From Tepidibacter hydrothermalis (GTDB lineage Bacteria; Bacillota; Clostridia; Peptostreptococcales; Peptostreptococcaceae): 64,000 bases of DNA. The notes under the pieces are model-generated. The model was not told the DNA's origin. It was given only the letters and a program-made list of their open reading frames with translations, and searched no databases. Made by a program: the position numbers and the translations under genes. Location of the stretch: assembly GCF_029542625.1 (NCBI RefSeq), contig NZ_CP120733.1:992001-1056000 (forward strand), read 5' to 3'. This document shows positions 1 through 64,000 of the stretch, piece after piece. The stretch's first letter is position 1. Every line of letters begins with the position of its first letter.

Positions 1-319
1 GTATGAAGTTATAGATCTTGGAGTAAACATAGATAATAAAGATATAATAGATTCAGCTATAAAGGAAGAGGCTCAAGTTATAGCAGTTTCTTCTATGATG
101 ACGACTACTATGACTGAAATGAAAATACTAATAGAACAGTTAAATAGTATTAATATTAAAAATAAGCCATATGTAATTATTGGTGGAGGTTGTATAACCA
201 AAAACTATGCTGTAGAAATAGGTGCTGATGGATATTCTGAAAATGCTCCAAAAGCAGTAAAGCTTGTAGCACGTTTGATTGAGGAGGGAAAAGATGACTT
301 TATTAGAGTATATAAATAG
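1..319 (+). CDS. Corrinoid (cobalamin-binding) protein, 3' part
   Basis: The frame is open from the first bases of the window, so the gene begins upstream and only about 105 C-terminal residues are visible. They match the end of a B12-binding Rossmann domain of the methyltransferase corrinoid-protein family: a VIDLGVN segment, an AVSSMMTTTM strand-loop, then the conserved VIIGGG and GADGYSENA segments that surround the corrinoid nucleotide tail. Such proteins carry a methyl group on cobalamin between two methyltransferases. The next gene starts inside its last codons (26-nt overlap) and encodes a matching methyltransferase, which supports translational coupling and a shared function. The substrate cannot be read from the sequence. 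Confidence 0.88.
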   Translation, partial: YEVIDLGVNIDNKDIIDSAIKEEAQVIAVSSMMTTTMTEMKILIEQLNSINIKNKPYVIIGGGCITKNYAVEIGADGYSENAPKAVKLVARLIEEGKDDFIRVYK

Positions 320-1295
320 TGAGGATAGAGGATTTTTTCTTCCTGATATGGCTACTAATGGATTGTTTTTAACTAATTATAAAGCTTATGATATTTATGA
401 AAATCCAAATAATCAACTAGAAATGGCCAAGGTTATGGATGAAACATTTGAGTCGGATTTTATATATTCATTTTGTGATGGGATAATTTTTTGTGAAACA
501 TTGGGACTTGATATATTAAAGTCTGATTATGACTTTCCAAGTGTATTGAATCATCCAATAACAGATATAGAAATATTAAGTAAATGTGAGGTTCCAGACC
601 CTTATAAAACTGGTAGAATGCCTGTTAATATTGAAAGTCTGACATTAATAGCAAATAATATAAAAAAACCATTGTACGTTTCTATACAAGGACCATTTAC
701 ACTAGCTATACAGCTTGCAGGAGCTACTCATCTTTTGAGAAGTATAATAACGGATCCTGAATTTGTAGAAAAACTATTAGAGTTTACTACAGAAACTGTG
801 AGAAGGTATAGTGTGGCGGTCAATAAAGCAGGCGCTAAACTTATATCTATATCAGAACCAGCAGCTGTTACATTAAATCCAGAAAGATTTGATAAATATG
901 TTGTACCTAATGTAGAGAAAATATATAAAGAATTAACTTGTTGGAAGAGTATGCACATATGTGGAGATACATCTTATATATTAGATAATATGTTGAGTTG
1001 TAGTATAGATGCTATAAGTTTGGATCAAATCATGAATTATGAAGATGTAAAACATAGAATACCCGATGATATTGTGCTGATAGGAAATCTTGATCCTATA
1101 GAACTTTTAGGAAGAGGAAAACCAGAGGATATAAGAAAAGAAACTATAAAATTGATGAAGATTATGAGGGAGAATAACAATTATTTATGTGCTTTTGGCT
1201 GTAATTGCTTAAATGATACACCAGTAGAAAATCTACAAAGTGCAATTAAAACAGGCAGAATGGCTTATAAAGAATTAGATAGTATTCATTTATAG
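294..1295 (+). CDS. UroD-family corrinoid methyltransferase (MtaA/MtbA-like)
   Basis: A 333-aa protein of the uroporphyrinogen decarboxylase/methylcobalamin methyltransferase superfamily. The HICGDTS segment near residue 222 and the later cysteine-containing AFGCNCLND segment form the usual Zn-binding His-x-Cys...Cys pattern of MtaA/MtbA-type enzymes, which move methyl groups between a corrinoid protein and a thiol. I chose ATG 294 because it follows a GAGGAGG site at 281-287; the frame extends 15 nt upstream to a TTG that lies on that site. The gene overlaps the corrinoid protein and is followed 14 nt later by a MetH-activation-like protein, so the three form one methyl-transfer operon. True UroD activity is unlikely given these neighbours; the methyl donor is unknown. 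Confidence 0.85.
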   Translation: MTLLEYINSEDRGFFLPDMATNGLFLTNYKAYDIYENPNNQLEMAKVMDETFESDFIYSFCDGIIFCETLGLDILKSDYDFPSVLNHPITDIEILSKCEVPDPYKTGRMPVNIESLTLIANNIKKPLYVSIQGPFTLAIQLAGATHLLRSIITDPEFVEKLLEFTTETVRRYSVAVNKAGAKLISISEPAAVTLNPERFDKYVVPNVEKIYKELTCWKSMHICGDTSYILDNMLSCSIDAISLDQIMNYEDVKHRIPDDIVLIGNLDPIELLGRGKPEDIRKETIKLMKIMRENNNYLCAFGCNCLNDTPVENLQSAIKTGRMAYKELDSIHL

Positions 1296-1309
1296 TTAGG
1301 AGATATACA

Positions 1310-1945
1310 ATGGAAAGCATTTATAAAGTTTATATAGATAAAAATAAGGTATTGAAATTCCTAGGTTACTCTAAGAGAAAACCTTCAGAAATTATACTCA
1401 GAAAAATTGATGAAGAATGTGATATAGCAGATAAATTTATAAAACCACAGGTGTCATTAAAGCAGTTTGAAATAAATCATGATAACAATCAAATTACTAT
1501 TGCAGATAAATATGTTCTTAAAGGAAAATATGCTTTTGATAGGTTAAAAGACTGTAAAAATATTTATATAGCACTGTATACAATAGGAACAGATATAGAG
1601 GAAAGAATAAAATACTATACTAATAATAATGAAATGATAAGAGGTATGGTATTAGATAAAATAGGTATAGTTGCACTAGATTATATAAATGATAAAATTA
1701 AATATAATATTTTAAATCAAATACCGGGATTAAAAATATCTTCAGAAATATACCCAGGGGAAAGTGACTTTGATGTATCAAACCAAAAAATTATATTCGA
1801 TTTATTGAAAAATGAAAATAGTAATATCAGAATAAATGAACATTATCAATTATTCCCTATAAAAACTGTAGGAGTTATATTTGGAGTAGGATTAAAGGAT
1901 AATAATATAGGTCGATGTGATAATTGTAAAAATAAATGTTATTAA
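1310..1945 (+). CDS. MetH-type B12 reactivation-domain protein
   Basis: A 211-aa protein resembling the stand-alone methionine synthase activation-domain family found beside corrinoid methyltransferases in Clostridia. Its length fits, the central LDKIGIVALDYIND helix is typical, and the ISSEIYPGESDFDVSNQ segment resembles the AdoMet-binding stretch (PGY/PGES) of that domain. It ends in a cysteine cluster (CDNCKNKC) that could bind metal or an Fe-S centre. The family is thought to return cob(II)alamin to the active cob(I)alamin state by reductive methylation. The start follows TAGGAGA with good spacing. It is the last gene of the methyltransferase operon, just before a hairpin terminator. Confidence 0.75.
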   Translation: MESIYKVYIDKNKVLKFLGYSKRKPSEIILRKIDEECDIADKFIKPQVSLKQFEINHDNNQITIADKYVLKGKYAFDRLKDCKNIYIALYTIGTDIEERIKYYTNNNEMIRGMVLDKIGIVALDYINDKIKYNILNQIPGLKISSEIYPGESDFDVSNQKIIFDLLKNENSNIRINEHYQLFPIKTVGVIFGVGLKDNNIGRCDNCKNKCY

Positions 1946-1978
1946 AAACGGCATTAGATAGTATCTAGTGCTGTTTTT
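1944..1978. terminator. Bidirectional hairpin terminator
   Basis: A 17-nt arm (1944-1960) pairs with 1962-1978 with few mismatches around a one-base gap. The outer A/T tracts give a U-tail on both strands. It lies between the plus-strand methyltransferase operon and the convergent germination permease. Confidence 0.8.
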
Positions 1979-1988
1979 AATATATCAT

Positions 1989-3080
1989 TTAGTTTAATTG
2001 TTTTAAATTTTTATGCTTAATTTCTGCAACAATCCATATTGTAATAGGTAAAATAACTTGAAATAAAAAAGAATAATAAGGCCATACCTTGAAAGCCCAA
2101 TCAACCATTTCAAAAAGACTATTATATATAAGATGAGATAAATTAAGCATTAATAAAGCCATTGGAGTTACTATAAATTTATAGTTGTTAAAACCAAATA
2201 ATTTAGCAACTCCATTACAAGAACTTAACAAGCATATACTTATCTTAACAAACCCTCCAGTTAAAAAAGATATAGATACAATTATTTCAATTCTTTGTAT
2301 AAAATCACCAATAGTTGCTCTGGACACAGCATGTTGCCCAGGAAAAAATAAAGTACTATATGAATGTTCTCCTAAAATTAAAATGTCAGCTAATGAAGTT
2401 ATAAACACTATAATTCCTCCAATTATTAATCCGAATATATAAACTCTATATGGTGATTGACTATTTTTTAATGATGAAAAAACTAAACAGAATAAAATTG
2501 TCTCAGCAAAAGGAAATGAAAATACTCCAAAAGCTCCTTGAATGACTGGTTTTATTCCGTTATCTAATATAGGGAAAATATTATTTATATCAATATTAGG
2601 AATTAGTAATAATCCACCTGTAATTACTAAAAGTATAATTACCAGTATAAAAAAGTAGGACCATCTTCCTAGAAGTTCGATTCCATCTTTTATACCCCAA
2701 ACACATAAAGAAATAATGAATATCATAGGTACAATCATTGGGGTTTGAGATAATGAAACGTTGACAATAAATTCTCCAAAATTCCTTAAAACCAATGAAC
2801 CTAAATGAAAGGCAATCCAAATATATAATATACTGATAAATTTACCAATGAACTTACCAAAAACTATTTCAAGAATATTAAATAAATCTTTTTTGGGAAA
2901 AAGAGAAAGAAGTCTAGCGTAAATCATTAATATTGGAAATGCAAATAAAATTGATAATAAAATAGCCAACCATGAGTCCTTTTCTGCTTCGGCTCCAACA
3001 CCTAGTACAAAAGTACTTCCTGTTATGAATAATGTTATAAGGCATATACCTTGCTTATCTGAAATAAGTTCTTTATTCAT
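1989..3080 (-). CDS. GerAB-family spore germination permease
   Basis: A 363-aa, very hydrophobic protein with about ten predicted membrane segments. It matches the GerAB/GerKB endospore germination permeases (amino acid-polyamine transporter fold) in length and in motifs: ISDKQGI at the N-terminus, FPKKDLFNILEIVFGK in the first cytoplasmic loop, and a central FPFAETILF segment. GerAB subunits form the ligand-binding part of germinant receptors in the spore inner membrane, normally with GerAA and GerAC. Neither partner is adjacent here. I chose ATG 3080 because an AGGAG site lies about 10 nt upstream; a longer frame to 3098 would include that site. It lies downstream of the deoR-like gene on the same strand, separated by two tandem hairpins. 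Confidence 0.85.
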   Translation of the reverse strand: MNKELISDKQGICLITLFITGSTFVLGVGAEAEKDSWLAILLSILFAFPILMIYARLLSLFPKKDLFNILEIVFGKFIGKFISILYIWIAFHLGSLVLRNFGEFIVNVSLSQTPMIVPMIFIISLCVWGIKDGIELLGRWSYFFILVIILLVITGGLLLIPNIDINNIFPILDNGIKPVIQGAFGVFSFPFAETILFCLVFSSLKNSQSPYRVYIFGLIIGGIIVFITSLADILILGEHSYSTLFFPGQHAVSRATIGDFIQRIEIIVSISFLTGGFVKISICLLSSCNGVAKLFGFNNYKFIVTPMALLMLNLSHLIYNSLFEMVDWAFKVWPYYSFLFQVILPITIWIVAEIKHKNLKQLN

Positions 3081-3186
3081 TATTTGTACTCCTAACATTC
3101 AAAAGTCATTTAATAGTTTAACCTAAATAGATTAATTTAATTCTAATAAAAGACATCTCAAAGTGTATGAAAAGTACAACTAAATA

Positions 3187-3270
3187 AACACCCTACTATC
3201 ACGCCCAAAGGTAACGCTAGTAAGGTGTTGAACTACTATCACGCCCAAAAGGTAACGCTAGTAGGGTGTT
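3187..3270. repeat. Tandem hairpin repeat between deoR and gerAB genes
   Basis: Two near-identical copies of about 40 bp lie head to tail (about 3193-3230 and 3233-3270), sharing CTATCACGCCCAAA and GGTAACGCTAGTA. Each copy can fold on itself, and the outermost arms (3187-3198 and 3259-3270) are also a perfect 12-nt inverted repeat, so alternative structures are possible. The position just after the stop codon of the DeoR gene suggests transcription termination or mRNA end stabilisation. Confidence 0.7.
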
Positions 3271-3278
3271 AACTTATT

Positions 3279-4046
3279 TTATTTTGCGAGCATAATATTT
3301 ATTTGGTTACTATCAAGAATATCAATTAATGATTTATCAGGGAGTTTATCAGTAACAATTATATCGATTTGAGATAAATCAGTAACTTTGAAAAATCCTT
3401 TTTTACCAAACTTTGAACTATCAACTAATACAATGACTTGGTCAGCTTGTTCAATCATTTTTCTCATTATGAAGCCCTCTTCTTCAAAAGCAACCATTAC
3501 TCCTTCTTCTGTAAGACCACAGATACCTATGAAGACTTTATCTACATAATAATTTGAAAGCATTGAGATGACTGATGGTCCATATAAAAAACGCTGTTCT
3601 TGATTCAATTTACCTCCTAACAAATGAATATTAACTTCTGGTTTGTTGGAAAGTATATAAGCCTGATTAATAGAATTTGTAATAACAGTACAATCATTTA
3701 CTTGTAAAAATTCTGAACATGCTTGAACTGTAGTGGATGTATCCATAATGATTCTATCACCATTTTTAATCAGTGATGCTGCCAATTTGCCAATGGCTTT
3801 TTTTTCTTTAGAATCATTAGAAATACGGTCTTTATAACTTTTAATTTCTTTTATTATAGTTGGCAATAAAGCGCCTCCACGAGTTCGAAGAATGCTACCT
3901 CTTTCTTCTAATTTTACTAAATCTCTTCTTGCTGTATCTCTTGAAGTATTACATAGATTACAAATTTCCTCTACATTAATTCGTTTATGTTCATGTAAAT
4001 AATTAAGAATTAGTTGGAGTCTTTCTTCTTGATACACATTCTTCAC
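3279..4046 (-). CDS. DeoR/GlpR-family transcriptional regulator
   Basis: A 255-aa regulator of typical DeoR length. Residues about 5-60 are the helix-turn-helix (ERLQLILNYL, then CNTSRDTARRDLVKLEERG), followed by the characteristic RTRGGALL wing. The remainder is the DeoR C-terminal sensor domain that binds phosphosugars, with IMDTSTTVQACSEFL, NSINQAYIL and VFIGICGLTEEGV segments. Family members usually repress a neighbouring sugar operon; no such operon is adjacent, so the target is unknown. The start has a GAGGTG site 5 nt upstream. The chromosomal gene to its right is the split yyaL. Confidence 0.92.
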   Translation of the reverse strand: MKNVYQEERLQLILNYLHEHKRINVEEICNLCNTSRDTARRDLVKLEERGSILRTRGGALLPTIIKEIKSYKDRISNDSKEKKAIGKLAASLIKNGDRIIMDTSTTVQACSEFLQVNDCTVITNSINQAYILSNKPEVNIHLLGGKLNQEQRFLYGPSVISMLSNYYVDKVFIGICGLTEEGVMVAFEEEGFIMRKMIEQADQVIVLVDSSKFGKKGFFKVTDLSQIDIIVTDKLPDKSLIDILDSNQINIMLAK

Positions 4047-4317
4047 CTCTGTTTTAATTATAAAATAATTATAAGTTATATTAAGTAAAACGTCAAGTTT
4101 AATTAAGTAAAAATAAGTGAATGTAATTTAAAAAAAGAGAATTGTCATATTATAAATTCAGACAGTTGATTTATTGGTTGTATAGAGTTTAATAAGTATT
4201 ATTTAAAATTTTATAAACAATGAAATAGTTATACGATTCTAAATAAATGATATAACTCCGTGAATAGACTAACTTATCAAGTGGGAAACTATACAAAAAC
4301 AAAGAGGAAGGTGATGA

Positions 4318-4496
4318 TATGTCACAATATATGAGTGAAAAAGAAAACAGATTAGCCAAAGAAAAGTCACCATATTTGTTACAGCACAAAAACAATCCAG
4401 TTGATTGGTATCCATGGGGAGAAGAAGCTTTTAAGAAAGCAAAAGAAGAAGACAAACCTATATTTTTATCTATTGGATATTCCACTTGTCATTGAT
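4318..4496 (+). pseudogene. yyaL: yyaL 5' fragment, cut by the element (left half)
   Basis: From ATG 4321, preceded by GAGGAAGGTGATG, the frame encodes 58 residues that match the N-terminus of thioredoxin-domain DUF255 proteins such as Yya[28 protein letters not shown] and [14 protein letters not shown]. The normal continuation is WCHVME, but here Trp is replaced by TGA TGA and the downstream sequence is unrelated. The missing C-terminal 630 residues lie at 43915-45819. Joining 4494 to 43926 restores an open frame through CHWCHVME, so this is the chromosomal half of one gene split by the integrated element rather than an independent pseudogene. Confidence 0.93.
4484..4494 (+). other. attL core of the integrated element
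   Basis: ACTTGTCATTG, identical to 43915-43925. It falls on the codons for the TCHW part of the conserved TCHWCHVM motif of YyaL. Left of it the sequence is the yyaL frame; right of it begins element DNA. Confidence 0.85.
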
Positions 4497-4548
4497 GACA
4501 TATACGTAAATAACAGTAAACAATGAGTATTTAATAAACAATGAGCTT

Positions 4549-4600
4549 AATATAAAAGCATCGCTAACATATTTAATAGTGTTAGCGGTGCTTTTATATT
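4549..4600. terminator. Strong hairpin at the element's left edge
   Basis: The arms 4549-4570 and 4579-4600 pair over 22 bp with only G-U exceptions around an 8-nt loop, with A/T-rich outer ends on both strands. It would stop transcription entering from the yyaL promoter and read-out from the element. Confidence 0.75.
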
Positions 4601-4700
4601 ATACAAACACATCCATCAAGAAAGTAATAATAAATGTAATGATATGAAAATTTACTTTCTAGAATAGCCTTATAAATATATGTAAGGAATGTTTATTTGC

Positions 4701-4729
4701 TTGTTAAAAGAACGTACGTTTTATATAAT
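4701..4729 (+). promoter_or_regulatory. Promoter with palindromic operator candidate
   Basis: TTGTTA (4701-4706), a 17-nt spacer and TATAAT (4724-4729) form a near-consensus vegetative promoter driving the PAPS-reductase operon. The spacer contains the perfect palindrome AACGTACGTT (4711-4720), placed where a repressor dimer would block RNA polymerase. No regulator gene is adjacent. Confidence 0.65.
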
Positions 4730-4920
4730 GGTCATATAAATTATTAAGTGATTATATATAATACTTGGTAGAGCGTAAGTATTTTTATATGCTTTTGAAA
4801 AAATAACTAAATGCGAAATAGTGTAAAATTATAAGATATTATGTTAAAATTATAAGGTTAAGGATAATGTATATTATTTTAAATAATATTGTTGGCAAAT
4901 TTGAAGCAAGGAGAATTAGA

Positions 4921-6702
4921 ATGATATTTTATTATTGTGATAAATGTCAAAAAATACACGATAGAACGGATTATGTAGAATATAAAAATGGAAAATATTC
5001 ATGTAAAGCTTGTAAAGAGAATAATAGAATTCACAATATAACTCTTAAATCAAAGTTATATTGGTGTAATGATTGTAATATACCCATCCATGATCAAATA
5101 TGTGGCTTATGTGGCAAAAAAGGTAAATATATAACGACAGATTTAAGACCAGTATTTCCAGAAGAAAGACTACTTTTAGAAGTGTTACAAGGAGAACCTT
5201 TTAAGTATAAAGATAGTTCTGTGTGGAATGGTGCAGGAAATAGATATATAGTTGATGGAAAAAAATTGAAAATAACTATAAAAGATTTAATGAAAAATGA
5301 TTCTAATAAAGTTAGACAACAAATAGAAGAAAATACAAATAAGAATTCATATGATAAATTTAATGAATACATTAAAAAGTTTGTACAAGCTAATAAAGGT
5401 AGATTTAACTCTATAGTAAGCATGTCAACAGATGAAATAAATAAAGATATTAAAGGGTATGGTTTTGATCAAATGTTTGTTTCTTTTAGTGGAGGTAAAG
5501 ACTCAACCGTTGTTAGTGATTTGGTTACAAAGGCATTAAGTAAGCCTAGAATTATTCATATATTTGGAGACACTACATTAGAGTTTCCTCTGACTTTGGA
5601 ATATGTTACAAGATTTAGAAAAAATAATAGAAAAACTCCTATGTTAGTTGCTAAAAATAAAGAAAAAAATTTCTATGATTTATGTGATGTAATAGGAGCT
5701 CCTAGCAGAGTTATGAGATGGTGTTGTGGTATTTTTAAAACAGGACCCATAAATAGTAAAATAAGTTCGGCTTTTAAAAATAAAAAAAGGATATTAACAT
5801 TTTATGGAATAAGGAGAAGTGAATCTGTAAAAAGAAGTAACTATGAAAGAGAAAGTGAAAGTCCTAAAATTACTAAGCAGAAAGTAGTATCTCCTATTAT
5901 ATATTGGTTCGATTTTGATATTTGGCTTTATATACTATCGACGGGCATAGATTTTAATGATGCATATAGATTAGGATATTCACGTGTTGGATGCTGGTGC
6001 TGTCCTAATAATAGTGATTGGGCAACGTATTTATCAAGGATATATATGTTACAACAGTATAATGACTGGAGAAATTTATTAATAAACTTTGCAAAAAAAA
6101 TAGGAAAGCCTGATGCAGAAGTTTACGTTGATGAAGGAAAATGGAAGGCTAGACAAGGTGGAAATGGAATTTCGTTTAGTAAAAATTCCATTATTTCATT
6201 TAAGCCTTGTGCAAATGAAAATGATGCTTTTAGTTATGAGTTAAGAAAAGAAATAACAGAGGAATTATATCAGTTATTTAAACCTTTTGGATATATTAAT
6301 AAAGAAATAGGAAATAAGAGATTAGGTGAAGTTTACGTTGTTGATAAAAATAATAATCCGATAATGAGGCTTCAAGGAAGGATAAATAGTAAGACACTGA
6401 AAGTAACTATATTAAAACTTCCCATACACAAGGCTAAAAGCTTAACGGATGCTAAGAAAAAAATAGATGCACAAATTACAAAATATCAAATGTGTATGGG
6501 GTGTTTAGGCTGTGAAAGTGTATGTAGGTTTGATGCAATATCTGTTGTTAAATCTGCAAGTGAAAAAGAAGCTCAAAATAAAAAGATAAAAGAAAAATAT
6601 GAGATAGATGATAATAAGTGTGTTAGATGTGGAGAATGTGTTCAGCATTTTGACGGTGGTTGTTATATAAGAAAAGTACTAGCTATAAAGAGAGGAGGTT
6701 AG
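4921..6702 (+). CDS. PAPS reductase-like sulfurtransferase with ferredoxin domain (DndC-like)
   Basis: A 593-aa protein. Residues 1-75 contain several CxxC pairs that look like zinc ribbons. The PAPS-reductase/PP-loop core has FVSFSGGKDST with SGGKDS near residue 190, a WCCGIFKTGP cysteine segment and a YGIRRSES strand. The C-terminus has two ferredoxin-like cysteine clusters (CMGCLGCESVC from about residue 525 and CVRCGECVQ...GGC from about 567). DndC-type enzymes use such a PP-loop to activate the DNA backbone for sulfur insertion, and a cysteine desulfurase is encoded in the same cluster. ATG 4921 has AAGGAG 8 nt upstream. The next gene begins 4 nt after the stop. Alternative: another sulfurtransferase acting on a nucleic acid. 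Biochemical role is inferred. Confidence 0.82.
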   Translation: MIFYYCDKCQKIHDRTDYVEYKNGKYSCKACKENNRIHNITLKSKLYWCNDCNIPIHDQICGLCGKKGKYITTDLRPVFPEERLLLEVLQGEPFKYKDSSVWNGAGNRYIVDGKKLKITIKDLMKNDSNKVRQQIEENTNKNSYDKFNEYIKKFVQANKGRFNSIVSMSTDEINKDIKGYGFDQMFVSFSGGKDSTVVSDLVTKALSKPRIIHIFGDTTLEFPLTLEYVTRFRKNNRKTPMLVAKNKEKNFYDLCDVIGAPSRVMRWCCGIFKTGPINSKISSAFKNKKRILTFYGIRRSESVKRSNYERESESPKITKQKVVSPIIYWFDFDIWLYILSTGIDFNDAYRLGYSRVGCWCCPNNSDWATYLSRIYMLQQYNDWRNLLINFAKKIGKPDAEVYVDEGKWKARQGGNGISFSKNSIISFKPCANENDAFSYELRKEITEELYQLFKPFGYINKEIGNKRLGEVYVVDKNNNPIMRLQGRINSKTLKVTILKLPIHKAKSLTDAKKKIDAQITKYQMCMGCLGCESVCRFDAISVVKSASEKEAQNKKIKEKYEIDDNKCVRCGECVQHFDGGCYIRKVLAIKRGG

Positions 6703-6706
6703 CTTT

Positions 6707-7597
6707 GTGAGCAATATAACTAAAATAAAAATTAAAGGTCACGAAAGTTTCTATATAAGAGAAGGCTGGCTTAGTAAAGGTATGAAAAGTATTAATGAAG
6801 ATTCAAGTTTATTTTCGAATAAATTTGCTACGGATACTTTAGGGGTAGGAAGTAATATGGTGAAGTCTATAAGATATTGGCTTCAAGTATGTGGATTAAC
6901 AGAAGAAATAAGCGGTTATAAAGGAAAAAGAGAGCAGTTTTTAACTGATAGTTTAGGTAGAATAATATTTGAAAAAGATCCATACTTTGAAGATATATTT
7001 TCATTATGGTTAGTTCATTATAAATTGGCTTCAAATAGAGAATTAAGTACAACATGGTATTTGTTCTATAATGATTTTAAAGTTGAAGAATTTACTAAAG
7101 AAGATTTATTAGATGGAATGAAGTTAGCATTAGATAGAATAGATGCTAATTTAATTTATTCTGAAAAATCACTGCAAGATGATTGTAGTTGTTTAATAAA
7201 AACTTATTGTTTAGATGATAGTACAGAAAAAAATCCAGAAGATAATCTTATTTGTCCTTTAACAGATATTGTATTAATAAAAAGAAAAAAGACTTTTGAT
7301 AAAAGAGAGTATTATGTAAAATGTACACCTAGTATTGATAAATTAGATAAGTTAGTCATACTATACGTTATATTAGATAATATAAAAGATAATAAAACTA
7401 CTATTGATAGTTTATTAAATAATAATTGTAATGTTGGTAAGATTTTTAATCTAAATAGAAATATATTAAATGAATATTTAGATATATTAAAAAATGATGG
7501 ATATATAGAAATAAATAGAACGGCAGGATTAGATACAATATATGTTAAAGATATTACTAAGGAAGAAGTTTTAAATAGGTATTACGAGCAACTTTAA
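6707..7597 (+). CDS. DUF4007 family protein
   Basis: A 296-aa protein with the hallmark DUF4007 segments: GHESFYIREGWLSKG at residues about 10-25, an FATDTLGVGSNMVKSIRYW stretch near 45-63, and GLTEE after it. The family's function is not established; it typically lies beside PAPS-reductase-like and ATPase genes in defence clusters, exactly as here. The C-terminal 60 residues look like a winged-helix region (FNLNRNILNEYLDILKNDGYIEI), which could read DNA. It starts at GTG after AGAGGAGG, 4 nt after the PAPS-reductase stop, and is followed by the ATPase gene after 13 nt, so all three are one transcript. Confidence 0.85.
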   Translation: MSNITKIKIKGHESFYIREGWLSKGMKSINEDSSLFSNKFATDTLGVGSNMVKSIRYWLQVCGLTEEISGYKGKREQFLTDSLGRIIFEKDPYFEDIFSLWLVHYKLASNRELSTTWYLFYNDFKVEEFTKEDLLDGMKLALDRIDANLIYSEKSLQDDCSCLIKTYCLDDSTEKNPEDNLICPLTDIVLIKRKKTFDKREYYVKCTPSIDKLDKLVILYVILDNIKDNKTTIDSLLNNNCNVGKIFNLNRNILNEYLDILKNDGYIEINRTAGLDTIYVKDITKEEVLNRYYEQL

Positions 7598-7610
7598 GGA
7601 GGAATATTTA

Positions 7611-10600
7611 GTGAAATATACTAAATTTATACAGGCTAATGAAGGATTTCAATATGCTATTAATTTACAGTACGATATAAGCAATTTATCTAAAGTAAAA
7701 TCATATATACCAACTAAACAGTCTGTAGATATATTAAAAAAATATTTACTTAATATATATTATGATAAAAATGATAGATCAACTATATTAGTAGGACCTT
7801 ATGGTAAAGGTAAAAGCCATTTGCTTTTAATACTATTATCTTTATTATCATTTAATATACAAAATACAGAAGAATTAGGAGTAATAAATGAACTAATAGA
7901 AAAAATTAAAAGAATTGATGAACAAGCTGCTAATATATGCGAAGAACTTGTTAAACGTGAAAATAAATTTCTTCCAGTAATAATAAATAGTAATTATGTA
8001 GATTTAAATCAAGCATTTTTGATAGCTTTAAAAAATGCATTAAAAACTTTTGGGATAGATGATATATTTCCAAATACTTACTTTGATTCAATAAAGAAAA
8101 TTATCGATGTATGGAGTACAGATTATAAAGATGCAATAAATATATTTGAGCAAGAATTAGAAAACTATAATTTGAACATTGATAAATTTATTAATAAATT
8201 AAATTCTTTTGACCAACAAGCTTATGAAATATTTACAAAAATATATCCTAAAATTAGTTCAGGTGCAGAATTTAATCCATTGATTAACGCAGATATAGTT
8301 AAGTTATACTCAGATATCAATTATATAATAACTGAGAAGTATGGATTCAAAGGTATATTTGTTGTATTTGATGAGTTTAGTAAGTTTTTAGAAGCTGGTG
8401 TTACAAAAAATGTATCTAAAGATATAAAGATACTTCAGGATTTCGCTGAGCTTGCAAACAGAAGCAGCAATTCACAGCTTTATATTACTTGTATAACTCA
8501 TAAAGCTATTAATGAATATATTGCACGTCTTCCAAAATCAAGTATAGATGCATGGAGAGCCATAGAAGGAAGATTTAATGAAATATATTTTACATCATCA
8601 TCACAACAAAATTATGAACTAATATCAAACACAATAATTAAGGATGATGAAAAATTTAATAAATTTATTAAGCAAAATATAGAAAAATTTAAAAATAAGT
8701 TAGATAAATCTTTTAGAATTTTTCAAGATATATTTAGTTATAAAGAATATGAAAATATAATAGGGTTAGGATGTTACCCATTAAATCCATTAACATCATA
8801 TATTTTACCAAAAGTAAGTGAAAAAGTAGCACAAAATGAGAGAACATTATTTACTTTCTTATCAAAAAATGAATTAGGAAGTTTAGTAAATTTTATAAAT
8901 AAAAATGAAGGATCACTTAAATTTTTAGGTATAGATTCAATTTATGATTATTTTCAAATATTATTTAGAAAAGAAGTTTTTAACCAAAATATATATAATG
9001 GATGGTTAAAAGCTAATAATACTATGCAGAAAGTTTCTAGCGAAGTTGAAAAAAATATAGTAAAGGCAATAGCTATAATCTATATTATAAATGAATTAGA
9101 TAAATTAGCTCCTATAGATGAAATTATTAAGTTAGCCTTAGATATAAGTGATGAAGAATACAAAAATGCTATAGAATCTTTATTAAATAAAAATATATTA
9201 AGTAAAAAGAAAAGTAATTTATTTTATAGATTTACATCTAGTAGGGAATCAAATGTTAAAGAAGAAATTACCAAAATAAAAAATATAAAAATAAAAAAAA
9301 TTAATTATGCAATTCAATTATCTGATTTAATTAATTTAGGGTATACACTTCCCAGAAGATATAACGATGAATATTCAATGGTTAGATTCTTTAAGAAAAT
9401 ATTTATAACAACAGAACAATTCTTGGCGTATGATGAGGCAAAATTACTAATTAATGAGTATAAATCTGATGGATTGATTTTAAACCTGATTTATTTAAAT
9501 CAAGAAGAAAAACAACAGGCGATAGAAAAAATAAAAGAATTAAATAATGATAGAATACTTTTATGTATACCAAATAGTCCTTTTGATAAAGAAGAAGAAT
9601 TAAAAGAATATACTGCAGTACAGTACTTAAAAGAAGATAAACAATTTTTATTAGAAGATGAATATGCTTTACAAGAGTTACAAATATATGAAGAAGATTT
9701 AGTTGACTGTTTAAATAACTATGTCAAAAATGGTTTTAACATAGAATATGAAAATTGTTATTATTATACGATTAATGGAATCGATAAAACTATTAAGAAA
9801 TTAAGTCATTTAAACAGAAGAATATCAGAAATATGTGAAGAAATATTTGATAAAACTCCAAAAATAAATAATGAACTTATAAATAAAAATAATATATCCT
9901 CTCCAATAAATAAGGCTAGAAATAAAATAATTGACTATATATTGAGTGGAATGGATGGAAATTCAGACTACGCATTAAAAGGAAATGGTCCAGAAGTTAC
10001 AATCTATAGAATTGCTGTAAAAAATAAAGGACTAGAAAATTCATTAATATCAAATGATGCAAACTTAAATTATGCATTAAATACAATAAAAGAATTTATA
10101 TTAGCAGCAGAAGAAAATAGGATAAGTTTTTCAAAGCTATATGAGATGCTTCAAGATGAAGAGTATGGTTTTGGAATAAGAAAAGGCGTAATTCCAATAT
10201 ATCTAGCTTTAGTTATAAAAGAGTTTAAAGAAGATATTGTAATATATTTTGGTGATAAAAAAAGTAAAGAAATATCATTAACATCACAATCCTTAACTAA
10301 TATTAATGAATCTTTTGAAAATCACTATTTATTGCTAGAAAAAGGTTCAAATGAAAAAGAGGATTATATAAATTCTTTCGAAAATTTATTTAAAGAATAT
10401 ATGCCTAACAAAAAAATTATGTCAAATAGATACGTAGATATAATAAATGCAATGCAGGTTTGGTTCAATTCATTATCAAAATATACTAGAGTATATTTTG
10501 AGGATATAATAAATAATAATGAGGTATCTAAAGACATAATAGAATTAAGAAAAGAACTATGTAAATTTGATATAAATCCTAGAGAATTTTTATTTGACAG

Positions 10601-11258
10601 GATTAAAAACAAAATATTAAGAAAAACAACTTTAAAAAAATGTTTTGCAAGAATGTTAGAAATTAAAAATAAATTAGATAATCATATATTTAATGTTAAA
10701 AATCATTTAATATTAGAAACTAGGGAAGTATTTAATAAAGAATATCAAGGGAGCTTAGGGCAAGCATTAAAAAATTGGTATGATGATTTAAAAGAAACAA
10801 ATAAAAAATACTCGTATAATATTGAGGCTAATAATATATTAGAATTTATACAAAATTTAAATACTAACAATGAAATAGATATAGTAAGTAAGATGGCGTA
10901 TATAGTTACAGGTTTAAATATAGAAGACTGGAAAGATGAAACTTATTTGAAGTATAAAGAAGAAATACAAAAAATATATAAAGATGTATCTGAGGATAAA
11001 GAAGAAATACAAAAAGTATATGATGAAGTATATGAGTGTGAAGACGAAATTGCAATGACAAGTGTAGAGTTATATAAGGTAGTTAAAGTTCAAAATGGAA
11101 AACTAGCAAAAGAAAAGAACTTTAAGGGAAAAGATATTTCTCCAATAGGAGAAACATTATTAAATCAAATGGAAGAACTATTTGAAGAATACGGTGAATC
11201 AATAGAGGTAAATGAAAAAAGAAATATACTAATGCAAATATTACAAAAGTACATGTAA
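7611..11258 (+). CDS. Large P-loop ATPase of the sulfur-modification cluster
   Basis: A 1215-aa protein. A Walker A motif (GPYGKGKS, near residue 62) and a Walker B strand (GIFVVFDEF, near 248-256) mark an N-terminal AAA/STAND-like ATPase; residues 270-330 include a likely sensor region (ITCITHKAIN). The remaining 850 residues are helical and mostly unassigned. The layout resembles the large ATPases of BREX (BrxC/PglY-like) and of Dnd-associated clusters, which couple ATP hydrolysis to modification or restriction. GTG 7611 follows AAGGAGG. It is co-transcribed with DUF4007 and the PAPS reductase; a 15-bp hairpin covers its stop codon. Assignment to a named family needs a profile search. Confidence 0.72.
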   Translation: MKYTKFIQANEGFQYAINLQYDISNLSKVKSYIPTKQSVDILKKYLLNIYYDKNDRSTILVGPYGKGKSHLLLILLSLLSFNIQNTEELGVINELIEKIKRIDEQAANICEELVKRENKFLPVIINSNYVDLNQAFLIALKNALKTFGIDDIFPNTYFDSIKKIIDVWSTDYKDAINIFEQELENYNLNIDKFINKLNSFDQQAYEIFTKIYPKISSGAEFNPLINADIVKLYSDINYIITEKYGFKGIFVVFDEFSKFLEAGVTKNVSKDIKILQDFAELANRSSNSQLYITCITHKAINEYIARLPKSSIDAWRAIEGRFNEIYFTSSSQQNYELISNTIIKDDEKFNKFIKQNIEKFKNKLDKSFRIFQDIFSYKEYENIIGLGCYPLNPLTSYILPKVSEKVAQNERTLFTFLSKNELGSLVNFINKNEGSLKFLGIDSIYDYFQILFRKEVFNQNIYNGWLKANNTMQKVSSEVEKNIVKAIAIIYIINELDKLAPIDEIIKLALDISDEEYKNAIESLLNKNILSKKKSNLFYRFTSSRESNVKEEITKIKNIKIKKINYAIQLSDLINLGYTLPRRYNDEYSMVRFFKKIFITTEQFLAYDEAKLLINEYKSDGLILNLIYLNQEEKQQAIEKIKELNNDRILLCIPNSPFDKEEELKEYTAVQYLKEDKQFLLEDEYALQELQIYEEDLVDCLNNYVKNGFNIEYENCYYYTINGIDKTIKKLSHLNRRISEICEEIFDKTPKINNELINKNNISSPINKARNKIIDYILSGMDGNSDYALKGNGPEVTIYRIAVKNKGLENSLISNDANLNYALNTIKEFILAAEENRISFSKLYEMLQDEEYGFGIRKGVIPIYLALVIKEFKEDIVIYFGDKKSKEISLTSQSLTNINESFENHYLLLEKGSNEKEDYINSFENLFKEYMPNKKIMSNRYVDIINAMQVWFNSLSKYTRVYFEDIINNNEVSKDIIELRKELCKFDINPREFLFDRIKNKILRKTTLKKCFARMLEIKNKLDNHIFNVKNHLILETREVFNKEYQGSLGQALKNWYDDLKETNKKYSYNIEANNILEFIQNLNTNNEIDIVSKMAYIVTGLNIEDWKDETYLKYKEEIQKIYKDVSEDKEEIQKVYDEVYECEDEIAMTSVELYKVVKVQNGKLAKEKNFKGKDISPIGETLLNQMEELFEEYGESIEVNEKRNILMQILQKYM

Positions 11259-11278
11259 GATTTTCTTACATGTACTTT
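11246..11278. terminator. Stem-loop over the ATPase stop codon
   Basis: A perfect 15-bp stem (11246-11260 with 11264-11278) around a 3-nt loop includes the TAA stop. It lacks a long U-tail, so it may be a partial terminator or an mRNA processing/stability site that sets the level of the downstream desulfurase. Confidence 0.55.
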
Positions 11279-11296
11279 CTATAATGAGGTGATTAA

Positions 11297-12457
11297 GTGT
11301 TAGATAACATTGTTTATTTAGATAATGCAGCAACTACTTTTCCAAAACCTGAAAGAGTATATGAACAAATGGATAAAGTAGGTAGAGCATATGGAGTAAA
11401 TGCAGGTAGAAGTTCCTATAAGTTAGCTAAAATGGCAAACAAACTTATAGATGAAACAAAAAGTGAGTTAGGCAGTTTAGTTAATACAAATGAAAATGAT
11501 ATAGTTTTTTCACCATCAGCAACTATTGCTTTTAATCAAATTTTACAAGGGCTAGATTTTAAAACCATAAATAACGTGTATGTTACTCCTTTTGAACATA
11601 ATGCTGTTATGAGAACATTAAATTTTTTACAAAAAAAATATAAGTTTGATATAATAATTATCCCATTTGATAATAAAACATTTGAATTAGATAAAAGCAA
11701 ACTTAAAATAAAGTTTGCAAATAATAATCCTGATATAATAATTATGTCACATGTAAGTAATGTAACAGGATATATCTTACCTATAGAAGAAATTATACAA
11801 GTTGCAAGTAAATATCAACCAATAGTTATCTTGGATGCAGCACAATCTCTTGGATTGATATCTATAGATTTATCAAAGTTAGATGTAGACTTTTTGGTAT
11901 TTGCAGGACATAAAACACTATATGGTCCTTTTGGAATAGCAGGTTTTATTAATAACTATAAAAAGGGTAATTTAAATGAATATATATTAGGTGGAACAGG
12001 TTCTGATTCTCTAAATTTAAATATGCCTGAAGAGGGACCTCTAAGATATGAAGCAGGAAGTCAAAATATAAATGCTGTAGCTGGGTTAAATGCATCCTTA
12101 AAATGGATTAAGGAAACAGGTGTTGAAAATATATTTAGAAAAAAGAAGATTTTAACAGAAAAGATAATAAGTAAATTACAAAAATTATATGATATAAATT
12201 TATATATACCAAATAATTTAGACAGGCATATTGGAATAGTATCTTTTTGTTTAGGAGATTATAATTCAAATGAATTAGGTCAAATTTTAGATGAAGAATT
12301 TAATATATCAGTAAGAAGTGGTTATCATTGTTCTCCATTTATGCAAGAGTTTCTACAAACTCAACATAACTCAGGAACAGTAAGAATTAGTTTAGGCTAT
12401 TTTAATAGTGAAGAAGATATTGATAAGTTAATAGAATCTTTAGAAGAATTAGAGTAA
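11297..12457 (+). CDS. Cysteine desulfurase (DndA/IscS-like, aminotransferase class V)
   Basis: A 386-aa PLP enzyme. It has the N-terminal YLDNAATTFPKP segment, the PLP lysine in AGHKT (K206), an HVSNVTG strand and the active-site cysteine in SGYHCSPF (C345). It would release sulfur from cysteine as a persulfide and pass it to the PAPS-reductase-like protein, as DndA or IscS does for DndC. Its RSGYHCSPF loop is compact, closer to SufS/Csd (group II) enzymes than to the long IscS loop. The start is GTG after GAGGTGATT. It lies 38 nt after the ATPase gene on the same strand and ends at a strong terminator, so it closes the sulfur-modification operon. Confidence 0.9.
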   Translation: MLDNIVYLDNAATTFPKPERVYEQMDKVGRAYGVNAGRSSYKLAKMANKLIDETKSELGSLVNTNENDIVFSPSATIAFNQILQGLDFKTINNVYVTPFEHNAVMRTLNFLQKKYKFDIIIIPFDNKTFELDKSKLKIKFANNNPDIIIMSHVSNVTGYILPIEEIIQVASKYQPIVILDAAQSLGLISIDLSKLDVDFLVFAGHKTLYGPFGIAGFINNYKKGNLNEYILGGTGSDSLNLNMPEEGPLRYEAGSQNINAVAGLNASLKWIKETGVENIFRKKKILTEKIISKLQKLYDINLYIPNNLDRHIGIVSFCLGDYNSNELGQILDEEFNISVRSGYHCSPFMQEFLQTQHNSGTVRISLGYFNSEEDIDKLIESLEELE

Positions 12458-12472
12458 TAGATTATTAAAAAG

Positions 12473-12512
12473 AAACATGCATTCTTTATTTTACAGAATG
12501 CATGTTTTTTTA
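12473..12512 (+). terminator. Rho-independent terminator of the sulfur operon
   Basis: A perfect 13-bp stem (12473-12485 with 12495-12507) is followed by a run of T. It separates the modification operon from the nuclease-helicase operon downstream. Confidence 0.88.
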
Positions 12513-12740
12513 TATATAGAAATAAGATAAGATTTAAAATACTGAATAAAAAGAATAATTAAGAGATTTAAGAAGTTCTTTTAATAAAAAGAATTATCTT
12601 TTAATATTGGAAAATCTAGTGATTTGGGATATTTAGTAAATTAGGATTATAATTACTATATAGAGTGTTTTGTTAAATTCTTATTAAAAAATAAGGTATT
12701 TATAATGAGTAACATGTATTTTTTAATAGGGATGATAGTC

Positions 12741-12791
12741 ATGAAATTATTAGAAATTAAATATTTAGTAATACTATATTACAAAAAATAG
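12741..12791 (+). CDS. Candidate 16-aa leader peptide
   Basis: ATG 12741 to TAG 12791 encodes MKLLEIKYLVILYYKK, preceded by the weak site AGGGATGAT. It ends just before a hairpin and about 170 nt upstream of the PLD nuclease gene. A very short ORF followed by a hairpin is typical of translation-coupled attenuators, but an ORF of this size can occur by chance in such AT-rich DNA. Confidence 0.35.
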   Translation: MKLLEIKYLVILYYKK

Positions 12792-12806
12792 TGATAATGA
12801 AATGAT

Positions 12807-12847
12807 AATAAGTCTTTTATGTATGTAATGTATATAAAAGACTTATT
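12807..12847 (+). promoter_or_regulatory. Candidate attenuator hairpin before module 1
   Basis: Arms of about 14 nt (12807-12820 and 12834-12847) pair around a 13-nt loop and are followed by ATTAAATTTT. It lies between the tiny ORF and the PLD gene, where it could terminate leader transcription conditionally. Confidence 0.5.
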
Positions 12848-12959
12848 ATTAAATTTTAAGCGTTTAAACATTTCGAATTTAAATTAATGAATTTCTTTAA
12901 ATTCAAGGTGATGTAATATATAATATAATTGGATAAAATTGAATAATATGGAGGATGTT

Positions 12960-14060
12960 ATGAAGTTTGTAAGTGATGTCAAAGATGAATTAGAAATACA
13001 ATTGCCAAAATTAAAAACTAGTTTAAAAATAATAACAGGATTTGTAACTAAAGAAGCGTTTGATTTTGTAAATGAAATTATTGAAGATATAAATATTGAA
13101 AAATGGATATTATTTAAATTAAATTTATTAGATTTTCAAAAAGGTTCTAGCAGTTTTGATTTCAAAAAAGCGATTGAAACAGGGTGGAAGGTATATGTTG
13201 ATAATTCGGTACATGCAAAAAATTATATATTTGATGAAAATAAATATTTACAAGGTAGTGCTAATTTAACTTCTAAAGGCATTGGACTACATATAGAAAA
13301 TAGTGATGAAAATTGTACATTATTAAAATATAACAATGATACAAGAATATGGGTCGAAAATAAATTTAATGATTCTCTTGAAATAAATGAAAATAATATG
13401 GAACAAGTACAACGTTATATTGATGAAGTAATTAATATAGAGGATAAAGATATACTGTTTAAAAAACAAAAAAGTCTAGAGAAAAGAATTAATAAAGAAC
13501 ACTATAACTTTGAAATAGATGAGAATTACAAGAAATTTAATAATATATATTTGCTAGATAGAATAGAAGTGTTTAAAGAAGTTTTACAAAATAATAATAT
13601 TACATTAGAAATAACATATGAAAATTTAATAAATATATATAAATTTAAACCAAATAGTAGTTTAGTTAAAGAATATATAATTGATTTAGACAAAATAGTT
13701 AAATATGATAAATTTAATGTAAATAATAAAATGTATTCATATACACCAAAAATCTACAAATATAAAAACAAATATTTTTTAGAAAATGTTGATTATTATT
13801 GTAAAAATAAAATTAACTCTAAAGAACTAAAAATTATTAATGAATCTTTAAAATATTTATATAAAAAAGGCATTTGTGTAAATTTTGATGAAGATAAGAT
13901 GTATTTTAGAAGATACAAAGAGGTTCCTTATTATAAAAACTTTTATTCTTTAGAAAATATTCAAAAGGAATTATTAGAACAATATTATATTGGCAAACTA
14001 CAAAAGCTTACGGAAGTAAATGTACATAATAAAATTAAAAGTTTTAGGTTGGAGGAATAA
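12960..14060 (+). CDS. Phospholipase D-fold nuclease, module 1
   Basis: A 366-aa protein with one PLD (HxK) motif: H85-x-K87 in SVHAKNYIF, followed by GSANLTSKG at residues 99-107. A single motif implies that two subunits form the active site, as in Nuc and BfiI-type nucleases. Residues 150-366 are lysine/asparagine-rich and helical with no recognised domain. ATG 12960 is preceded by GGAGG; in-frame starts at 12939 and 12948 lack such a site. The AddB-like gene begins 4 nt after its stop, and a UvrD helicase follows, so a nuclease-helicase complex is likely. Target (foreign or unmodified DNA) is inferred from context. Confidence 0.8.
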   Translation: MKFVSDVKDELEIQLPKLKTSLKIITGFVTKEAFDFVNEIIEDINIEKWILFKLNLLDFQKGSSSFDFKKAIETGWKVYVDNSVHAKNYIFDENKYLQGSANLTSKGIGLHIENSDENCTLLKYNNDTRIWVENKFNDSLEINENNMEQVQRYIDEVINIEDKDILFKKQKSLEKRINKEHYNFEIDENYKKFNNIYLLDRIEVFKEVLQNNNITLEITYENLINIYKFKPNSSLVKEYIIDLDKIVKYDKFNVNNKMYSYTPKIYKYKNKYFLENVDYYCKNKINSKELKIINESLKYLYKKGICVNFDEDKMYFRRYKEVPYYKNFYSLENIQKELLEQYYIGKLQKLTEVNVHNKIKSFRLEE

Positions 14061-14064
14061 AAAA

Positions 14065-17000
14065 ATGAGTAAAATGTACTTGATTGCAGATATAAATATT
14101 GAAAATGAAAATATAAAAGATAGTCTTAAGAAATATTTAACAAAAGATACTAAGTATCTATTTTTAACAGCTACAGGTTCGTTAAAAGATCTAAGAAAAT
14201 ACAAAAGTGAAAATTCTAAAAAAGATTTAAAGAATATGCTAGGTATAAAAGAATATGATAAATTATTATTTGATAAAAGAATAAAAGAGTCCAGAAAAGA
14301 TGGAAATATAATTTTAAATGAATTTAATTTATTTACTATAACGGAATTTAAAAAAGCAATTTCTCAAGGGATATATCAAAATAAAGATATAGAATTTATA
14401 TCAGTTCCTGATCAGAAATACATTTTATCTGTTTTAATAGATAAAATGTTTGAATATGATCAAGTGAAATTACAAGCATTTAAAGGTATGAGACATGAGA
14501 TTTTTGAATTATATGATTTCTTACAATTTTATGAAAAACAAATTAGCTATGATACTATTAAAAAAATCAATAAAAATTATACAAGTTTTGAAGCTGAAAT
14601 TTTTAGATTATATAAAGAATATTATGAATTAATTAATATTGTTGTACATAAAGCGAATATTGGTAAATTTGAAGAACTTGATAGTTGGATTAAAGATTTG
14701 TTTAAAGAATCTGCATTTAAGGAAAATATAGAGATATACCAGAATGTTTTAAAAAAGGAAATTGAAAACTATATTAAAAATGTAGACAAAGTTATATTTG
14801 ATGGGTTCTTATTTTTCAATGATTTACAGAAATTTATTATTAAAATTGCTGTGAATCTAGGAAAAGATGTAATTTTTATTGCGAAATATAATATATTTGA
14901 AGAAACTTCATCATTTTTGTTTAAAGAAAATTATAATAAAATTGCAGAAGAATTTAATTGTATTCTCAATATTCCAGAATTTAAATTTGATGAAATTTAT
15001 GATAGAGAAGATGATACATTTTTAAAAAGTTTACAATGTAATTATCCTAAAATAGTAACGGATAAAAGGATAATTAAAATAAATCAAAAAATAAAAGATG
15101 ATCCAACAGTAAATATATTAAAGCCATTTCCAAGTAGAGATGAAGAGTTAGAATATGTAGCAAAAGATATTGGTAAATATATAAAAGATAATTATAAAGA
15201 TGGTATAGGTGATTATAAAGATACTATAAGGAATATATTAAACAAAATATCAATAGTTATTGCTGTTGATAAGGAAAAATATGAAGAAAGATTAGATTTA
15301 GTTTTTAATGAATATGGAGTATTTATAGTTAATAAACAAAAACTAGATAAGTTAGATGATATTCAAATTGAAAATATAGATGTAGAAACTTTAAAAAACA
15401 AAATATATTATTCAAAAAGAAATTTTTTAAGTGAAGAAATATTCTTTAATAATGGGCAAGCATTGACAATAGAAGAAAAATATAAACTTTTTAAAGCTTT
15501 TGATTCAATAAAAACTAGTAATACTTCTAAATCACTAGCTTCATATCCAATAGGTGAATTCATTTTTCAAGTATATAAAATAATTTCTGAAGGGATATCT
15601 ATTGATGTATTTAAAAAGATACTTTATTCAAACTGGAAATTTGTTTTAGGAAAAGAAAGTATTGAGTGGAATAAATATATTTCAGATTTCAAAAATATAC
15701 AATCTTATTTTGAAGATTTAAATGAAATAACACAATGGATTAAAGAGATAGAGGATATAATAGCTTTAAAATCAAATATATCAAATAATAAATTTTATAA
15801 ACATCATCCATTTAATCATATAACTTATGAAAGTTTATACTTTATTGAAAAGACATTAAAGGATATTGAAAAAGTAAAAAAGGAACTGGAAAATATAAAA
15901 GGAAGCATAACTGAACATATTGATGGGTTAAAGAAAAATTTTGATTTAATGCAATTAAATTATACTGATAAAGAATTTGAAAAGAAGATAGTTAATAAGA
16001 TTGACAATGCTCTTGATCAAGTTGGGAAAAATACAACGGTTGATAATATGGATGTAGTAGATTTTTCATATGGTTTAAAAGGTATGATCAAAGAGTGGGA
16101 AAAAGACCAAGAAGAGATAAAAAATATACTTCAGTTAAATGTGGTAAATCTTGAAAATATGAAGAGTTTTGATAGATCTTATTTTATTATGTTAGAATCA
16201 GATAAATATCCAAGACCGTATAGTAATACATTTCCTTTTAATGATGCAATTTTAGAAATCTTAGAAGATGAAAAATATAATATTAATCAAAAACCTCCAC
16301 ATAAACACAGTATAGATTACCATTTAGATCTTGAAAAATATTTATTCAAAAATGTTTTAGATTTTACAAAGAATAAATTAGTCATTAGTCATTCAGAAAA
16401 AGAATGTTCTAATAAAAAACATTATTCAATTTTCATTGAAGATATAGCATCAATGTGTAATCTATCAGTTAAAGATATTTTAAGAGATTCAGATAAATTT
16501 GATGAAAATGAAATAGATTTTGAATTGAAGTTAAAAGAAGAATTAAAGTTAAAAGAAAAAGGTAGATATTCATTATCTGGATTAGGTCAATATTTACTAT
16601 GTCCTATATATTATTTTCATGAAAATTATGAGGATCAACAAGGTGGAATTACTTATGTCAACAGATTTCAATTGAGATTTTATGCAGAAGCTATATTATA
16701 TAATGTACTGTTTGATGAATTTATTAAATATAACGAGGCTAATAACAATGTATATTCTAGTCATGAGGATGAATATTATTTTATTTTAGATTTTATATTA
16801 AATAAACGTGCTAATGACGTATTTAAATATTTTAGTTTTTTAAATGATTTTGAGAAAAAAGATACAAAAAATAAAGTATTTAGAAAAGCAATTAACTTTA
16901 TTAATCAAAATGCAGTTAAACAAGGATTTAACAATTTTAGAGTAATTACACCTCAATCGAAGGATAATGATAAATTTATTTTTAATAATGATATATTGGT

Positions 17001-17370
17001 CGAGGAAATTATTAATAAAAGTGGAGTTAAGCCAACAAAACTGAGATATCAAAATAATAAATATTTAGATTTTCCTGTACTTAAGACGAATATTTATTCA
17101 GAGGTACCAAGGGATACTAATGTATTAATTGAAGAACTTGAATCTGAAGATAATATAGATAGAATTAATTATATTTCATCATTAATACATAGATTTAATG
17201 TGAAATTTAGAAGTAATTATATATATGCTAAGCAAGTACGTGATAAAATTAAGAAATGCAACTTTTTCGAAATAAAACCTCAAAATAGTAGATTTTGTTC
17301 ATATTGTAGAATAAATGAAATTTGTAAAGGACATATGCTTCTAAGTAAGGAGGATGATCATGAACTTTAA
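14065..17370 (+). CDS. AddB-like iron-sulfur protein without visible nuclease motif, module 1
   Basis: A 1101-aa protein with AddB-like organisation: a diverged helicase-like N-terminal half with no Walker A motif, and a C-terminal region that opens with YSLSGLGQYLLCP (first Fe-S cysteine C846) and closes with C1078-x2-C1081-x5-C1087. These four cysteines match the 4Fe-4S staple of AddB nuclease domains. Between them I do not find the GRIDR and DYK residues that form the PD-(D/E)XK catalytic site, so it probably serves as a structural or DNA-binding subunit. ATG 14065 follows GGAGG and lies 4 nt after the PLD gene; the helicase gene overlaps its end by 11 nt. Confidence 0.72.
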   Translation: MSKMYLIADINIENENIKDSLKKYLTKDTKYLFLTATGSLKDLRKYKSENSKKDLKNMLGIKEYDKLLFDKRIKESRKDGNIILNEFNLFTITEFKKAISQGIYQNKDIEFISVPDQKYILSVLIDKMFEYDQVKLQAFKGMRHEIFELYDFLQFYEKQISYDTIKKINKNYTSFEAEIFRLYKEYYELINIVVHKANIGKFEELDSWIKDLFKESAFKENIEIYQNVLKKEIENYIKNVDKVIFDGFLFFNDLQKFIIKIAVNLGKDVIFIAKYNIFEETSSFLFKENYNKIAEEFNCILNIPEFKFDEIYDREDDTFLKSLQCNYPKIVTDKRIIKINQKIKDDPTVNILKPFPSRDEELEYVAKDIGKYIKDNYKDGIGDYKDTIRNILNKISIVIAVDKEKYEERLDLVFNEYGVFIVNKQKLDKLDDIQIENIDVETLKNKIYYSKRNFLSEEIFFNNGQALTIEEKYKLFKAFDSIKTSNTSKSLASYPIGEFIFQVYKIISEGISIDVFKKILYSNWKFVLGKESIEWNKYISDFKNIQSYFEDLNEITQWIKEIEDIIALKSNISNNKFYKHHPFNHITYESLYFIEKTLKDIEKVKKELENIKGSITEHIDGLKKNFDLMQLNYTDKEFEKKIVNKIDNALDQVGKNTTVDNMDVVDFSYGLKGMIKEWEKDQEEIKNILQLNVVNLENMKSFDRSYFIMLESDKYPRPYSNTFPFNDAILEILEDEKYNINQKPPHKHSIDYHLDLEKYLFKNVLDFTKNKLVISHSEKECSNKKHYSIFIEDIASMCNLSVKDILRDSDKFDENEIDFELKLKEELKLKEKGRYSLSGLGQYLLCPIYYFHENYEDQQGGITYVNRFQLRFYAEAILYNVLFDEFIKYNEANNNVYSSHEDEYYFILDFILNKRANDVFKYFSFLNDFEKKDTKNKVFRKAINFINQNAVKQGFNNFRVITPQSKDNDKFIFNNDILVEEIINKSGVKPTKLRYQNNKYLDFPVLKTNIYSEVPRDTNVLIEELESEDNIDRINYISSLIHRFNVKFRSNYIYAKQVRDKIKKCNFFEIKPQNSRFCSYCRINEICKGHMLLSKEDDHEL

Positions 17371-19561
17371 TGAAATATATAAGCAAATAGTGATAGATAG
17401 AAAACCAACTCCTATTCAAAAATCTGTCATAGAGGATATGAAATTTCCAAAATATTTGAAAGCTGGAGCAGGCTCAGGAAAAACAGAAGTGTTAGCTAGA
17501 AAGATAATAAATATATTAAAAGAAGATGATGAAGTAGATCTTCAGAAATTTGCTATAATAACTTTTACAAATAAAGCAACAGATGAGATGAAAGAAAGGA
17601 TAGGAAAGTTTTTATATTACCATTTTTTAAAACATTATTATGTTAGAAAAGACCCTGAATTAATTAGAGATGAAAATTTTATGAGAAAACAAGTAGAACT
17701 ATATAATATGATTGATATTTCAACTATTCATGGATTTTGTGAAAAAATAATTAGAGACTATGGAATGCTTGATAATATTTCACCAAATTTTGAAATAGCA
17801 TCTATAAAAAATGATCAAAATAAAATCATTATAGAAGTTATGAATAAATACTATAATAACGATGTTTTATCAAATATTCCAGAGTATGTATTGAAAAATT
17901 TACTAGAGATTTTCTTAGCAGATAACGAAAATAAAGGATTTATTATAGACGAGTTTATTAAAAAAAATACTGATATTAACACAATAAATAATGATTATTG
18001 GAACAATTTTAAAAAGATTTTCTTTGAAATCTATGATGAAGTTTATGGTAAAATTGAAAAAATTAAATTAGAAAAAAATATATTAACTTCAAATGATTTA
18101 GTAAAACGAGCAGCAAAACTAATTGAAAATTCTTATGTTATTAATAAACTTTCTGATAAGTACAAATATATATTTTTAGATGAGTTTCAAGATACGAACA
18201 ATAACCAATTTGAAATTATTGATAATCTTATGAAAAAAGGTGTAAAGGTATTTTTAGTAGGGGATGATAAACAATCTATTTATGCGTTTAGAGGTTCTGA
18301 TATTGAAAATTCACGAAAAATGGCAAGTGTAGTAGAAAAACTAAATCATGATGAACAAATAACAATGACTGAAAATTTTAGAACTGATTATGAATTATTA
18401 AAAATAATTAATGAAATATTTGAACACAAATTTAATGCTCAAAATGAAGAGTTAGAGTTTGACACAGAGAACTTAACAAAAATAGAAAAATTACAGGGGA
18501 ATGACTTATCTGATGATCCATTTAACATTATTCATGATAGAGAATTAGTTGATGTGATTAAGCATTTACATGATAATGTTAAGATAAAAGATAAAAAAAA
18601 TACGTTACTTAGGAATGTTCAATATGGAGATATAGCTGTTCTTTGTAGAAGTAACTTTGATTTAGATAATTATGCACAATTGTTAAAAGAAAAGGATATA
18701 CCTGTAGAGGTATTTGGGGGGAAAGGATTTTACAAGTCTAAAGAAATTATTGATACATTTAAACTATTTAATAGTGTAATTAATCAAGCTAAAGTCTATC
18801 AAACTGAATTGAAATTTACTGACTATTATAAATCAATAGTAACATCAAAAGACGAAATTAATTTTTATTTGTTCATAGACGAATTGTCACTTGTATTTAG
18901 AAAGGAATCTATTGAAGGAATACTTGATTTTATATATGCAAAGTCTAATATAATTGAATATTATAGATTTCATCAGAAATATCAATCAATAGCAAATTTA
19001 CATAAATTGAAAGATATCGCAAGAGAAATAGCTTCGGAAGATTTTCTTCAGCCAATTGAATTTATGGAATTTCTTAATAATATGATAATGTCAGGAAAAG
19101 AAGAAGATGAAGCAGAAGTTGCAAATGAAGATAAATCTAAAGGGGTTGTTTCGTTATATTCAATACATAAATCAAAAGGGCTTGAATTTCCTGTAGTAAT
19201 TATTCCTAAGATGGAAAAAAATCTTGTAAGAAAAAGCTTGGAACCTAAAATTATTTTTAAAGAAATCAAAGAAAAAGATGATAAAAAATATGGAATTGCT
19301 TTTAAGGATAATAGGTTGAGGGATATTAATATAAAGGATGAAGATTATGAAGAACTATTAGAAGATAATACAAAAGAAATGCTAGAAGAAGAAATAAGAA
19401 TTTTTTATGTAGCTACAACCAGAGCTGAACATAAGCTAATACTATTAACAGAAGATTCAAGTGAGGTTGATAAAAAAAATACTGTATCTTGGGGGAAATG
19501 GATACGTGAAATTGATAATGGAAATTTTGAAAGGAAGTATTTATACAGTTTTTCAATATAA
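17360..19561 (+). CDS. UvrD/AddA-like superfamily 1 helicase, module 1
   Basis: A 733-aa SF1A helicase with the full motif set: Q-motif TPIQKSVI, motif I AGAGSGKT (near 35-42), Ia TFTNKATDEMKE, a STIHGFCEKI segment, II LDEFQDT (near 273-279), III VGDDKQSIYAFRG, IV ENFRTD, V SIHKSKGLEFPVV and VI YVATTRAEHKL. It stops after motif VI, so it lacks the roughly 400-residue C-terminal nuclease domain of AddA. ATG 17360 follows AAGGAGG at proper spacing, whereas ATG 17354 lies against that site. It overlaps the AddB-like gene. Together with the PLD nuclease it suggests an AddAB-type machine whose nuclease is a separate subunit. Confidence 0.9.
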   Translation: MNFNEIYKQIVIDRKPTPIQKSVIEDMKFPKYLKAGAGSGKTEVLARKIINILKEDDEVDLQKFAIITFTNKATDEMKERIGKFLYYHFLKHYYVRKDPELIRDENFMRKQVELYNMIDISTIHGFCEKIIRDYGMLDNISPNFEIASIKNDQNKIIIEVMNKYYNNDVLSNIPEYVLKNLLEIFLADNENKGFIIDEFIKKNTDINTINNDYWNNFKKIFFEIYDEVYGKIEKIKLEKNILTSNDLVKRAAKLIENSYVINKLSDKYKYIFLDEFQDTNNNQFEIIDNLMKKGVKVFLVGDDKQSIYAFRGSDIENSRKMASVVEKLNHDEQITMTENFRTDYELLKIINEIFEHKFNAQNEELEFDTENLTKIEKLQGNDLSDDPFNIIHDRELVDVIKHLHDNVKIKDKKNTLLRNVQYGDIAVLCRSNFDLDNYAQLLKEKDIPVEVFGGKGFYKSKEIIDTFKLFNSVINQAKVYQTELKFTDYYKSIVTSKDEINFYLFIDELSLVFRKESIEGILDFIYAKSNIIEYYRFHQKYQSIANLHKLKDIAREIASEDFLQPIEFMEFLNNMIMSGKEEDEAEVANEDKSKGVVSLYSIHKSKGLEFPVVIIPKMEKNLVRKSLEPKIIFKEIKEKDDKKYGIAFKDNRLRDINIKDEDYEELLEDNTKEMLEEEIRIFYVATTRAEHKLILLTEDSSEVDKKNTVSWGKWIREIDNGNFERKYLYSFSI

Positions 19562-19875
19562 TTTTTAAGATTTTATTAAATTATATAAGTAATGAAATTA
19601 TATTGAATGATGAATAGAGTAAAGTATAAAATATGTTTTAAATAATAATTAATTATACAGCAAAAGAGAAAAAATATGTTTATTTAATTATTATAGACAA
19701 TATAAATTTACATATTTATATGCCATTAATACTTTACATGAATAGAAGGTATTAACTATCGATCAAAGATATAAAATGAGAAATAGAAAAACTTATTTAT
19801 ATATTTTAGCAGCATAAAGTTTACAGAACCTGTAAGTAATATAAGTATAACTTAACAAGTGAAGTAGCAGAAATT
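19562..19875. other. Intergenic, no gene seen
   Basis: About 310 AT-rich bases between the module 1 helicase and the hairpin at 19876. I see no coding potential, repeat or promoter that stands out. Confidence 0.5.
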
Positions 19876-19934
19876 AAATAAACAGAGGAGTATGTAAAAA
19901 ATAATTTGTTATCTACATACTCCTCTGTTTATTT
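19876..19934. terminator. Bidirectional 21-bp hairpin terminator
   Basis: The arms 19876-19896 and 19914-19934 are a perfect 21-bp inverted repeat around a 17-nt loop with A/T ends on both strands. It ends module 1 (plus) and overlaps the stop codon of the convergent HEPN-motif gene (minus). Confidence 0.85.
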
Positions 19935-20718
19935 AAATGATTTTTAAACTTGATTCTTTAATATTATTATTTTTTAACAAATGAGCATTTTTTAAAAATG
20001 TAATAGCATCATTACCTAAGTCTTCAAAAATATTTTTTTCCCATTCCTCAAATATAAAATTGTTATTTTTAAGAAATGCAATTAATATCATTTGGATTGA
20101 AAGTAATACAATTTCTGAACTAATATTTATGATTTCAACATCTGTAACTGTTTCAAAGGTGTAATCTTGAGCACGTGGGATTGTCAAAGAACCATGAGCA
20201 AACATATTTCTAATTTTATAAATGATAAATAAGCCTTGTCCTGATTTTTCTATATTTTCTTGTGTTTTTATTCTTTTATACGCATCTAAAAAGTTTTTAT
20301 TCTCTTCAATTTTTTCTATTAATTTATTAAGGTATTTTTCATAATATATAACAGTTGGCTCTAAACAATCATATTCTTCTTTTAGAAAGTAACATATTGA
20401 ATTGATTTTACCTTTATATATTTCGTGTTGTTTTGGTTTTATAATATTAATAATTGATTCTAATGAACTCCAAATAAAACTAAATCTTGTTAATTCAGTT
20501 ATAAAATCTTTATGTAAAATATTGTTGTTTTTTTCGTAATCATATATACTACCACAATATAAAATATCATCATTAAACCTTAATGTATTATATTCAACAG
20601 TTAATATTCCAGAGGCTATTTCTAGCCAATCTGATACGGTATTATAGCCCTGCATACCTAGAAATTTTGACAATCTATAACAATGTTTATCTAAGTTTAC
20701 TAATAATGTCTTATCCAA
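19933..20718 (-). CDS. HEPN-motif protein of unknown function
   Basis: A 261-aa helical protein that I cannot assign to a named family. Residues 168-176 read KIRNMFAHG, an R-x4-H pattern (R170, H175) with the adjacent Asn, which is the signature of HEPN-fold ribonucleases common in toxin-antitoxin and phage-defence systems. No membrane segment or signal peptide is apparent. TTG 20718 is preferred because GGAAGG lies about 11 nt upstream and the in-frame alternative is much shorter; the start is uncertain. No partner antitoxin such as MNT is adjacent. A non-nuclease HEPN-like role in dimerisation is also possible. Confidence 0.65.
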   Translation of the reverse strand: MDKTLLVNLDKHCYRLSKFLGMQGYNTVSDWLEIASGILTVEYNTLRFNDDILYCGSIYDYEKNNNILHKDFITELTRFSFIWSSLESIINIIKPKQHEIYKGKINSICYFLKEEYDCLEPTVIYYEKYLNKLIEKIEENKNFLDAYKRIKTQENIEKSGQGLFIIYKIRNMFAHGSLTIPRAQDYTFETVTDVEIINISSEIVLLSIQMILIAFLKNNNFIFEEWEKNIFEDLGNDAITFLKNAHLLKNNNIKESSLKII

Positions 20719-21356
20719 TTTTCACTTTTCCTTCCCTTTTGTATTTAGAATTAATTATAGTAGGGTATCCTTTTAGGTTTATCAAATATTATATAGAGTA
20801 TAGGTAAAGTAATACACATCTACATATAATATTACAATTCTCTAAACATTTTATAAATTCCTTCTTGCATTACAAATATATACAAAATATTTAAAAAAAG
20901 GTTAAAATATGATAAAATATGTTGAAATATCAATTGGATTATATGAAGTTATTCAGAAGATTAATATTAAAAAAATACTATAGAATATATACCTGAGTTA
21001 ATAAAAATATGCAGATATATAAGTATTATAAGAAAAAAATAATTATATTAAGCATTATAATGATAAAAGTTTATAGTAATAAAAAGTCTACTGTTAATCA
21101 TGCTTTTAGTGATAGTTATAAATATTGTATTAACTATAAAAATAGTATCTTTTATGTTGGAATTTTAGGAATAAGGTAATTAATTCTAAATAGCTATTAT
21201 TTTACAAAAGAGAAAATATATAATTTAAATAAATTATATTTAAAATGATGAAACTTTTTTACAAAAATTTTAGATTATTGATATAAAATTTGAATATTTA
21301 AGTATAGTCCCAAAAAATATTATTATAAAATAAGATGTAATAAAGGAGAGAATTAT
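20719..21356. other. Intergenic leader between HEPN and channel genes
   Basis: About 640 very AT-rich bases. Divergent promoters for the flanking genes must lie here, but no consensus pair stands out and no gene is visible. A good AAAGGAGAG site ends the region before TTG 21357. Confidence 0.5.
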
Positions 21357-23240
21357 TTGAGTAAAATTAAATGGGAGGATATAGATAAAGAAACACTTGA
21401 TAAAATATTAATGCAGTATAAAGAGAAAATTGAGAATAGTAAAGATTATAAAGAAAACGAGAGATTAATAAATGCATTAATATCTTTAAATCCACTTCCT
21501 GAGAATATAGAGCAAATTAAAGAAGTATTATGTAATATAAAAAATATAAAAAGATATGAAAACATAAAAATTGAAAAAATAAACGAAGAAAAAATATATG
21601 AAATTATAGAAAATGAATTTTATTTTTATGAATATTTAGAAAACGGTATCGAAAATATAAAGAATAACATTGATTGTAATATAATCATAGACAAAGATAA
21701 AAATATAATGGTACTTAACTGTATATTTTTAGATAAAGTGTATATGAATAAATTTATTGAACTGATTTTAAAATATTTTAATGAGAGATTTGAAGATGAA
21801 TTTTCAAATATTATATTTAAAAATTGTATATTCAGAGAAAATATAGGTATTGACAATAGTTATAAAATGAACCATGCTATTTGTATTTATGAGTCAAAAA
21901 TTTTAAAAAATGTTGAATTTTCTCAAGTTAAGTTTGAAAATTTTATAAAATTCAGTGAAGTTGAATGTTATGGATCTGTGAATCTTTACAATTCAATATT
22001 TCATAAGTGCGTTAGTTTTTCATTAACACAGATAAGATCTATTTTAGGTGCATCAAATACTATATTCAACAGTACTCTTAAATTTATTCATTGTGAATTT
22101 AAAAGTGGTTTTAGAATAAGTGATTCTGAAATTCATGATGATTGTTTTTTTCTACACTCACAATTTTATTATAATGTATATTTTACAAATACAGAATTTC
22201 TGAAATATGCATGTTTTACTAAAACGTATTTTGAAGAAAAAGTATGTTTTAAAGACACTCGAATATGTAATGGAGAATTTGAAAAAGCTCAATTTACATC
22301 AAATGTAGATTTTACAAATTCAATTATGAAAAATGTAGATTTTAGTAATGCTGTGTTTAAAGAAGTTGTACTTTATAATGGTGCCGAATTTTATGAGAAT
22401 ATAATATTCAAAAAAATACATTTTAAATCAGAAGTATGGTTTGAAAATATATCATTATACATAGGTAGTCTATTAGATTTTTCATATGCTAAATTTAGGG
22501 ATATATCTGCAATAAATTTTGATCAAGCTTTTGGTAAAATACTTTTTTACAAAACTATTTTTTCAACTAAATGTTATTTAGATTATGAAACAATTCAAGA
22601 AAAAAAATATGAAGTATTCAAGCATCCAACGACCTATAAATATAGTAAGTGGTCTTGTTTTTATGCAAGTGAGATATATAAAGAAAATGGGAAGATTATA
22701 CCTCATTTAGCAATGTACCACCTTTATAAAAACTACGAAAATGAAGAATTTTATGACAAGATAAAAACACTTAAATGTGATAAATGTAATAAGAAAAAAA
22801 TATGTATAACAGGAAAAAAAGAATGTAATTTAAATATTAAAAATAAGTTATTATATAACATAAATAAATTAATAGGAGCAACAACAAAACATTTTACTTG
22901 TCCCGTAACGATAATTAAGACTATAGGAAAAACTTTATTAATATTTTGGCTTATATACTTAATATTTCCAAATTATTTACATCAAGGAGACTATAATCTT
23001 GGAAATTGTAATTTCTTTGTTTATATATTTAAAAGTATTTATAATTATAGCATACCTAAAATTTATCTATCTAAACTATGGGACACATTGTATTTTACAA
23101 TAATAACATTTACAACTATTGGATATGGAGATATTTCACCTATCGGATGGTTAAGAATAGTTGCAGGAATTGAAGGCTTTTTAGGAGTATTTTTAACTTC
23201 ATCATTTCTGGTTGCACTATCAAAGAGATATTTAGGATAA
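21357..23240 (+). CDS. Pentapeptide-like repeat protein fused to a K+-channel pore
   Basis: A 627-aa fusion. Residues 1-130 are charged and helical. Residues about 140-400 carry degenerate pentapeptide-like repeats (for example FKNCIF, FTNTEF, FEKAQF, FTNSIM, FSNAVF), predicting a right-handed beta helix. A four-cysteine cluster follows (C474, C477, C483, C490), possibly a zinc site. The C-terminal 110 residues form a two-helix ion channel: a membrane segment near 522-545, the selectivity filter TTIGYGD (T586-D592) and a final membrane helix. It could be a gated channel whose large soluble domain senses a ligand or infection and depolarises the cell. TTG start after AAAGGAGAG. It is monocistronic. 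Confidence 0.82.
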   Translation: MSKIKWEDIDKETLDKILMQYKEKIENSKDYKENERLINALISLNPLPENIEQIKEVLCNIKNIKRYENIKIEKINEEKIYEIIENEFYFYEYLENGIENIKNNIDCNIIIDKDKNIMVLNCIFLDKVYMNKFIELILKYFNERFEDEFSNIIFKNCIFRENIGIDNSYKMNHAICIYESKILKNVEFSQVKFENFIKFSEVECYGSVNLYNSIFHKCVSFSLTQIRSILGASNTIFNSTLKFIHCEFKSGFRISDSEIHDDCFFLHSQFYYNVYFTNTEFLKYACFTKTYFEEKVCFKDTRICNGEFEKAQFTSNVDFTNSIMKNVDFSNAVFKEVVLYNGAEFYENIIFKKIHFKSEVWFENISLYIGSLLDFSYAKFRDISAINFDQAFGKILFYKTIFSTKCYLDYETIQEKKYEVFKHPTTYKYSKWSCFYASEIYKENGKIIPHLAMYHLYKNYENEEFYDKIKTLKCDKCNKKKICITGKKECNLNIKNKLLYNINKLIGATTKHFTCPVTIIKTIGKTLLIFWLIYLIFPNYLHQGDYNLGNCNFFVYIFKSIYNYSIPKIYLSKLWDTLYFTIITFTTIGYGDISPIGWLRIVAGIEGFLGVFLTSSFLVALSKRYLG

Positions 23241-23705
23241 TAATATAGATTATAGTACATTTTGCTATGACATATATTGTTTTAGATACATAATTTTTCT
23301 AACAAATATTAGTAAATAAAATTGGAAGAGTTTCAATTTAAAAGTATACTATCTCAACAAACTGGTTTATAAATGAACGTTAATCATAAGAGAATACAAA
23401 ATAAAACAATATTGTAAAATACTAATATAGAGTATTTTTATAAACTGTTAGGAGATTACTATTTTAGAGAATATGGATTTACAAATTATATAAATTGTTG
23501 TGAAAAATACTTGTAATTATATTAAACTCTATAACACTATTATGAATTATAATGAAAATTAAATATTGTTAAGAAAACAGAAGTTAATATGTTTTCTTAA
23601 CAATATTAATACAAGAGGATAAATGAATGAACTAGGTGATTATAGTTAAAATAACTTTGGTAGTTATACAATTTACACACTCTTTTAAAAATAAAAAATA
23701 GGTAT
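23241..23705. other. Intergenic with a stem-loop
   Basis: No gene seen. A long stem-loop (about 23559-23610, arms of about 20 nt with one bulge) lies between the channel gene and a small minus-strand ORF; it lacks a clear U-tail on the plus strand. Confidence 0.45.
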
Positions 23706-23861
23706 TCAAACATATTTATTTTTTATTGACTTTTGTATATTAGAATTATAATCCTTTATTTTAGGTTTTAAAAGTACTAAATATAAATTTTTATGAAGTT
23801 CTTGAACAGCTTCTTTTGAAGGTTCATTTATTTTAATAATAATATAGCTTATTTTCTTCAT
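23706..23861 (-). CDS. Small 51-aa protein upstream of the recombinase
   Basis: A 51-codon ORF beginning MKKISYIIIKINEPSKEA, with a clear AAAGGAGAATT site 5 nt before the ATG. It is basic at the C-terminus and amphipathic at the N-terminus, with no recognised motif. It lies divergent to, and 265 nt upstream of, the serine recombinase; small basic proteins in this position can be recombination directionality factors or simply accessory proteins, but nothing in the sequence proves either. Confidence 0.55.
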   Translation of the reverse strand: MKKISYIIIKINEPSKEAVQELHKNLYLVLLKPKIKDYNSNIQKSIKNKYV

Positions 23862-24036
23862 TTTAATTCTCCTTTATAAATTAAAGTTTTTATAATAATA
23901 TATATAAATAATGAATATATTCTTTTTTTGTGTCATAGCTAATAAAATATAAATTTATAGAATACAAGTATTTAATAAGATTTGATTTTATTAAAAAGAT
24001 AAGTTATACTTAAATAAAATATTAAACGGGAAAGAA

Positions 24037-24085
24037 ATGCCCAGTAATAAGTTTTAAAAAAAACTTATTACTGGGCATTTTTTTT
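24037..24085 (+). promoter_or_regulatory. Attenuator-like terminator upstream of the recombinase gene
   Basis: A perfect 18-bp hairpin (24037-24054 with 24061-24078) with an A-rich loop and a T-run directly after it, 41 nt before the recombinase start. The 5' arm contains a tiny ORF (ATG 24037, MPSNKF then TAA) after CGGGAAAG. An intrinsic terminator between promoter and gene suggests expression only on antitermination. A sister structure lies at 26176-26225. Confidence 0.65.
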
Positions 24086-24125
24086 GACCAAAAATATAAT
24101 TTTAAATTTTAAGTAGGGTGATATA

Positions 24126-25667
24126 ATGAAATATAAAATCAGTAATATAGCTATATATCTTAGAAAATCTAGAGGCGATGAAGATGTAGATGTTCTTAAA
24201 AAACATAGAAAAAGATTAATAGAATATTCCGATCAAAATGGATGGAAATATGATATTTTTGAAGAAGTTGCAAGTGGAGAACGTATAAGTAATAGACCAG
24301 AAATTCAAAAGTTACTTATACTTGTAGAGAAAGGCATGTATGATGGTGTTTTAGTTGTAGATTATGACAGACTGAGTAGAGGTAATAATAGAGAATTTGG
24401 TGAAATTATTGATGTTTTTCAGTATTCTAGCACTCTTATAATAACACAAGATAGAATTTATGACGTAAATAATAACAATGATTTAACCTTGTTAGGTATT
24501 CAGGGGGTATTGTCAAATGCAGAGCTTAGGCGAATTACAGATAGGCTACTAAAAGGAAAAAAAGATGGAGTAAGAGATGGTAAACTTACTAATGGAAAAC
24601 CACCATATCCATACGAATATCAAAAACAAATTACATTAACAGAAGATGGAAAAGAAAGAGTTATAGGAAAGGTAGTAGTAAATAAAGAAAAAGCTGACGT
24701 GTATAAAGAAATAAAAAAAATGTATTTATCAGGCAGGTATGGAACGGAAGCCATAGCTGTTCACCTGAATAATAAAGGGATAATTTCTCCCGGCGGAAGT
24801 GTATGGCATAATAATGCAGTTAAGAGACTTTTAGTTCACCAGTTTCATATGGGCAAAATAATTTATGGGAAAAATGAATGGAAAAGAGATAGGGATAACA
24901 AAAGAAAAATAACTAGAAAAAGAGATGAGAGTGAGTGGGTAATTGGAGAAGGCGATTATGAAAATTTAAAAACACAAGAAGAACATAAAAGAATATTACA
25001 ATTATTAGAAAAAAATAATAAAATTCCTAGAAAAAGTAGAATGGGTTGCTTTCCTACATCTGGGGTTATGTATTGTAAAAAATGTGGAAGAAGAATGGCA
25101 TATTCAGTTGGAAGAAGAGAAGTAAAGAGTGGAAAAATATATAACTATACCAAATGTAGTTATAAAACACCTCTAGGAGAAAAATGTTCTCAAAAAGGTA
25201 TAAAGATGGATGAAGATTTTTATGAATGTTTATATCAATCTATAGTTAATTATATTAATATAAACGAATTAGAAATAATTAATGAAAATAAAGAGATTAT
25301 TAACGAAAGAAAAAAGTTATTAGTATATAAACAAGAAAAATTAAAAGAACTCCAAAAATCTTTATTTAGGATTATGGAAGCCTATGAATTGGGGGTATAT
25401 TCTATAGAAGAATTTCAAGAGCGAAAAAAAGAAAAAGATAAACAAATAAAACAAATAAAAAATGAAGTAGTTTTTTTATCAAATGAGAGTGAAAAAACTA
25501 AAAAATATACAAAAGATGAACTGAAAGAAAAAATACAAGAGTTTAAGGACCGATGGAAAGAAACTTGCAATTCTAAAGAACAAAATATGCTACTTAAAAC
25601 AATCGTCAAAAAAATTATATATGATAGAAATGGAGATAGTGTAAGTCTAGAAGTTGAATATTTGTAA
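24126..25667 (+). CDS. Large serine recombinase (site-specific integrase)
   Basis: A 513-aa large serine recombinase. The N-terminal resolvase domain has AIYLRKSRGDE with catalytic S15, then VASGERISNRPEI and VVDYDRLSRG. The recombinase domain follows (VRDGKLTNGKPPYPYEY, then GGSVWHNNAVKRLL), then a zinc ribbon starting at C317-x2-C320 and a long coiled coil (about 385-460). Such enzymes insert circular DNA into a specific attB and need a directionality factor to excise. It is the only integrase in the element and the best candidate for the yyaL insertion, although it lies about 19.6 kb from each end instead of next to an att site. ATG follows AGGGTGAT. Confidence 0.93.
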   Translation: MKYKISNIAIYLRKSRGDEDVDVLKKHRKRLIEYSDQNGWKYDIFEEVASGERISNRPEIQKLLILVEKGMYDGVLVVDYDRLSRGNNREFGEIIDVFQYSSTLIITQDRIYDVNNNNDLTLLGIQGVLSNAELRRITDRLLKGKKDGVRDGKLTNGKPPYPYEYQKQITLTEDGKERVIGKVVVNKEKADVYKEIKKMYLSGRYGTEAIAVHLNNKGIISPGGSVWHNNAVKRLLVHQFHMGKIIYGKNEWKRDRDNKRKITRKRDESEWVIGEGDYENLKTQEEHKRILQLLEKNNKIPRKSRMGCFPTSGVMYCKKCGRRMAYSVGRREVKSGKIYNYTKCSYKTPLGEKCSQKGIKMDEDFYECLYQSIVNYININELEIINENKEIINERKKLLVYKQEKLKELQKSLFRIMEAYELGVYSIEEFQERKKEKDKQIKQIKNEVVFLSNESEKTKKYTKDELKEKIQEFKDRWKETCNSKEQNMLLKTIVKKIIYDRNGDSVSLEVEYL

Positions 25668-25806
25668 AATAAAAGTAGAAGTATGAAAATTAATAATATA
25701 CCTCTTGTGAGATTATTGAATTTTTCCATAGATCCTATTTATAAAGAAAAATTTCTGAATTATATTTAAAATATTAATATATAAATAATTAAAATCTTGT
25801 ATGATT

Positions 25807-25858
25807 AAAATAACTAGTAATAACTTGAAAAGAATTATTACTGGTTATTTTTTTTATA
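25807..25858 (+). terminator. Terminator after the recombinase gene
   Basis: Arms 25807-25826 and 25833-25851 pair over about 18 bp and are followed by T-rich sequence. Its stem shares the AGTAATAA / TTATTACT core with the hairpin upstream of the same gene. Confidence 0.75.
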
Positions 25859-26175
25859 AAAAGGATCTGAAATAGCAAAGTAATTTAGATAATATGAAGA
25901 GAATATATGTTTTTATCAATTAAAAATTTAATTGAAAAGAATTTTTTTAGTTTCTCTAAATGTTTAATGTGTAAGATATATTTTTAAGATTTATTGTATA
26001 TCTATCTAATTTAATTATTTTATTAATAAAAATTACTTATATAGAGAATAATTTGCTTTATTAAGTGTTATTATAAAAATAAAAGATTTCAAATTACATA
26101 ACAAAAATTTACAAAAAAGTTTAAAATATTAAAGTTATATGGTAAAATTAAACAAAATAGCATAGATGAAAAAAT

Positions 26176-26225
26176 TTGACCAATGGTAGGTTTAAAAAAA
26201 AACTTACCGTTGGTCAATTTTTTTT
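26176..26225 (+). promoter_or_regulatory. Attenuator-like terminator upstream of an unknown gene
   Basis: An 18-bp stem (26176-26193 with 26200-26217, near perfect) and a T-run, 44 nt before ATG 26269. A 7-codon ORF (ATG 26166, MKKFDQW then TAG) ends within the 5' arm. The trailing ATTTTTTTTGACC matches the sequence after the hairpin at 24037. Confidence 0.62.
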
Positions 26226-26268
26226 GACCTATATTAGGATGAAATAAAAACTTAAGGAGGTTTAAAAA

Positions 26269-26970
26269 ATGATAAAATTATTTAATTATTGTGTGACAGA
26301 CATAGTGGTAAAGAATTTAGAAGAAATACTTGATAAAGAATATACGGAAATAACTAAGGAAGAATTTGAAGGCTTATTACATGAATATAAACATGATAGT
26401 GAAAATGAATATTTGTGGTCTGATGAAGATGAAAATGTTATATGTTCTTTAGATTTTGGTAATCCAGCAACAAGTGGTACTACAAATTGCTTTTATAAAA
26501 TCAATGATTTAGGTATTTATATTGCAGAAGATAATAATCGTTGTGAATATTTTTATTATGGAGACATTGGAGATACAAGTCAGTTTATAGATTATTATTT
26601 GAATTACTGCACAATAAATAATGAATTTATAATCAAATCAATATATAAATTAACTTGGTATGATGAAAGTGATGATTGTTATAAAGCCGTTAAAGATTTT
26701 ATAAAAGAATATACAGATGATGAAGATGGTAAAGATTTAATAGAATTTCATGGAAATGATCTATCTTGTCTTAATCAAAAAATACAAGAATTTGTAAATG
26801 ATTTTGAAACAGAAGATTTTAAAATTGGAACTTATTTAGGAAATTCAATATATAAAATCAAGAAAAAATTATATTATTTAACTGATGATAGCTATGTATT
26901 TAATACAGAATATCACTGGTACTTGAAAGAAGTAGGTGAAAAATGCTATGAATATTTTGAAAAATATTAA
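26269..26970 (+). CDS. Acidic protein of unknown function
   Basis: A 233-aa protein that I do not recognise. It is rich in Asp, Glu, Tyr and Asn throughout (for example EYLWSDEDENVI, EYTDDEDGKD), with no membrane segment, signal peptide, cysteine cluster or nucleotide-binding motif. The AAGGAGG site 8 nt before ATG is strong, and an attenuator-like hairpin precedes it. The acidity would suit a DNA-mimic or an immunity protein, but this is only a thought from composition. It stands alone, with long non-coding DNA on both sides. Confidence 0.7.
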   Translation: MIKLFNYCVTDIVVKNLEEILDKEYTEITKEEFEGLLHEYKHDSENEYLWSDEDENVICSLDFGNPATSGTTNCFYKINDLGIYIAEDNNRCEYFYYGDIGDTSQFIDYYLNYCTINNEFIIKSIYKLTWYDESDDCYKAVKDFIKEYTDDEDGKDLIEFHGNDLSCLNQKIQEFVNDFETEDFKIGTYLGNSIYKIKKKLYYLTDDSYVFNTEYHWYLKEVGEKCYEYFEKY

Positions 26971-27800
26971 TAAATAAATCTACTTAAAAATAGGAATAAG
27001 GATTTGGTAAGAGATAAAATATAAGAATTACCAAAAGTACTGAGATTAAACAATAATGTCAATCTAAAGATATTATTAAACCTTAACTTTAAAAAGTTAC
27101 ACAACGTTGTAATTTAACATTGAAAATAAAATATGAAAAAATAAAGAATTAAAGAAAATTATAACTAAAGTACTAATTATTAACTTATATATAACGAATA
27201 TAAAAAAGTGTTACTTTTATACTTTCTTTATAAATTTCATATTAAATTTCAATGGATTTTTTCTTTTTTAAATCTTAAATTTAGAATTTAGTATATATCC
27301 GTAGATATATACTTTAGTATTTAAAACTGTTCTTTATTTTAAAACCTTTTCTTAAAAACCTTCTTTAACTTTTAAGTTTGTGAAGAGAAACGAGTAAATT
27401 TTAATTTTTTAGAATGAATTCAAGTGAATGTAAATTTTCAGAAGGTTTTATGCACATTAAATAAAAATATTAAGACGAAATTTAAAGTGTTATATTAAAA
27501 TATTATGGCTAGATTAGAAATAGTTTTTTTATAGAATATTCTAGAATAATAATTTAGCAATAACTTGAATTTTATTTTTAAAAGTGTTTATTGAAAATGT
27601 AACTTTCTAGAATAATACAGAAAAATATATTTAAAGATCAATGTTTAAAATTGTATTAAGACTATATAGCACTCACAAAAGTTAAGCAAAGATAGAGTAT
27701 CTATAACAGTAATTAAAATAGTTTAAAGCATCTTTTGCTATTAATATATTGTTTTTTTAATAGAATAAAATTAATACTAATATAAATGGGGGAGATATAC
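26971..27800. other. Long non-coding stretch with palindromes
   Basis: About 830 AT-rich bases with no credible gene. I note the palindrome ACAACGTTGT near 27111, a perfect hairpin at 27290-27313 (AGTATATATC / GATATATACT) and repeated TTCTAGAATAAT sequences near 27540 and 27605. These may be binding sites or remnants of lost genes. Confidence 0.45.
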
Positions 27801-29501
27801 TTGAACCTTATTACCAATGATGAAAGAAATGAACAAGAATACAAGGGGTTTATACTTAAGGATGTAGAAAAAATTAACATGCAAATGGAACTATTAAGAA
27901 AAAATATAGTAGAAAAAGATACCTGGATGGAAGATAAATTTAAATTATTTAATAATGAAGCATCATCTGGAAAAAGCAGAAATGTGAAACAAATTTTAGG
28001 CGAAATAGGAAAAAAACAGATATACAAGGTTGTATATGTTCAAAAATTTTCAAAGGAAGACAGATTAGAAGAAACAGCAAAAATGATAAATAACGTTGCT
28101 GAGAGGGATGTTGCATTTGCATATTATGAAAAGACAAAATCAAAAAAGAAAAGTGCAAAAAAATCAAAGATTTTGTGCATTACACATAGGATGTATCTTC
28201 AAATATGTAAGGGGAAATATAAGGACCTCATAAAAGATCGAGATATATTAATAATAGATGAATATCCAGATATTTTAGAAACAATAAAAATCAATCTTAG
28301 AGATGTAGAAAAATTATGGGGAGAATATATGGAATATGATCCAAATGATGAATTAAGTCATATAGCAAATTTTTTAAAACGTAAGTTATATGAATTTAAA
28401 GAAAGGAGCAAAAGGGAAAAAAATAAGGTGTTTATAGAACACTTTAATAATGATAAATATTTATATATTTTAGATAATATAATGCAAATTACTAAGAGTG
28501 ATAAAAAAGAAATTCTTGAAAAATTTAAAAATTTACTTAAAAATGAATGTTTTTATTATAATAATTCTTTTAATACAATTAATAATGAAGTTGATTTTGT
28601 ATTGTTAAAAAACAACATTATATTAGATGCAAATGCAGAGTTTGATTATAGGTATAAATTATTAGACAAATTTAAATTATATAATCAAGAAAAAGTGTTT
28701 AATTATTTCAACACTGATATGTATATATATGAAATTTCGACCACTAAAAAAAGTTTAGAAATTTATATAGATTATTATGATAAAATAGTGTGCGAATATA
28801 TAGATCATAATTGTGATAATGAGCTTACTTTATTTATTGCAGATAAAGAAACAAAAGAGATAGGAGATCTGAAAAAAAAATTAGTGGAAGCAGGAGTAAA
28901 AGAAGAAAATTTTGAAATTGATTATTTTGGTAATATTATAGGAAGTAATAAGTATAGAGAGTTTAAAAATATTTTTATATTAAAAACTCCAAATTTTAAT
29001 TATGAATCTTATGTTCTTATGGATTTATTTTATAATAAACAAAAAATAAATTATGAGAAAGAAATTGTAGTATTTCAAGATTTTGATATAGAAAATATAA
29101 GAAAAAGTGTCATAGCTGGAGAAATATATCAAGCTATAAAAAGAATAAACAGAAATAATGAATTAGATTCCAAAATATTTTTATTTTGCAATGAAAAGGA
29201 TGTTATAGAGATTATTAATAGACAATTTAAAGGAATAAACATAATTACACAAGAATTAAATGTAAAAAAACTAAAAAATAAACAAGAAATTGAAAAGAAA
29301 ACTAAAGCTGATAAACTTATAGATTTACTGAATAAATGTTTAGATAGCAAAATACATAAAATATCTAAAAAAGAATTGAGAGAACAGATAAATATTAACA
29401 AAACATATTTTACAAGATTGATATCAAATAATGAAGTTGAAAATTTTATGAGATTAAATAATATTGAAAAGACAAATAATGAAATAGTATTTAAAGTCTA
29501 G
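27801..29501 (+). CDS. P-loop NTPase / SF2 helicase-like protein
   Basis: About 566 aa. A Walker A-like NEASSGKSRN (residues about 48-57), an LCITHRMYLQI strand and a Walker B strand ILIIDEYPD (near 148) with a DEYP box suggest a superfamily 2 helicase-type core; the later KRINRNNE segment and the SKIFLFCNEKD strand fit the second RecA lobe. The last 80 residues are basic with an ELREQININKTYFTRL helix-turn-helix-like stretch that may bind DNA. TTG 27801 is preferred since GGGGGAG lies 6 nt upstream; ATG 27786 has no such site. It could act in element maintenance or defence. I cannot name the family, and no partner is adjacent. Confidence 0.65.
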   Translation: MNLITNDERNEQEYKGFILKDVEKINMQMELLRKNIVEKDTWMEDKFKLFNNEASSGKSRNVKQILGEIGKKQIYKVVYVQKFSKEDRLEETAKMINNVAERDVAFAYYEKTKSKKKSAKKSKILCITHRMYLQICKGKYKDLIKDRDILIIDEYPDILETIKINLRDVEKLWGEYMEYDPNDELSHIANFLKRKLYEFKERSKREKNKVFIEHFNNDKYLYILDNIMQITKSDKKEILEKFKNLLKNECFYYNNSFNTINNEVDFVLLKNNIILDANAEFDYRYKLLDKFKLYNQEKVFNYFNTDMYIYEISTTKKSLEIYIDYYDKIVCEYIDHNCDNELTLFIADKETKEIGDLKKKLVEAGVKEENFEIDYFGNIIGSNKYREFKNIFILKTPNFNYESYVLMDLFYNKQKINYEKEIVVFQDFDIENIRKSVIAGEIYQAIKRINRNNELDSKIFLFCNEKDVIEIINRQFKGINIITQELNVKKLKNKQEIEKKTKADKLIDLLNKCLDSKIHKISKKELREQININKTYFTRLISNNEVENFMRLNNIEKTNNEIVFKV

Positions 29502-30502
29502 AATTGAAAATGTATGGTTTTATATAATAAATCTAAAATCCATAATCATAGATGAAATCTTTCTGTTAATATCCAATATTATATCATCCAATTAGCTAAT
29601 TTAATTTGTATAATAATTAAGAAGATGTCGTATAGTCTTTAAAAGAAATACAATTTTTTAATAATATATTAAGCTTAGTGAATAAATAAGATAAAATACC
29701 TATTAGATAATAAACTAATAGGTATTTTTTATATGAAAAATAGTAATTAATATAAATAATTTATAAATTTTTATAGAGTTGTAATTAAGTGATTCCAATC
29801 TGTTGAGCTTATAAAGTATATAAGAATATATATAAATTGTATATACTTTCGTGTGCATAATTTATAATTGTATATAAATTGTATATAAATTGTTATATAT
29901 AAAATCTTTGTACATAAGTAATTTCAATGGTTATAGAAAATTGCTTGTATAAATATTATAAAGCCGAACTTCTTATAAAAAATATGTTATATCAAATAAA
30001 TAATGAAATAAATATAAAAGCATAAATTTATTCAAAAAAGAGAGGGATTTTTTTAATAAAAAGGAGTCGAGGATTCATTATAAAAAAGCTGAAAGTCATT
30101 GAAAATAGTAAGGATTAATTAATTTGTAATGGTACAAATGATGGCACTACAAGGGACATGGTTTTGGCCATAAAGAAAATAGAAAAAAATTATATTTACA
30201 ATGAATGCCAAGAACAAGATAAGGTTTTTGTATATTTTCTTAAAAAAATCATAAAAAATATACGAAAGTATATAGAAATAGTTATTTTTTTGATGTTTTT
30301 TATAGTTTTTTCATAATTATTTAGAATAAAAGCTAATATAAATAAACTAAGAATAATTAATATATTTTTAATAAAAAAACTAACTTTTCATACAAATTTG
30401 ATCCTTTTTTTATTAAAATCATATAAAAAGTTAGTTTTTTTATATGATTTCATATATTAAGAAATAAGAATGTAATTGTAGTTGTAAGGTATAAATATCC
30501 TG
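29502..30502. other. Long non-coding stretch with hairpins and AT repeats
   Basis: It contains a terminator (29693-29728), short direct repeats of TGTATATAAAT type (29827-29900), a hairpin with arms near 30376-30391 and 30425-30440, and a 52-codon open frame from about 30159 to 30316 (MVLAIKKIEKNYIYN...) without a ribosome binding site. The frame is open for some codons before the ATG, so it may be a gene remnant. Confidence 0.45.
29693..29728 (+). terminator. Terminator downstream of the helicase-like gene
   Basis: AAAATACCTATTAG pairs with CTAATAGGTATTTT around an 8-nt loop and is followed by T residues. Confidence 0.75.
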
Positions 30503-30531
30503 TTGACACAAAGTGATTAATATATTACAAT
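30503..30531 (+). promoter_or_regulatory. Promoter of nuclease-helicase module 2
   Basis: TTGACA (30503-30508), a 17-nt spacer and TACAAT (30526-30531) form a near-perfect vegetative promoter. It lies about 105 nt upstream of a leader peptide and 400 nt upstream of the PLD gene. Confidence 0.75.
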
Positions 30532-30638
30532 TTCTTATGATTTATTAAATAAGATTGTAAGTATAAAATTATTTGTATAAAAAGAGGGTTTTAAGCATAA
30601 TTTATAATTAGACTAAATTATATAAGGGTGATTATTAA

Positions 30639-30716
30639 ATGAAACATTTAAATAGATTTTATAAATATAATTTGTTAGTAGATAAATTAAATAATTCTTT
30701 TAAAAGAGGCAGTTAG
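30639..30716 (+). CDS. Leader peptide, 25 aa, of module 2
   Basis: ATG 30639 to TAG 30716 encodes 25 residues ending FKRGS, preceded by AAGGGTGATT. Its last five codons and stop lie in the 5' arm of the terminator at 30702-30739, so a ribosome stalled on or terminating at this ORF would disturb the hairpin. This is the arrangement of translation-controlled attenuators that raise expression when ribosomes are stalled. Confidence 0.6.
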   Translation: MKHLNRFYKYNLLVDKLNNSFKRGS

Positions 30717-30739
30717 CTTTAAAGCTAGCTGCCTCTTTT
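30702..30739 (+). promoter_or_regulatory. Attenuator hairpin of module 2
   Basis: A 17-bp stem (30702-30718 with 30723-30739), interrupted by one G-U-type mismatch, with a 4-nt loop; its 3' arm ends in CTCTTTT. It lies after the promoter at 30503 and before the module genes, overlapping the stop codon of the 25-aa ORF. Confidence 0.75.
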
Positions 30740-30833
30740 AGTTTGTAAAAAATAATTTACCAAAAATCAAATCTATAACATAACAACTTCTATATATTAA
30801 TTATCGACAAAATTAAAAGGAAGGGTGTACAAA

Positions 30834-30911
30834 ATGAAGTATGAACTATTTATTAGAATAGTCAATGATTTAAATATAATTACAAAACAATTTAGGAGTG
30901 AAGAAATATGA
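30834..30911 (+). CDS. Small 25-aa ORF coupled to the PLD gene
   Basis: ATG 30834 after AAGGAAGGGTG encodes 25 residues (MKYELFIRIV...EEI). The stop overlaps the PLD start in ATGA, so translation of this ORF would deliver ribosomes directly to the PLD gene. It could be a second leader ORF or a very small structural protein. Confidence 0.45.
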   Translation: MKYELFIRIVNDLNIITKQFRSEEI

Positions 30912-31795
30912 ATAGAAACTTGAATCAAAAAAGTAAAATTACAGCTTTTATAATAGAGGATGATGATATATATATGATAAATAAAGTGATATATGATTTA
31001 TTACACAAAAAAGAAGAAAAAATTACTCTAGTTGTACCTAGTGAGTTTAAGAAGATTATAATTAAACTCTTTAAAGATAGAGAATTTCCAATTGAACTAT
31101 ATGAAGTAAAAGATGAAGAAGAAATCTTTTATAGTGAAGTCTCTCCATATTATGAAGTAATTTATTTTAATCTTATTCAAGATAAGGCAAAGTTTATGAA
31201 TTGGATAGAAGATAAGAACGCCACTATTATAAGTAATAGCGAATATGGGTTAGATGAAAGCTTTATTAAAAAACAATACTTTGGAACAGGAAATTACGAA
31301 GCGATTAATCCAAATAAAAACATGATTGAATATATGAAAAAATGGAGGGGCAAAAGACGAATATATAATAAACAGATAACGGAATGGATTATAGATACTA
31401 TAAGAATTGCTAAAACAGAAATACACATGGGATGTCCATGGTTGAATGAAACATTTGATAGGTTCAAAAATGAATTAGAAAATGCACTAAAAAGAGGAGT
31501 AAAGATAAGGATATATTATGGTATAGGAGAAAAAGATGATAGAAGGGAAAAAACTGAAGAACAAATACTAAAACTTAAGATGGCATTTATAGGAAAAGGA
31601 GATTTTAGTGTAAAAAAGGTGAATTCACATATTAAAGATTGTTTAATTGATTATTGGTATATGAATGGAAGCAATAATTTTGGGAGTAATGCAATGAATT
31701 ATGAAGAAGCTCCAAAGGAGGGAGCTCTGGTACTAACAGTTGATGAACTAGAATTTAATGACATAATAGAAGAGTTTAACAGAGAGGGGCAATAA
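30908..31795 (+). CDS. Phospholipase D-fold nuclease, module 2
   Basis: A 295-aa protein. The N-terminal 120 residues form an alpha/beta domain without a known motif. The PLD domain begins near residue 155 (NKQITEWIIDTIRIAKTEI) and has the catalytic H241-x-K243 in NSHIKDCLI followed by NGSNNFGS at 253-260. One HxK motif implies a dimer. It overlaps a 25-aa ORF by ATGA and lies 2 nt before the UvrD gene. It corresponds to the PLD gene of module 1 but is shorter and only distantly similar, so the two modules are not a recent duplication. Confidence 0.8.
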   Translation: MNRNLNQKSKITAFIIEDDDIYMINKVIYDLLHKKEEKITLVVPSEFKKIIIKLFKDREFPIELYEVKDEEEIFYSEVSPYYEVIYFNLIQDKAKFMNWIEDKNATIISNSEYGLDESFIKKQYFGTGNYEAINPNKNMIEYMKKWRGKRRIYNKQITEWIIDTIRIAKTEIHMGCPWLNETFDRFKNELENALKRGVKIRIYYGIGEKDDRREKTEEQILKLKMAFIGKGDFSVKKVNSHIKDCLIDYWYMNGSNNFGSNAMNYEEAPKEGALVLTVDELEFNDIIEEFNREGQ

Positions 31796-31797
31796 AT

Positions 31798-34074
31798 ATG
31801 ATTCAGTTGTTACCATCTACTTTTAGTGAATTTAAAAAGTTAAGTACTATAAGACTTATTGAAAAATTAATATCTGAGGGAAGAGAAGCACATATAATAA
31901 CGAGTGGAGAACAATATGAATTTATAGAAAAGCAGATTGAAGAGAGGCAGCTTAGAAGTTTGATAAAAGTATATAAATCAGAACAGAATGTTCCAGATAA
32001 AACATGTAATGGAGCATTAAATGAAAACCAATATAAATTTATAAATAAATGGGTAAAGGATTTTAACACAGAACAGTATCAAGCTTTACAGTATGCAAAA
32101 ATAGAAAATATACAGATAAATGCTTCGGCTGGAACTGGTAAAACAACTCTTGTAATTAGAATAATATATGAGCTCTTAATAACAGGTAAAGTAAAACCAG
32201 AAGAAATGATAATAACTACTTTTACGAATAATTCAACAGAGGATATTAAGAATAGACTATATGAGTTATTTTACAAAAGGTGGCAAGTTTCTCATAATGC
32301 TAAATGTAGAGAACTAATAGAAAATTTTTATAAAATAAAAATTGTAACTTTAGATTCTTACAATAAAGAGCTTCTAGGAAAATTAGGTGGTCAATTTGGA
32401 TGCTCTAAAAATTTAAAGGTAGCAAATGAAAAAATAATACTTAAAAATATTATAACAAAGAAATTGAGAGAGTATCTTGATTTAAATAAAATTACATTTA
32501 CGAAATTAGGAATGGGTGAAGTAGACCTTATTAAATTAATAAATATATTCATTTCTCATAATAAGTTTAATGTTAGAGATATATCCAATTTTATACTTTA
32601 TGAAAGTAATGATGATGAAAGAGTTAAAGCGGTATGTAAACTTTTATATAATGTCTCAACTAATGTAATATGTGAAATAGACAACATATATATAAGAAAA
32701 GATAAAATTATCTTAAAGGATGTAGAGTATAAGCTTAATGAAATCTTTAACTATGGGTTTACTACGAAAGAAAAGATAGGAAGGATAAAATATATATTTG
32801 TAGATGAATGTCAAGATACTAACCTTTTACAATTTAATATTCTGAAGAAACTAAAGGATAGTACAAATGCAAAAATTATTGCTGTTGGAGATCCAAATCA
32901 AGCCATTTATGGATTTAGAGGTGCTAATCCAGAATCAATGGAAATGTTTGAGAAAATTGCAGATCAAAAAATAGAATTAAAGAAAAATTACAGAACACAG
33001 AAAAATATTTTAGATAAAATAGATGAAATCTTTAGTACACTTATTGGAAAAGAGTTTGTTAATCCTGTTGTAACAAAAGATAGTGGTGGTGTAATAGAAA
33101 AAATAACATACGATAGATATGATAGTTTTAAAGATATAGTCAGAAAAGTAAAGGAAAATTTACCTGATATTGAAAAGGCAAGACGAGATAATGAAGGAAA
33201 AGAAAATTTGAAAGATAGGATATCCATTTTGGTGAGAACAAATTCTAAAGGTAGAGAAATAGCAGATAGATTAAAAGAAGAAATATCGTGTACCTTTAAT
33301 AATGGAGGAAATCTATACAGAAGTAAAGCTGCAAGGGAGCTATTAATACTTATAAGATACTTGCTTATGCCAGATAATTTACTATATAAACTTCAAGTTT
33401 TAAATACAAGTTATCTAAACTGGGATTATGGAAAATTTAATTGTAAAGAGTTAGAAAAATTAGATACTGCTTATGTGGATAATCTTTTGTTAGATTTTAA
33501 TAATTATTTAAAAACTATACAAAATAGAACTCCTTTCGGAAAAATTTGCGAAATAATTGCAACACAAAATCCATCTAAAGGTATAGAATCATACCAGCAA
33601 GATCTAAATCTAATTTTAGATAGATTCATTAAAAATAGTAAAGTATCTAGTCTAGTGGATTTGGATATATTCTTAACTTTTAAGATGATACATGATCGTG
33701 AAGAACAGGATAGTCATCAAAAAAAAGCAGAAGATTTAGTAGTTGTTAATACTATGCATAGTGCTAAAGGATTAGAATTTCACACAGTTATTATGTTAGC
33801 AGACGACAATTATAGAATAGATGAAGAGAGAAAAGAGTTAATAAATATATTTTTTCAAAAATATACAGGTAAAGTAGGTATTAAATATAAAGAAAAGATT
33901 AGGAATAAATTTTTTACAGATATATTAGAAATAGAACAAGAAAAAATTAGAAGAGATGAAATAAATTTATTATATGTAGGAATGACTCGTAGTATAGAAA
34001 AATTAGTTGTAATTACTAACAATAATACTAAGAAATATACTTATGGTGAATTGTTGAAGAAAGGTGGATTTTAA
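31798..34074 (+). CDS. UvrD/AddA-like superfamily 1 helicase, module 2
   Basis: A 758-aa SF1A helicase. Residues 1-85 are an extra alpha/beta domain; the helicase core then has TEQYQALQ (Q-motif), INASAGTGKTTL (about 107-118), TTFTNNSTEDIK, VDECQDTN (near 335-342), VGDPNQAIYGFRGA, KKNYRTQ, NTMHSAKGLEFHTV and LYVGMTRSIEKL. As in module 1, the protein ends soon after motif VI and has no AddA nuclease domain. Its gene starts 2 nt after the PLD gene and overlaps the AddB-like gene at TAATG, so the three products are probably made together and assemble. Confidence 0.9.
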   Translation: MIQLLPSTFSEFKKLSTIRLIEKLISEGREAHIITSGEQYEFIEKQIEERQLRSLIKVYKSEQNVPDKTCNGALNENQYKFINKWVKDFNTEQYQALQYAKIENIQINASAGTGKTTLVIRIIYELLITGKVKPEEMIITTFTNNSTEDIKNRLYELFYKRWQVSHNAKCRELIENFYKIKIVTLDSYNKELLGKLGGQFGCSKNLKVANEKIILKNIITKKLREYLDLNKITFTKLGMGEVDLIKLINIFISHNKFNVRDISNFILYESNDDERVKAVCKLLYNVSTNVICEIDNIYIRKDKIILKDVEYKLNEIFNYGFTTKEKIGRIKYIFVDECQDTNLLQFNILKKLKDSTNAKIIAVGDPNQAIYGFRGANPESMEMFEKIADQKIELKKNYRTQKNILDKIDEIFSTLIGKEFVNPVVTKDSGGVIEKITYDRYDSFKDIVRKVKENLPDIEKARRDNEGKENLKDRISILVRTNSKGREIADRLKEEISCTFNNGGNLYRSKAARELLILIRYLLMPDNLLYKLQVLNTSYLNWDYGKFNCKELEKLDTAYVDNLLLDFNNYLKTIQNRTPFGKICEIIATQNPSKGIESYQQDLNLILDRFIKNSKVSSLVDLDIFLTFKMIHDREEQDSHQKKAEDLVVVNTMHSAKGLEFHTVIMLADDNYRIDEERKELINIFFQKYTGKVGIKYKEKIRNKFFTDILEIEQEKIRRDEINLLYVGMTRSIEKLVVITNNNTKKYTYGELLKKGGF

Positions 34075-36626
34075 TGATAAATATATTACCTTATACAAAT
34101 ATAAAGGATGTAGACAATAAAATATATCAAGATGCTGAAATAATTATTTTAGCTTATCAAGCAATGATAGAGCCTTTAAAAAAACAACTATTAAGTAAAA
34201 AAGTTACTTCTATAGGAAAGGTTCAAAAAAAAATTCTTCCGTTTCTAGATAATACTGAACTTGTGCTTAAAAATATAATAAGACTTAAAAAACTTATAGA
34301 AAATAGAGAAAATGTAAATAAAGGAATTGCAATGAGAGCACTTAAGCATGCAAATGATTTTATAAATTCTATAAAATTATTAAAAGAATTAAATATAGAT
34401 TTAGAAGAATATAAATTTGCTAATTTAACGGATGATGAACTTTTCTTTTGTGATGTTGCGGAGGATTTGTTGATTGAAAATAGTTATACAGATTATGATA
34501 TTAAAATTGAGAAGTATAAGATAAATATAGAGTATTTTAAAAAAGATTTTATAGATGCTATTGAATGCATTGTAGAAGACGAAAAAATTATAGAAAATTT
34601 AAAAAGTGTATCATTAAATAATAGAAAAAAAATAATTTTACAAGGATTTCACATAATTACACCGCCACAGCAAATGCTTTTTCATTTTCTAGAAAAATTG
34701 GGGTTTGATTTAATATTCTTAACTTGTTTTTCTCCTTATTCAGATTCTATTAATAAAGTTCTTTATAAAACTTATAATGAAAAATTTGGAATTAAGTTAG
34801 ATTTACCTAGAATGAATATAGATGATTGTAAATCGCCAGATCTTAGTAATATCTTTGCCATGACATTAGAGGGAATAGATGTTTCGGATATGGTAAAAAA
34901 ATATTATAAGAAGTATTCTGAACCAGATATAGAGATAAGGGTATATAAAGATAGAAATATGTATAATCAAAGTATAATAGATTCAATAGAAAAAGAAAAA
35001 TTTGTATTTTCTACAAACCCATCAAAAATAGACGAAGATATAGCTATTTTTGGTGGAGATCTTAGTTATAACAAGAGAATATCTATAAAATATTATCCTA
35101 TAGGCATATTTCTAAATGAACTATATAGTATGTGGGATAAAAATAGAAAAAATTATTATTTAAGTTTTGATGGTTTAAAAAAGATTTTTGAAAGTGGTAT
35201 TTTAGGTAGTGAGAAAGATAACGCAAAGAATTATTTAAATGATCTTGAGTATATTAGAGAATATTTTAGAGGATGTGAGACTTTAAAAGAATGGATTAAA
35301 AGGGCAGAGGATTTAACAATAATAAATAGAAATTTGGATATTATAAGGCAAAAATATGGACCTATTTCTATAAGTAAACAGAGAATACATCGTATACTAG
35401 ATTACCTTAAAGAGATAAAAAAATTAGCAGAAACAATATTTGATAATAATAATATAGAAAATGAAATGAGAAATCATTTAGAAATTTTACAAAACATACT
35501 AGAAAATGATATTAATACAAAAAAAGAAGACATTGTAGTAAAAAAATTACTTGAACAGATAAAAAATATATTAGAGAAAGGGAAGGCACATGGCATAAAG
35601 GTAAACAACAATTATCTCATAGACGCCATTACCGTATATATTAGTAAATTGAATAATATCGAATTATTAACTGATGATGATTATGAAGAGGAACTTGACG
35701 TAAAAAAGCTTGATAGAGTTGAAAACATAATGTTTGAAAATATAGATGAAATGTATTTATATGACATTAATAGAGATTCATTTCCTATGGTTAAGGGGAG
35801 TTTTACATGGCCTCTAAGAGAAGAGAGAATAAGAGAAATTCTTAAAATATGTAATGAAAAAAATGAATTTAAGAGAGTTTTGATTGAACGAGCATTATCT
35901 ATATTAGAAACACAGACAGATGCTACAAGATATATGTTTTGGATGGCTTTGAAAGCACCATGTAAAAAAATTATGCTAAGATTACAAGATTCGGAACAAG
36001 AAAATGCACATTTTTATGAATTAGAATTAAAAAAAGTTTTAGGAATTAATGAAAAGCAAAAGTCATATCCTACTGAAAATATAAATTTAAATAAAAAAAA
36101 CATTCCGTCTATCTCTGGATATTCAAAAATCGATATAAAAGAAGTAGATGATAAGTGTCATAAATATTGTGAACTTAAGGCTTTTTATGAAATAATGGCA
36201 GGTACAAAACCGTTTACAGATAAATTTACTATGGATGTTGGATTCCCAAATTTATTAAAAGCTTTTCATGATAATAATCAGAAAATTTCTGATGAAGATA
36301 TAAAAAAGTTACTTGAAAAATTATGTCCACAATATTCAGATTATAAAAAAAGAGAATTTATAAACCTTTTTAGACATGAGAAAAAGAGAAATAATAAAGA
36401 TTCACTTAGAAATTTAAATGATTCAAAGATAAATATACAAAAAGATTATAATGAATTTATACAATTAAAGAGATGTGAGCTAAAACAACAGGGAAAAGAT
36501 TTTGGTGACAAAGATATAGAAAGAGAGATATTTAAAGGAATCATACCTTTACCAACTAATAATTTTGAACACTGTAGATACTGTGAATATGTAGATACAT
36601 GTATATTTAGGAAGTTTGAATCTTGA
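34074..36626 (+). CDS. AddB-like iron-sulfur protein without visible nuclease motif, module 2
   Basis: An 850-aa protein related in design to AddB. The helicase-like N-terminus lacks a Walker A motif; an ILQGFHIITPPQQMLFHFLEKLG segment near residue 190 matches the AddB/RecC-type inactive helicase core. The C-terminus has cysteines C695 and C699 and a final C834-x2-C837-x5-C843 cluster (CRYCEYVDTC) consistent with a 4Fe-4S staple. No GRIDR or DYK catalytic residues are visible in between. It begins in the TAATG overlap with the helicase gene and ends the operon. It is the counterpart of 14065-17370, but gene order differs between modules. Confidence 0.72.
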   Translation: MINILPYTNIKDVDNKIYQDAEIIILAYQAMIEPLKKQLLSKKVTSIGKVQKKILPFLDNTELVLKNIIRLKKLIENRENVNKGIAMRALKHANDFINSIKLLKELNIDLEEYKFANLTDDELFFCDVAEDLLIENSYTDYDIKIEKYKINIEYFKKDFIDAIECIVEDEKIIENLKSVSLNNRKKIILQGFHIITPPQQMLFHFLEKLGFDLIFLTCFSPYSDSINKVLYKTYNEKFGIKLDLPRMNIDDCKSPDLSNIFAMTLEGIDVSDMVKKYYKKYSEPDIEIRVYKDRNMYNQSIIDSIEKEKFVFSTNPSKIDEDIAIFGGDLSYNKRISIKYYPIGIFLNELYSMWDKNRKNYYLSFDGLKKIFESGILGSEKDNAKNYLNDLEYIREYFRGCETLKEWIKRAEDLTIINRNLDIIRQKYGPISISKQRIHRILDYLKEIKKLAETIFDNNNIENEMRNHLEILQNILENDINTKKEDIVVKKLLEQIKNILEKGKAHGIKVNNNYLIDAITVYISKLNNIELLTDDDYEEELDVKKLDRVENIMFENIDEMYLYDINRDSFPMVKGSFTWPLREERIREILKICNEKNEFKRVLIERALSILETQTDATRYMFWMALKAPCKKIMLRLQDSEQENAHFYELELKKVLGINEKQKSYPTENINLNKKNIPSISGYSKIDIKEVDDKCHKYCELKAFYEIMAGTKPFTDKFTMDVGFPNLLKAFHDNNQKISDEDIKKLLEKLCPQYSDYKKREFINLFRHEKKRNNKDSLRNLNDSKINIQKDYNEFIQLKRCELKQQGKDFGDKDIEREIFKGIIPLPTNNFEHCRYCEYVDTCIFRKFES

Positions 36627-38012
36627 TTTGGAAAATGTATGTTATAAGCTATATGTTTTATTTAGTTTCTGTAAAAAGGTTTTTAGAACTTTTTTTATTT
36701 CATTTTAAGACTAAATTTTTTTGTTTTTTAAACCTTATATTTCAATATTTTCATTTTGTATTTTACTATATTTCCTGAAAATGCATCATAAGTATTGTTT
36801 TTAGATTCATAAATATATCTTCTTAAAATAATAGCAATAATGGTTCTGGTGTGAAAAAAGTATTAAGTGTTCAGTTATTTTAAAATATCTTTTGAACTAT
36901 AAAAATTTGGAAAAAATAATGTAAGAAAGATAATTAAATATTAATCATACTAAGATAATGAGATAGGCTCATCAATATGTACTAGAGAAAAAATAAAATT
37001 AGAAAGCATCTGAAACTAACTAATAGTTATTGGCTAATCGATGAGACATATATTAACGTTAAAGGGAGATGGGGATTTATATAGAAAAGTGGATTCTAAT
37101 GAATATATAATTGATTTTATGTCTAATTCTAAAAGAAATACAAAAGCTGCTAAAGATTTTTTATAAAAGTGTTAAAATCTCTAAATAATAAAGACTTAGA
37201 GTAGTCACAAAACATTAAAAGGAACTGAAATTTTTCATACAATAGAAAAGGGAAGGTCGATGGTATAAATTGATGTGTCCTTGCTGAAGTCGAATTTATC
37301 AATAAATCACTTAGTTTAGTATCATAAAGTTTAATTGAAAAAGGTATTTCTCTAGCATTTAATATTTTTTGTACCAGAACATTAAAAATTAATTTGTTAT
37401 ATCATGAATACAAAATAATTGTAGTTTTTAAATAAAGTTTAAATTTTTATAAATTAAATATAGGTTAAAAGACGAAAATAGTAAATATACTATAATCGCA
37501 AGTTTGAAAAGAAACATTAGGAAATTAGAATAAGAAAATAGACAATTTTAGTTATGGAGATATTTGGAAGAATATTTAAATTTCTTAAAATATATACTAT
37601 AATTTCAATATTAAACAAAGTACATAGTCTGATTTTTTAGTATAAACTGAAATAACAGACATATGGTTATTTTTATAAATATATGATAAAATTTACACTA
37701 ACATTCATATTATGATAATCTTATTTTGAATAAAACACAATAAGGAGCAAGTAATATTTAGAAAGAAAAATAAGAAAAATTCGTTAATAGAATCTTTAAA
37801 AGATATTATAAAAATATGATTACTAATAAGAAATATAACTCAATAGATGAATTTTGTTAATCAATTTTTAAAGAATGATTTAACATAATTATGGGGAATG
37901 CTTTTATAAAAGTAAAAAATATTTACATAGAAGTTTAAAATTACATAAGAGAATAATGTCTACATTAACAAACTAGACGTGTGGTTAGGGTGGAAAGTGG
38001 ATAAATGGGATT
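36627..38012. other. Decayed region with IS remnant
   Basis: Nearly 1.4 kb with no intact gene. It includes the transposase remnant at 37000-37330 and short broken frames leading into a channel relic. It separates module 2 from the right-hand cargo and looks like a site of past rearrangement. Confidence 0.6.
37000..37330 (+). pseudogene. IS6/IS240-family transposase remnant
   Basis: Reading across frameshifts and stops gives fragments typical of IS6-family DDE transposases: KHLKLTNSYW, IDETYINVKGRW (first catalytic Asp region), KVDSNEYIIDFMSNSKRNTKAAKDF, and later TLKGTEIFHTIEKG. Several in-frame stops show it is dead. I did not find its terminal inverted repeats. Confidence 0.72.
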
Positions 38013-38321
38013 GTGTTTGCTTTTGTATATATAATATTAAACGTATTCATATATATGATGAATGAACTTAATTCAAGTACTGGTGAAACTATTAATTATT
38101 GTTTTTCTTCTAATCTCAAAGATTATATACCTACATTGGAAAAATTAATTGATTTTGGTGATTGTCTATACTTTAGTATAATGACATTTACTACAATTGG
38201 CTATGGTCATTTTGAAGATAATGGTTTGGTTGGTAGAATATTAATAATTTTAAAATATTTTTCAGTGTGATTATTATTACATTAATAACAGAAACTGTAT
38301 TAAGAAAATTATTTAGATAAT
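38013..38321 (+). pseudogene. K+-channel relic
   Basis: An 85-codon frame with a hydrophobic segment and the pore FTTIGYGHF, stopping at TGA 38268. The following bases continue the second membrane helix in another frame (IIITLITETVLRKLF), ending at TAA 38321, so a frameshift breaks it. The filter reads GYGH rather than GYGD. It resembles the C-terminus of the channel at 21357-23240 and lacks that protein's repeat domain. Confidence 0.65.
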
Positions 38322-38499
38322 TGTATTATAAAAAGGAAATATGTAGATAAGAAACTTGAAAATATATACAGTACATAAAAATTTATATATTGTATATATT
38401 TCTAAAAAATTAGATTTTGATACTTTAGAAATCTTTAATTTTTTTTAAAACTACATATGGCTTTTTAGCAAGAAGAATATAAAAAGGAGAATCGCATAT

Positions 38500-39558
38500 A
38501 TGAGCGAGTTAATAACAGAGATTTACTCACAAAATATAATGAATTATGATTCCTATAATCAAAAAATCATTTCATTAATTGGAATTTTAGAAGGCTATTT
38601 ATATAAAGTATCAAAAAAACATTTTAGAAATATTAATAGTAAAAAAATTGAAGAAGTAACCTTGTCTGAATTAGGCTTAATTTATAACAATTATTTTTAT
38701 AAAAACACTGGTATGAATGGTGTTTGTTGGGAGTATGCTGTATTTTATGCAATATATTACAATGAAACATATATTCAAGATTTAATTAATATGGCAATTA
38801 ATTATCTTTCAGGAGAGAATACTTGCGAAAGAATAAATGCGATTTTATGGGGGGCAGAAAAAACAACTATTTCATTAGATAATATAAAAAGTAGCATTAA
38901 AGATGATGAAATGATATGGAGTCCAATCAAAGAATACAATTTCAAAGATTACATTGATTTAATAAAAAATTCATTTTATAGCAAAAAATTAAGAGATGCC
39001 TTACCTAATAATATAAAAGATATATGGAAAACTGATTTATTTGTAAAAAAAGAAAGTAGCAATACATGGTATGCAGTAACAGTTAAATGGAATGGACATG
39101 ACGTAAAATATCATGAAGGGTTGTCTATTGGAATATATTTTGAATTTGCAAATTCGCCTAAACGAACTCAAAACCCCTATCCTATAACAAATATAATGAA
39201 TAAAAATTATTTTGTTTATTGTTCTATACCATTCATTTTTAATTTTGGAGAATATTATACATATATTTTTAGATTGGTTAATAATATACTATCAAAAATA
39301 AATTGCAATAAGAGTAATTCAATGGCTTCGACATTTGCAACTGGGGAAGAATATAATATTTTTCAATATTTTTATAAGAATAAAGATGCCTCCTGTATTC
39401 AGCTAATTTATTATTTAAAAAATTATTACTCATACTATATTAATACTATAGAAAGTAATGAAATAATTTTAGCTACAGATAGAAAGATAACTTGCAATCC
39501 ATTTATAAATACTACTCTTGGAGAAAAAGAAAAAGGCATAAAAATAATTCCTAAGTAA
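38500..39558 (+). CDS. Protein of unknown function, possible nuclease
   Basis: A 352-aa soluble protein that I do not recognise. Features seen are a helical N-terminus, NGVCWEYAVFYAIYYN near residue 73, and a strand pair DLFVKK...WYAVTVKW near residues 184-202. The spacing of Asp and the VxVK strand recalls a PD-(D/E)XK nuclease core, but the evidence is weak. The Cys in GVCWEYA could alternatively be catalytic in a papain/transglutaminase-like fold. ATG 38500 follows AAGGAG. It sits alone among defence-like genes in the right part of the element. Confidence 0.68.
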   Translation: MSELITEIYSQNIMNYDSYNQKIISLIGILEGYLYKVSKKHFRNINSKKIEEVTLSELGLIYNNYFYKNTGMNGVCWEYAVFYAIYYNETYIQDLINMAINYLSGENTCERINAILWGAEKTTISLDNIKSSIKDDEMIWSPIKEYNFKDYIDLIKNSFYSKKLRDALPNNIKDIWKTDLFVKKESSNTWYAVTVKWNGHDVKYHEGLSIGIYFEFANSPKRTQNPYPITNIMNKNYFVYCSIPFIFNFGEYYTYIFRLVNNILSKINCNKSNSMASTFATGEEYNIFQYFYKNKDASCIQLIYYLKNYYSYYINTIESNEIILATDRKITCNPFINTTLGEKEKGIKIIPK

Positions 39559-40007
39559 ATTAAATTTGACAATATTTTTAATATACTTTATTTATTATGT
39601 ATGAAAGTTTAGAAAAACCATTATACTTGTTTTAGGGTATAAATGAATCTAACTTATGTCCAATAAGTTATAAATATGACATAATATAGATGTCATGCTA
39701 ATACTTTTTGTATGTAAGTCAATATTTTATGAATGCTTCTACACAGCCTATATTCTTAACTATATAAGATTAGGTTAGTAACACAACTATTTTTCGTGAT
39801 ATCAAAAATTTCTTCGATAAATGAATATATGAGATTACAAACAGTGGTCCTTATTTGTGTAAAATTTAAATTCTATTTTAATGTACGCCCAACACAGTAG
39901 GAGAGAGAGAAGCATAAGTGTATTCGTATTTAGAAATAAAGTAATCCAACTTAGTTATAGAAAACTTAAACTACAAACTTTCTATAAAAAAGATATCGTT
40001 ACTTGTC
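39559..40007. other. Intergenic, no gene seen
   Basis: About 450 bases between convergent genes. I see no strong terminator, repeat or coding potential. Confidence 0.45.
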
Positions 40008-41045
40008 TTAGAAATAGTTCATCCATTTCTGAAATGTTTCTTCAGCAATCATAAAATGGGTTAGTTGTGGATTGCCCCATGATATAATGTAAGGTTTTAA
40101 AGTTGTCAATAGTTCTCTGTCAATATTATCTAAACTTTTGTTGAAAATTAATTTCTTAAGTATATAATTTACTGTTCCAACAGTAATATCCGCACATTGT
40201 ATAAGCGTATTATTTTTAGAATCTTCAAATGATAAAGATTTTATAGAATTAAAGAATATCTTACGTTGTTTAAATGCATATCTTATTTTGTCATTACGAT
40301 CATTGAAGAAAAGATTTGATATATTGTTCATATTATCGCGATACTCTTTTTGATTGTCATGTATAAAGTCTATACTTAAACGCTCTCTAGTCCCATAGTT
40401 ATCTAATATTTGAAAAAGTGTGTATAAAGAAAATATATTAGGAGCTTGATTTTTTTCCAATCCTATTTCATCGTTTAAATTATCACTAATAAGAATCTTA
40501 GAATTGAAAACCTTATTTGATAAATCAATTTCATTTATTTCTTTTAATTCTTTAGATATCAATTCTATAGATTGGCACATTAAATTATAATCCAAATATC
40601 TATATGCTTCTGCAAAATTACTTAATACATAATCACTTAATTTATATATTATTTCTGCATATTTTTTAACAGGTAACGCATCTTCATTATATGTTATTTT
40701 TCTAGATACCATATTGTTGTACTCAGGGTCTAACAGTACATCAACCACTCTTGCAGCAATAGCAAATTTTTTATGAACTATTGAGAAAAAGGGTAAATAA
40801 TCATACCTAACCATACACTCAATTACAGATTTTATTTTTCTTCTTCCCCTTGAAGATTTTATTAATTTAGTTGATTTTATTTCATGTGCACTCTCTAAAA
40901 TGCAAGCTATGTCATCAATAAATTCTATATTAGAACTATTATTGCATTTATCTAGCCATCCTCCCAACACAAAAAAAGGGTCTTTCTCATCTAAAAAATT
41001 GTTTCCTGTATTACCGGATTCATCACAGAAAAATTTAATTCTCAT
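40008..41045 (-). CDS. DUF3800 domain protein
   Basis: A 345-aa protein with the DUF3800 signature: an N-terminal FFCDESGNTG strand (D8, E9) and, near the C-terminus, QCADITVGTVNYIL, where the conserved Asp follows. The fold is RNase H-like, so the acidic residues may form a metal-dependent nuclease site; the biological role of the family is unknown, but it is common in defence islands and mobile elements. The GGTGGAG site precedes ATG 41045 at good distance. It is a single gene on the minus strand, opposite to most cargo. Confidence 0.85.
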   Translation of the reverse strand: MRIKFFCDESGNTGNNFLDEKDPFFVLGGWLDKCNNSSNIEFIDDIACILESAHEIKSTKLIKSSRGRRKIKSVIECMVRYDYLPFFSIVHKKFAIAARVVDVLLDPEYNNMVSRKITYNEDALPVKKYAEIIYKLSDYVLSNFAEAYRYLDYNLMCQSIELISKELKEINEIDLSNKVFNSKILISDNLNDEIGLEKNQAPNIFSLYTLFQILDNYGTRERLSIDFIHDNQKEYRDNMNNISNLFFNDRNDKIRYAFKQRKIFFNSIKSLSFEDSKNNTLIQCADITVGTVNYILKKLIFNKSLDNIDRELLTTLKPYIISWGNPQLTHFMIAEETFQKWMNYF

Positions 41046-41706
41046 TTATATCTCCACCTTTATTAATTTACCATTATTTTTTGTTTTTAATTATTTACTT
41101 TTCTCACTATATTTTTTCATGAAATAACTAAAAATGCAACTTTTGTTTCATGAATTTTTTTATAGGGGGTAGTTAAATTTATAAACCGCAAATCTATCTA
41201 CAATTTAAAGTGGAGGAGTTCGCCATTTATGGTAGTTGTCCTAATAGTCCTCTTACATAACAGAGCTGTATGAATTAAAAGTTATTAATATGATATTTAC
41301 GAAATATAAAAAGAAACATATCATATATATAATATTTATTCCTTTGATTTTACATCTTTTATAAAATCTAAATTATTATATATTAGACATATATAATATG
41401 TTGAAAATGAGATAAAATTTCTTATCAAGACTAAATTTAAAAAAGTCATAAAAACAATGATTATACAGTCTATTTCTAAATAAAAAGACCACAAATTTAT
41501 TGTTAATCTAAATGAGTTTGTGCTTTATTGCAAGTAACCTAGAATTACTTTAAAAAGTACTATTTCTCTTAAATAATCCTTCAACTAGCTTTTATGGTAT
41601 AATTTGACTATAAAATCAAAATTAATCCCATAAATGTATATTGATGGAAATATAGAGTTGGCACTAAAAGTAGTTAGAGGAAATAAAAAAGCTTGGAGGT
41701 ATCTAA
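41046..41706. other. Divergent intergenic region
   Basis: About 660 bases between the DUF3800 gene and the HEPN-type gene. It must contain promoters for both. I see a GGAGGAG sequence near 41212 without a following ORF, and an imperfect CACAAATTT / GAGTTTGTG inverted repeat near 41490-41523. Confidence 0.45.
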
Positions 41707-43452
41707 ATGAAAATCAAGTATTTAGCAAATAAACGAAGATCGAAATATTATTCAAATGATATTTTACAATGTATAATTACAGACATAAGTAAGAGTTACA
41801 ACGTATCGATTACAAATGAAGAGATATTTGAAGGTTATGCTATATCAAAGAAAATAGCTATAGGTAATTGTGATGGAAAGATTGCTGATATTGGCCTGTT
41901 TGAGAATGAATATTCAGGTCATAGCTTTTTTAGAATTGAAATTGAAACCCATTCTTTGATAAATCAAGATCTTATTTTTTTATTAAAATCTGATTTGTTA
42001 GGAGTACTTAAGCAATACTATAAAGCAACAATTGTTCAGCAAGATGATCAGACAAGAGAATTGTGCAAATTACTTTATGATAAAATTCATGATGTTGAGA
42101 ATAGAATGAGAAATATCGTAAATACTGTTATGACATATCATTATGGACTGAACTGGTATGACGAAAATATTCAAGGAGAAGAATTTAGAAGAGTGCTTAA
42201 TCCTAATAATGATTGGTACTCAAAGAAATATCTATCTGATCTTAGTATTAGAAAAACAGTGTATAGTCTTTACTTTAAACAAATTGTGGGTATTTTAGTT
42301 CACAATACAAACGATAGTATTAATAATGAACTCTATAATAAAATTATGAAACTTAAGAAGGATACAGATAGTATTGATACAGAAATAATAAAATGTATCG
42401 ATAAGCCAAAATCTTATTGGGATGAGCATTTTTCTAGTCTATTTAATATAGATTTTCTAACTCAATGGGAGGATTTAAATAATAGACGTAATGTTATTGC
42501 TCATAATAAATTATTAGTTAAAGATTTTTATGAAGATACTCAGAGATTGCTTGATGAAAGACAAAATGAATTAATTGAAGTCCAAGAGAAGATTAATAAA
42601 GAGTTCGATGAACGTTATATAAATTTTATACAGAGTGTACTACATGAAGAAGCATTAGAAGCGGAATTATGGGAAGACTATCAGGATAGTATTTATGAGC
42701 AAGTTGGATTAAGTAGATTCGACGAAGATAGTGCACAGGACTTCATTGCACAGTCGAATGATTTTACAAATTTCAGCAGAAGTATCAATACGTATTTTGA
42801 GTATTTTGATAGTATAACCAAAGATATGTTGAATAATATTGAGTTGGAATTGGAGTCTTTTGACAGAAAAAGTTTCAAAGAAAAAAAGAAAGTGTATTCT
42901 CAAATGACTAAAATGCTAAATTCCGTTTTTGGTAAATCCTTAGAGTTCGATAAGTACAAAAACGAGAGTGAATTAGACATATGTTTTGGAAATTTAATAG
43001 AATATTTTGATGAAATAATATCTGATTTTGAGGACTCGAGAAGCACTGAGTACATTATGGATTTTGTTAATGATAAAAGTATTTGTTACTATGATATATT
43101 CGGCAATGAAATTAATATAGCAATCGAGTATGATTTCTATTATGAAGCAGGTGGAGAGAACACATATCCGATACTCCTAGTACACAAGTATAGTGATCAC
43201 TTTTTTGAGTTTTTTAATAAACTCGATCAGTCAAAATATCTTATGGACGATTATCCATTTAAATCTGTATTAAAGTTTAAAGAAAATTCAATAGTTGCAA
43301 GAGGATCTATTCAGTTGACTTTTGGAGATTACTCTATTGTTGATTCAACTTTTTATCCTGAATCATGTGATGGAGTTGCAATTAGTGAATTTACGATTCA
43401 AGACTATTTAGAGGATTATAAAAGGTACTTAAATCATAGGTTAAATGTTTAG
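41707..43452 (+). CDS. Large HEPN-motif protein, putative defence effector
   Basis: A 581-aa soluble protein. The middle part (about 125-290) is helical and resembles HEPN domains: VENRMRNIVNTVM near 130 and the catalytic-type motif RRNVIAHNK with R261-x4-H266. A coiled region follows (LDERQNELIEVQEKINKE), and the C-terminus (about 430-581) is an acidic alpha/beta domain without a known motif. HEPN proteins with this pattern are typically ribonucleases in abortive-infection or toxin systems. GGAGG precedes the ATG. It is monocistronic and is the last intact cargo gene before the right end. Exact family unknown. Confidence 0.68.
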   Translation: MKIKYLANKRRSKYYSNDILQCIITDISKSYNVSITNEEIFEGYAISKKIAIGNCDGKIADIGLFENEYSGHSFFRIEIETHSLINQDLIFLLKSDLLGVLKQYYKATIVQQDDQTRELCKLLYDKIHDVENRMRNIVNTVMTYHYGLNWYDENIQGEEFRRVLNPNNDWYSKKYLSDLSIRKTVYSLYFKQIVGILVHNTNDSINNELYNKIMKLKKDTDSIDTEIIKCIDKPKSYWDEHFSSLFNIDFLTQWEDLNNRRNVIAHNKLLVKDFYEDTQRLLDERQNELIEVQEKINKEFDERYINFIQSVLHEEALEAELWEDYQDSIYEQVGLSRFDEDSAQDFIAQSNDFTNFSRSINTYFEYFDSITKDMLNNIELELESFDRKSFKEKKKVYSQMTKMLNSVFGKSLEFDKYKNESELDICFGNLIEYFDEIISDFEDSRSTEYIMDFVNDKSICYYDIFGNEINIAIEYDFYYEAGGENTYPILLVHKYSDHFFEFFNKLDQSKYLMDDYPFKSVLKFKENSIVARGSIQLTFGDYSIVDSTFYPESCDGVAISEFTIQDYLEDYKRYLNHRLNV

Positions 43453-43535
43453 ATATGCACTTTTGTACATACCCTTTGAGTAAATATAATAAAACAATTC
43501 TCTTTTTTATAAAAATAAATATAATTAAAATAATT

Positions 43536-43586
43536 AAGAACTCAATTTTGATTAAACTTTTTTCAAAAGTGAGTTCTTATTTTTAT
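43536..43586 (+). terminator. Terminator after the HEPN gene
   Basis: Arms 43536-43549 and 43565-43578 pair over 13 of 14 positions; ATTTTTAT follows. It insulates the element's right end from cargo transcription. Confidence 0.7.
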
Positions 43587-43731
43587 GATAAATCAATGGT
43601 TTTGATGATTATTATGATCAAACTTTTTTATAAAACCACAATAATAATTTATAAATTAAACAGATAAAGAAAATATTGTTTTTATAATAGGTAATAATAA
43701 AAATGAAATTACTATGATTGGAGGTGGTAAT

Positions 43732-43896
43732 ATGACAACAAATAATAGAGTGCCTAATAGATTAGCTAAGGAAAAGTCTCCTTATTTACTCCAGCATGCT
43801 TATAATCCAGTTGACTGGTTTCCTTGGAGTGATGAGGCTTTTCAAAAAGCTAAATCAGAAGATAAACCTATCTTCTTATCTATTGGGTATAGCTGA
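43732..43896 (+). pseudogene. Second, element-borne yyaL 5' end
   Basis: ATG 43732 after GGAGGTGG encodes 54 residues homologous to the N-terminus of the split yyaL ([38 protein letters not shown]) but clearly diverged from the copy at 4321. It stops at TGA 43894-43896. The next six codons contain a second TGA; then the frame enters the 11-bp core and continues in phase into the C-terminal part of the gene. The copy therefore nearly, but not quite, replaces the 5' end displaced by integration. Confidence 0.85.
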
Positions 43897-43914
43897 ATTT
43901 GCTGTTGATTATGT

Positions 43915-43925
43915 ACTTGTCATTG
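43915..43925 (+). other. attR core of the integrated element
   Basis: ACTTGTCATTG, identical to 4484-4494. The sequence to its right (GTGCCATGTTATGG) resumes yyaL at WCHVME. Confidence 0.85.
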
Positions 43926-43935
43926 GTGCCATGTT

Positions 43936-45819
43936 ATGGAAAGAGAAAGCTTCGAAGATTGTGAAGTTGCAGATATTTTAAATAAACATTTTATTTCAAT
44001 TAAGATAGATAGAGAAGAAAGACCAGATATAGATTCGATATACATGTCATTTTGTCAGACATTAACTGGACAGGGAGGGTGGCCTCTTACTATTATTATG
44101 ACATCAGAGAAAAAACCATTTTATGCAGGTACATATTTTCCTAAAGAAAGTAAATATGGAAGACCTGGTTTGATTGATATATTAAAACAAAGTTCAAAAC
44201 TATGGAATGAAAAAAGAGAAGATATTGAGAAATCTAGCGAGCATATTCACAGTGTAGTTTCAAAAAGTTTATGTATAAATGAAAAAAGTGATATGTCAAA
44301 GAGTGTGATACATGATTCATTTGGTGAATTAAAGGATATGTTTGATACTAGATATGGAGGTTTTGGGAATGCACCTAAATTTCCAACTACTCATAATCTT
44401 TCATTTTTACTAAGATATTATAAAGCTACAGGAAAAAAAGAAGCATTAGAAATTGTTGAAAAAACTTTAGAGAGTATGTACAAAGGTGGGATCTTTGATC
44501 ATATAGGATTTGGATTTTCTAGATATTCTACAGATCGAAAATGGCTAGTTCCTCATTTTGAAAAAATGCTATATGACAATGCATTGATTGTTATTACTTA
44601 TTTAGAAGTATATCAACTGACACAAAATGATTTATACAAACAAATTGCAGATAAAATATTTACTTATGTGCTTAGAGATATGACCTCTAATGAAGGAGGA
44701 TTTTATTCTGCTGAAGATGCGGATTCAGAGGGAGAAGAAGGAAAGTTTTATGTTTGGAATAAAGAAGAAGTAAAATCTGTTTTAGGAAAAGAATATGGAG
44801 AGATGTTTTGTAAGCATTATGATATAACGAATGATGGAAATTTTGAAGGAAAGAGTATACCAAATTTAATAAAAACTTCTTTGAGTGAAACTGAGAACGA
44901 CATAGACTTAAAAGAAAAATTAGATGAATGTAGAGATAAATTATTTAAATATAGATTAGACAGGATACATCCTCATAAAGACGATAAAATATTAACTTCT
45001 TGGAATGGGTTAATGATTGCTGCCATGGCATATGGAGGAAGAGCACTAAACAATCTAGATTATATAAATGCATCAAAAAAAGCTGCTAAATTTATATTAA
45101 ATAATTTAAGAACAGAAGATGGACGACTATTAGCGAGATATAGAGAAGGCGAAGTAGCTCATCTAGGTACTATTGATGATTATGCATTTATGATTTGGGG
45201 ATTAATAGAATTATATGAAACAACTTTTGATATAGTATACCTTCAAAATGCTATAGATTTAAATAATGATATGATAAATCTATTTTGGGATGAAAATGAA
45301 GGTGGATTATTTATAACTGGAAAAGATAGTGAAGAACTAGTTGTAAGACCAAAGGATATCTATGATGGTGCTACTCCTTCTGGTAATTCTGTAGCTACTA
45401 TGAATATGTTAAGGCTAGCAAAGCTTACAGGGAACCAAGAACTAGAAGAAAAAGCTATGTCACAATTTAACTTATTTGCTGGAAAGATAAAAGAAAATCC
45501 AAATTCTTATAGCTATTTTATGATGGCATTCTTATTTTCTAATATAGATACAAAGGAAGTTGTTATTGTAGGAGATAGAAATAATAAGGATACACAAACT
45601 ATGTTGGAAAATATCAATAGCAGGTTTTTACCATTTACAACAGTTATACTTAACAATGGAAATCCAAAATTATATGAAAAAGTACCTTTTGTAAAGAATC
45701 AAGGTATGATTGATGATAAAACAACAGCTTATCTATGTGAAAATTTTTCATGTAATAGACCTACTTCAGATATAGAGAAGTTTATAGAATCATTAACTGA
45801 GGTTAATTATCTAGAATAA
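43936..45819 (+). CDS. yyaL: yyaL C-terminal part (DUF255/N-acylglucosamine epimerase-like), interrupted gene
   Basis: The first ATG after the element is 43936 (MERESFEDCEVADIL), giving 627 residues; the homologous frame continues back to 43915 through TCHWCHVM. The protein has the rest of the thioredoxin-like DUF255 domain (IKIDREERPDIDSIYM, GQGGWPLTIIMT, PFYAGTYFP) and a long (alpha/alpha)6-barrel region (GGFGNAPKFPTTHNL, VPHFEKMLYDNA, DGATPSGNSVA). The CxxC-like CHWC motif needed for the thioredoxin fold is cut off from its N-terminus. No ribosome binding site precedes 43936, so expression is doubtful. Excision of the element would recreate a full gene of about 685 codons. The family's function is not established. 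Confidence 0.88.
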   Translation: MERESFEDCEVADILNKHFISIKIDREERPDIDSIYMSFCQTLTGQGGWPLTIIMTSEKKPFYAGTYFPKESKYGRPGLIDILKQSSKLWNEKREDIEKSSEHIHSVVSKSLCINEKSDMSKSVIHDSFGELKDMFDTRYGGFGNAPKFPTTHNLSFLLRYYKATGKKEALEIVEKTLESMYKGGIFDHIGFGFSRYSTDRKWLVPHFEKMLYDNALIVITYLEVYQLTQNDLYKQIADKIFTYVLRDMTSNEGGFYSAEDADSEGEEGKFYVWNKEEVKSVLGKEYGEMFCKHYDITNDGNFEGKSIPNLIKTSLSETENDIDLKEKLDECRDKLFKYRLDRIHPHKDDKILTSWNGLMIAAMAYGGRALNNLDYINASKKAAKFILNNLRTEDGRLLARYREGEVAHLGTIDDYAFMIWGLIELYETTFDIVYLQNAIDLNNDMINLFWDENEGGLFITGKDSEELVVRPKDIYDGATPSGNSVATMNMLRLAKLTGNQELEEKAMSQFNLFAGKIKENPNSYSYFMMAFLFSNIDTKEVVIVGDRNNKDTQTMLENINSRFLPFTTVILNNGNPKLYEKVPFVKNQGMIDDKTTAYLCENFSCNRPTSDIEKFIESLTEVNYLE

Positions 45820-45858
45820 CGATTAAATCAAGATATTAATACTACATTAATTTAATTA

Positions 45859-45889
45859 AAAAATCAGGCGAATTTATCGCCTGATTTTT
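45859..45889. terminator. Bidirectional terminator
   Basis: AAAATCAGGCGA pairs with TCGCCTGATTTT, with A and T tracts outside. It lies between yyaL and the convergent small gene. Confidence 0.88.
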
Positions 45890-45897
45890 GATATTAT

Positions 45898-46089
45898 CTA
45901 TTCTTGATAAGTATTTAAAGTGTTGTTAACAGATTGCATAGCACCATTAACAGCATTTAAAGTCTCTTGTATTTTTTGTCTGTTTTGTGGTTTCTCTACT
46001 GTACTAAGAGCATTATTTAGGCAATCAGTAGCACTTTGAAGTTGTTGTTGAACCATTTGTACATGTTGTTTAGCATTATTATTTTGCAT
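45898..46089 (-). CDS. Small helical protein (63 aa)
   Basis: A 63-aa, Gln/Asn-rich protein (MQNNNAKQHVQMVQQQLQSA...). It is predicted to form two amphipathic helices with regular hydrophobic spacing, and has no cysteine, membrane segment or known catalytic motif. A GGAGGG site lies 8 nt upstream of ATG. It is convergent to yyaL and 84 nt downstream of the exonuclease gene. Function unknown; similar small proteins in spore formers are sometimes spore components, which is only a guess here. Confidence 0.75.
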   Translation of the reverse strand: MQNNNAKQHVQMVQQQLQSATDCLNNALSTVEKPQNRQKIQETLNAVNGAMQSVNNTLNTYQE

Positions 46090-46173
46090 TTAAAAATCCC
46101 TCCATAATATATTGATTTTGTGTTACAAATATATTATGTCTTTTTTAAAAAAGATAATTCACAGATTAATAAA

Positions 46174-46764
46174 TTACAAATTATAACCAAGTTTTTTTGC
46201 TTTATAATAGCAAGATACAAGTGCTGCAACATCATATCTTGCATCATGAAAGTTTACATCATTACAGTTAAAAAGTCTTTTAGCTCCGTCTAAAACTTTA
46301 TCAGGTTTTACTTGAAGAAACTGCATAGATTCTTCAAGTCTAGGTTTTTTTATTCTTCCACTTTTATTTTTCAAATTCATTATAGGCTTGAAATATTCCA
46401 TAGTACAAAAAAACTCATGTGGATACCATACAATACCACTAAGTCTATTAAATTCAGCTTCCACAAATTTTCTATCGAAGTTTACATTATGAGCTATAAA
46501 AATGCCTCCTTGCAAATCATTTGCAACTTCTTTATAAACATCTTCAAACTTTTGACCATTTGATAATGATTTTAATATATCTACACTGAATCCGTGTACT
46601 TGCTGTGCAGAGGGTTCTACATAATCTACATCAAAAAAGAAGTTTTTAGAATATGCAACTTTTTCCTCGCCTTTATCATTTATATCACATACACAGTATG
46701 TAAGTTGAAGTATTTGGCCTGGACTTAATCCGGTTGTTTCAGTATCTATAAAAACTTTTTTCAT
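46174..46764 (-). CDS. DnaQ-like 3'-5' exonuclease (DEDDh)
   Basis: A 196-aa exonuclease domain protein. Exo I is DTETTGLSPG (D7, E9), Exo II is AHNVNFDRKFVE, and Exo III is HDARYDVAAL, so all DEDDh residues are present. There is no polymerase, BRCT or helicase domain, so it is a stand-alone proofreading or RNA/DNA-processing exonuclease. AAGGAGAG precedes ATG 46764. It is monocistronic, on the opposite strand to the riboswitch-controlled queT. Confidence 0.92.
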   Translation of the reverse strand: MKKVFIDTETTGLSPGQILQLTYCVCDINDKGEEKVAYSKNFFFDVDYVEPSAQQVHGFSVDILKSLSNGQKFEDVYKEVANDLQGGIFIAHNVNFDRKFVEAEFNRLSGIVWYPHEFFCTMEYFKPIMNLKNKSGRIKKPRLEESMQFLQVKPDKVLDGAKRLFNCNDVNFHDARYDVAALVSCYYKAKKLGYNL

Positions 46765-46864
46765 AAAAATCTCTCCTTATTAAAACTATTAGTGCGATTA
46801 TTACAATTATACACTATTTTAGAGATTGATTGTATTGTGAAATTTATGTTATAATGAAATGCTG

Positions 46865-46911
46865 CTGAAGTGTTCACCTTGCATAACCACTTCTAAAAGA
46901 AAACAAGGAGG
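46865..46911 (+). promoter_or_regulatory. preQ1-I riboswitch
   Basis: A compact H-type pseudoknot: P1 is GAAGTG (46867-46872) with CACTTC (46888-46893); CCTTG in the loop (46877-46881) pairs with CAAGG (46904-46908), after the A-rich tail CTAAAAGAAAA. The second helix includes the AAGGAGG ribosome binding site of queT, so preQ1 binding would block translation. Confidence 0.9.
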
Positions 46912-46920
46912 TATGATAAT

Positions 46921-47400
46921 ATGAAATTAGATTCTAAAAAAATAGCAATTATAGGCATAGTTGCCGCTATTTATGCTGTAGCTACTATAGCTATAGCACC
47001 TATAAGCTATGGTGCTATCCAATTTAGGATATCAGAAATTTTAACTTTACTTGCATTTATAAATCCTATCTATATACCAGGTTTGGTTTTGGGATGTATT
47101 ATAGCTAATTTATTTAGTCCACTTGGAATGGTGGATGTTGTAGTAGGAAGTACAGCTACACTTATAAGTGTATACTTAATAAGTAAGAGTAAAAACTTAT
47201 TAATAGCAAGTCTTTGGCCGAGTATAATAAATGGCTTGATAATCGGAGCAGAGCTTCATTATCTATTCAATTTACCGTATTTAAGTTCAGCAGCGTATGT
47301 ATTCATTGGAGAATTTGCAGTGGTGACAGTACTGGGATATCCGGTATTTAAAACTATTTTAAATAAAGAGAGTTTTTTAAAAACACTCAAACTAGGATAA
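46921..47400 (+). CDS. queT: QueT family queuosine-precursor transporter
   Basis: A 159-aa membrane protein with five to six hydrophobic segments and the QueT signature ISYGAIQFRISEILTLL near residues 28-44, followed by NPIYIPGLVLGCIIANLFSPLG. It is the substrate-binding S component of an ECF-type transporter for preQ1 or related queuosine precursors. The upstream preQ1-I riboswitch confirms the substrate class. ATG 46921 is 9 nt after AAGGAGG. It is monocistronic and ends in a long hairpin terminator. Confidence 0.95.
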   Translation: MKLDSKKIAIIGIVAAIYAVATIAIAPISYGAIQFRISEILTLLAFINPIYIPGLVLGCIIANLFSPLGMVDVVVGSTATLISVYLISKSKNLLIASLWPSIINGLIIGAELHYLFNLPYLSSAAYVFIGEFAVVTVLGYPVFKTILNKESFLKTLKLG

Positions 47401-47443
47401 AAAAGAAGAAACAATTAGGGCAAGCTAATTGTTTCTTCTTTTT
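47401..47443 (+). terminator. Terminator of queT
   Basis: An 18-bp stem (AAAAGAAGAAACAATTAG with its complement) around a short loop, ending in T residues. Confidence 0.9.
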
Positions 47444-47558
47444 TAATGGAAATACGAATTTTGACTTATTCAAAGAAATTAATTATAATAGATAGTTAGG
47501 TAGTGATAATTAATATCATTAATGAAATATATAAATATAATTTGAAAGGAAAGTACAT

Positions 47559-48593
47559 ATGAAAAAAATTGTAGCAATGATTTTAACTATAAGTTTAATA
47601 CTTGGAATTACAGGTTGCGCTAATAAAGAAATAACTCCTGTTTCAAGGGAAACATTTGCACTTGGAACAATAATAGATTTTAAGGTTTACGATAAAGATC
47701 AAGATAAGTCAAACCAGGTTATAGATGAATGTATAGAAAGAATAAAGGATATAGAAAAGAAAATGTCTGCAAATATGGACAATAGTGAAGTGACGAATGT
47801 AAATAAAAATGCAGGTAAAGAAAGTGTTGAAGTAAGTAATGAAACTATGTATGTAGCAAAAAAATCACTTGAATATAGTAGAATTACAAATGGAAAATTT
47901 AATCTCACTGTATATCCTTTAGTAAATCTTTGGGGAATAGGGACTGAAAATGCTAGAGTTCCATCTCAAAGTGAGATAGATCAAGCAATAAGCAATATAG
48001 ATTATAATGACGCTGTATTTGATGAAACTGAAAATACTATATACTTAAAAAGAGAAAATCAAGGTATAGACCTTGGAGCTATAGCAAAAGGATATGTTGG
48101 AGATGAAATAAAGAAGATTTTTGTGAAAAATGATATCAAATCAGCATTTGTTAATTTAGGTGGAAATGTAATGGCATATGAAACTAAAGTAGATGGATCA
48201 AAGTGGAGAATAGGAATACAAAATCCTTTAGATACTAGAGGTGAATATCTTGGGGTTATAAGTGTAAAAGATAAATCTATAGTTACATCTGGAAATTATG
48301 AGAGATATTTCGAGCAGGATGGAAAAAGATATCATCATATATTAGATGCTACAATTGGATATCCTGCAGATGCAGGACTTATAAGTACAAGTATAATAAC
48401 AGAGAGTGGAATAGATGCAGATGCTCTATCTACTAGCGTTTATTTGATGGGGCTAGACGAAGGAATGAAGCTTATAGAGTCAATAGATGGTGTAGACGCT
48501 ATATTTGTAACTAAGGATAAAGAGGTCTATACAACATCTGGACTTAAAGATAATTTTGAACTTACAAATGAGGAATTTACGTATAAAAAATAA
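47559..48593 (+). CDS. apbE: ApbE FAD:protein FMN transferase lipoprotein
   Basis: A 344-aa lipoprotein. The signal peptide ends in the lipobox LGITGC (Cys20). The ApbE domain has RETFALGTIIDFKVY, the FAD-binding LVNLWGIG strand, IDLGAIAKGYVGDEI, FVNLGGNV and HHILDATIGYPADAGLIS, then the metal site with ADALSTSVYLMG. It attaches FMN covalently to threonine residues of extracytoplasmic subunits such as RnfG/RnfD or NqrB/C. AAAGGAAAG precedes the ATG. It is a single gene with its own terminator overlapping the stop. Confidence 0.95.
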   Translation: MKKIVAMILTISLILGITGCANKEITPVSRETFALGTIIDFKVYDKDQDKSNQVIDECIERIKDIEKKMSANMDNSEVTNVNKNAGKESVEVSNETMYVAKKSLEYSRITNGKFNLTVYPLVNLWGIGTENARVPSQSEIDQAISNIDYNDAVFDETENTIYLKRENQGIDLGAIAKGYVGDEIKKIFVKNDIKSAFVNLGGNVMAYETKVDGSKWRIGIQNPLDTRGEYLGVISVKDKSIVTSGNYERYFEQDGKRYHHILDATIGYPADAGLISTSIITESGIDADALSTSVYLMGLDEGMKLIESIDGVDAIFVTKDKEVYTTSGLKDNFELTNEEFTYKK

Positions 48594-48615
48594 GGATGCT
48601 TGCATCCTTATTTTT
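48586..48615 (+). terminator. Terminator of apbE
   Basis: A perfect 14-bp stem (48586-48599 with 48602-48615) ending in T residues; the stop codon lies in the 5' arm. Confidence 0.9.
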
Positions 48616-48673
48616 GTACAATAATATGTATGTTTGAAAAATACATATTAAATTATTTTTTAGATTTAATCTC

Positions 48674-48875
48674 AAAATAAAGGACATTAAAATACCGCTA
48701 ATGTGGCAAATGTTTTTAATAAAACTAAAAATTCCATCTTATTGAATATCCTAAAAGTTCTAAACTCCCTAACGGTCAGACAACGAACTTTTTTAACGCA
48801 TATTCAAACGCTGTAATTCAAGTTTTATACAAAAACATTTAAAACATTCGCTAACATTTTAATGTCCTTTATTTT
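48674..48875. repeat. 202-bp fold-back (MITE-like) element
   Basis: The ends are a perfect 20-bp inverted repeat (AAAATAAAGGACATTAAAAT and its complement). Pairing continues inwards in blocks (AAATGTTTTT, ATAAAACT, TTGAATAT, AAAAGTTC), so almost the whole unit can fold into one hairpin. It encodes no protein. It resembles a miniature inverted-repeat transposable element; I did not find clear target-site duplications. Confidence 0.7.
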
Positions 48876-49092
48876 ATAACTTTAAAGTTTAATCTCTAGA
48901 TGGGTTTAAATTGATAGTTCTTGATAAACAACAGACTTAAAAAAGAACTTAGATTTCATTTGTTTTATTATTTAGTTTATGCATTTATGAAAAATTAAAT
49001 GGTTTTAAATAGAGTGAAAGTTGTCAAATCAGGCAAATATAAAGAAAGGGACGATATAGGAAATCTAAACTTACAATTAGTAGGAGGATATA

Positions 49093-49575
49093 ATGGAAGA
49101 TAATATAATTGAAATTATTGAATACGATAGAAAGTATAAAGATGAATATATTAAACTTAACATGAGATGGTTATTGGAGTTTGACTTACTTGAAGAGAAG
49201 GATGAGGTAATGATTCAAAATGTTGAAAGAGAAATTTTAGATAAGAATGGAAAAGTTTATCTATTGAAAAAAGATGAAAAAATAATAGGAACAGTTGCTC
49301 TAAAACCATCATCACATAATACTGTTGAAATTTTAAAATTGGCAGTGGATAGTGATTTTAAAGGATTAGGACTTGGAAGCAAATTAATGGAAAAGGCTAT
49401 TAAAGAGTCCTATGAATTAGGATACAAAAATATAGTTCTGTATACAAATAGCAAATTAAAAGCTGCTATTGGACTATATGAGAAATTGGGTTTTAAAAAG
49501 ATAGCTTTAGATGATAGTCACTATGAAGAGGTAGATATAAAGATGATTTATGAAATAAAAAGAACTAAAAAATAG
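49093..49575 (+). CDS. GNAT N-acetyltransferase
   Basis: A 160-aa GNAT-fold enzyme. The acetyl-CoA site is visible as LAVDSDFKGLGLGSKLMEKAI (R/Q-x-x-G-x-G/A-like loop at about 95-105), followed by VLYTNSKLKAAIGLYEKLGFKKI, the usual C-terminal strand and helix. The acceptor is unknown. TAGGAGG lies 6 nt before ATG. It is monocistronic and shares a bidirectional terminator with the minus-strand operon that follows. Confidence 0.92.
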   Translation: MEDNIIEIIEYDRKYKDEYIKLNMRWLLEFDLLEEKDEVMIQNVEREILDKNGKVYLLKKDEKIIGTVALKPSSHNTVEILKLAVDSDFKGLGLGSKLMEKAIKESYELGYKNIVLYTNSKLKAAIGLYEKLGFKKIALDDSHYEEVDIKMIYEIKRTKK

Positions 49576-49616
49576 GAATAAAGCGATTAACTAATCGCTT
49601 TATTCCTATTTTTTTA
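49567..49616. terminator. Bidirectional terminator
   Basis: A stem of about 22 bp (AAAAATAGGAATAAAGCGATTA with its complement) around ACT, ending in long A/T tracts. It overlaps the ends of both convergent genes. Confidence 0.92.
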
Positions 49617-50652
49617 TATTATCCATAATATGATCTGCAAATTCTTTTGCTTTTAAATCTATATCATCTACATTTAATATGCTCTTTGGGTCATTTGCAG
49701 TTGCCATTAAAGAAAAATTAGGTGGAATGTGAAAACCTTTGTTTATATTTAAAGCTCCTATCAGTTGTTTTGCTACTGAGTCACTTCCTGAATTTCCAGA
49801 AACTATTATAGAAAATATGGTTTTGTCGTAAAACTTCATTTTTCTATAAAGTACTGTAAGACGATTTATAACGGCCATAAGCTTTGCAGATATAGCGTCG
49901 TTGTAGTTTGGACATATCCATATTATACAATCGGCTTTTTTTATACTAGGCAAAAGCTCTTTAGTTATAGTTCCTCCATAAAAACAACTGTCGTTTTCGC
50001 TATAGTGCTTACATGCTATATAAGAACATCCTTTACAATCTGTTATTGTTCCGTTTTCAACGTGAAATTCGTTGATTGTACAGTTATTTAAGTGTTTTTT
50101 TACAATATTCCATAGCATCAGTGTATTAGATGTCTTATAAGAGCTTGCATGAAGTGCCAGTATATTAGGGTTATCTATAATTTCATAGTGTTTCTTCATA
50201 AAGTTTTTAATTAGTTTTTTAGATAGATGAAAATATATATTATCAAGTTCAAGTCCTAATCTTTTTTTCCAAGTCATAAAGTTGTTTAAATTCTGTGTAG
50301 CTTCAATTAAGGGGTGCCCTATAAATGAACACCCGATTTGATTTAGTAGAAATATTATATTTTGAGATGTGCTCTTTGTATATAATTCATTTGGACTTTG
50401 AACTATTAATATTGCACTTGAGTTACTTAAAGAATAGTTTCCTCTTTTGTATAATTTAGATATTATAGAGAATAAAGTGTTGTTAAATCCACAATCATCA
50501 ATTTCTAATGCAAATAATATTTTTTTATCTTTAAGATCAGGTAAGTTTAAGTCATCTTCGATCCATACAGTATTTAAATCATTGGTTAGATTATATATAA
50601 ATGATTTGAATTCTTGCGATGCATTTGGAATTACAATATAAAGAGTATCCAT
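49606..50652 (-). CDS. Flavodoxin-fold NAD(P)H oxidoreductase
   Basis: A 348-aa protein. Residues 1-160 are an alpha/beta domain without a recognised motif. From about 165 the NADPH-dependent FMN reductase fold appears: NILALHASSYKTSNTLML (phosphate loop), a CKGCSYIACKH cysteine segment, ADCIIWICPNYNDAISAKLMAVINRL (FMN-binding loop) and an IVSGNSGSD strand. It is the last gene of a three-gene minus-strand operon with the LDH-like protein (24-nt gap) and the giant nucleotidyltransferase. The cysteine segment could bind a metal or an Fe-S cluster, as in iron-sulfur flavoproteins. Substrate unknown. Confidence 0.82.
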   Translation of the reverse strand: MDTLYIVIPNASQEFKSFIYNLTNDLNTVWIEDDLNLPDLKDKKILFALEIDDCGFNNTLFSIISKLYKRGNYSLSNSSAILIVQSPNELYTKSTSQNIIFLLNQIGCSFIGHPLIEATQNLNNFMTWKKRLGLELDNIYFHLSKKLIKNFMKKHYEIIDNPNILALHASSYKTSNTLMLWNIVKKHLNNCTINEFHVENGTITDCKGCSYIACKHYSENDSCFYGGTITKELLPSIKKADCIIWICPNYNDAISAKLMAVINRLTVLYRKMKFYDKTIFSIIVSGNSGSDSVAKQLIGALNINKGFHIPPNFSLMATANDPKSILNVDDIDLKAKEFADHIMDNIKK

Positions 50653-50676
50653 AATAACACTTCCCTCGATTAAATA

Positions 50677-51930
50677 TTAGAATTTAGAGCAATCTATATC
50701 ATTTAAATCTTTGTAAGTATTCCTTATTCTATTCAGTAATTGTTCTGGAAGATGTAGCATTTCTATTTCTACTCCAGATTGTGTCAATCTGTTTTTAGCT
50801 CCCATAAATACATCGCCCATATAAGTTGAACTATAGTTCCAATTCCCCTTCATAGTATTTATAAGTGATAGTGCACCTGAAGATAAAGCTGGAGCAATGT
50901 AAGGTTTAAACCCTGTATTTCTAACATCTATATTTGCATTTATAGCTTTATTAGTAAGATTTAAAGATAATTCTTCATTGTAGTTATTTATACTATTAGC
51001 TATTATAAGGCCTTTTCCATGAGGACCAAATGCTCTTCCTTCGGATATATAATTTTCTGTATTAGAATCTTTCTTAGAGTAGTATATAGCTCTTGCATTC
51101 ATAACTCCAAGACCATATCCTCTAATTTGATCTGAACTTAGACCAAGAAAGTCTAAATTCCCATTTTTATCTTTATTACTAGATATAAATGAAACTTTAC
51201 AAAGTGGATCAACAGGATCTGATACCACTGAAAATATTCCTTTGAAATTAGAATTACGAGCTTTTTTTGCGTAATGACTTACTATCTTTGCATTTTCCTC
51301 AAATTGAATCATTCTAACATCCGATACTTTTGACCCTACAGGAGGTATTCCTTTTGAAGCACAAAATACGAACATATCACAGTTAAACAATTCATCTTCT
51401 TTTACTATACTTATTGTAGGCATAGATTCATCTGAAAATGGATCTATTATTTGATTCATCTCATACTCTAACCTTTTAAGATTATCTTTGTTTAATCCGT
51501 ATAAACCTATAGAGTCTATAGTATTTCCGCCTAAAAGTTTAAGACCAATCAAAAGGGTAGAGCCCACATCACCAAGTCCTACTATATTTACTTTCCATGA
51601 TTCAGGTAAAGTGTAATTTGTAAATTCTTTCCAATTAGGGTAGTTTGTATTTATACCCATAACTTTTCGATCGTTTATTTTATCCATTATCCATAAAGGA
51701 GTGTTAAATTCAAAATCATCACATATATTTATTAAATTTATATTTTCTTTTTCTAGATAAATTAGACTTGGATGTGCAATAGAAAATATTCTTCTTGAAT
51801 TTAAAGGATTTAATCTATTTAAAAAATATATAGTATTTTCACTATTCATTGCTTCGGTTTCTGATATTTCATCTAAATCGTAATTAAAGTTTGAAAATAA
51901 CACTTTATCATCTAATTTATAAAAAAACAT
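50677..51930 (-). CDS. Lactate/malate dehydrogenase-like oxidoreductase
   Basis: A 417-aa protein. The N-terminal 110 residues are not part of the usual family. A Rossmann domain follows with VNIVGLGDVGSTLLIGLKLLG (near 113-133), MFVFCASKGIPPVG and FSVVSDPVDPLC, which matches the NPVD strand of LDH/MDH enzymes. The usual catalytic His-containing segment near GRAFGPHGKG may be functional. It differs from true LDH in length and in the extended N-terminus. The 16-nt gap to the upstream giant gene and the 24-nt gap to the reductase suggest a shared pathway involving NAD(P)-dependent chemistry. Confidence 0.75.
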   Translation of the reverse strand: MFFYKLDDKVLFSNFNYDLDEISETEAMNSENTIYFLNRLNPLNSRRIFSIAHPSLIYLEKENINLINICDDFEFNTPLWIMDKINDRKVMGINTNYPNWKEFTNYTLPESWKVNIVGLGDVGSTLLIGLKLLGGNTIDSIGLYGLNKDNLKRLEYEMNQIIDPFSDESMPTISIVKEDELFNCDMFVFCASKGIPPVGSKVSDVRMIQFEENAKIVSHYAKKARNSNFKGIFSVVSDPVDPLCKVSFISSNKDKNGNLDFLGLSSDQIRGYGLGVMNARAIYYSKKDSNTENYISEGRAFGPHGKGLIIANSINNYNEELSLNLTNKAINANIDVRNTGFKPYIAPALSSGALSLINTMKGNWNYSSTYMGDVFMGAKNRLTQSGVEIEMLHLPEQLLNRIRNTYKDLNDIDCSKF

Positions 51931-51946
51931 TTAATCATCTCCAATT

Positions 51947-54900
51947 CTAAACTATTATATTTTTCATACGCTTTAAAAGTTCTAAGTCATTTTCTAAATA
52001 ATGAGATGGATTTAAATTTAGATCGTAATTCATATTTTTACCATGATCTAGATATCTAGGTGCCTTTAATACCTCACCAAGGTGATTTAAAGTTAGTTTT
52101 CGCTTGTGTATTTTTTCGTATTCTTTTTCTATAGATTTTAGTATATCTATAGAGTTTTGGATACAAACTCTTGATAATTCGTATAAAGACGATTTAGATG
52201 CATTTTTTACAAAAGACAAAGAGGTATAAGGGAATAACATATTAATAGAAGGAATTAGATTTCTTTTAGGAGCAACTCCTCTCCATAGAGTATCTCCTCC
52301 TATAAATGGATACATTGCATTTTCATTAAACCATAGTCTTAGGTTTGGAATAAAATAAGCACAGTCTATAGCCCTATTTTGTATATCCATAAGTTCTTTA
52401 CCTCTACCTGATAATATACCAACTATAATTTTATTAACATTTACATTTTGCTCCTTTAATATAGGATCAATAGCTTTTATTCGATATCCTTTATTCAAAA
52501 TATCGTCTATAAGAATCACATTTTTATCAAATGATGCTATTGTTTTAATCTGACTTTGAAGGTCAAGGTAGTAAGGATATGAAGCAATAGTAAAATCGGT
52601 TAAGCTAGGATTGAATAATTTTTCTGTATGAAGAGATTTAGTAACAGTGTTTGGAACTACAATTCCTTTTAATAGGTTACCAAATGGAACACACATAGAA
52701 TCTCCAAGCTTTCTAGGTTTTGAGGTTATAGTAGGAACTTTATTTTCATTACATACCTTTTGTATTAAATTTTCATATAAAATTGTTTTATCAAAAGATA
52801 AAACAAGGTTTCCAGGATAAATAGAGCTGAGTGATTTTTGCAATTTTTTTCTGGATTTTAATATGGTTTTTTTTACATTATTGCTATCTACAAATGGAGC
52901 TTTTATAAAAGATTCAACATCCAATGTCAATACACAAGGATTTGTCATATTGACTATGTAAATAGGATCTAAATCTTCATCTGATACTTCTAAAAATCCT
53001 TGAAGTTTTAATGTTTCGTGAACGGATTTAGTCAAATTATCATTATTCTTGTATATAGCATAAGTATAGTCTCTTTTTATACAAAAAGATAAAACTTCTG
53101 TTATTAATATTTGTTCTAGATTTTTTATTTCATAGTCGTTTACACATGATATATAATCTACTACAACTGCTTTTCCTATTACATTTTGGCGTACGTATTC
53201 AGAGGTGGAGTGATTTTTAAACTCTTTATAAAGCATACTCCAATTTAGTTGATGGAATAAGCAAAATCCTAATAGTTTATTATTTTTACTAGAATCTTGT
53301 ATATACAAGATCTTGGTATTGCATGCTTTTAAATTATTATAAAGCTTTTTTATATTGTAATTATTTCCACCTGAAAACTCTAAATCTATTCTATTTATCA
53401 AATCTTCAGATATATCAGTGACTACATTTATATCTATAGATATAGTCTTCATAAGAGCTTTATATTGAGGTTCTCTTTGGTACAATCCTTTTTCATATAT
53501 ATACTTTTGTGAAAGAGGGTCTAAAAGCTCTGAAATATCTCTATCTTCATCTATATAGTCTCTTATTTGTGTAGAACTCACATCTTCGTATTGAGCAGGT
53601 AAATTAAGTAGTATAGCATTTTTTTCTAGTTTATCAATTTGAGACTTAAGTTTATTATCAAGATTAGTAGAATCTTTTATATTTCTTTTGAAAATAATAT
53701 GAGAAAAATTGTGTATAGAATAATCGGAAACAGTTTTTTTGTATGCTGATGCATTAAGTATTACATCGCTTCCTATTACTATAGAAATATCAGATTCAGG
53801 AAAACTGTCACTAAGTATTTTTAAATCCTTAGGATTAGAAATATTAATAGGTATATCTTCTGGATATAAGTAAATATTAGGCTCATTAGCTATAGACATA
53901 TCTATTATATTTCTTCTAAATAAATTAGGTTGAGCTTTTTTTGACCAAGAAAATTCATCTACAGAAAGATAAACTTCAAATCCTAAATTTTGAATAGCTT
54001 TAGCAATTTCCTTGTGACCAACAGAAAAAGGATCGAAGGTGCCTGGGAAGAAAGCTACTTTAGATGGAACATTTATAGAGATATCTTTCTTTGCAAATGT
54101 ATATTCATTTATGAATCTATATACTTGATTTAAGGTTGCTGCATTAGTAAAAAATACTATATCTTTTGATTCGATTGAATCTATTAAAACCAATAGTTTT
54201 TTAGCTATGAGTTTAAATATATTCTTCTTGCTTTCCATATTAAGTCTTTTAGATGCAAATATATGTCTTCCTATGACTTTGAATGAAGTCTGCTTAATAT
54301 GATAATCATAATGAGCAAGTCCATTGAGCAAAATTCCTAACATTTTTGTAAGTCTTTTGTTTGAGATATCTTCATTTTCAGAGAATCTATCTTTGTATTT
54401 AGGATAATTTTTTAAAGTGATTCCAACTGTTTCAAGAACTAATGATGCTATTTGGTTGTTTGATTGCTTTATTTTTTGAGTAAAATCATCTATAATTTCG
54501 TCTAGTTCAATTGGTTGCAGGTAAAGTATGATTTCACCTAAATAATCAGGTATATATTTACTAAATTGATATTTCTCTATTTCAAGAGATCTAAGGAGTT
54601 CTATTGAAATATCATTTCTTTCTTCAAGTGATAGGTAAGGCATTATTTTTATGATATTTTTCCCAGCAGTATTTCTAACGCTTTCTATACCGCTTACTTT
54701 TAAAAGGTTACAAAAGTGCATAGCAGTATAAGCCATATTGTTTAAATTTTTCACATTGTATTCAAATAATAAATCTATATTAATCTTTTTTATAATCCAA
54801 GGAGTTAAAGTTTTTAAATTGCTTAAAAATACACTTCCTATTTTGGATTCATCACTTAAATAGAATGATTTGTACTTGTTTAAAGTGGTAGTATTTAAAT

Positions 54901-56797
54901 TTAATTTAGTTGAAATTTTAAATTTTAAGAAATTTTCTGCTGATATTGTAGATTTGAATATGCTTTTTTCAAAGAATTCATTTATATTTTTGTTTGAATT
55001 AAAATTATTATTTTCTTTATTTAAAATTATATAGATTATATTTAAAGCGGATATTCTTATATTATCATTGTCACTGTTTAAAGCGGATAATATATAATCT
55101 ATAAGTACAAAATCATCATTTGTTATAGGGATATATTTTATTGCATTTATTAGATAAAGCTTAATACTGTTATTTTTATTGAAGTATTTTTTATAATAAC
55201 TAAATACTATCCTTTTATAGGTCTTGATTTGAGACTCATTACAATTTTTAAATAATGAAGAAAACATAACTGATATATTATATCCTATCCATTTTTTATG
55301 AATTTCTATTATTTTATGGTCTGGATTTATAAATAAGTTTAGGTAATCACATAAAAGAGAATAGCTAGTAGTAAGAGGGTTATTCAATTTAACATCATTA
55401 GGTATTTCTTTTCTGTAATTTTCATCGAATACTGCTATTAAATTACCTATTAAATATGCACATTGCTTTCTTATATCCTCATCAGGATGAACTAAATTTT
55501 CATATAAAAATTTTAACATAACTATTTTTTGGTTTTGAGTTAAATAGGTTGAATATTCATCAAAAACTTGAAGATATTTTCTTATATTGTCTCCATCATT
55601 CTCGCTTCTAGCAAGTTCTAATATGTAATTAAGAGAATATTCATTTCTAAGTTTGTGCATCAAATTTATATTGTGATGAACTGATAAATATTTTATGTTA
55701 TCTATTATTTTATTTCCAGTTATTAAAGAGTAGTATGGTGTTTTTATTTTATCTAAATTTAAGTCAGAATATCCTAAATCCACACCTATATGAATTAGAT
55801 AATTCTCAAAATCTTTAAGTTTTGCATAGACTTTTGAATATCTTTTTTTCTTTAAGTCATCTACATTATCAAGTTTTTGAAGTATAATATTAAAAGATTC
55901 GTTTAAGCTAAATATACTCATCTGAGAATTATCATTGTTTTTAACACGAAAATCACAGTATATAAGTATTAAAGATTCTATAGAAAGATTTTCAAGCTCT
56001 AGATCCCAAACAGAGTGATTGAGAGCTATATGACCAATGTATGTTATGTGATGTTTTTTAAACCATTTATCAGTATAATAATAATGTAGATAAGGAACAC
56101 GTTTTGATTCACTTTTTTTACATCCGAATTTTCCTAGATCATGACCAGCAGCACTTCCAGAAACTCTTCCTAAGTCTATAGGAATTCCCAAGTTTTTAAT
56201 TTGTCGTGCTATACCAAGTGCTAGATGATGTACTCCACATATGTGATCTAGTGTATTGTGATTTAGAATTTCTTGATTTAGCTTCATCATTTCATATATG
56301 TATTCGTTATTGAAATATCTTAAAAAACGGGTATATTCTGATTTTGCATCAAGTGAATCAATTTCGTTCTTATCTAAAAAATTTAGAGGATATTGTATAT
56401 AAAAACTTGAAGTATTAAATGTCTTTTCGTATTTACAAAATACTCTAATAATTTCTATATATATATTACAAGCAAGTTTTATAGGTTCGCAAATGTCTGC
56501 TGGATCTATTTCTACAGAGTCTGGAAATGATTTGTATAAAATCATATTGTAGGTGTAGCTTAGCCAATCAGATTTACTTAAATTGGGGTGGATATTGTCT
56601 AATATATTTTGGCAAAGGTTTAATATAGATTTACATGTATAGTCTCGGTTTTTTATCATATTATTTATATTTGCTATAAACAAATAATTATCTATATTAT
56701 TTTTTAAAAATAAACGTGAAATCTTGTCAGAAAGATCTAGATTTAATACAGAATCTAGTATTTCTTTATGTATATCTATTACAATATCTTTTTGCAT
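51947..56797 (-). CDS. 1616-aa HD / HEAT / nucleotidyltransferase / phosphoribosyltransferase fusion
   Basis: A very large multidomain protein. In order: an HD phosphohydrolase-type domain (DHICGVHHL near 183, AGHDLGKFG near 215); a long helical, HEAT-like region (about 370-900); a NadD/cytidylyltransferase domain with GTFDPFSVGH near 917 and SSTQIRDYI near 1069; an acyltransferase-like alpha/beta stretch (about 1100-1260); and a type I phosphoribosyltransferase with VILIDDILNKGYR near 1430. The combination suggests synthesis or salvage of a nucleotide-type cofactor, with the HD domain removing phosphates. ATG 56797 follows GGAGGTG; a longer frame to 56818 would include that site. It is first in an operon with an LDH-like enzyme and a flavodoxin-fold reductase. 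Confidence 0.8.
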   Translation of the reverse strand: MQKDIVIDIHKEILDSVLNLDLSDKISRLFLKNNIDNYLFIANINNMIKNRDYTCKSILNLCQNILDNIHPNLSKSDWLSYTYNMILYKSFPDSVEIDPADICEPIKLACNIYIEIIRVFCKYEKTFNTSSFYIQYPLNFLDKNEIDSLDAKSEYTRFLRYFNNEYIYEMMKLNQEILNHNTLDHICGVHHLALGIARQIKNLGIPIDLGRVSGSAAGHDLGKFGCKKSESKRVPYLHYYYTDKWFKKHHITYIGHIALNHSVWDLELENLSIESLILIYCDFRVKNNDNSQMSIFSLNESFNIILQKLDNVDDLKKKRYSKVYAKLKDFENYLIHIGVDLGYSDLNLDKIKTPYYSLITGNKIIDNIKYLSVHHNINLMHKLRNEYSLNYILELARSENDGDNIRKYLQVFDEYSTYLTQNQKIVMLKFLYENLVHPDEDIRKQCAYLIGNLIAVFDENYRKEIPNDVKLNNPLTTSYSLLCDYLNLFINPDHKIIEIHKKWIGYNISVMFSSLFKNCNESQIKTYKRIVFSYYKKYFNKNNSIKLYLINAIKYIPITNDDFVLIDYILSALNSDNDNIRISALNIIYIILNKENNNFNSNKNINEFFEKSIFKSTISAENFLKFKISTKLNLNTTTLNKYKSFYLSDESKIGSVFLSNLKTLTPWIIKKINIDLLFEYNVKNLNNMAYTAMHFCNLLKVSGIESVRNTAGKNIIKIMPYLSLEERNDISIELLRSLEIEKYQFSKYIPDYLGEIILYLQPIELDEIIDDFTQKIKQSNNQIASLVLETVGITLKNYPKYKDRFSENEDISNKRLTKMLGILLNGLAHYDYHIKQTSFKVIGRHIFASKRLNMESKKNIFKLIAKKLLVLIDSIESKDIVFFTNAATLNQVYRFINEYTFAKKDISINVPSKVAFFPGTFDPFSVGHKEIAKAIQNLGFEVYLSVDEFSWSKKAQPNLFRRNIIDMSIANEPNIYLYPEDIPINISNPKDLKILSDSFPESDISIVIGSDVILNASAYKKTVSDYSIHNFSHIIFKRNIKDSTNLDNKLKSQIDKLEKNAILLNLPAQYEDVSSTQIRDYIDEDRDISELLDPLSQKYIYEKGLYQREPQYKALMKTISIDINVVTDISEDLINRIDLEFSGGNNYNIKKLYNNLKACNTKILYIQDSSKNNKLLGFCLFHQLNWSMLYKEFKNHSTSEYVRQNVIGKAVVVDYISCVNDYEIKNLEQILITEVLSFCIKRDYTYAIYKNNDNLTKSVHETLKLQGFLEVSDEDLDPIYIVNMTNPCVLTLDVESFIKAPFVDSNNVKKTILKSRKKLQKSLSSIYPGNLVLSFDKTILYENLIQKVCNENKVPTITSKPRKLGDSMCVPFGNLLKGIVVPNTVTKSLHTEKLFNPSLTDFTIASYPYYLDLQSQIKTIASFDKNVILIDDILNKGYRIKAIDPILKEQNVNVNKIIVGILSGRGKELMDIQNRAIDCAYFIPNLRLWFNENAMYPFIGGDTLWRGVAPKRNLIPSINMLFPYTSLSFVKNASKSSLYELSRVCIQNSIDILKSIEKEYEKIHKRKLTLNHLGEVLKAPRYLDHGKNMNYDLNLNPSHYLENDLELLKRMKNIIV

Positions 56798-57251
56798 CAA
56801 TAAAACACCTCCATACAATAAAAAAGTTCTTCTTTAAAAAAATTTTAAGTGTAAACTTTTTTGAAACTCATAAAGGAAATTATATTTATACACAGTTTGA
56901 AGATGATTATAATTTCCTATTCGTTATAAAAAAATTTAATACATAGGATTATACCAATTTTAGTATTTTAGATAATTATACTATGTATTATTGACTCTAA
57001 ATATAGTTAAATTCATATAATTTAAATTATATATACAAAAATTCCCTGAGTGCCAACGCATAGCTAATGTCGCCAATGAGTTCTAACAGGCTTGGATGCT
57101 CAAAAAAAGTTGTTAATTTAGTTCTTTAATCAATGCAATACTATAGATTGGAAATTATATAATTTTATTAAAGATAGAATTATAATCTTGACACGAACAT
57201 AGGTTTTGTGTAGTGTAAAATAGGAAATTAAAATAGAAGGTGGTAATATAT
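56798..57251. other. Divergent intergenic region with a dispersed repeat
   Basis: It holds the promoters of the minus-strand fusion-protein operon and of the plus-strand topoisomerase operon, plus one copy of the 65-bp dispersed repeat (57037-57104). A TTGACA sequence near 57188 could be the -35 of the topoisomerase promoter. No gene is seen. Confidence 0.55.
57037..57104 (-). repeat. Dispersed 65-bp repeat, copy 1
   Basis: About 68 bp that match the reverse complement of 61909-61976 at roughly three quarters of positions, including ATGTCGCCAA and the flanking AAAAATTC and GCTCAAA ends. The two copies bracket the topoisomerase and hemerythrin genes in opposite orientations. Confidence 0.72.
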
Positions 57252-59222
57252 ATGAACAAAAACAACGATTATGGAAATAATAGTATATCATCTCTTAAGG
57301 GGGCAGACAGAGTTAGATTAAGACCTAGTGTAATATTTGGCTCTGATGGTATTGAAGGATGTAAGCACTCTGTATTTGAAATATTATCAAATTCTATAGA
57401 TGAGGCAAGAGAAGGCTTTGGAAATATAATTGAAATAACAAGATGTATTGATAATTCTATAATGATAAAAGATAGAGGAAGAGGAATACCTCTTGATTAT
57501 AATGAAAAAGAAGATAGATATAACTGGGAACTAGTATTTTGTGAATTATATGCGGGTGGTAAGTATAAGAATAATTCGGGTGAAAATTATGAATTTAGTT
57601 TAGGGCTTAATGGACTAGGAAGTTGTGCTACTCAATATAGTTCAGAATATATGGATGTTACGGTTTATAGAGATGGGTATAAGTATGACCTTCATTTTGA
57701 AAAAGGTGAAAATATAGGTGGTCTTAAAAAAGAAAAGTGTGATTATGAACATACTGGAACTATAATAAAGTGGAAGCCTGACATAGAGGTGTTCACTGAT
57801 ATAAAAATAGATATAGACTATTATAACGATATAATTAAAAAACAAGCTATAGTAAATTCAAATATTAAATTTAATATTTATGATGAAGAAACCGGTAATA
57901 ATTACGATTATTGTTATGAAAATGGTATTTTAGATTACATAGATGAGGTAAACAATTCAAAAGGATTTACTGGTGTACAATTATATGAAGATGAAAGACG
58001 TGGTAGAGATAGAGAGGACAAGCCAGAGTATAAACTTAAAGTACAGGTAGGATTTTGTTTTAATAATGAAATTAATTTAATTGAATACTATCATAACTCT
58101 AGTTTCTTAGAATATGGAGGATCTCCTGATAAGGCCGTTAAGAATGCATTTATATATATGATAGATAAGTACTTAAAAGAGAATAACAAATATAATAAAG
58201 GTGAGAAAAAGATAAGCTTTATAGATATATCGGATAGTTTAATATTAGTTACAAATTCGTTTTCTACAATAACAAGTTATGAAAACCAAACTAAAAAATC
58301 TATAACTAACAAATTTATACAAGAGTCTATAACTGACTTATTAAAAGAAAAATTAGAGATATATTTTATAGAGAATAAATTAGAAGCAAATAAAATATGT
58401 GAACAAATTCTGGTTAATAAAAGAAGTAGAGAAAGAGCTGAAAAAACTAGAATAAATATTAAGAAGCAGTTAGGTGGAAATATAGATATAAAAAATAGAG
58501 TAAAAAAGTTTGTTGATTGTAGAACTAAGGATATTAGTAAGAGAGAATTATTTATAGTTGAGGGAGATTCTGCACTTGGTTCTTGTAAAATGGGAAGAAA
58601 TGCAGAATTTCAAGCTATAATACCTGTTAGAGGTAAGATACTTAACTGCCTTAAAGCTGATTATGATAAAATATTTAAAAGTGATATAATAACAGATTTA
58701 TTAAAGGTCCTTGGATGCGGTGTTCAAATAGAATCTAAGCACAATAAGGAATTGAATACTTTTGATATGAACAATTTAAATTGGGATAAGATAATAATAT
58801 GTACCGATGCAGATGTAGATGGATTCCAGATTAGAACGCTTATACTTACAATGCTTTACAGATTGGTACCTATGTTAATAGAACAAGGAAAGGTATATAT
58901 TGCCGAATCGCCATTGTTTGAAATAAATACATCTAGAAAAACTTATTTTGCTTATAATGAAAAAGAAAAAAATAATATATTATCTAAGATAAAGGGAAAA
59001 TATACTATACAAAGGTCAAAGGGTCTTGGTGAGAATGAACCTGAGATGATGTGGCAAACTACTATGAATCCTGAAAGTAGAAGACTTATTCAAGTGCTTC
59101 CTGAAGATGTTGATAAAACACAATTTGTATTTGATATGTTACTAGGGGACGATATCAAAGAAAGAAAAAGATTCATAGCTGAGAATGGGCATAATTATAT
59201 CGATGTGACAGATGTTAGTTAA
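57252..59222 (+). CDS. parE: Type IIA DNA topoisomerase subunit B (ParE/GyrB-like)
   Basis: A 656-aa B subunit. The GHKL ATPase domain has EILSNSIDEAREG, DRGRGIPLD and a GLNGLGSCATQY loop in place of the more common GLHGVGAS. The Toprim domain has IVEGDSALGSC and CTDADVDGFQIRTLIL, with the PVRGKILN segment between, followed by the ParE-type C-terminal end (SKGLGENEPEMMWQTTMNPESR). ATG 57252 is used because AAGGTGG lies 9 nt upstream. It is 15 nt before the A subunit. The ATP-site variations indicate a divergent lineage; naming as topoisomerase IV rather than a second gyrase is inferred, chiefly from the short A subunit. Confidence 0.88.
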   Translation: MNKNNDYGNNSISSLKGADRVRLRPSVIFGSDGIEGCKHSVFEILSNSIDEAREGFGNIIEITRCIDNSIMIKDRGRGIPLDYNEKEDRYNWELVFCELYAGGKYKNNSGENYEFSLGLNGLGSCATQYSSEYMDVTVYRDGYKYDLHFEKGENIGGLKKEKCDYEHTGTIIKWKPDIEVFTDIKIDIDYYNDIIKKQAIVNSNIKFNIYDEETGNNYDYCYENGILDYIDEVNNSKGFTGVQLYEDERRGRDREDKPEYKLKVQVGFCFNNEINLIEYYHNSSFLEYGGSPDKAVKNAFIYMIDKYLKENNKYNKGEKKISFIDISDSLILVTNSFSTITSYENQTKKSITNKFIQESITDLLKEKLEIYFIENKLEANKICEQILVNKRSRERAEKTRINIKKQLGGNIDIKNRVKKFVDCRTKDISKRELFIVEGDSALGSCKMGRNAEFQAIIPVRGKILNCLKADYDKIFKSDIITDLLKVLGCGVQIESKHNKELNTFDMNNLNWDKIIICTDADVDGFQIRTLILTMLYRLVPMLIEQGKVYIAESPLFEINTSRKTYFAYNEKEKNNILSKIKGKYTIQRSKGLGENEPEMMWQTTMNPESRRLIQVLPEDVDKTQFVFDMLLGDDIKERKRFIAENGHNYIDVTDVS

Positions 59223-59237
59223 GGGGAGTGAAGATTT

Positions 59238-61310
59238 ATGATTGAAAATATAGACAAACAAAATATTACCAAAACACTGGAAGAAAATTATATGCCGTAT
59301 GCTATGAGTGTAATAGTATCAAGAGCTATTCCTGAAATAGATGGGTTTAAACCTAGTCATAGAAAGTTATTATATACTATGTATAAAATGGGGCTTTTAA
59401 ATTCAAATAAAACAAAGTCGGCAAATGTTGTTGGACAAACTATGAAGTTAAATCCTCATGGAGATATGGCTATATATGAGACGTTAGTTAGGCTTACAAG
59501 AGGAAATGATTCCCTACTTCATGCATTTATAGATTCTAAAGGAAACTTTGGTAAAAAATATTCTAAGGATATGAGCTTTGCGGCACCTAGATATACAGAG
59601 GTAAAATTAGATGATATATGCAAAGAAATTTTTAAGGATATAGATAAAAATACTGTAAAATTTGTAGATAATTATGATGGAACTTTAAAGGAACCCTTAC
59701 TTTTACCTACAACATATCCTAATGTACTTGTAAATGCAAATCAAGGTATAGCAGTTGGAATGTCTAGTAGTATATGTAGTTTTAACTTGGAAGAAGTATG
59801 TACTGCTACTATTAATTATATTAAAGATGAAGATGTGGATATAAGTGATTATATAAAGGCTCCAGACTTCTCAACTGGTGGATATATAATATATTCAAAA
59901 GAGCAAATGAGAAAGATATATGAAACAGGAAAAGGGAGCTTTAAGTTAAGAGCTAAGTATAGATATGATAAAAAAAATAATTGTATAGAAATATATGAAA
60001 TTCCGTATACAACTAATATAGAGACTATAATAGATAAGATAATAGATCTTGTTAAGGATAATAAAATTAAAGAAATATCAGATGTTAGAGATGAAACGGA
60101 TTTAAGTGGTCTTAAGGTAACTTTGGACTTAAAAAGAAATACTGATGTAGACTTAATTATGCATAAACTTTATAAGATGACTACTCTTGAAGATAGTTTT
60201 TCTTGCAATTTTAATATGTTAATAAATGGACAACCACAGGTATTAGGCGTAAAGTCGGTTTTAAGAGAATGGGTTGATTTTAGAGTTAATTGCATAAAAG
60301 GATATCTACAATACGATATAGAGAAAAAGACAGATAGATTACATCTTCTTTTAGGTCTTGAAAAGATTCTTCTTGATATAGATAAAGCTATTGATATAAT
60401 TAGAAATACTAAAGAGGATAAAGAAGTTATACCTAATTTGATGAAAGGTTTTAATATAGATGAAATTCAGGCGGAATATATAGCTGAGATAAAGCTTAGA
60501 AATTTAAATAAAGAATATATATTAAAGCAGTTAAATAATATAAAAACTTTACAGTCTGATTTAAAAAATCTTAATGAAACAATTAAAAGTGAGAAAAAAA
60601 TAAAGAACATAATAATAAAAGAATTAAAAGAGGTTTCTAAAAAATATAAAAAACCTAGAAAAACTGAAATAATAAGTAATGAAGATATAAAAGAGATAAA
60701 AGAAGAGCATTTAATAAATGATTATAATGTTAAGTTGTTTTTAACTAATGAAAACTACTTTAAAAAAATATCTCTTGCCTCTCTTAGATCTTTTTCAGAG
60801 CAAAAACTTAAAGATGAAGATTTTATGATACAAGAAATAGATGCTAATAATAAGGATGAGATTCTACTGTTTTCAGATAAACAGAATTTATATAAATTAA
60901 AAGTTTATGAAGTTGCTGATTGCAAAGCTAGTTCTCTAGGTGAGTATTTAACTAATATATTAAAGTTAAAAGAAGATGAAAATATTATATATATGTGTCT
61001 TTCTAATAATTATGAAGGGTATATGCTTTATTGTTTTAAGGATGCAAAGATAGCTAAAACTCATATTGAGAACTATAAAACTAAAACTAATAGAAGAAAG
61101 CTTGTGAAGGCTTATTCTGATAAATCAGAACTAGTTCGCATGCTTTATATAAGAAATGATGTGGATTTAGAACTTTATAAAAATAATAAAAAATTCTCTA
61201 CTATAAATACCAAGGATATAGAGATTCAATCTACTAAAAATTCTAAAGGTATAGAAGTTCTAAAACTTGGAAAAAGAAGTCATATGACTGATGTTAAAAT
61301 ATTAGATTAA
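59238..61310 (+). CDS. parC: Type IIA DNA topoisomerase subunit A (ParC/GyrA-like)
   Basis: A 690-aa A subunit. The winged-helix core has YAMSVIVSRAIPEIDGFKPSHRK, the catalytic tyrosine Y119 in APRYTEVKL, and PTTYPNVLVNANQGIAVGMS. The quinolone-determining stretch reads PHGDMAIYETLVRL: Met77 and Glu81 stand at the positions of Ser83 and Asp87 in E. coli GyrA. The C-terminal domain is short and poorly conserved, and I do not see a GyrA-box, in line with a decatenase-like enzyme. RBS AAGGGGAG precedes ATG 59238. It is cotranscribed with the B subunit. Confidence 0.88.
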   Translation: MIENIDKQNITKTLEENYMPYAMSVIVSRAIPEIDGFKPSHRKLLYTMYKMGLLNSNKTKSANVVGQTMKLNPHGDMAIYETLVRLTRGNDSLLHAFIDSKGNFGKKYSKDMSFAAPRYTEVKLDDICKEIFKDIDKNTVKFVDNYDGTLKEPLLLPTTYPNVLVNANQGIAVGMSSSICSFNLEEVCTATINYIKDEDVDISDYIKAPDFSTGGYIIYSKEQMRKIYETGKGSFKLRAKYRYDKKNNCIEIYEIPYTTNIETIIDKIIDLVKDNKIKEISDVRDETDLSGLKVTLDLKRNTDVDLIMHKLYKMTTLEDSFSCNFNMLINGQPQVLGVKSVLREWVDFRVNCIKGYLQYDIEKKTDRLHLLLGLEKILLDIDKAIDIIRNTKEDKEVIPNLMKGFNIDEIQAEYIAEIKLRNLNKEYILKQLNNIKTLQSDLKNLNETIKSEKKIKNIIIKELKEVSKKYKKPRKTEIISNEDIKEIKEEHLINDYNVKLFLTNENYFKKISLASLRSFSEQKLKDEDFMIQEIDANNKDEILLFSDKQNLYKLKVYEVADCKASSLGEYLTNILKLKEDENIIYMCLSNNYEGYMLYCFKDAKIAKTHIENYKTKTNRRKLVKAYSDKSELVRMLYIRNDVDLELYKNNKKFSTINTKDIEIQSTKNSKGIEVLKLGKRSHMTDVKILD

Positions 61311-61399
61311 AAAATATCCCAAGTAACCTATGTTACCTACAAAGAAAGGTTCAGTTGTTATAATTTACATATAAAATAACAATTAAGGGGATGGAGAAT

Positions 61400-61807
61400 A
61401 TGGCTAGTATGACAAATTTGAAAAGACAACATGTTGAAATTATAAATACTATAAAAATTATAGATAAACTTATGAAAAATAATGATTTTGAAAAGGACTC
61501 AAATGATATAGCTAAGAGTATAAGTATACTTGCAGGTAAGTTAAAAATACATTTAGATACTGAAGATAAATTTTTATATCCTAAGTTAGCAAAACACGAT
61601 AATATTAGTGTGAGAAATAAAGCTAATAAATATATAGATGAGATGGGAAGTATATGTGAGGTATTTACAGACTACAAAAACAAATTTAATACTAAAAGTA
61701 AGATTATGAATAGCTTGGATGAATTTAAAAAAGAATCTAAGTATATATTTGATACCATAAAAAAGAGAATATCTAAAGAGGATATAGACTTATATCCTTT
61801 ATTATAA
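61400..61807 (+). CDS. Hemerythrin-like domain protein
   Basis: A 135-aa four-helix protein with the hemerythrin-like metal-ligand pattern: LKRQHVEI near residue 7-14, KIHLDTEDKFLYPKLAKH near 52-68 (H-x3-E) and a C-terminal EDIDLYPLL. It may bind a di-iron centre and sense oxygen, NO or iron. ATG 61400 is chosen because AAGGGG lies 9 nt upstream; ATG 61391 is almost against that site. It lies 89 nt after the topoisomerase operon, possibly with its own promoter. Confidence 0.8.
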   Translation: MASMTNLKRQHVEIINTIKIIDKLMKNNDFEKDSNDIAKSISILAGKLKIHLDTEDKFLYPKLAKHDNISVRNKANKYIDEMGSICEVFTDYKNKFNTKSKIMNSLDEFKKESKYIFDTIKKRISKEDIDLYPLL

Positions 61808-61840
61808 AAAAATACGCCATGGATATGGCGTATTTTTTTA
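61807..61840 (+). terminator. Terminator after the hemerythrin gene
   Basis: AAAAAATACGCCAT pairs with ATGGCGTATTTTTT around a 2 to 4-nt loop; a T-run follows. Confidence 0.9.
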
Positions 61841-61908
61841 TTTCTAAGGAAACTATATGATTTTGAATCTAATAGATAACATTTATTAAAAATCTATAAT
61901 TTCAACTA

Positions 61909-61976
61909 TTTTGAGCAACGGAGCCCGTAGGACTCGTTGGCGACATGAGCCATGCGTTAGCATGAAGCGAATTTTT
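61909..61976 (+). repeat. Dispersed 65-bp repeat, copy 2
   Basis: Inverted relative to 57037-57104. It contains TTGGCGACAT and CATGCGTTAGCATG, and touches the stop codon of the minus-strand chemoreceptor-like gene. Its GC content is well above the local background. Confidence 0.72.
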
Positions 61977-62769
61977 AAATAGAAGTTTCTGTTATTAGTT
62001 TATCAACAGCAACTTGAACTTTATTAGATGAATCTGTTTGAATTTGTGAAAGATTTTTTAGTTTATCTACTTCAGCTGATATTGTTTTTATCTCATCTGT
62101 TATTTTTACGAGTATTTCATTAATTTCTTTAGCAAATCCTTCGCTATTTGTAGCTAGTTTTTGAACTTCATTTGCAACTACAGAGAATCCTTTTCCAGCT
62201 TGTCCAGCTCTTGCAGCTTCTATAGTAGCGTTTATACCAAGTATTTTGGTTTGATTGGCTATTTTATTTACATATTGTATTATTTTATCAGTATCTTGTA
62301 TGTGTGCTATAGAAGTTTGAGTAGAATTTAAAAGTATATCACTTATACCGTGCATATTATCTATTGATGATGATATGTCGGATAATTCAGTTTTTACTAT
62401 GTTTGAAGTATCTCTAATTATAGAAATATGGTTGCTAAGTTGAGATAGTGTATCTATATTTTTATTTACTAGAGTCATTACTAAACGCGCACCAGTAGAA
62501 TCTATTATAGTGTGTTTATGACTAAACTTTTCTTGCAATAATTTAGCAACGTTATTGTTTCCAGTAGCTTCTATTATTAAATCAATATTTTTATTGTTTA
62601 AATCATCTATAGATTGAGAATAATCTATACCTAAATTTTTACAAAGTATTATACCTGGTGCATCTAAATTTGTATCTATAACTAAAGAAATATTTATAGA
62701 GTCAGTATCATTTATTGCTTGTATAATATTTTTACCACCAGTTCCAGCTCCAATTAATGCTATATTCAA
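61975..62769 (-). CDS. Rossmann-fold / chemoreceptor signalling domain fusion
   Basis: A 264-aa soluble protein. Residues 1-110 form an NAD(P)-binding Rossmann domain of homoserine/aspartate dehydrogenase type ([16 protein letters not shown], then [16 protein letters not shown]). From about 115 to the end there is a short methyl-accepting chemotaxis coiled coil, with the hairpin tip [27 protein letters not shown] that contacts CheA and CheW. There is no membrane segment. It might report the redox state or an amino-acid metabolite to the chemotaxis system. TTG 62769 is preceded by AGGAGG. No chemotaxis gene is adjacent. Confidence 0.85.
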
Positions 62770-63100
62770 GATAAAACCTCCTAAGTAGAATTAAATTTGA
62801 CATATTAATTTTACAATATATTACCATAGAAGGCAATAAACAATAAAATTACAAAAAATCAGAAAATATATATTAACTATAAGGATTTATATTTGGCATT
62901 TAATACAATTTTTACTTAGAATTATTATGGAGAAAATGCACACAATATCTATATTGTGATAGTAATTAAATAAAAAAGTTTTTCTAAAATTTAATTAAAG
63001 TACAAACGTTTTTTATAACTATTAAATATTAATTTTTAAATAGGTAAAAAATTCAATAAAGTATAAATATTTCAAAGAGTTAGAAAATTAAGAAAAATCA
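62770..63100. other. Intergenic, no gene seen
   Basis: About 330 AT-rich bases between divergently oriented units. It should contain the promoter of the chemoreceptor-like gene; nothing else stands out. Confidence 0.45.
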
Positions 63101-63130
63101 TTGACATTTGACTGAAGGTTATCATATAAT
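63101..63130 (+). promoter_or_regulatory. Promoter of the glycine riboswitch transcript
   Basis: TTGACA (63101-63106), an 18-nt spacer and TATAAT (63125-63130), just upstream of the riboswitch. Confidence 0.85.
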
Positions 63131-63144
63131 AAGATTAATCGAAC

Positions 63145-63266
63145 AGTTCGGATGAAGATAATGAAAAAACGTTATCAGACGAGCCTCTGGAGAGACTCTA
63201 CAAAGAGCACCGAAGGGGAAAGCTAATAGAAATATTAGTCAAACTCTCAGGTAAAAGGACAGAGAT
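63145..63266 (+). promoter_or_regulatory. Glycine riboswitch
   Basis: The aptamer consensus is plain: GGAGAGACTC (63189-63198), GAGCACCGAAGGGG (63205-63218) and ACTCTCAGGTAAAAGGACAGAG (63243-63264). Only one complete aptamer is visible; the upstream part (63145-63184) may be the remnant or partner helix of a second. It controls the Na+/alanine (glycine) symporter. Confidence 0.92.
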
Positions 63267-63292
63267 TATTCTTATTGGAATATATCCCAGAG

Positions 63293-63320
63293 GTCAAATC
63301 AAATATGGTTTGACTTTTTT
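63293..63320 (+). terminator. Riboswitch expression-platform terminator
   Basis: GTCAAATC (63293-63300) pairs with GGTTTGAC (63307-63314); six T follow. It lies between the aptamer and the symporter gene, where it would stop transcription in one ligand state. Confidence 0.75.
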
Positions 63321-63449
63321 GATTACTTTTCTTTATATCTTTTCGTTTTACTTATCGTTTTTAGATTTTAGTTTTACTTTTCAATGTTTTATAATTTCAA
63401 GTTTTGTTTTTGGAGTCAAAAATCAAAAAAGATTAAAAGGAGGAATTAT

Positions 63450-64000
63450 ATGGAACAGCTAGTCGGTGTCATTAATGGATTGATTTGGAGTAAAGCACTT
63501 ATTATTCTATGTTTAGGAGCAGGGATATACTTTTCTTTCAGAACTCGTTTTTTACAAATCAGGCTTCTTAAGGATATGGTAAGATTATTATTTGGAGGAT
63601 CATCATCAGAACAAGGTGTTTCTTCGTTCCAAGCATTTGCACTATCTGTATCCGGTCGTGTAGGAACTGGAAATATAGCAGGGGTTGCAACGGCTATAGC
63701 AATGGGAGGACCAGGAGCATTATTTTGGATGTGGGCAATAGCATTTTTAGGAGCAGGTTCAGCTTATGTTGAGGCTACTTTAGCTCAAATATATAAGGTT
63801 GAGCAAGATGGAGAGTATCGTGGAGGACCAGCATACTATATAGAAAAAGGAATGCAAAATAAATGGTATGCGACTACATTTGCAATAGCAACTATAGTAG
63901 CGATGGGATTCTTCTTACCGGGAGTTCAATCTAACAGTATAGCAGCAGGACTTAATAATGCATTTGGAGTAACTCCAACAATAACAGGAATAATATTAAT
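63450..64000 (+). CDS. Sodium:alanine/glycine symporter (AGCS family), 5' part
   Basis: The first 183 residues of an AGCS-family amino-acid:cation symporter; the gene continues past the window. It has an opening membrane helix (IWSKALIILCLGAGIYFSF), the family signature LSVSGRVGTGNIAGVATAI, then GGPGALFWMW and the ATLAQIYKV and RGGPAYYIEKG motifs that line the transport site. It imports alanine or glycine with Na+. The glycine riboswitch upstream makes glycine the probable substrate. AGGAGG precedes the ATG. Confidence 0.94.
   Translation, partial: MEQLVGVINGLIWSKALIILCLGAGIYFSFRTRFLQIRLLKDMVRLLFGGSSSEQGVSSFQAFALSVSGRVGTGNIAGVATAIAMGGPGALFWMWAIAFLGAGSAYVEATLAQIYKVEQDGEYRGGPAYYIEKGMQNKWYATTFAIATIVAMGFFLPGVQSNSIAAGLNNAFGVTPTITGIIL

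Follow-up and report, generated by a model that had tools for sequence, protein, structure and literature searches.

In host AddAB and RecBCD, destruction versus repair of DNA is decided by a sequence mark, Chi. The three genes described here (module 2, positions 30908-36626 of the window, the whole 64,000-nt stretch analysed) resemble AddAB (RexAB) in pairing an SF1 helicase with an AddB-type partner that has four Fe-S signature cysteines (cluster predicted), but they lack its nuclease motifs and AddA-type tail, bring a separate PLD-family protein and belong to a group with frequent modification neighbours. SspABCD-SspFGH of Vibrio anguillarum FF-93 is likewise a three-gene unit accompanying Ssp phosphorothioation genes, a likeness that holds for module 1 of the same window only; in the available part of its description SspF has a Walker A motif, SspH is similar to FtsK/SpoIIIE, and no PLD, UvrD or AddB is reported for SspFGH (PMC8092258). 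With PLD and UvrD proteins found, and no FtsK match for the six module proteins in PADLOC, Pfam or NCBIfam (for the UvrDs, among the best 25 PADLOC matches each), module 1 was rejected as SspFGH.

UvrD-Cas4 fusions, as far as the accessible sections of the source describe them, adjoin type III R-M or Dcm/Vsr genes, and their Cas4-like nuclease is taken as active (PMC5704561); on that account they too provide an SF1 helicase and a RecB-family component as ancillary partner of several R-M systems, but in the AddB-like protein here no nuclease motif is seen, and the additional component is a PLD or NERD domain. Gabija (GajAB) also couples a UvrD-like helicase to a separate nuclease; however, its OLD/TOPRIM nuclease GajA was absent from the PLD and AddB-like PADLOC tables, from PADLOC scans of ten neighbours and from Pfam scans, and an AddB-like subunit and a PLD are present instead. 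DISARM, Mokosh and PbeA unite a PLD nuclease with a helicase, but use other helicase families and partners and are not known to have an AddB-like subunit. PbeA combines HKD with an SF2 helicase, according to the accessible text (PMC10853773). Our literature search found no paper describing a UvrD, AddB-like and PLD or NERD combination.

Composition of the two modules

Module 2 consists of three ORFs on one strand, with a gap of 2 nt between the PLD and UvrD genes and an overlap of the UvrD stop with the AddB-like start:

30908..31795, + strand: PLD-family protein, 295 aa (ORF; Pfam PLDc_2; HKD motif)
31628..31678, + strand: HxK(x)4D ... GSxN motif of this protein, residues 241-257 (motif pattern)
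31798..34074, + strand: UvrD/AddA-type SF1 helicase, 758 aa, without C-terminal nuclease domain (ORF; Pfam; tail length)
34074..36626, + strand: AddB-like protein, 850 aa (ORF; alignment; profile comparison)

The trio that the earlier note had read from this segment is real and its coordinates are exact; Pfam and profile-profile comparison confirm the protein types. In the PLD protein, ~150 aa at the N-terminus precede a C-terminal single-HKD PLD domain (predicted nuclease), which matches PLDc_2 at 4.9e-07 (30.1 bits, Pfam cut-off 27) and, weakly, the profile of endonuclease 1byr (E 0.021). The helicase matches Pfam UvrD-helicase at 1.6e-38 and ends 27 aa after motif VI. The AddB-like protein keeps C699, C834, C837 and C843 of the AddB Fe-S signature, and a pattern search found no GxIDRxD / DYKS nuclease motif in it.

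The same types recur 18 kb away as module 1 (12939-19561), in the order PLD, AddB-like, UvrD, beside genes for all of SspA, SspB, SspC and SspD (predicted phosphorothioate, PT, modification):

4867..6702, + strand: SspD/BrxP-like PAPS reductase of the PT modification operon (profile scans)
6707..7597, + strand: SspB, DUF4007 (profile scans)
7611..11258, + strand: SspC ATPase (profile scan)
11297..12457, + strand: SspA/DndA-type cysteine desulfurase (profile scans)
12939..14060, + strand: PLD-family protein, 373 aa, HKD within the N-terminal third (ORF; Pfam; motif)
14020..17370, + strand: AddB-like protein, 1116 aa (ORF; BLASTP; motifs; profile comparison)
17354..19561, + strand: UvrD/AddA-type helicase, 735 aa, without nuclease domain, 45 aa past motif VI (ORF; Pfam; tail length)

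Both modules are packed as operons. The low similarity and changed order claimed for them are borne out: in BLASTP the UvrDs match at E 3e-27 and the AddB-like proteins at E 2e-9, and the PLDs do not align (E 0.074) and are therefore not demonstrably orthologous. Recent duplication was rejected, the module 2 AddB-like protein giving 34-35% to its relative in genome G654 versus 18-25% to module 1. The SspD protein beside module 1 matches the BrxP model (8.2e-81) more strongly than the SspD model (1.9e-13).

Kinship of the AddB-like family with AddB rests on profiles, and AlphaFold models were set aside as poor (pLDDT 54.6 for the PLD, 39.1 for the AddB-like protein). A 13-member AddB-like profile matched genuine AddB at 97.1% (E 5.2e-11) in profile-profile comparison versus 0.1-0.2% for four negative controls, and this remote homology spans the helicase-like part of AddB. 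The GxIDRxD and xDYKS/T nuclease motifs are present in all 14 genuine AddBs (14 of the 15 TIGR02773 matches above cut-off; L030, with an in-frame stop, was left out) versus none of ten AddB-like proteins and, later, none of the full set of 13, by a pattern that is not exhaustive and can miss divergent sites, as it did the divergent nuclease of G239. CxxCx5C occurs in 13/13 complete AddB-like proteins, and across 12 aligned rows the only invariant positions are P342 and the four cysteines C699, C834, C837 and C843. Single-protein searches with the module 2 AddB-like protein gave only sub-cut-off matches (TECR_N, 0.024, in Pfam; an epimerase model, 0.00085, 18.9 of 271 bits, in NCBIfam), and the family profiles had no AddB match in the PDB. 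The C-terminal part of the type-1 profile weakly matched a PD-(D/E)XK chain in the PDB (E 0.22), and NCBI annotates the Exiguobacterium relative as a 'PD-(D/E)XK nuclease family protein'; we read both as traces of an Fe-S/Cas4-like end, though they could instead reflect a diverged nuclease fold.

For the helicases, only tail length counts as evidence of nuclease loss, because the AddA nuclease pattern matched just 1/13 AddAs. Tails past motif VI measure 25-45 aa in the 11 of 13 UvrDs where the motif VI pattern matched, and 329-359 aa in the seven of 13 AddA-like ORFs of control loci where it did. All seven PLD partners examined carry HKD and [GA][ST]xN motifs, and the PLD of type-2 locus L015 has no Pfam match. 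In three loci that lack a PLD gene, UvrD is fused to a NERD domain that passes the Pfam cut-off, and the relatives in Geobacillus, G620 and G831 encode a second UvrD, with no nuclease recognised. The constant core is UvrD plus AddB-like protein, and the PLD looks swappable; the place of the lost nuclease seems to be taken by PLD or by a UvrD-fused NERD domain.

Distribution and modification-gene neighbours

The combination extends beyond one element, as expected of the real unit that had been proposed: the PLD-AddB-UvrD order (type 1) occurs in four loci and the PLD-UvrD-AddB order (type 2) in three. The idea of two subtypes stands in part. In both the AddB-like and the UvrD tree the four type-1 members stand apart, and the two trees also share the G000/G654 type-2 pair and a NERD group; however, there are more than two architectures (NERD-UvrD fusions and versions with a second UvrD besides), and G174 falls outside the other type-2 members.

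In the order sample 9/257 genomes matched, and three of the nine, being nuclease-bearing, were dropped. Two peptide patterns run over genome contigs confirmed one of 194 stretches, from Clostridium sp. ZS2-4 and of the same sequence as G654; five queries against a plasmid collection returned only the Geobacillus and Exiguobacterium relatives. No relative appeared in viral contigs scanned with the module 2 AddB-like protein, the type-1 AddB-like pair and the type-2 PLD pair, or in a phage collection searched by tblastn with two AddB-like proteins. Rejected candidates were G043, G181 and G735 (AddB carrying GxIDRxD...DYK motifs); G239, a 769-aa protein counted as nuclease-bearing because of its RecB/Cas4-like GxLD...DIKT stretch; G429 and G500 (short matches in frames read by eye as other proteins); and G797, in whose neighbourhood no AddB-like gene was found. 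Kept out of the accepted loci were G757 (E 6.5e-5), whose locus is truncated and whose N-terminus resembles AddB by eye, and G742 (E 8.1e-4).

Ssp phosphorothioation genes adjoin type 1 in all four loci. Genes for 5mC methyltransferases lie upstream of type 2 in two of three, directly in G174 and with one 386-aa ORF between in G654, and the NERD type is accompanied by Dnd genes in two near-identical loci and by Dpd genes in one. None of the 14 genuine AddB loci had a match to the modification queries or an HKD ORF. For five of the 15 accepted loci (module 2, G620, Exiguobacterium, the G249 fragment and G831, the last read by eye only) neither profile nor record nor cross-locus tblastn confirmed a modification protein. 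Module 2 is solitary as first described, with no modification gene seen nearby within the window, but the suggestion that it may work alone is weakened by the methyltransferase genes upstream of both other type-2 loci and by SspABCD ~18 kb away in the same cell.

A proposed restriction role and its alternatives

The trio probably represents a little-known type of antiviral restriction machinery. From gene content, motifs, conservation and gene neighbourhood, we consider it rather probable that both modules encode an AddAB-derived DNA-processing complex that has lost its two built-in PD-(D/E)XK nuclease domains and serves as a restriction effector, with the PLD (HKD) protein cutting in trans. 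UvrD and the AddB-like protein would pair as a heterodimer; it would bind DNA ends, as the Fe-S cluster of AddB is taken to do, and unwind the DNA. The PLD protein would dock on this pair and cut the DNA being processed, presumably of phage or plasmid origin; self DNA would escape because the complex is halted or inhibited at modified sites or by some other self signal.

More tentatively, and with doubt outweighing belief, the family may be a modification-agnostic restriction motor: a nuclease-stripped AddAB-type machine taken up by phosphorothioate, 5-methylcytosine and 7-deazaguanine systems with exchange of the cutter (PLD, NERD), whose AddB part, derived from a Chi scanner, would read the self mark during translocation, the mark taking Chi's role. 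Module 2 would then be a second reader in one cell. A restriction role of the trio would link DNA-break repair machines to restriction, in a family that would decide by a chemical mark instead of Chi. The family offers a candidate effector for loci of the Ssp, Dnd, Dpd and 5mC kinds, and its natural swaps of PLD and NERD on one scaffold make modification sensing by a translocating helicase directly testable.

Alternatively, UvrD and the AddB-like protein may act as a sensor of damage, DNA ends or aberrant structures, for instance on phage inhibition of host RecBCD/AddAB, and release an indiscriminate PLD nuclease in an abortive response, the modification genes being mere neighbours in a defence island and module 2 modification-independent. 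The surroundings of module 2 fit such a sensor, as do relatives lacking both PLD and a recognised modification gene (G620, Exiguobacterium) and, in the accessible parts of their descriptions, Hachiman and Gabija, published as helicase-nuclease sensors (PMC12278908, PMC12407980). We nevertheless consider it unlikely, since Ssp genes beside every type-1 locus and Dnd, Dpd or 5mC genes beside others seem to exceed general island clustering.

A second AddAB-type end-resection system, acting in recombination or repair with no defence role, would suit the AddAB ancestry and the Geobacillus plasmid, where the genes come after DNA polymerase IV and YolD-like genes. Replacement of AddB is conceivable because G000 has no match to RexB (TIGR02774), AddB (TIGR02773) or RecC (TIGR01450). 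However, within the same genus an AddB match is likewise missing from G195 and G240 and only weak in G203; as none of the three has the AddB-like gene, the AddB-like protein is not the genus' substitute for AddB. The patchy distribution, the low-GC region surrounding the modules and the neighbouring modification genes also count against a repair complex, leaving it quite improbable.

That the trio is a variant of Gabija, DISARM, Mokosh, SspFGH, PbeABCD or BREX type 4 is very improbable, as the PADLOC matches of the UvrDs to many GajB models (best 3.4e-37 and 9.2e-46) and of the module 2 PLD to MkoB (1.8e-11, 90 residues), DrmC (3.6e-08) and MkoC (1.4e-06, 137 residues) look superfamily-level and the defining partner proteins are absent among the proteins scanned. 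DrmC matches come from the PLDs only (0.00074 in module 1), with no DrmA helicase or DrmB (DUF1998) among the matches listed and no MkoA among those listed either (for the UvrDs, the best 25 of 43 and the best 25 of 48). The trio does not correspond to SspFGH, Gabija, DISARM or Mokosh as these are defined. A check against defence catalogues, which the earlier note had called for, agrees: the AddB-like proteins of both modules have no model in PADLOC 2023 (module 2 tested at E <= 0.1), so such systems are missed there.

Upstream region of module 2

Two further features precede the PLD gene:

30503..30739, + strand: candidate regulatory leader of module 2 (sequence features, one locus only)
30834..30911, + strand: second 25-codon ORF, its stop overlapping the PLD start codon (ORF; predicted only)

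The stretch has 14 promoter-like sites against 18.3 in shuffles, so no excess, and the hairpin at 30702-30739 is absent from the terminator scan output. The segment 30503-30739 is a possible regulatory leader of module 2: it opens with TTGACA-17-TACAAT at 30503-30531 and holds a 25-codon ORF (30639-30716) whose stop lies inside that hairpin, which is perfect over 17 bp.

Two modules built from the same three protein types

Module 2 consists of three ORFs, exactly as the earlier note had placed and ordered them, and the trio recurs 18 kb away in changed order as module 1 (12939-19561).

Genes of the two modules
30908-31795, + strand: module 2 PLD-family protein (ORF; Pfam PLDc_2, 4.9e-07)
31798-34074, + strand: module 2 UvrD-family helicase (ORF; Pfam UvrD-helicase)
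34074-36626, + strand: module 2 AddB-like protein (ORF)
12939-14060: module 1 PLD protein (Pfam PLDc_2, 3.5e-06)
14020-17370: module 1 AddB-like protein
17354-19561: module 1 UvrD helicase (Pfam UvrD-helicase)

In module 2, a 2-nt gap separates the PLD and UvrD genes and the UvrD stop overlaps the AddB-like start; the genes of module 1 overlap one another. Against a Pfam PLDc_2 cut-off of 27 bits, the PLD proteins score 30.1 (module 2) and 27.3 bits (module 1). A pattern scan matched motifs Ia, II, III, IV, V, and VI in the module 2 helicase but missed motif I, which by eye is ASAGTGKT near residue 109. The AddB-like proteins of both modules matched no PADLOC model at E <= 0.1; in Pfam and NCBIfam, the module 2 protein has sub-cut-off matches only and the module 1 protein none. 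Similarity between the modules is low, as claimed: the helicases align at E 3e-27 and the AddB-like proteins at 2e-9, and the PLD proteins do not align (E 0.074). The latter also differ in where the HKD motif lies, towards the N-terminus in module 1 (residue 92 of 373) and towards the C-terminus in module 2 (241 of 295), so the two PLDs may have been recruited separately.

The segment 30503-30911 holds a promoter-like TTGACA-17-TACAAT and two 25-codon ORFs, the first ending within a perfect 17-bp hairpin and the second overlapping the module 2 PLD start. With this arrangement, module 2 could be controlled by attenuation or a leader peptide; promoter-like sites in the segment are no more numerous than in shuffled sequence, and the hairpin is absent from the terminator scan.

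An AddB-like protein lacking nuclease motifs

We compared the AddB-like proteins with a profile of 14 genuine AddBs, taken from 15 above-cut-off TIGR02773 matches of which one was omitted for a stop. Profile-profile comparison gave 94.6% for the AddB-like proteins of type 1 (order PLD-AddB-UvrD; n=4), 87.7% for the type-2-like ones (n=6), and 97.1% (E 5.2e-11) for the 13-member family. Four negative controls (SspC, DndD, the window's gyrase-A-like protein, and a 1623-aa window protein) reached at most 3.1%, and 0.1-0.2% with the family profile. The match spans AddB profile positions 66-671, which by our own position assignment should fall mostly in the N-terminal, helicase-like domain, described in a passage of PMC4824097 as the Chi scanner of AddAB. 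Searches of PDB profiles with the AddB-like families did not find AddB, so the kinship is remote. TIGR02773 matched nothing in the window's genome or in two of three congeners searched (G195, G203, G240), the third giving a weak match only; RecC had no match in any of these four genomes.

GxIDRxD, xDYKS/T, and CxxCx5C are present in all 14 genuine AddBs. CxxCx5C was found in 10/10 and later in all 13 complete AddB-like proteins; the two nuclease motifs were found in 0/10 and later 0/13 by a pattern search that can overlook divergent sites, as it missed the divergent nuclease of genome G239. Only P342, C699, C834, C837, and C843 are invariant in a 12-row alignment of AddB-likes, and the first-to-second cysteine spacing, read from cysteine lists, is 135 residues in the module 2 protein vs about 320 in genuine AddBs. 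The UvrD partners extend 25-45 aa past motif VI in 11 of 13 matched by pattern, and about 50 aa beyond a near-variant of the motif in the remaining two; AddA-like control ORFs have 329-359 aa there in the 7/13 where the pattern matched. The AddA nuclease pattern was uninformative, matching 1/13 AddAs only. Missing motifs and short UvrD tails suggest that the pair has lost both AddAB nuclease domains. However, NCBI annotates the Exiguobacterium AddB-like protein, which lacks the motifs, as 'PD-(D/E)XK nuclease family protein', and the type-1 profile weakly matches a PD-(D/E)XK chain (E 0.22). With reference to Yeeles et al., we infer that DNA end binding is retained.

Architectures, nuclease partners, and modification genes

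The trio is a real, recurrent gene unit, as the earlier note had argued from the window. We accepted 15 loci.

Architectures of the accepted loci (G numbers, sampled genomes)
Type 1 (PLD-AddB-UvrD): window's genome (G000), G460, G618, G677
Type 2 (PLD-UvrD-AddB): G000, G654 (Clostridium sp. ZS2-4), G174
NERD type: G099 (NERD-UvrD, Pfam 8.6e-06) and G114 (4.4e-06), a near-identical pair; G115 (4.3e-10)
UvrD2 type: Geobacillus zalihae pJS1-2, G620, G831 (fragment)
Further loci: Exiguobacterium plasmid, G249 (fragment)

Raw matches numbered 3/297, 1/297, 6/398, 3/398, 9/257, 2/63, 2/13, and 4/99 per sample, counting the own genome where sampled, with differing queries and overlapping samples. The AddB-like/UvrD family is rare in the samples searched, all from the host's phylum. 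Trees of both proteins were midpoint-rooted and have long branches that leave their deep order unsure. In both, the four type-1 members are set apart (100/100), the type-2 pair G000/G654 is joined (100/100), and the NERD members are joined (99/98 and 94/94). The two subtypes proposed earlier fit the window's modules, but in the family at large at least four architectures surround a constant UvrD/AddB-like core, and G174 falls outside the other type-2 members. The Exiguobacterium row (5307-16647 of that locus) possibly represents a further architecture: a UvrD with an N-terminal extension of unassigned type, an AddB-like protein, a 658-aa protein, a HerA-like ATPase, and an HNH endonuclease.

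HxK(x)4D followed by [GA][ST]xN occurs in 7/7 PLD partners examined, including one from a type-2 locus (L015) to which Pfam gave no match at E <= 0.01. Three PLD-less loci carry a NERD (nuclease-related) domain at the UvrD N-terminus, all above the Pfam cut-off. The Geobacillus, G620, and G831 loci encode a second UvrD-like helicase (read by eye in G831) and no recognised nuclease.

Phosphorothioate (PT) Ssp genes adjoin type 1 in 4/4 loci: SspD/B/C/A in G000, SspD/B/C in G460 and G618, and SspC/A in G677; G460 also has a desulfurase-like start, recognised by eye. In G677 (locus positions 2269-9482), SspA is separated from the trio by PbeA and PbeC genes, making three PT-related modules in a row. 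Among type-2 loci, G654 has two 5-methylcytosine methyltransferases upstream with one 386-aa ORF in between; G174 has one directly upstream, and a MutH-family protein and an AAA_5 protein, McrB-like in our reading, downstream. No modification gene was seen around module 2 in the window, in line with the earlier claim. NERD loci adjoin DndC/D/E (G099), DndC/D (G114, tblastn), or 7-deazaguanine DpdE/F/H (G115). About 7-9 kb beyond the Geobacillus helicase genes, a cytosine methyltransferase and an AlwI endonuclease are annotated, and G831 has methyltransferase-like ORFs by eye only.

In 10/15 loci, a profile, a record, or tblastn with a query from another locus confirmed a modification protein. 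A tblastn screen matched 11/15 stretches; because its queries were drawn from the loci themselves, it restates annotation. Fourteen genuine AddB loci of 16-20 kb gave 0/14 matches to 11 queries, and so this control, which differs from a defence-island-clustering null, shows that the pattern is not inherent to AddB genes. These loci also contain no HKD ORF of 150 aa or more.

Proposed working and surroundings of module 2

The sequence evidence is good for an AddAB scaffold with a swapped nuclease that serves DNA-modification systems and has a putative role in defence: a helicase motor, AddB-type cysteines, no recognisable nuclease of its own, and an HKD protein in the operon. The UvrD/AddB-like pair would load on DNA ends or process unwound DNA, the PLD protein would cut, and a self signal would block the complex. 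The natural candidate for this signal in module 1 would be phosphorothioation by SspABCD; for module 2, candidates are a distant methyltransferase, the cell's own Ssp marks, or a sensor or abortive mode that needs no mark.

As to whether the family is undescribed, PADLOC 2023 has no entry for the trio. In open-licence PMC literature it was not found by title and abstract start among the matches listed, nor in passages of PMC3710099, PMC12458937, PMC10910872, and PMC7641849; an earlier description is possible. Passages of PMC8092258 name SspE and SspFGH as Ssp restriction partners; one protein of the latter has a Walker A motif and another resembles FtsK/SpoIIIE. Two comparative surveys that treat PT and BREX systems describe, in the passages available, helicase-HKD nuclease fusions as well as standalone NERD, but not the trio (PMC10853773; PMC12839542). 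The nearest published idea in the passages seen is UvrD-Cas4 fusions, which adjoin type III R-M and Dcm/Vsr (PMC5704561).

The region at about 8000-42000 has a GC content of about 20-26% vs mostly 27-29% in the flanks, and a serine recombinase (24126-25667) lies between the modules; a mobile defence island is a possible reading of the region. Frame-broken stretches at about 37030-37180, immediately downstream of module 2, resemble an IS6-family transposase remnant. Four proteins around module 2 lack a Pfam match at E <= 0.01 (26269-26970, 27786-29501, 38500-39558, 41707-43452); the third matches phrog_30306 (1.8e-20), a family of unassigned function, and the fourth weakly matches PADLOC PDC-M34B (7.5e-05). 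An ion-channel domain is fused to a pentapeptide-repeat protein at 21357-23240, and a short ORF on the far side of module 2 (38013-38270) looks by eye like a second channel fragment.
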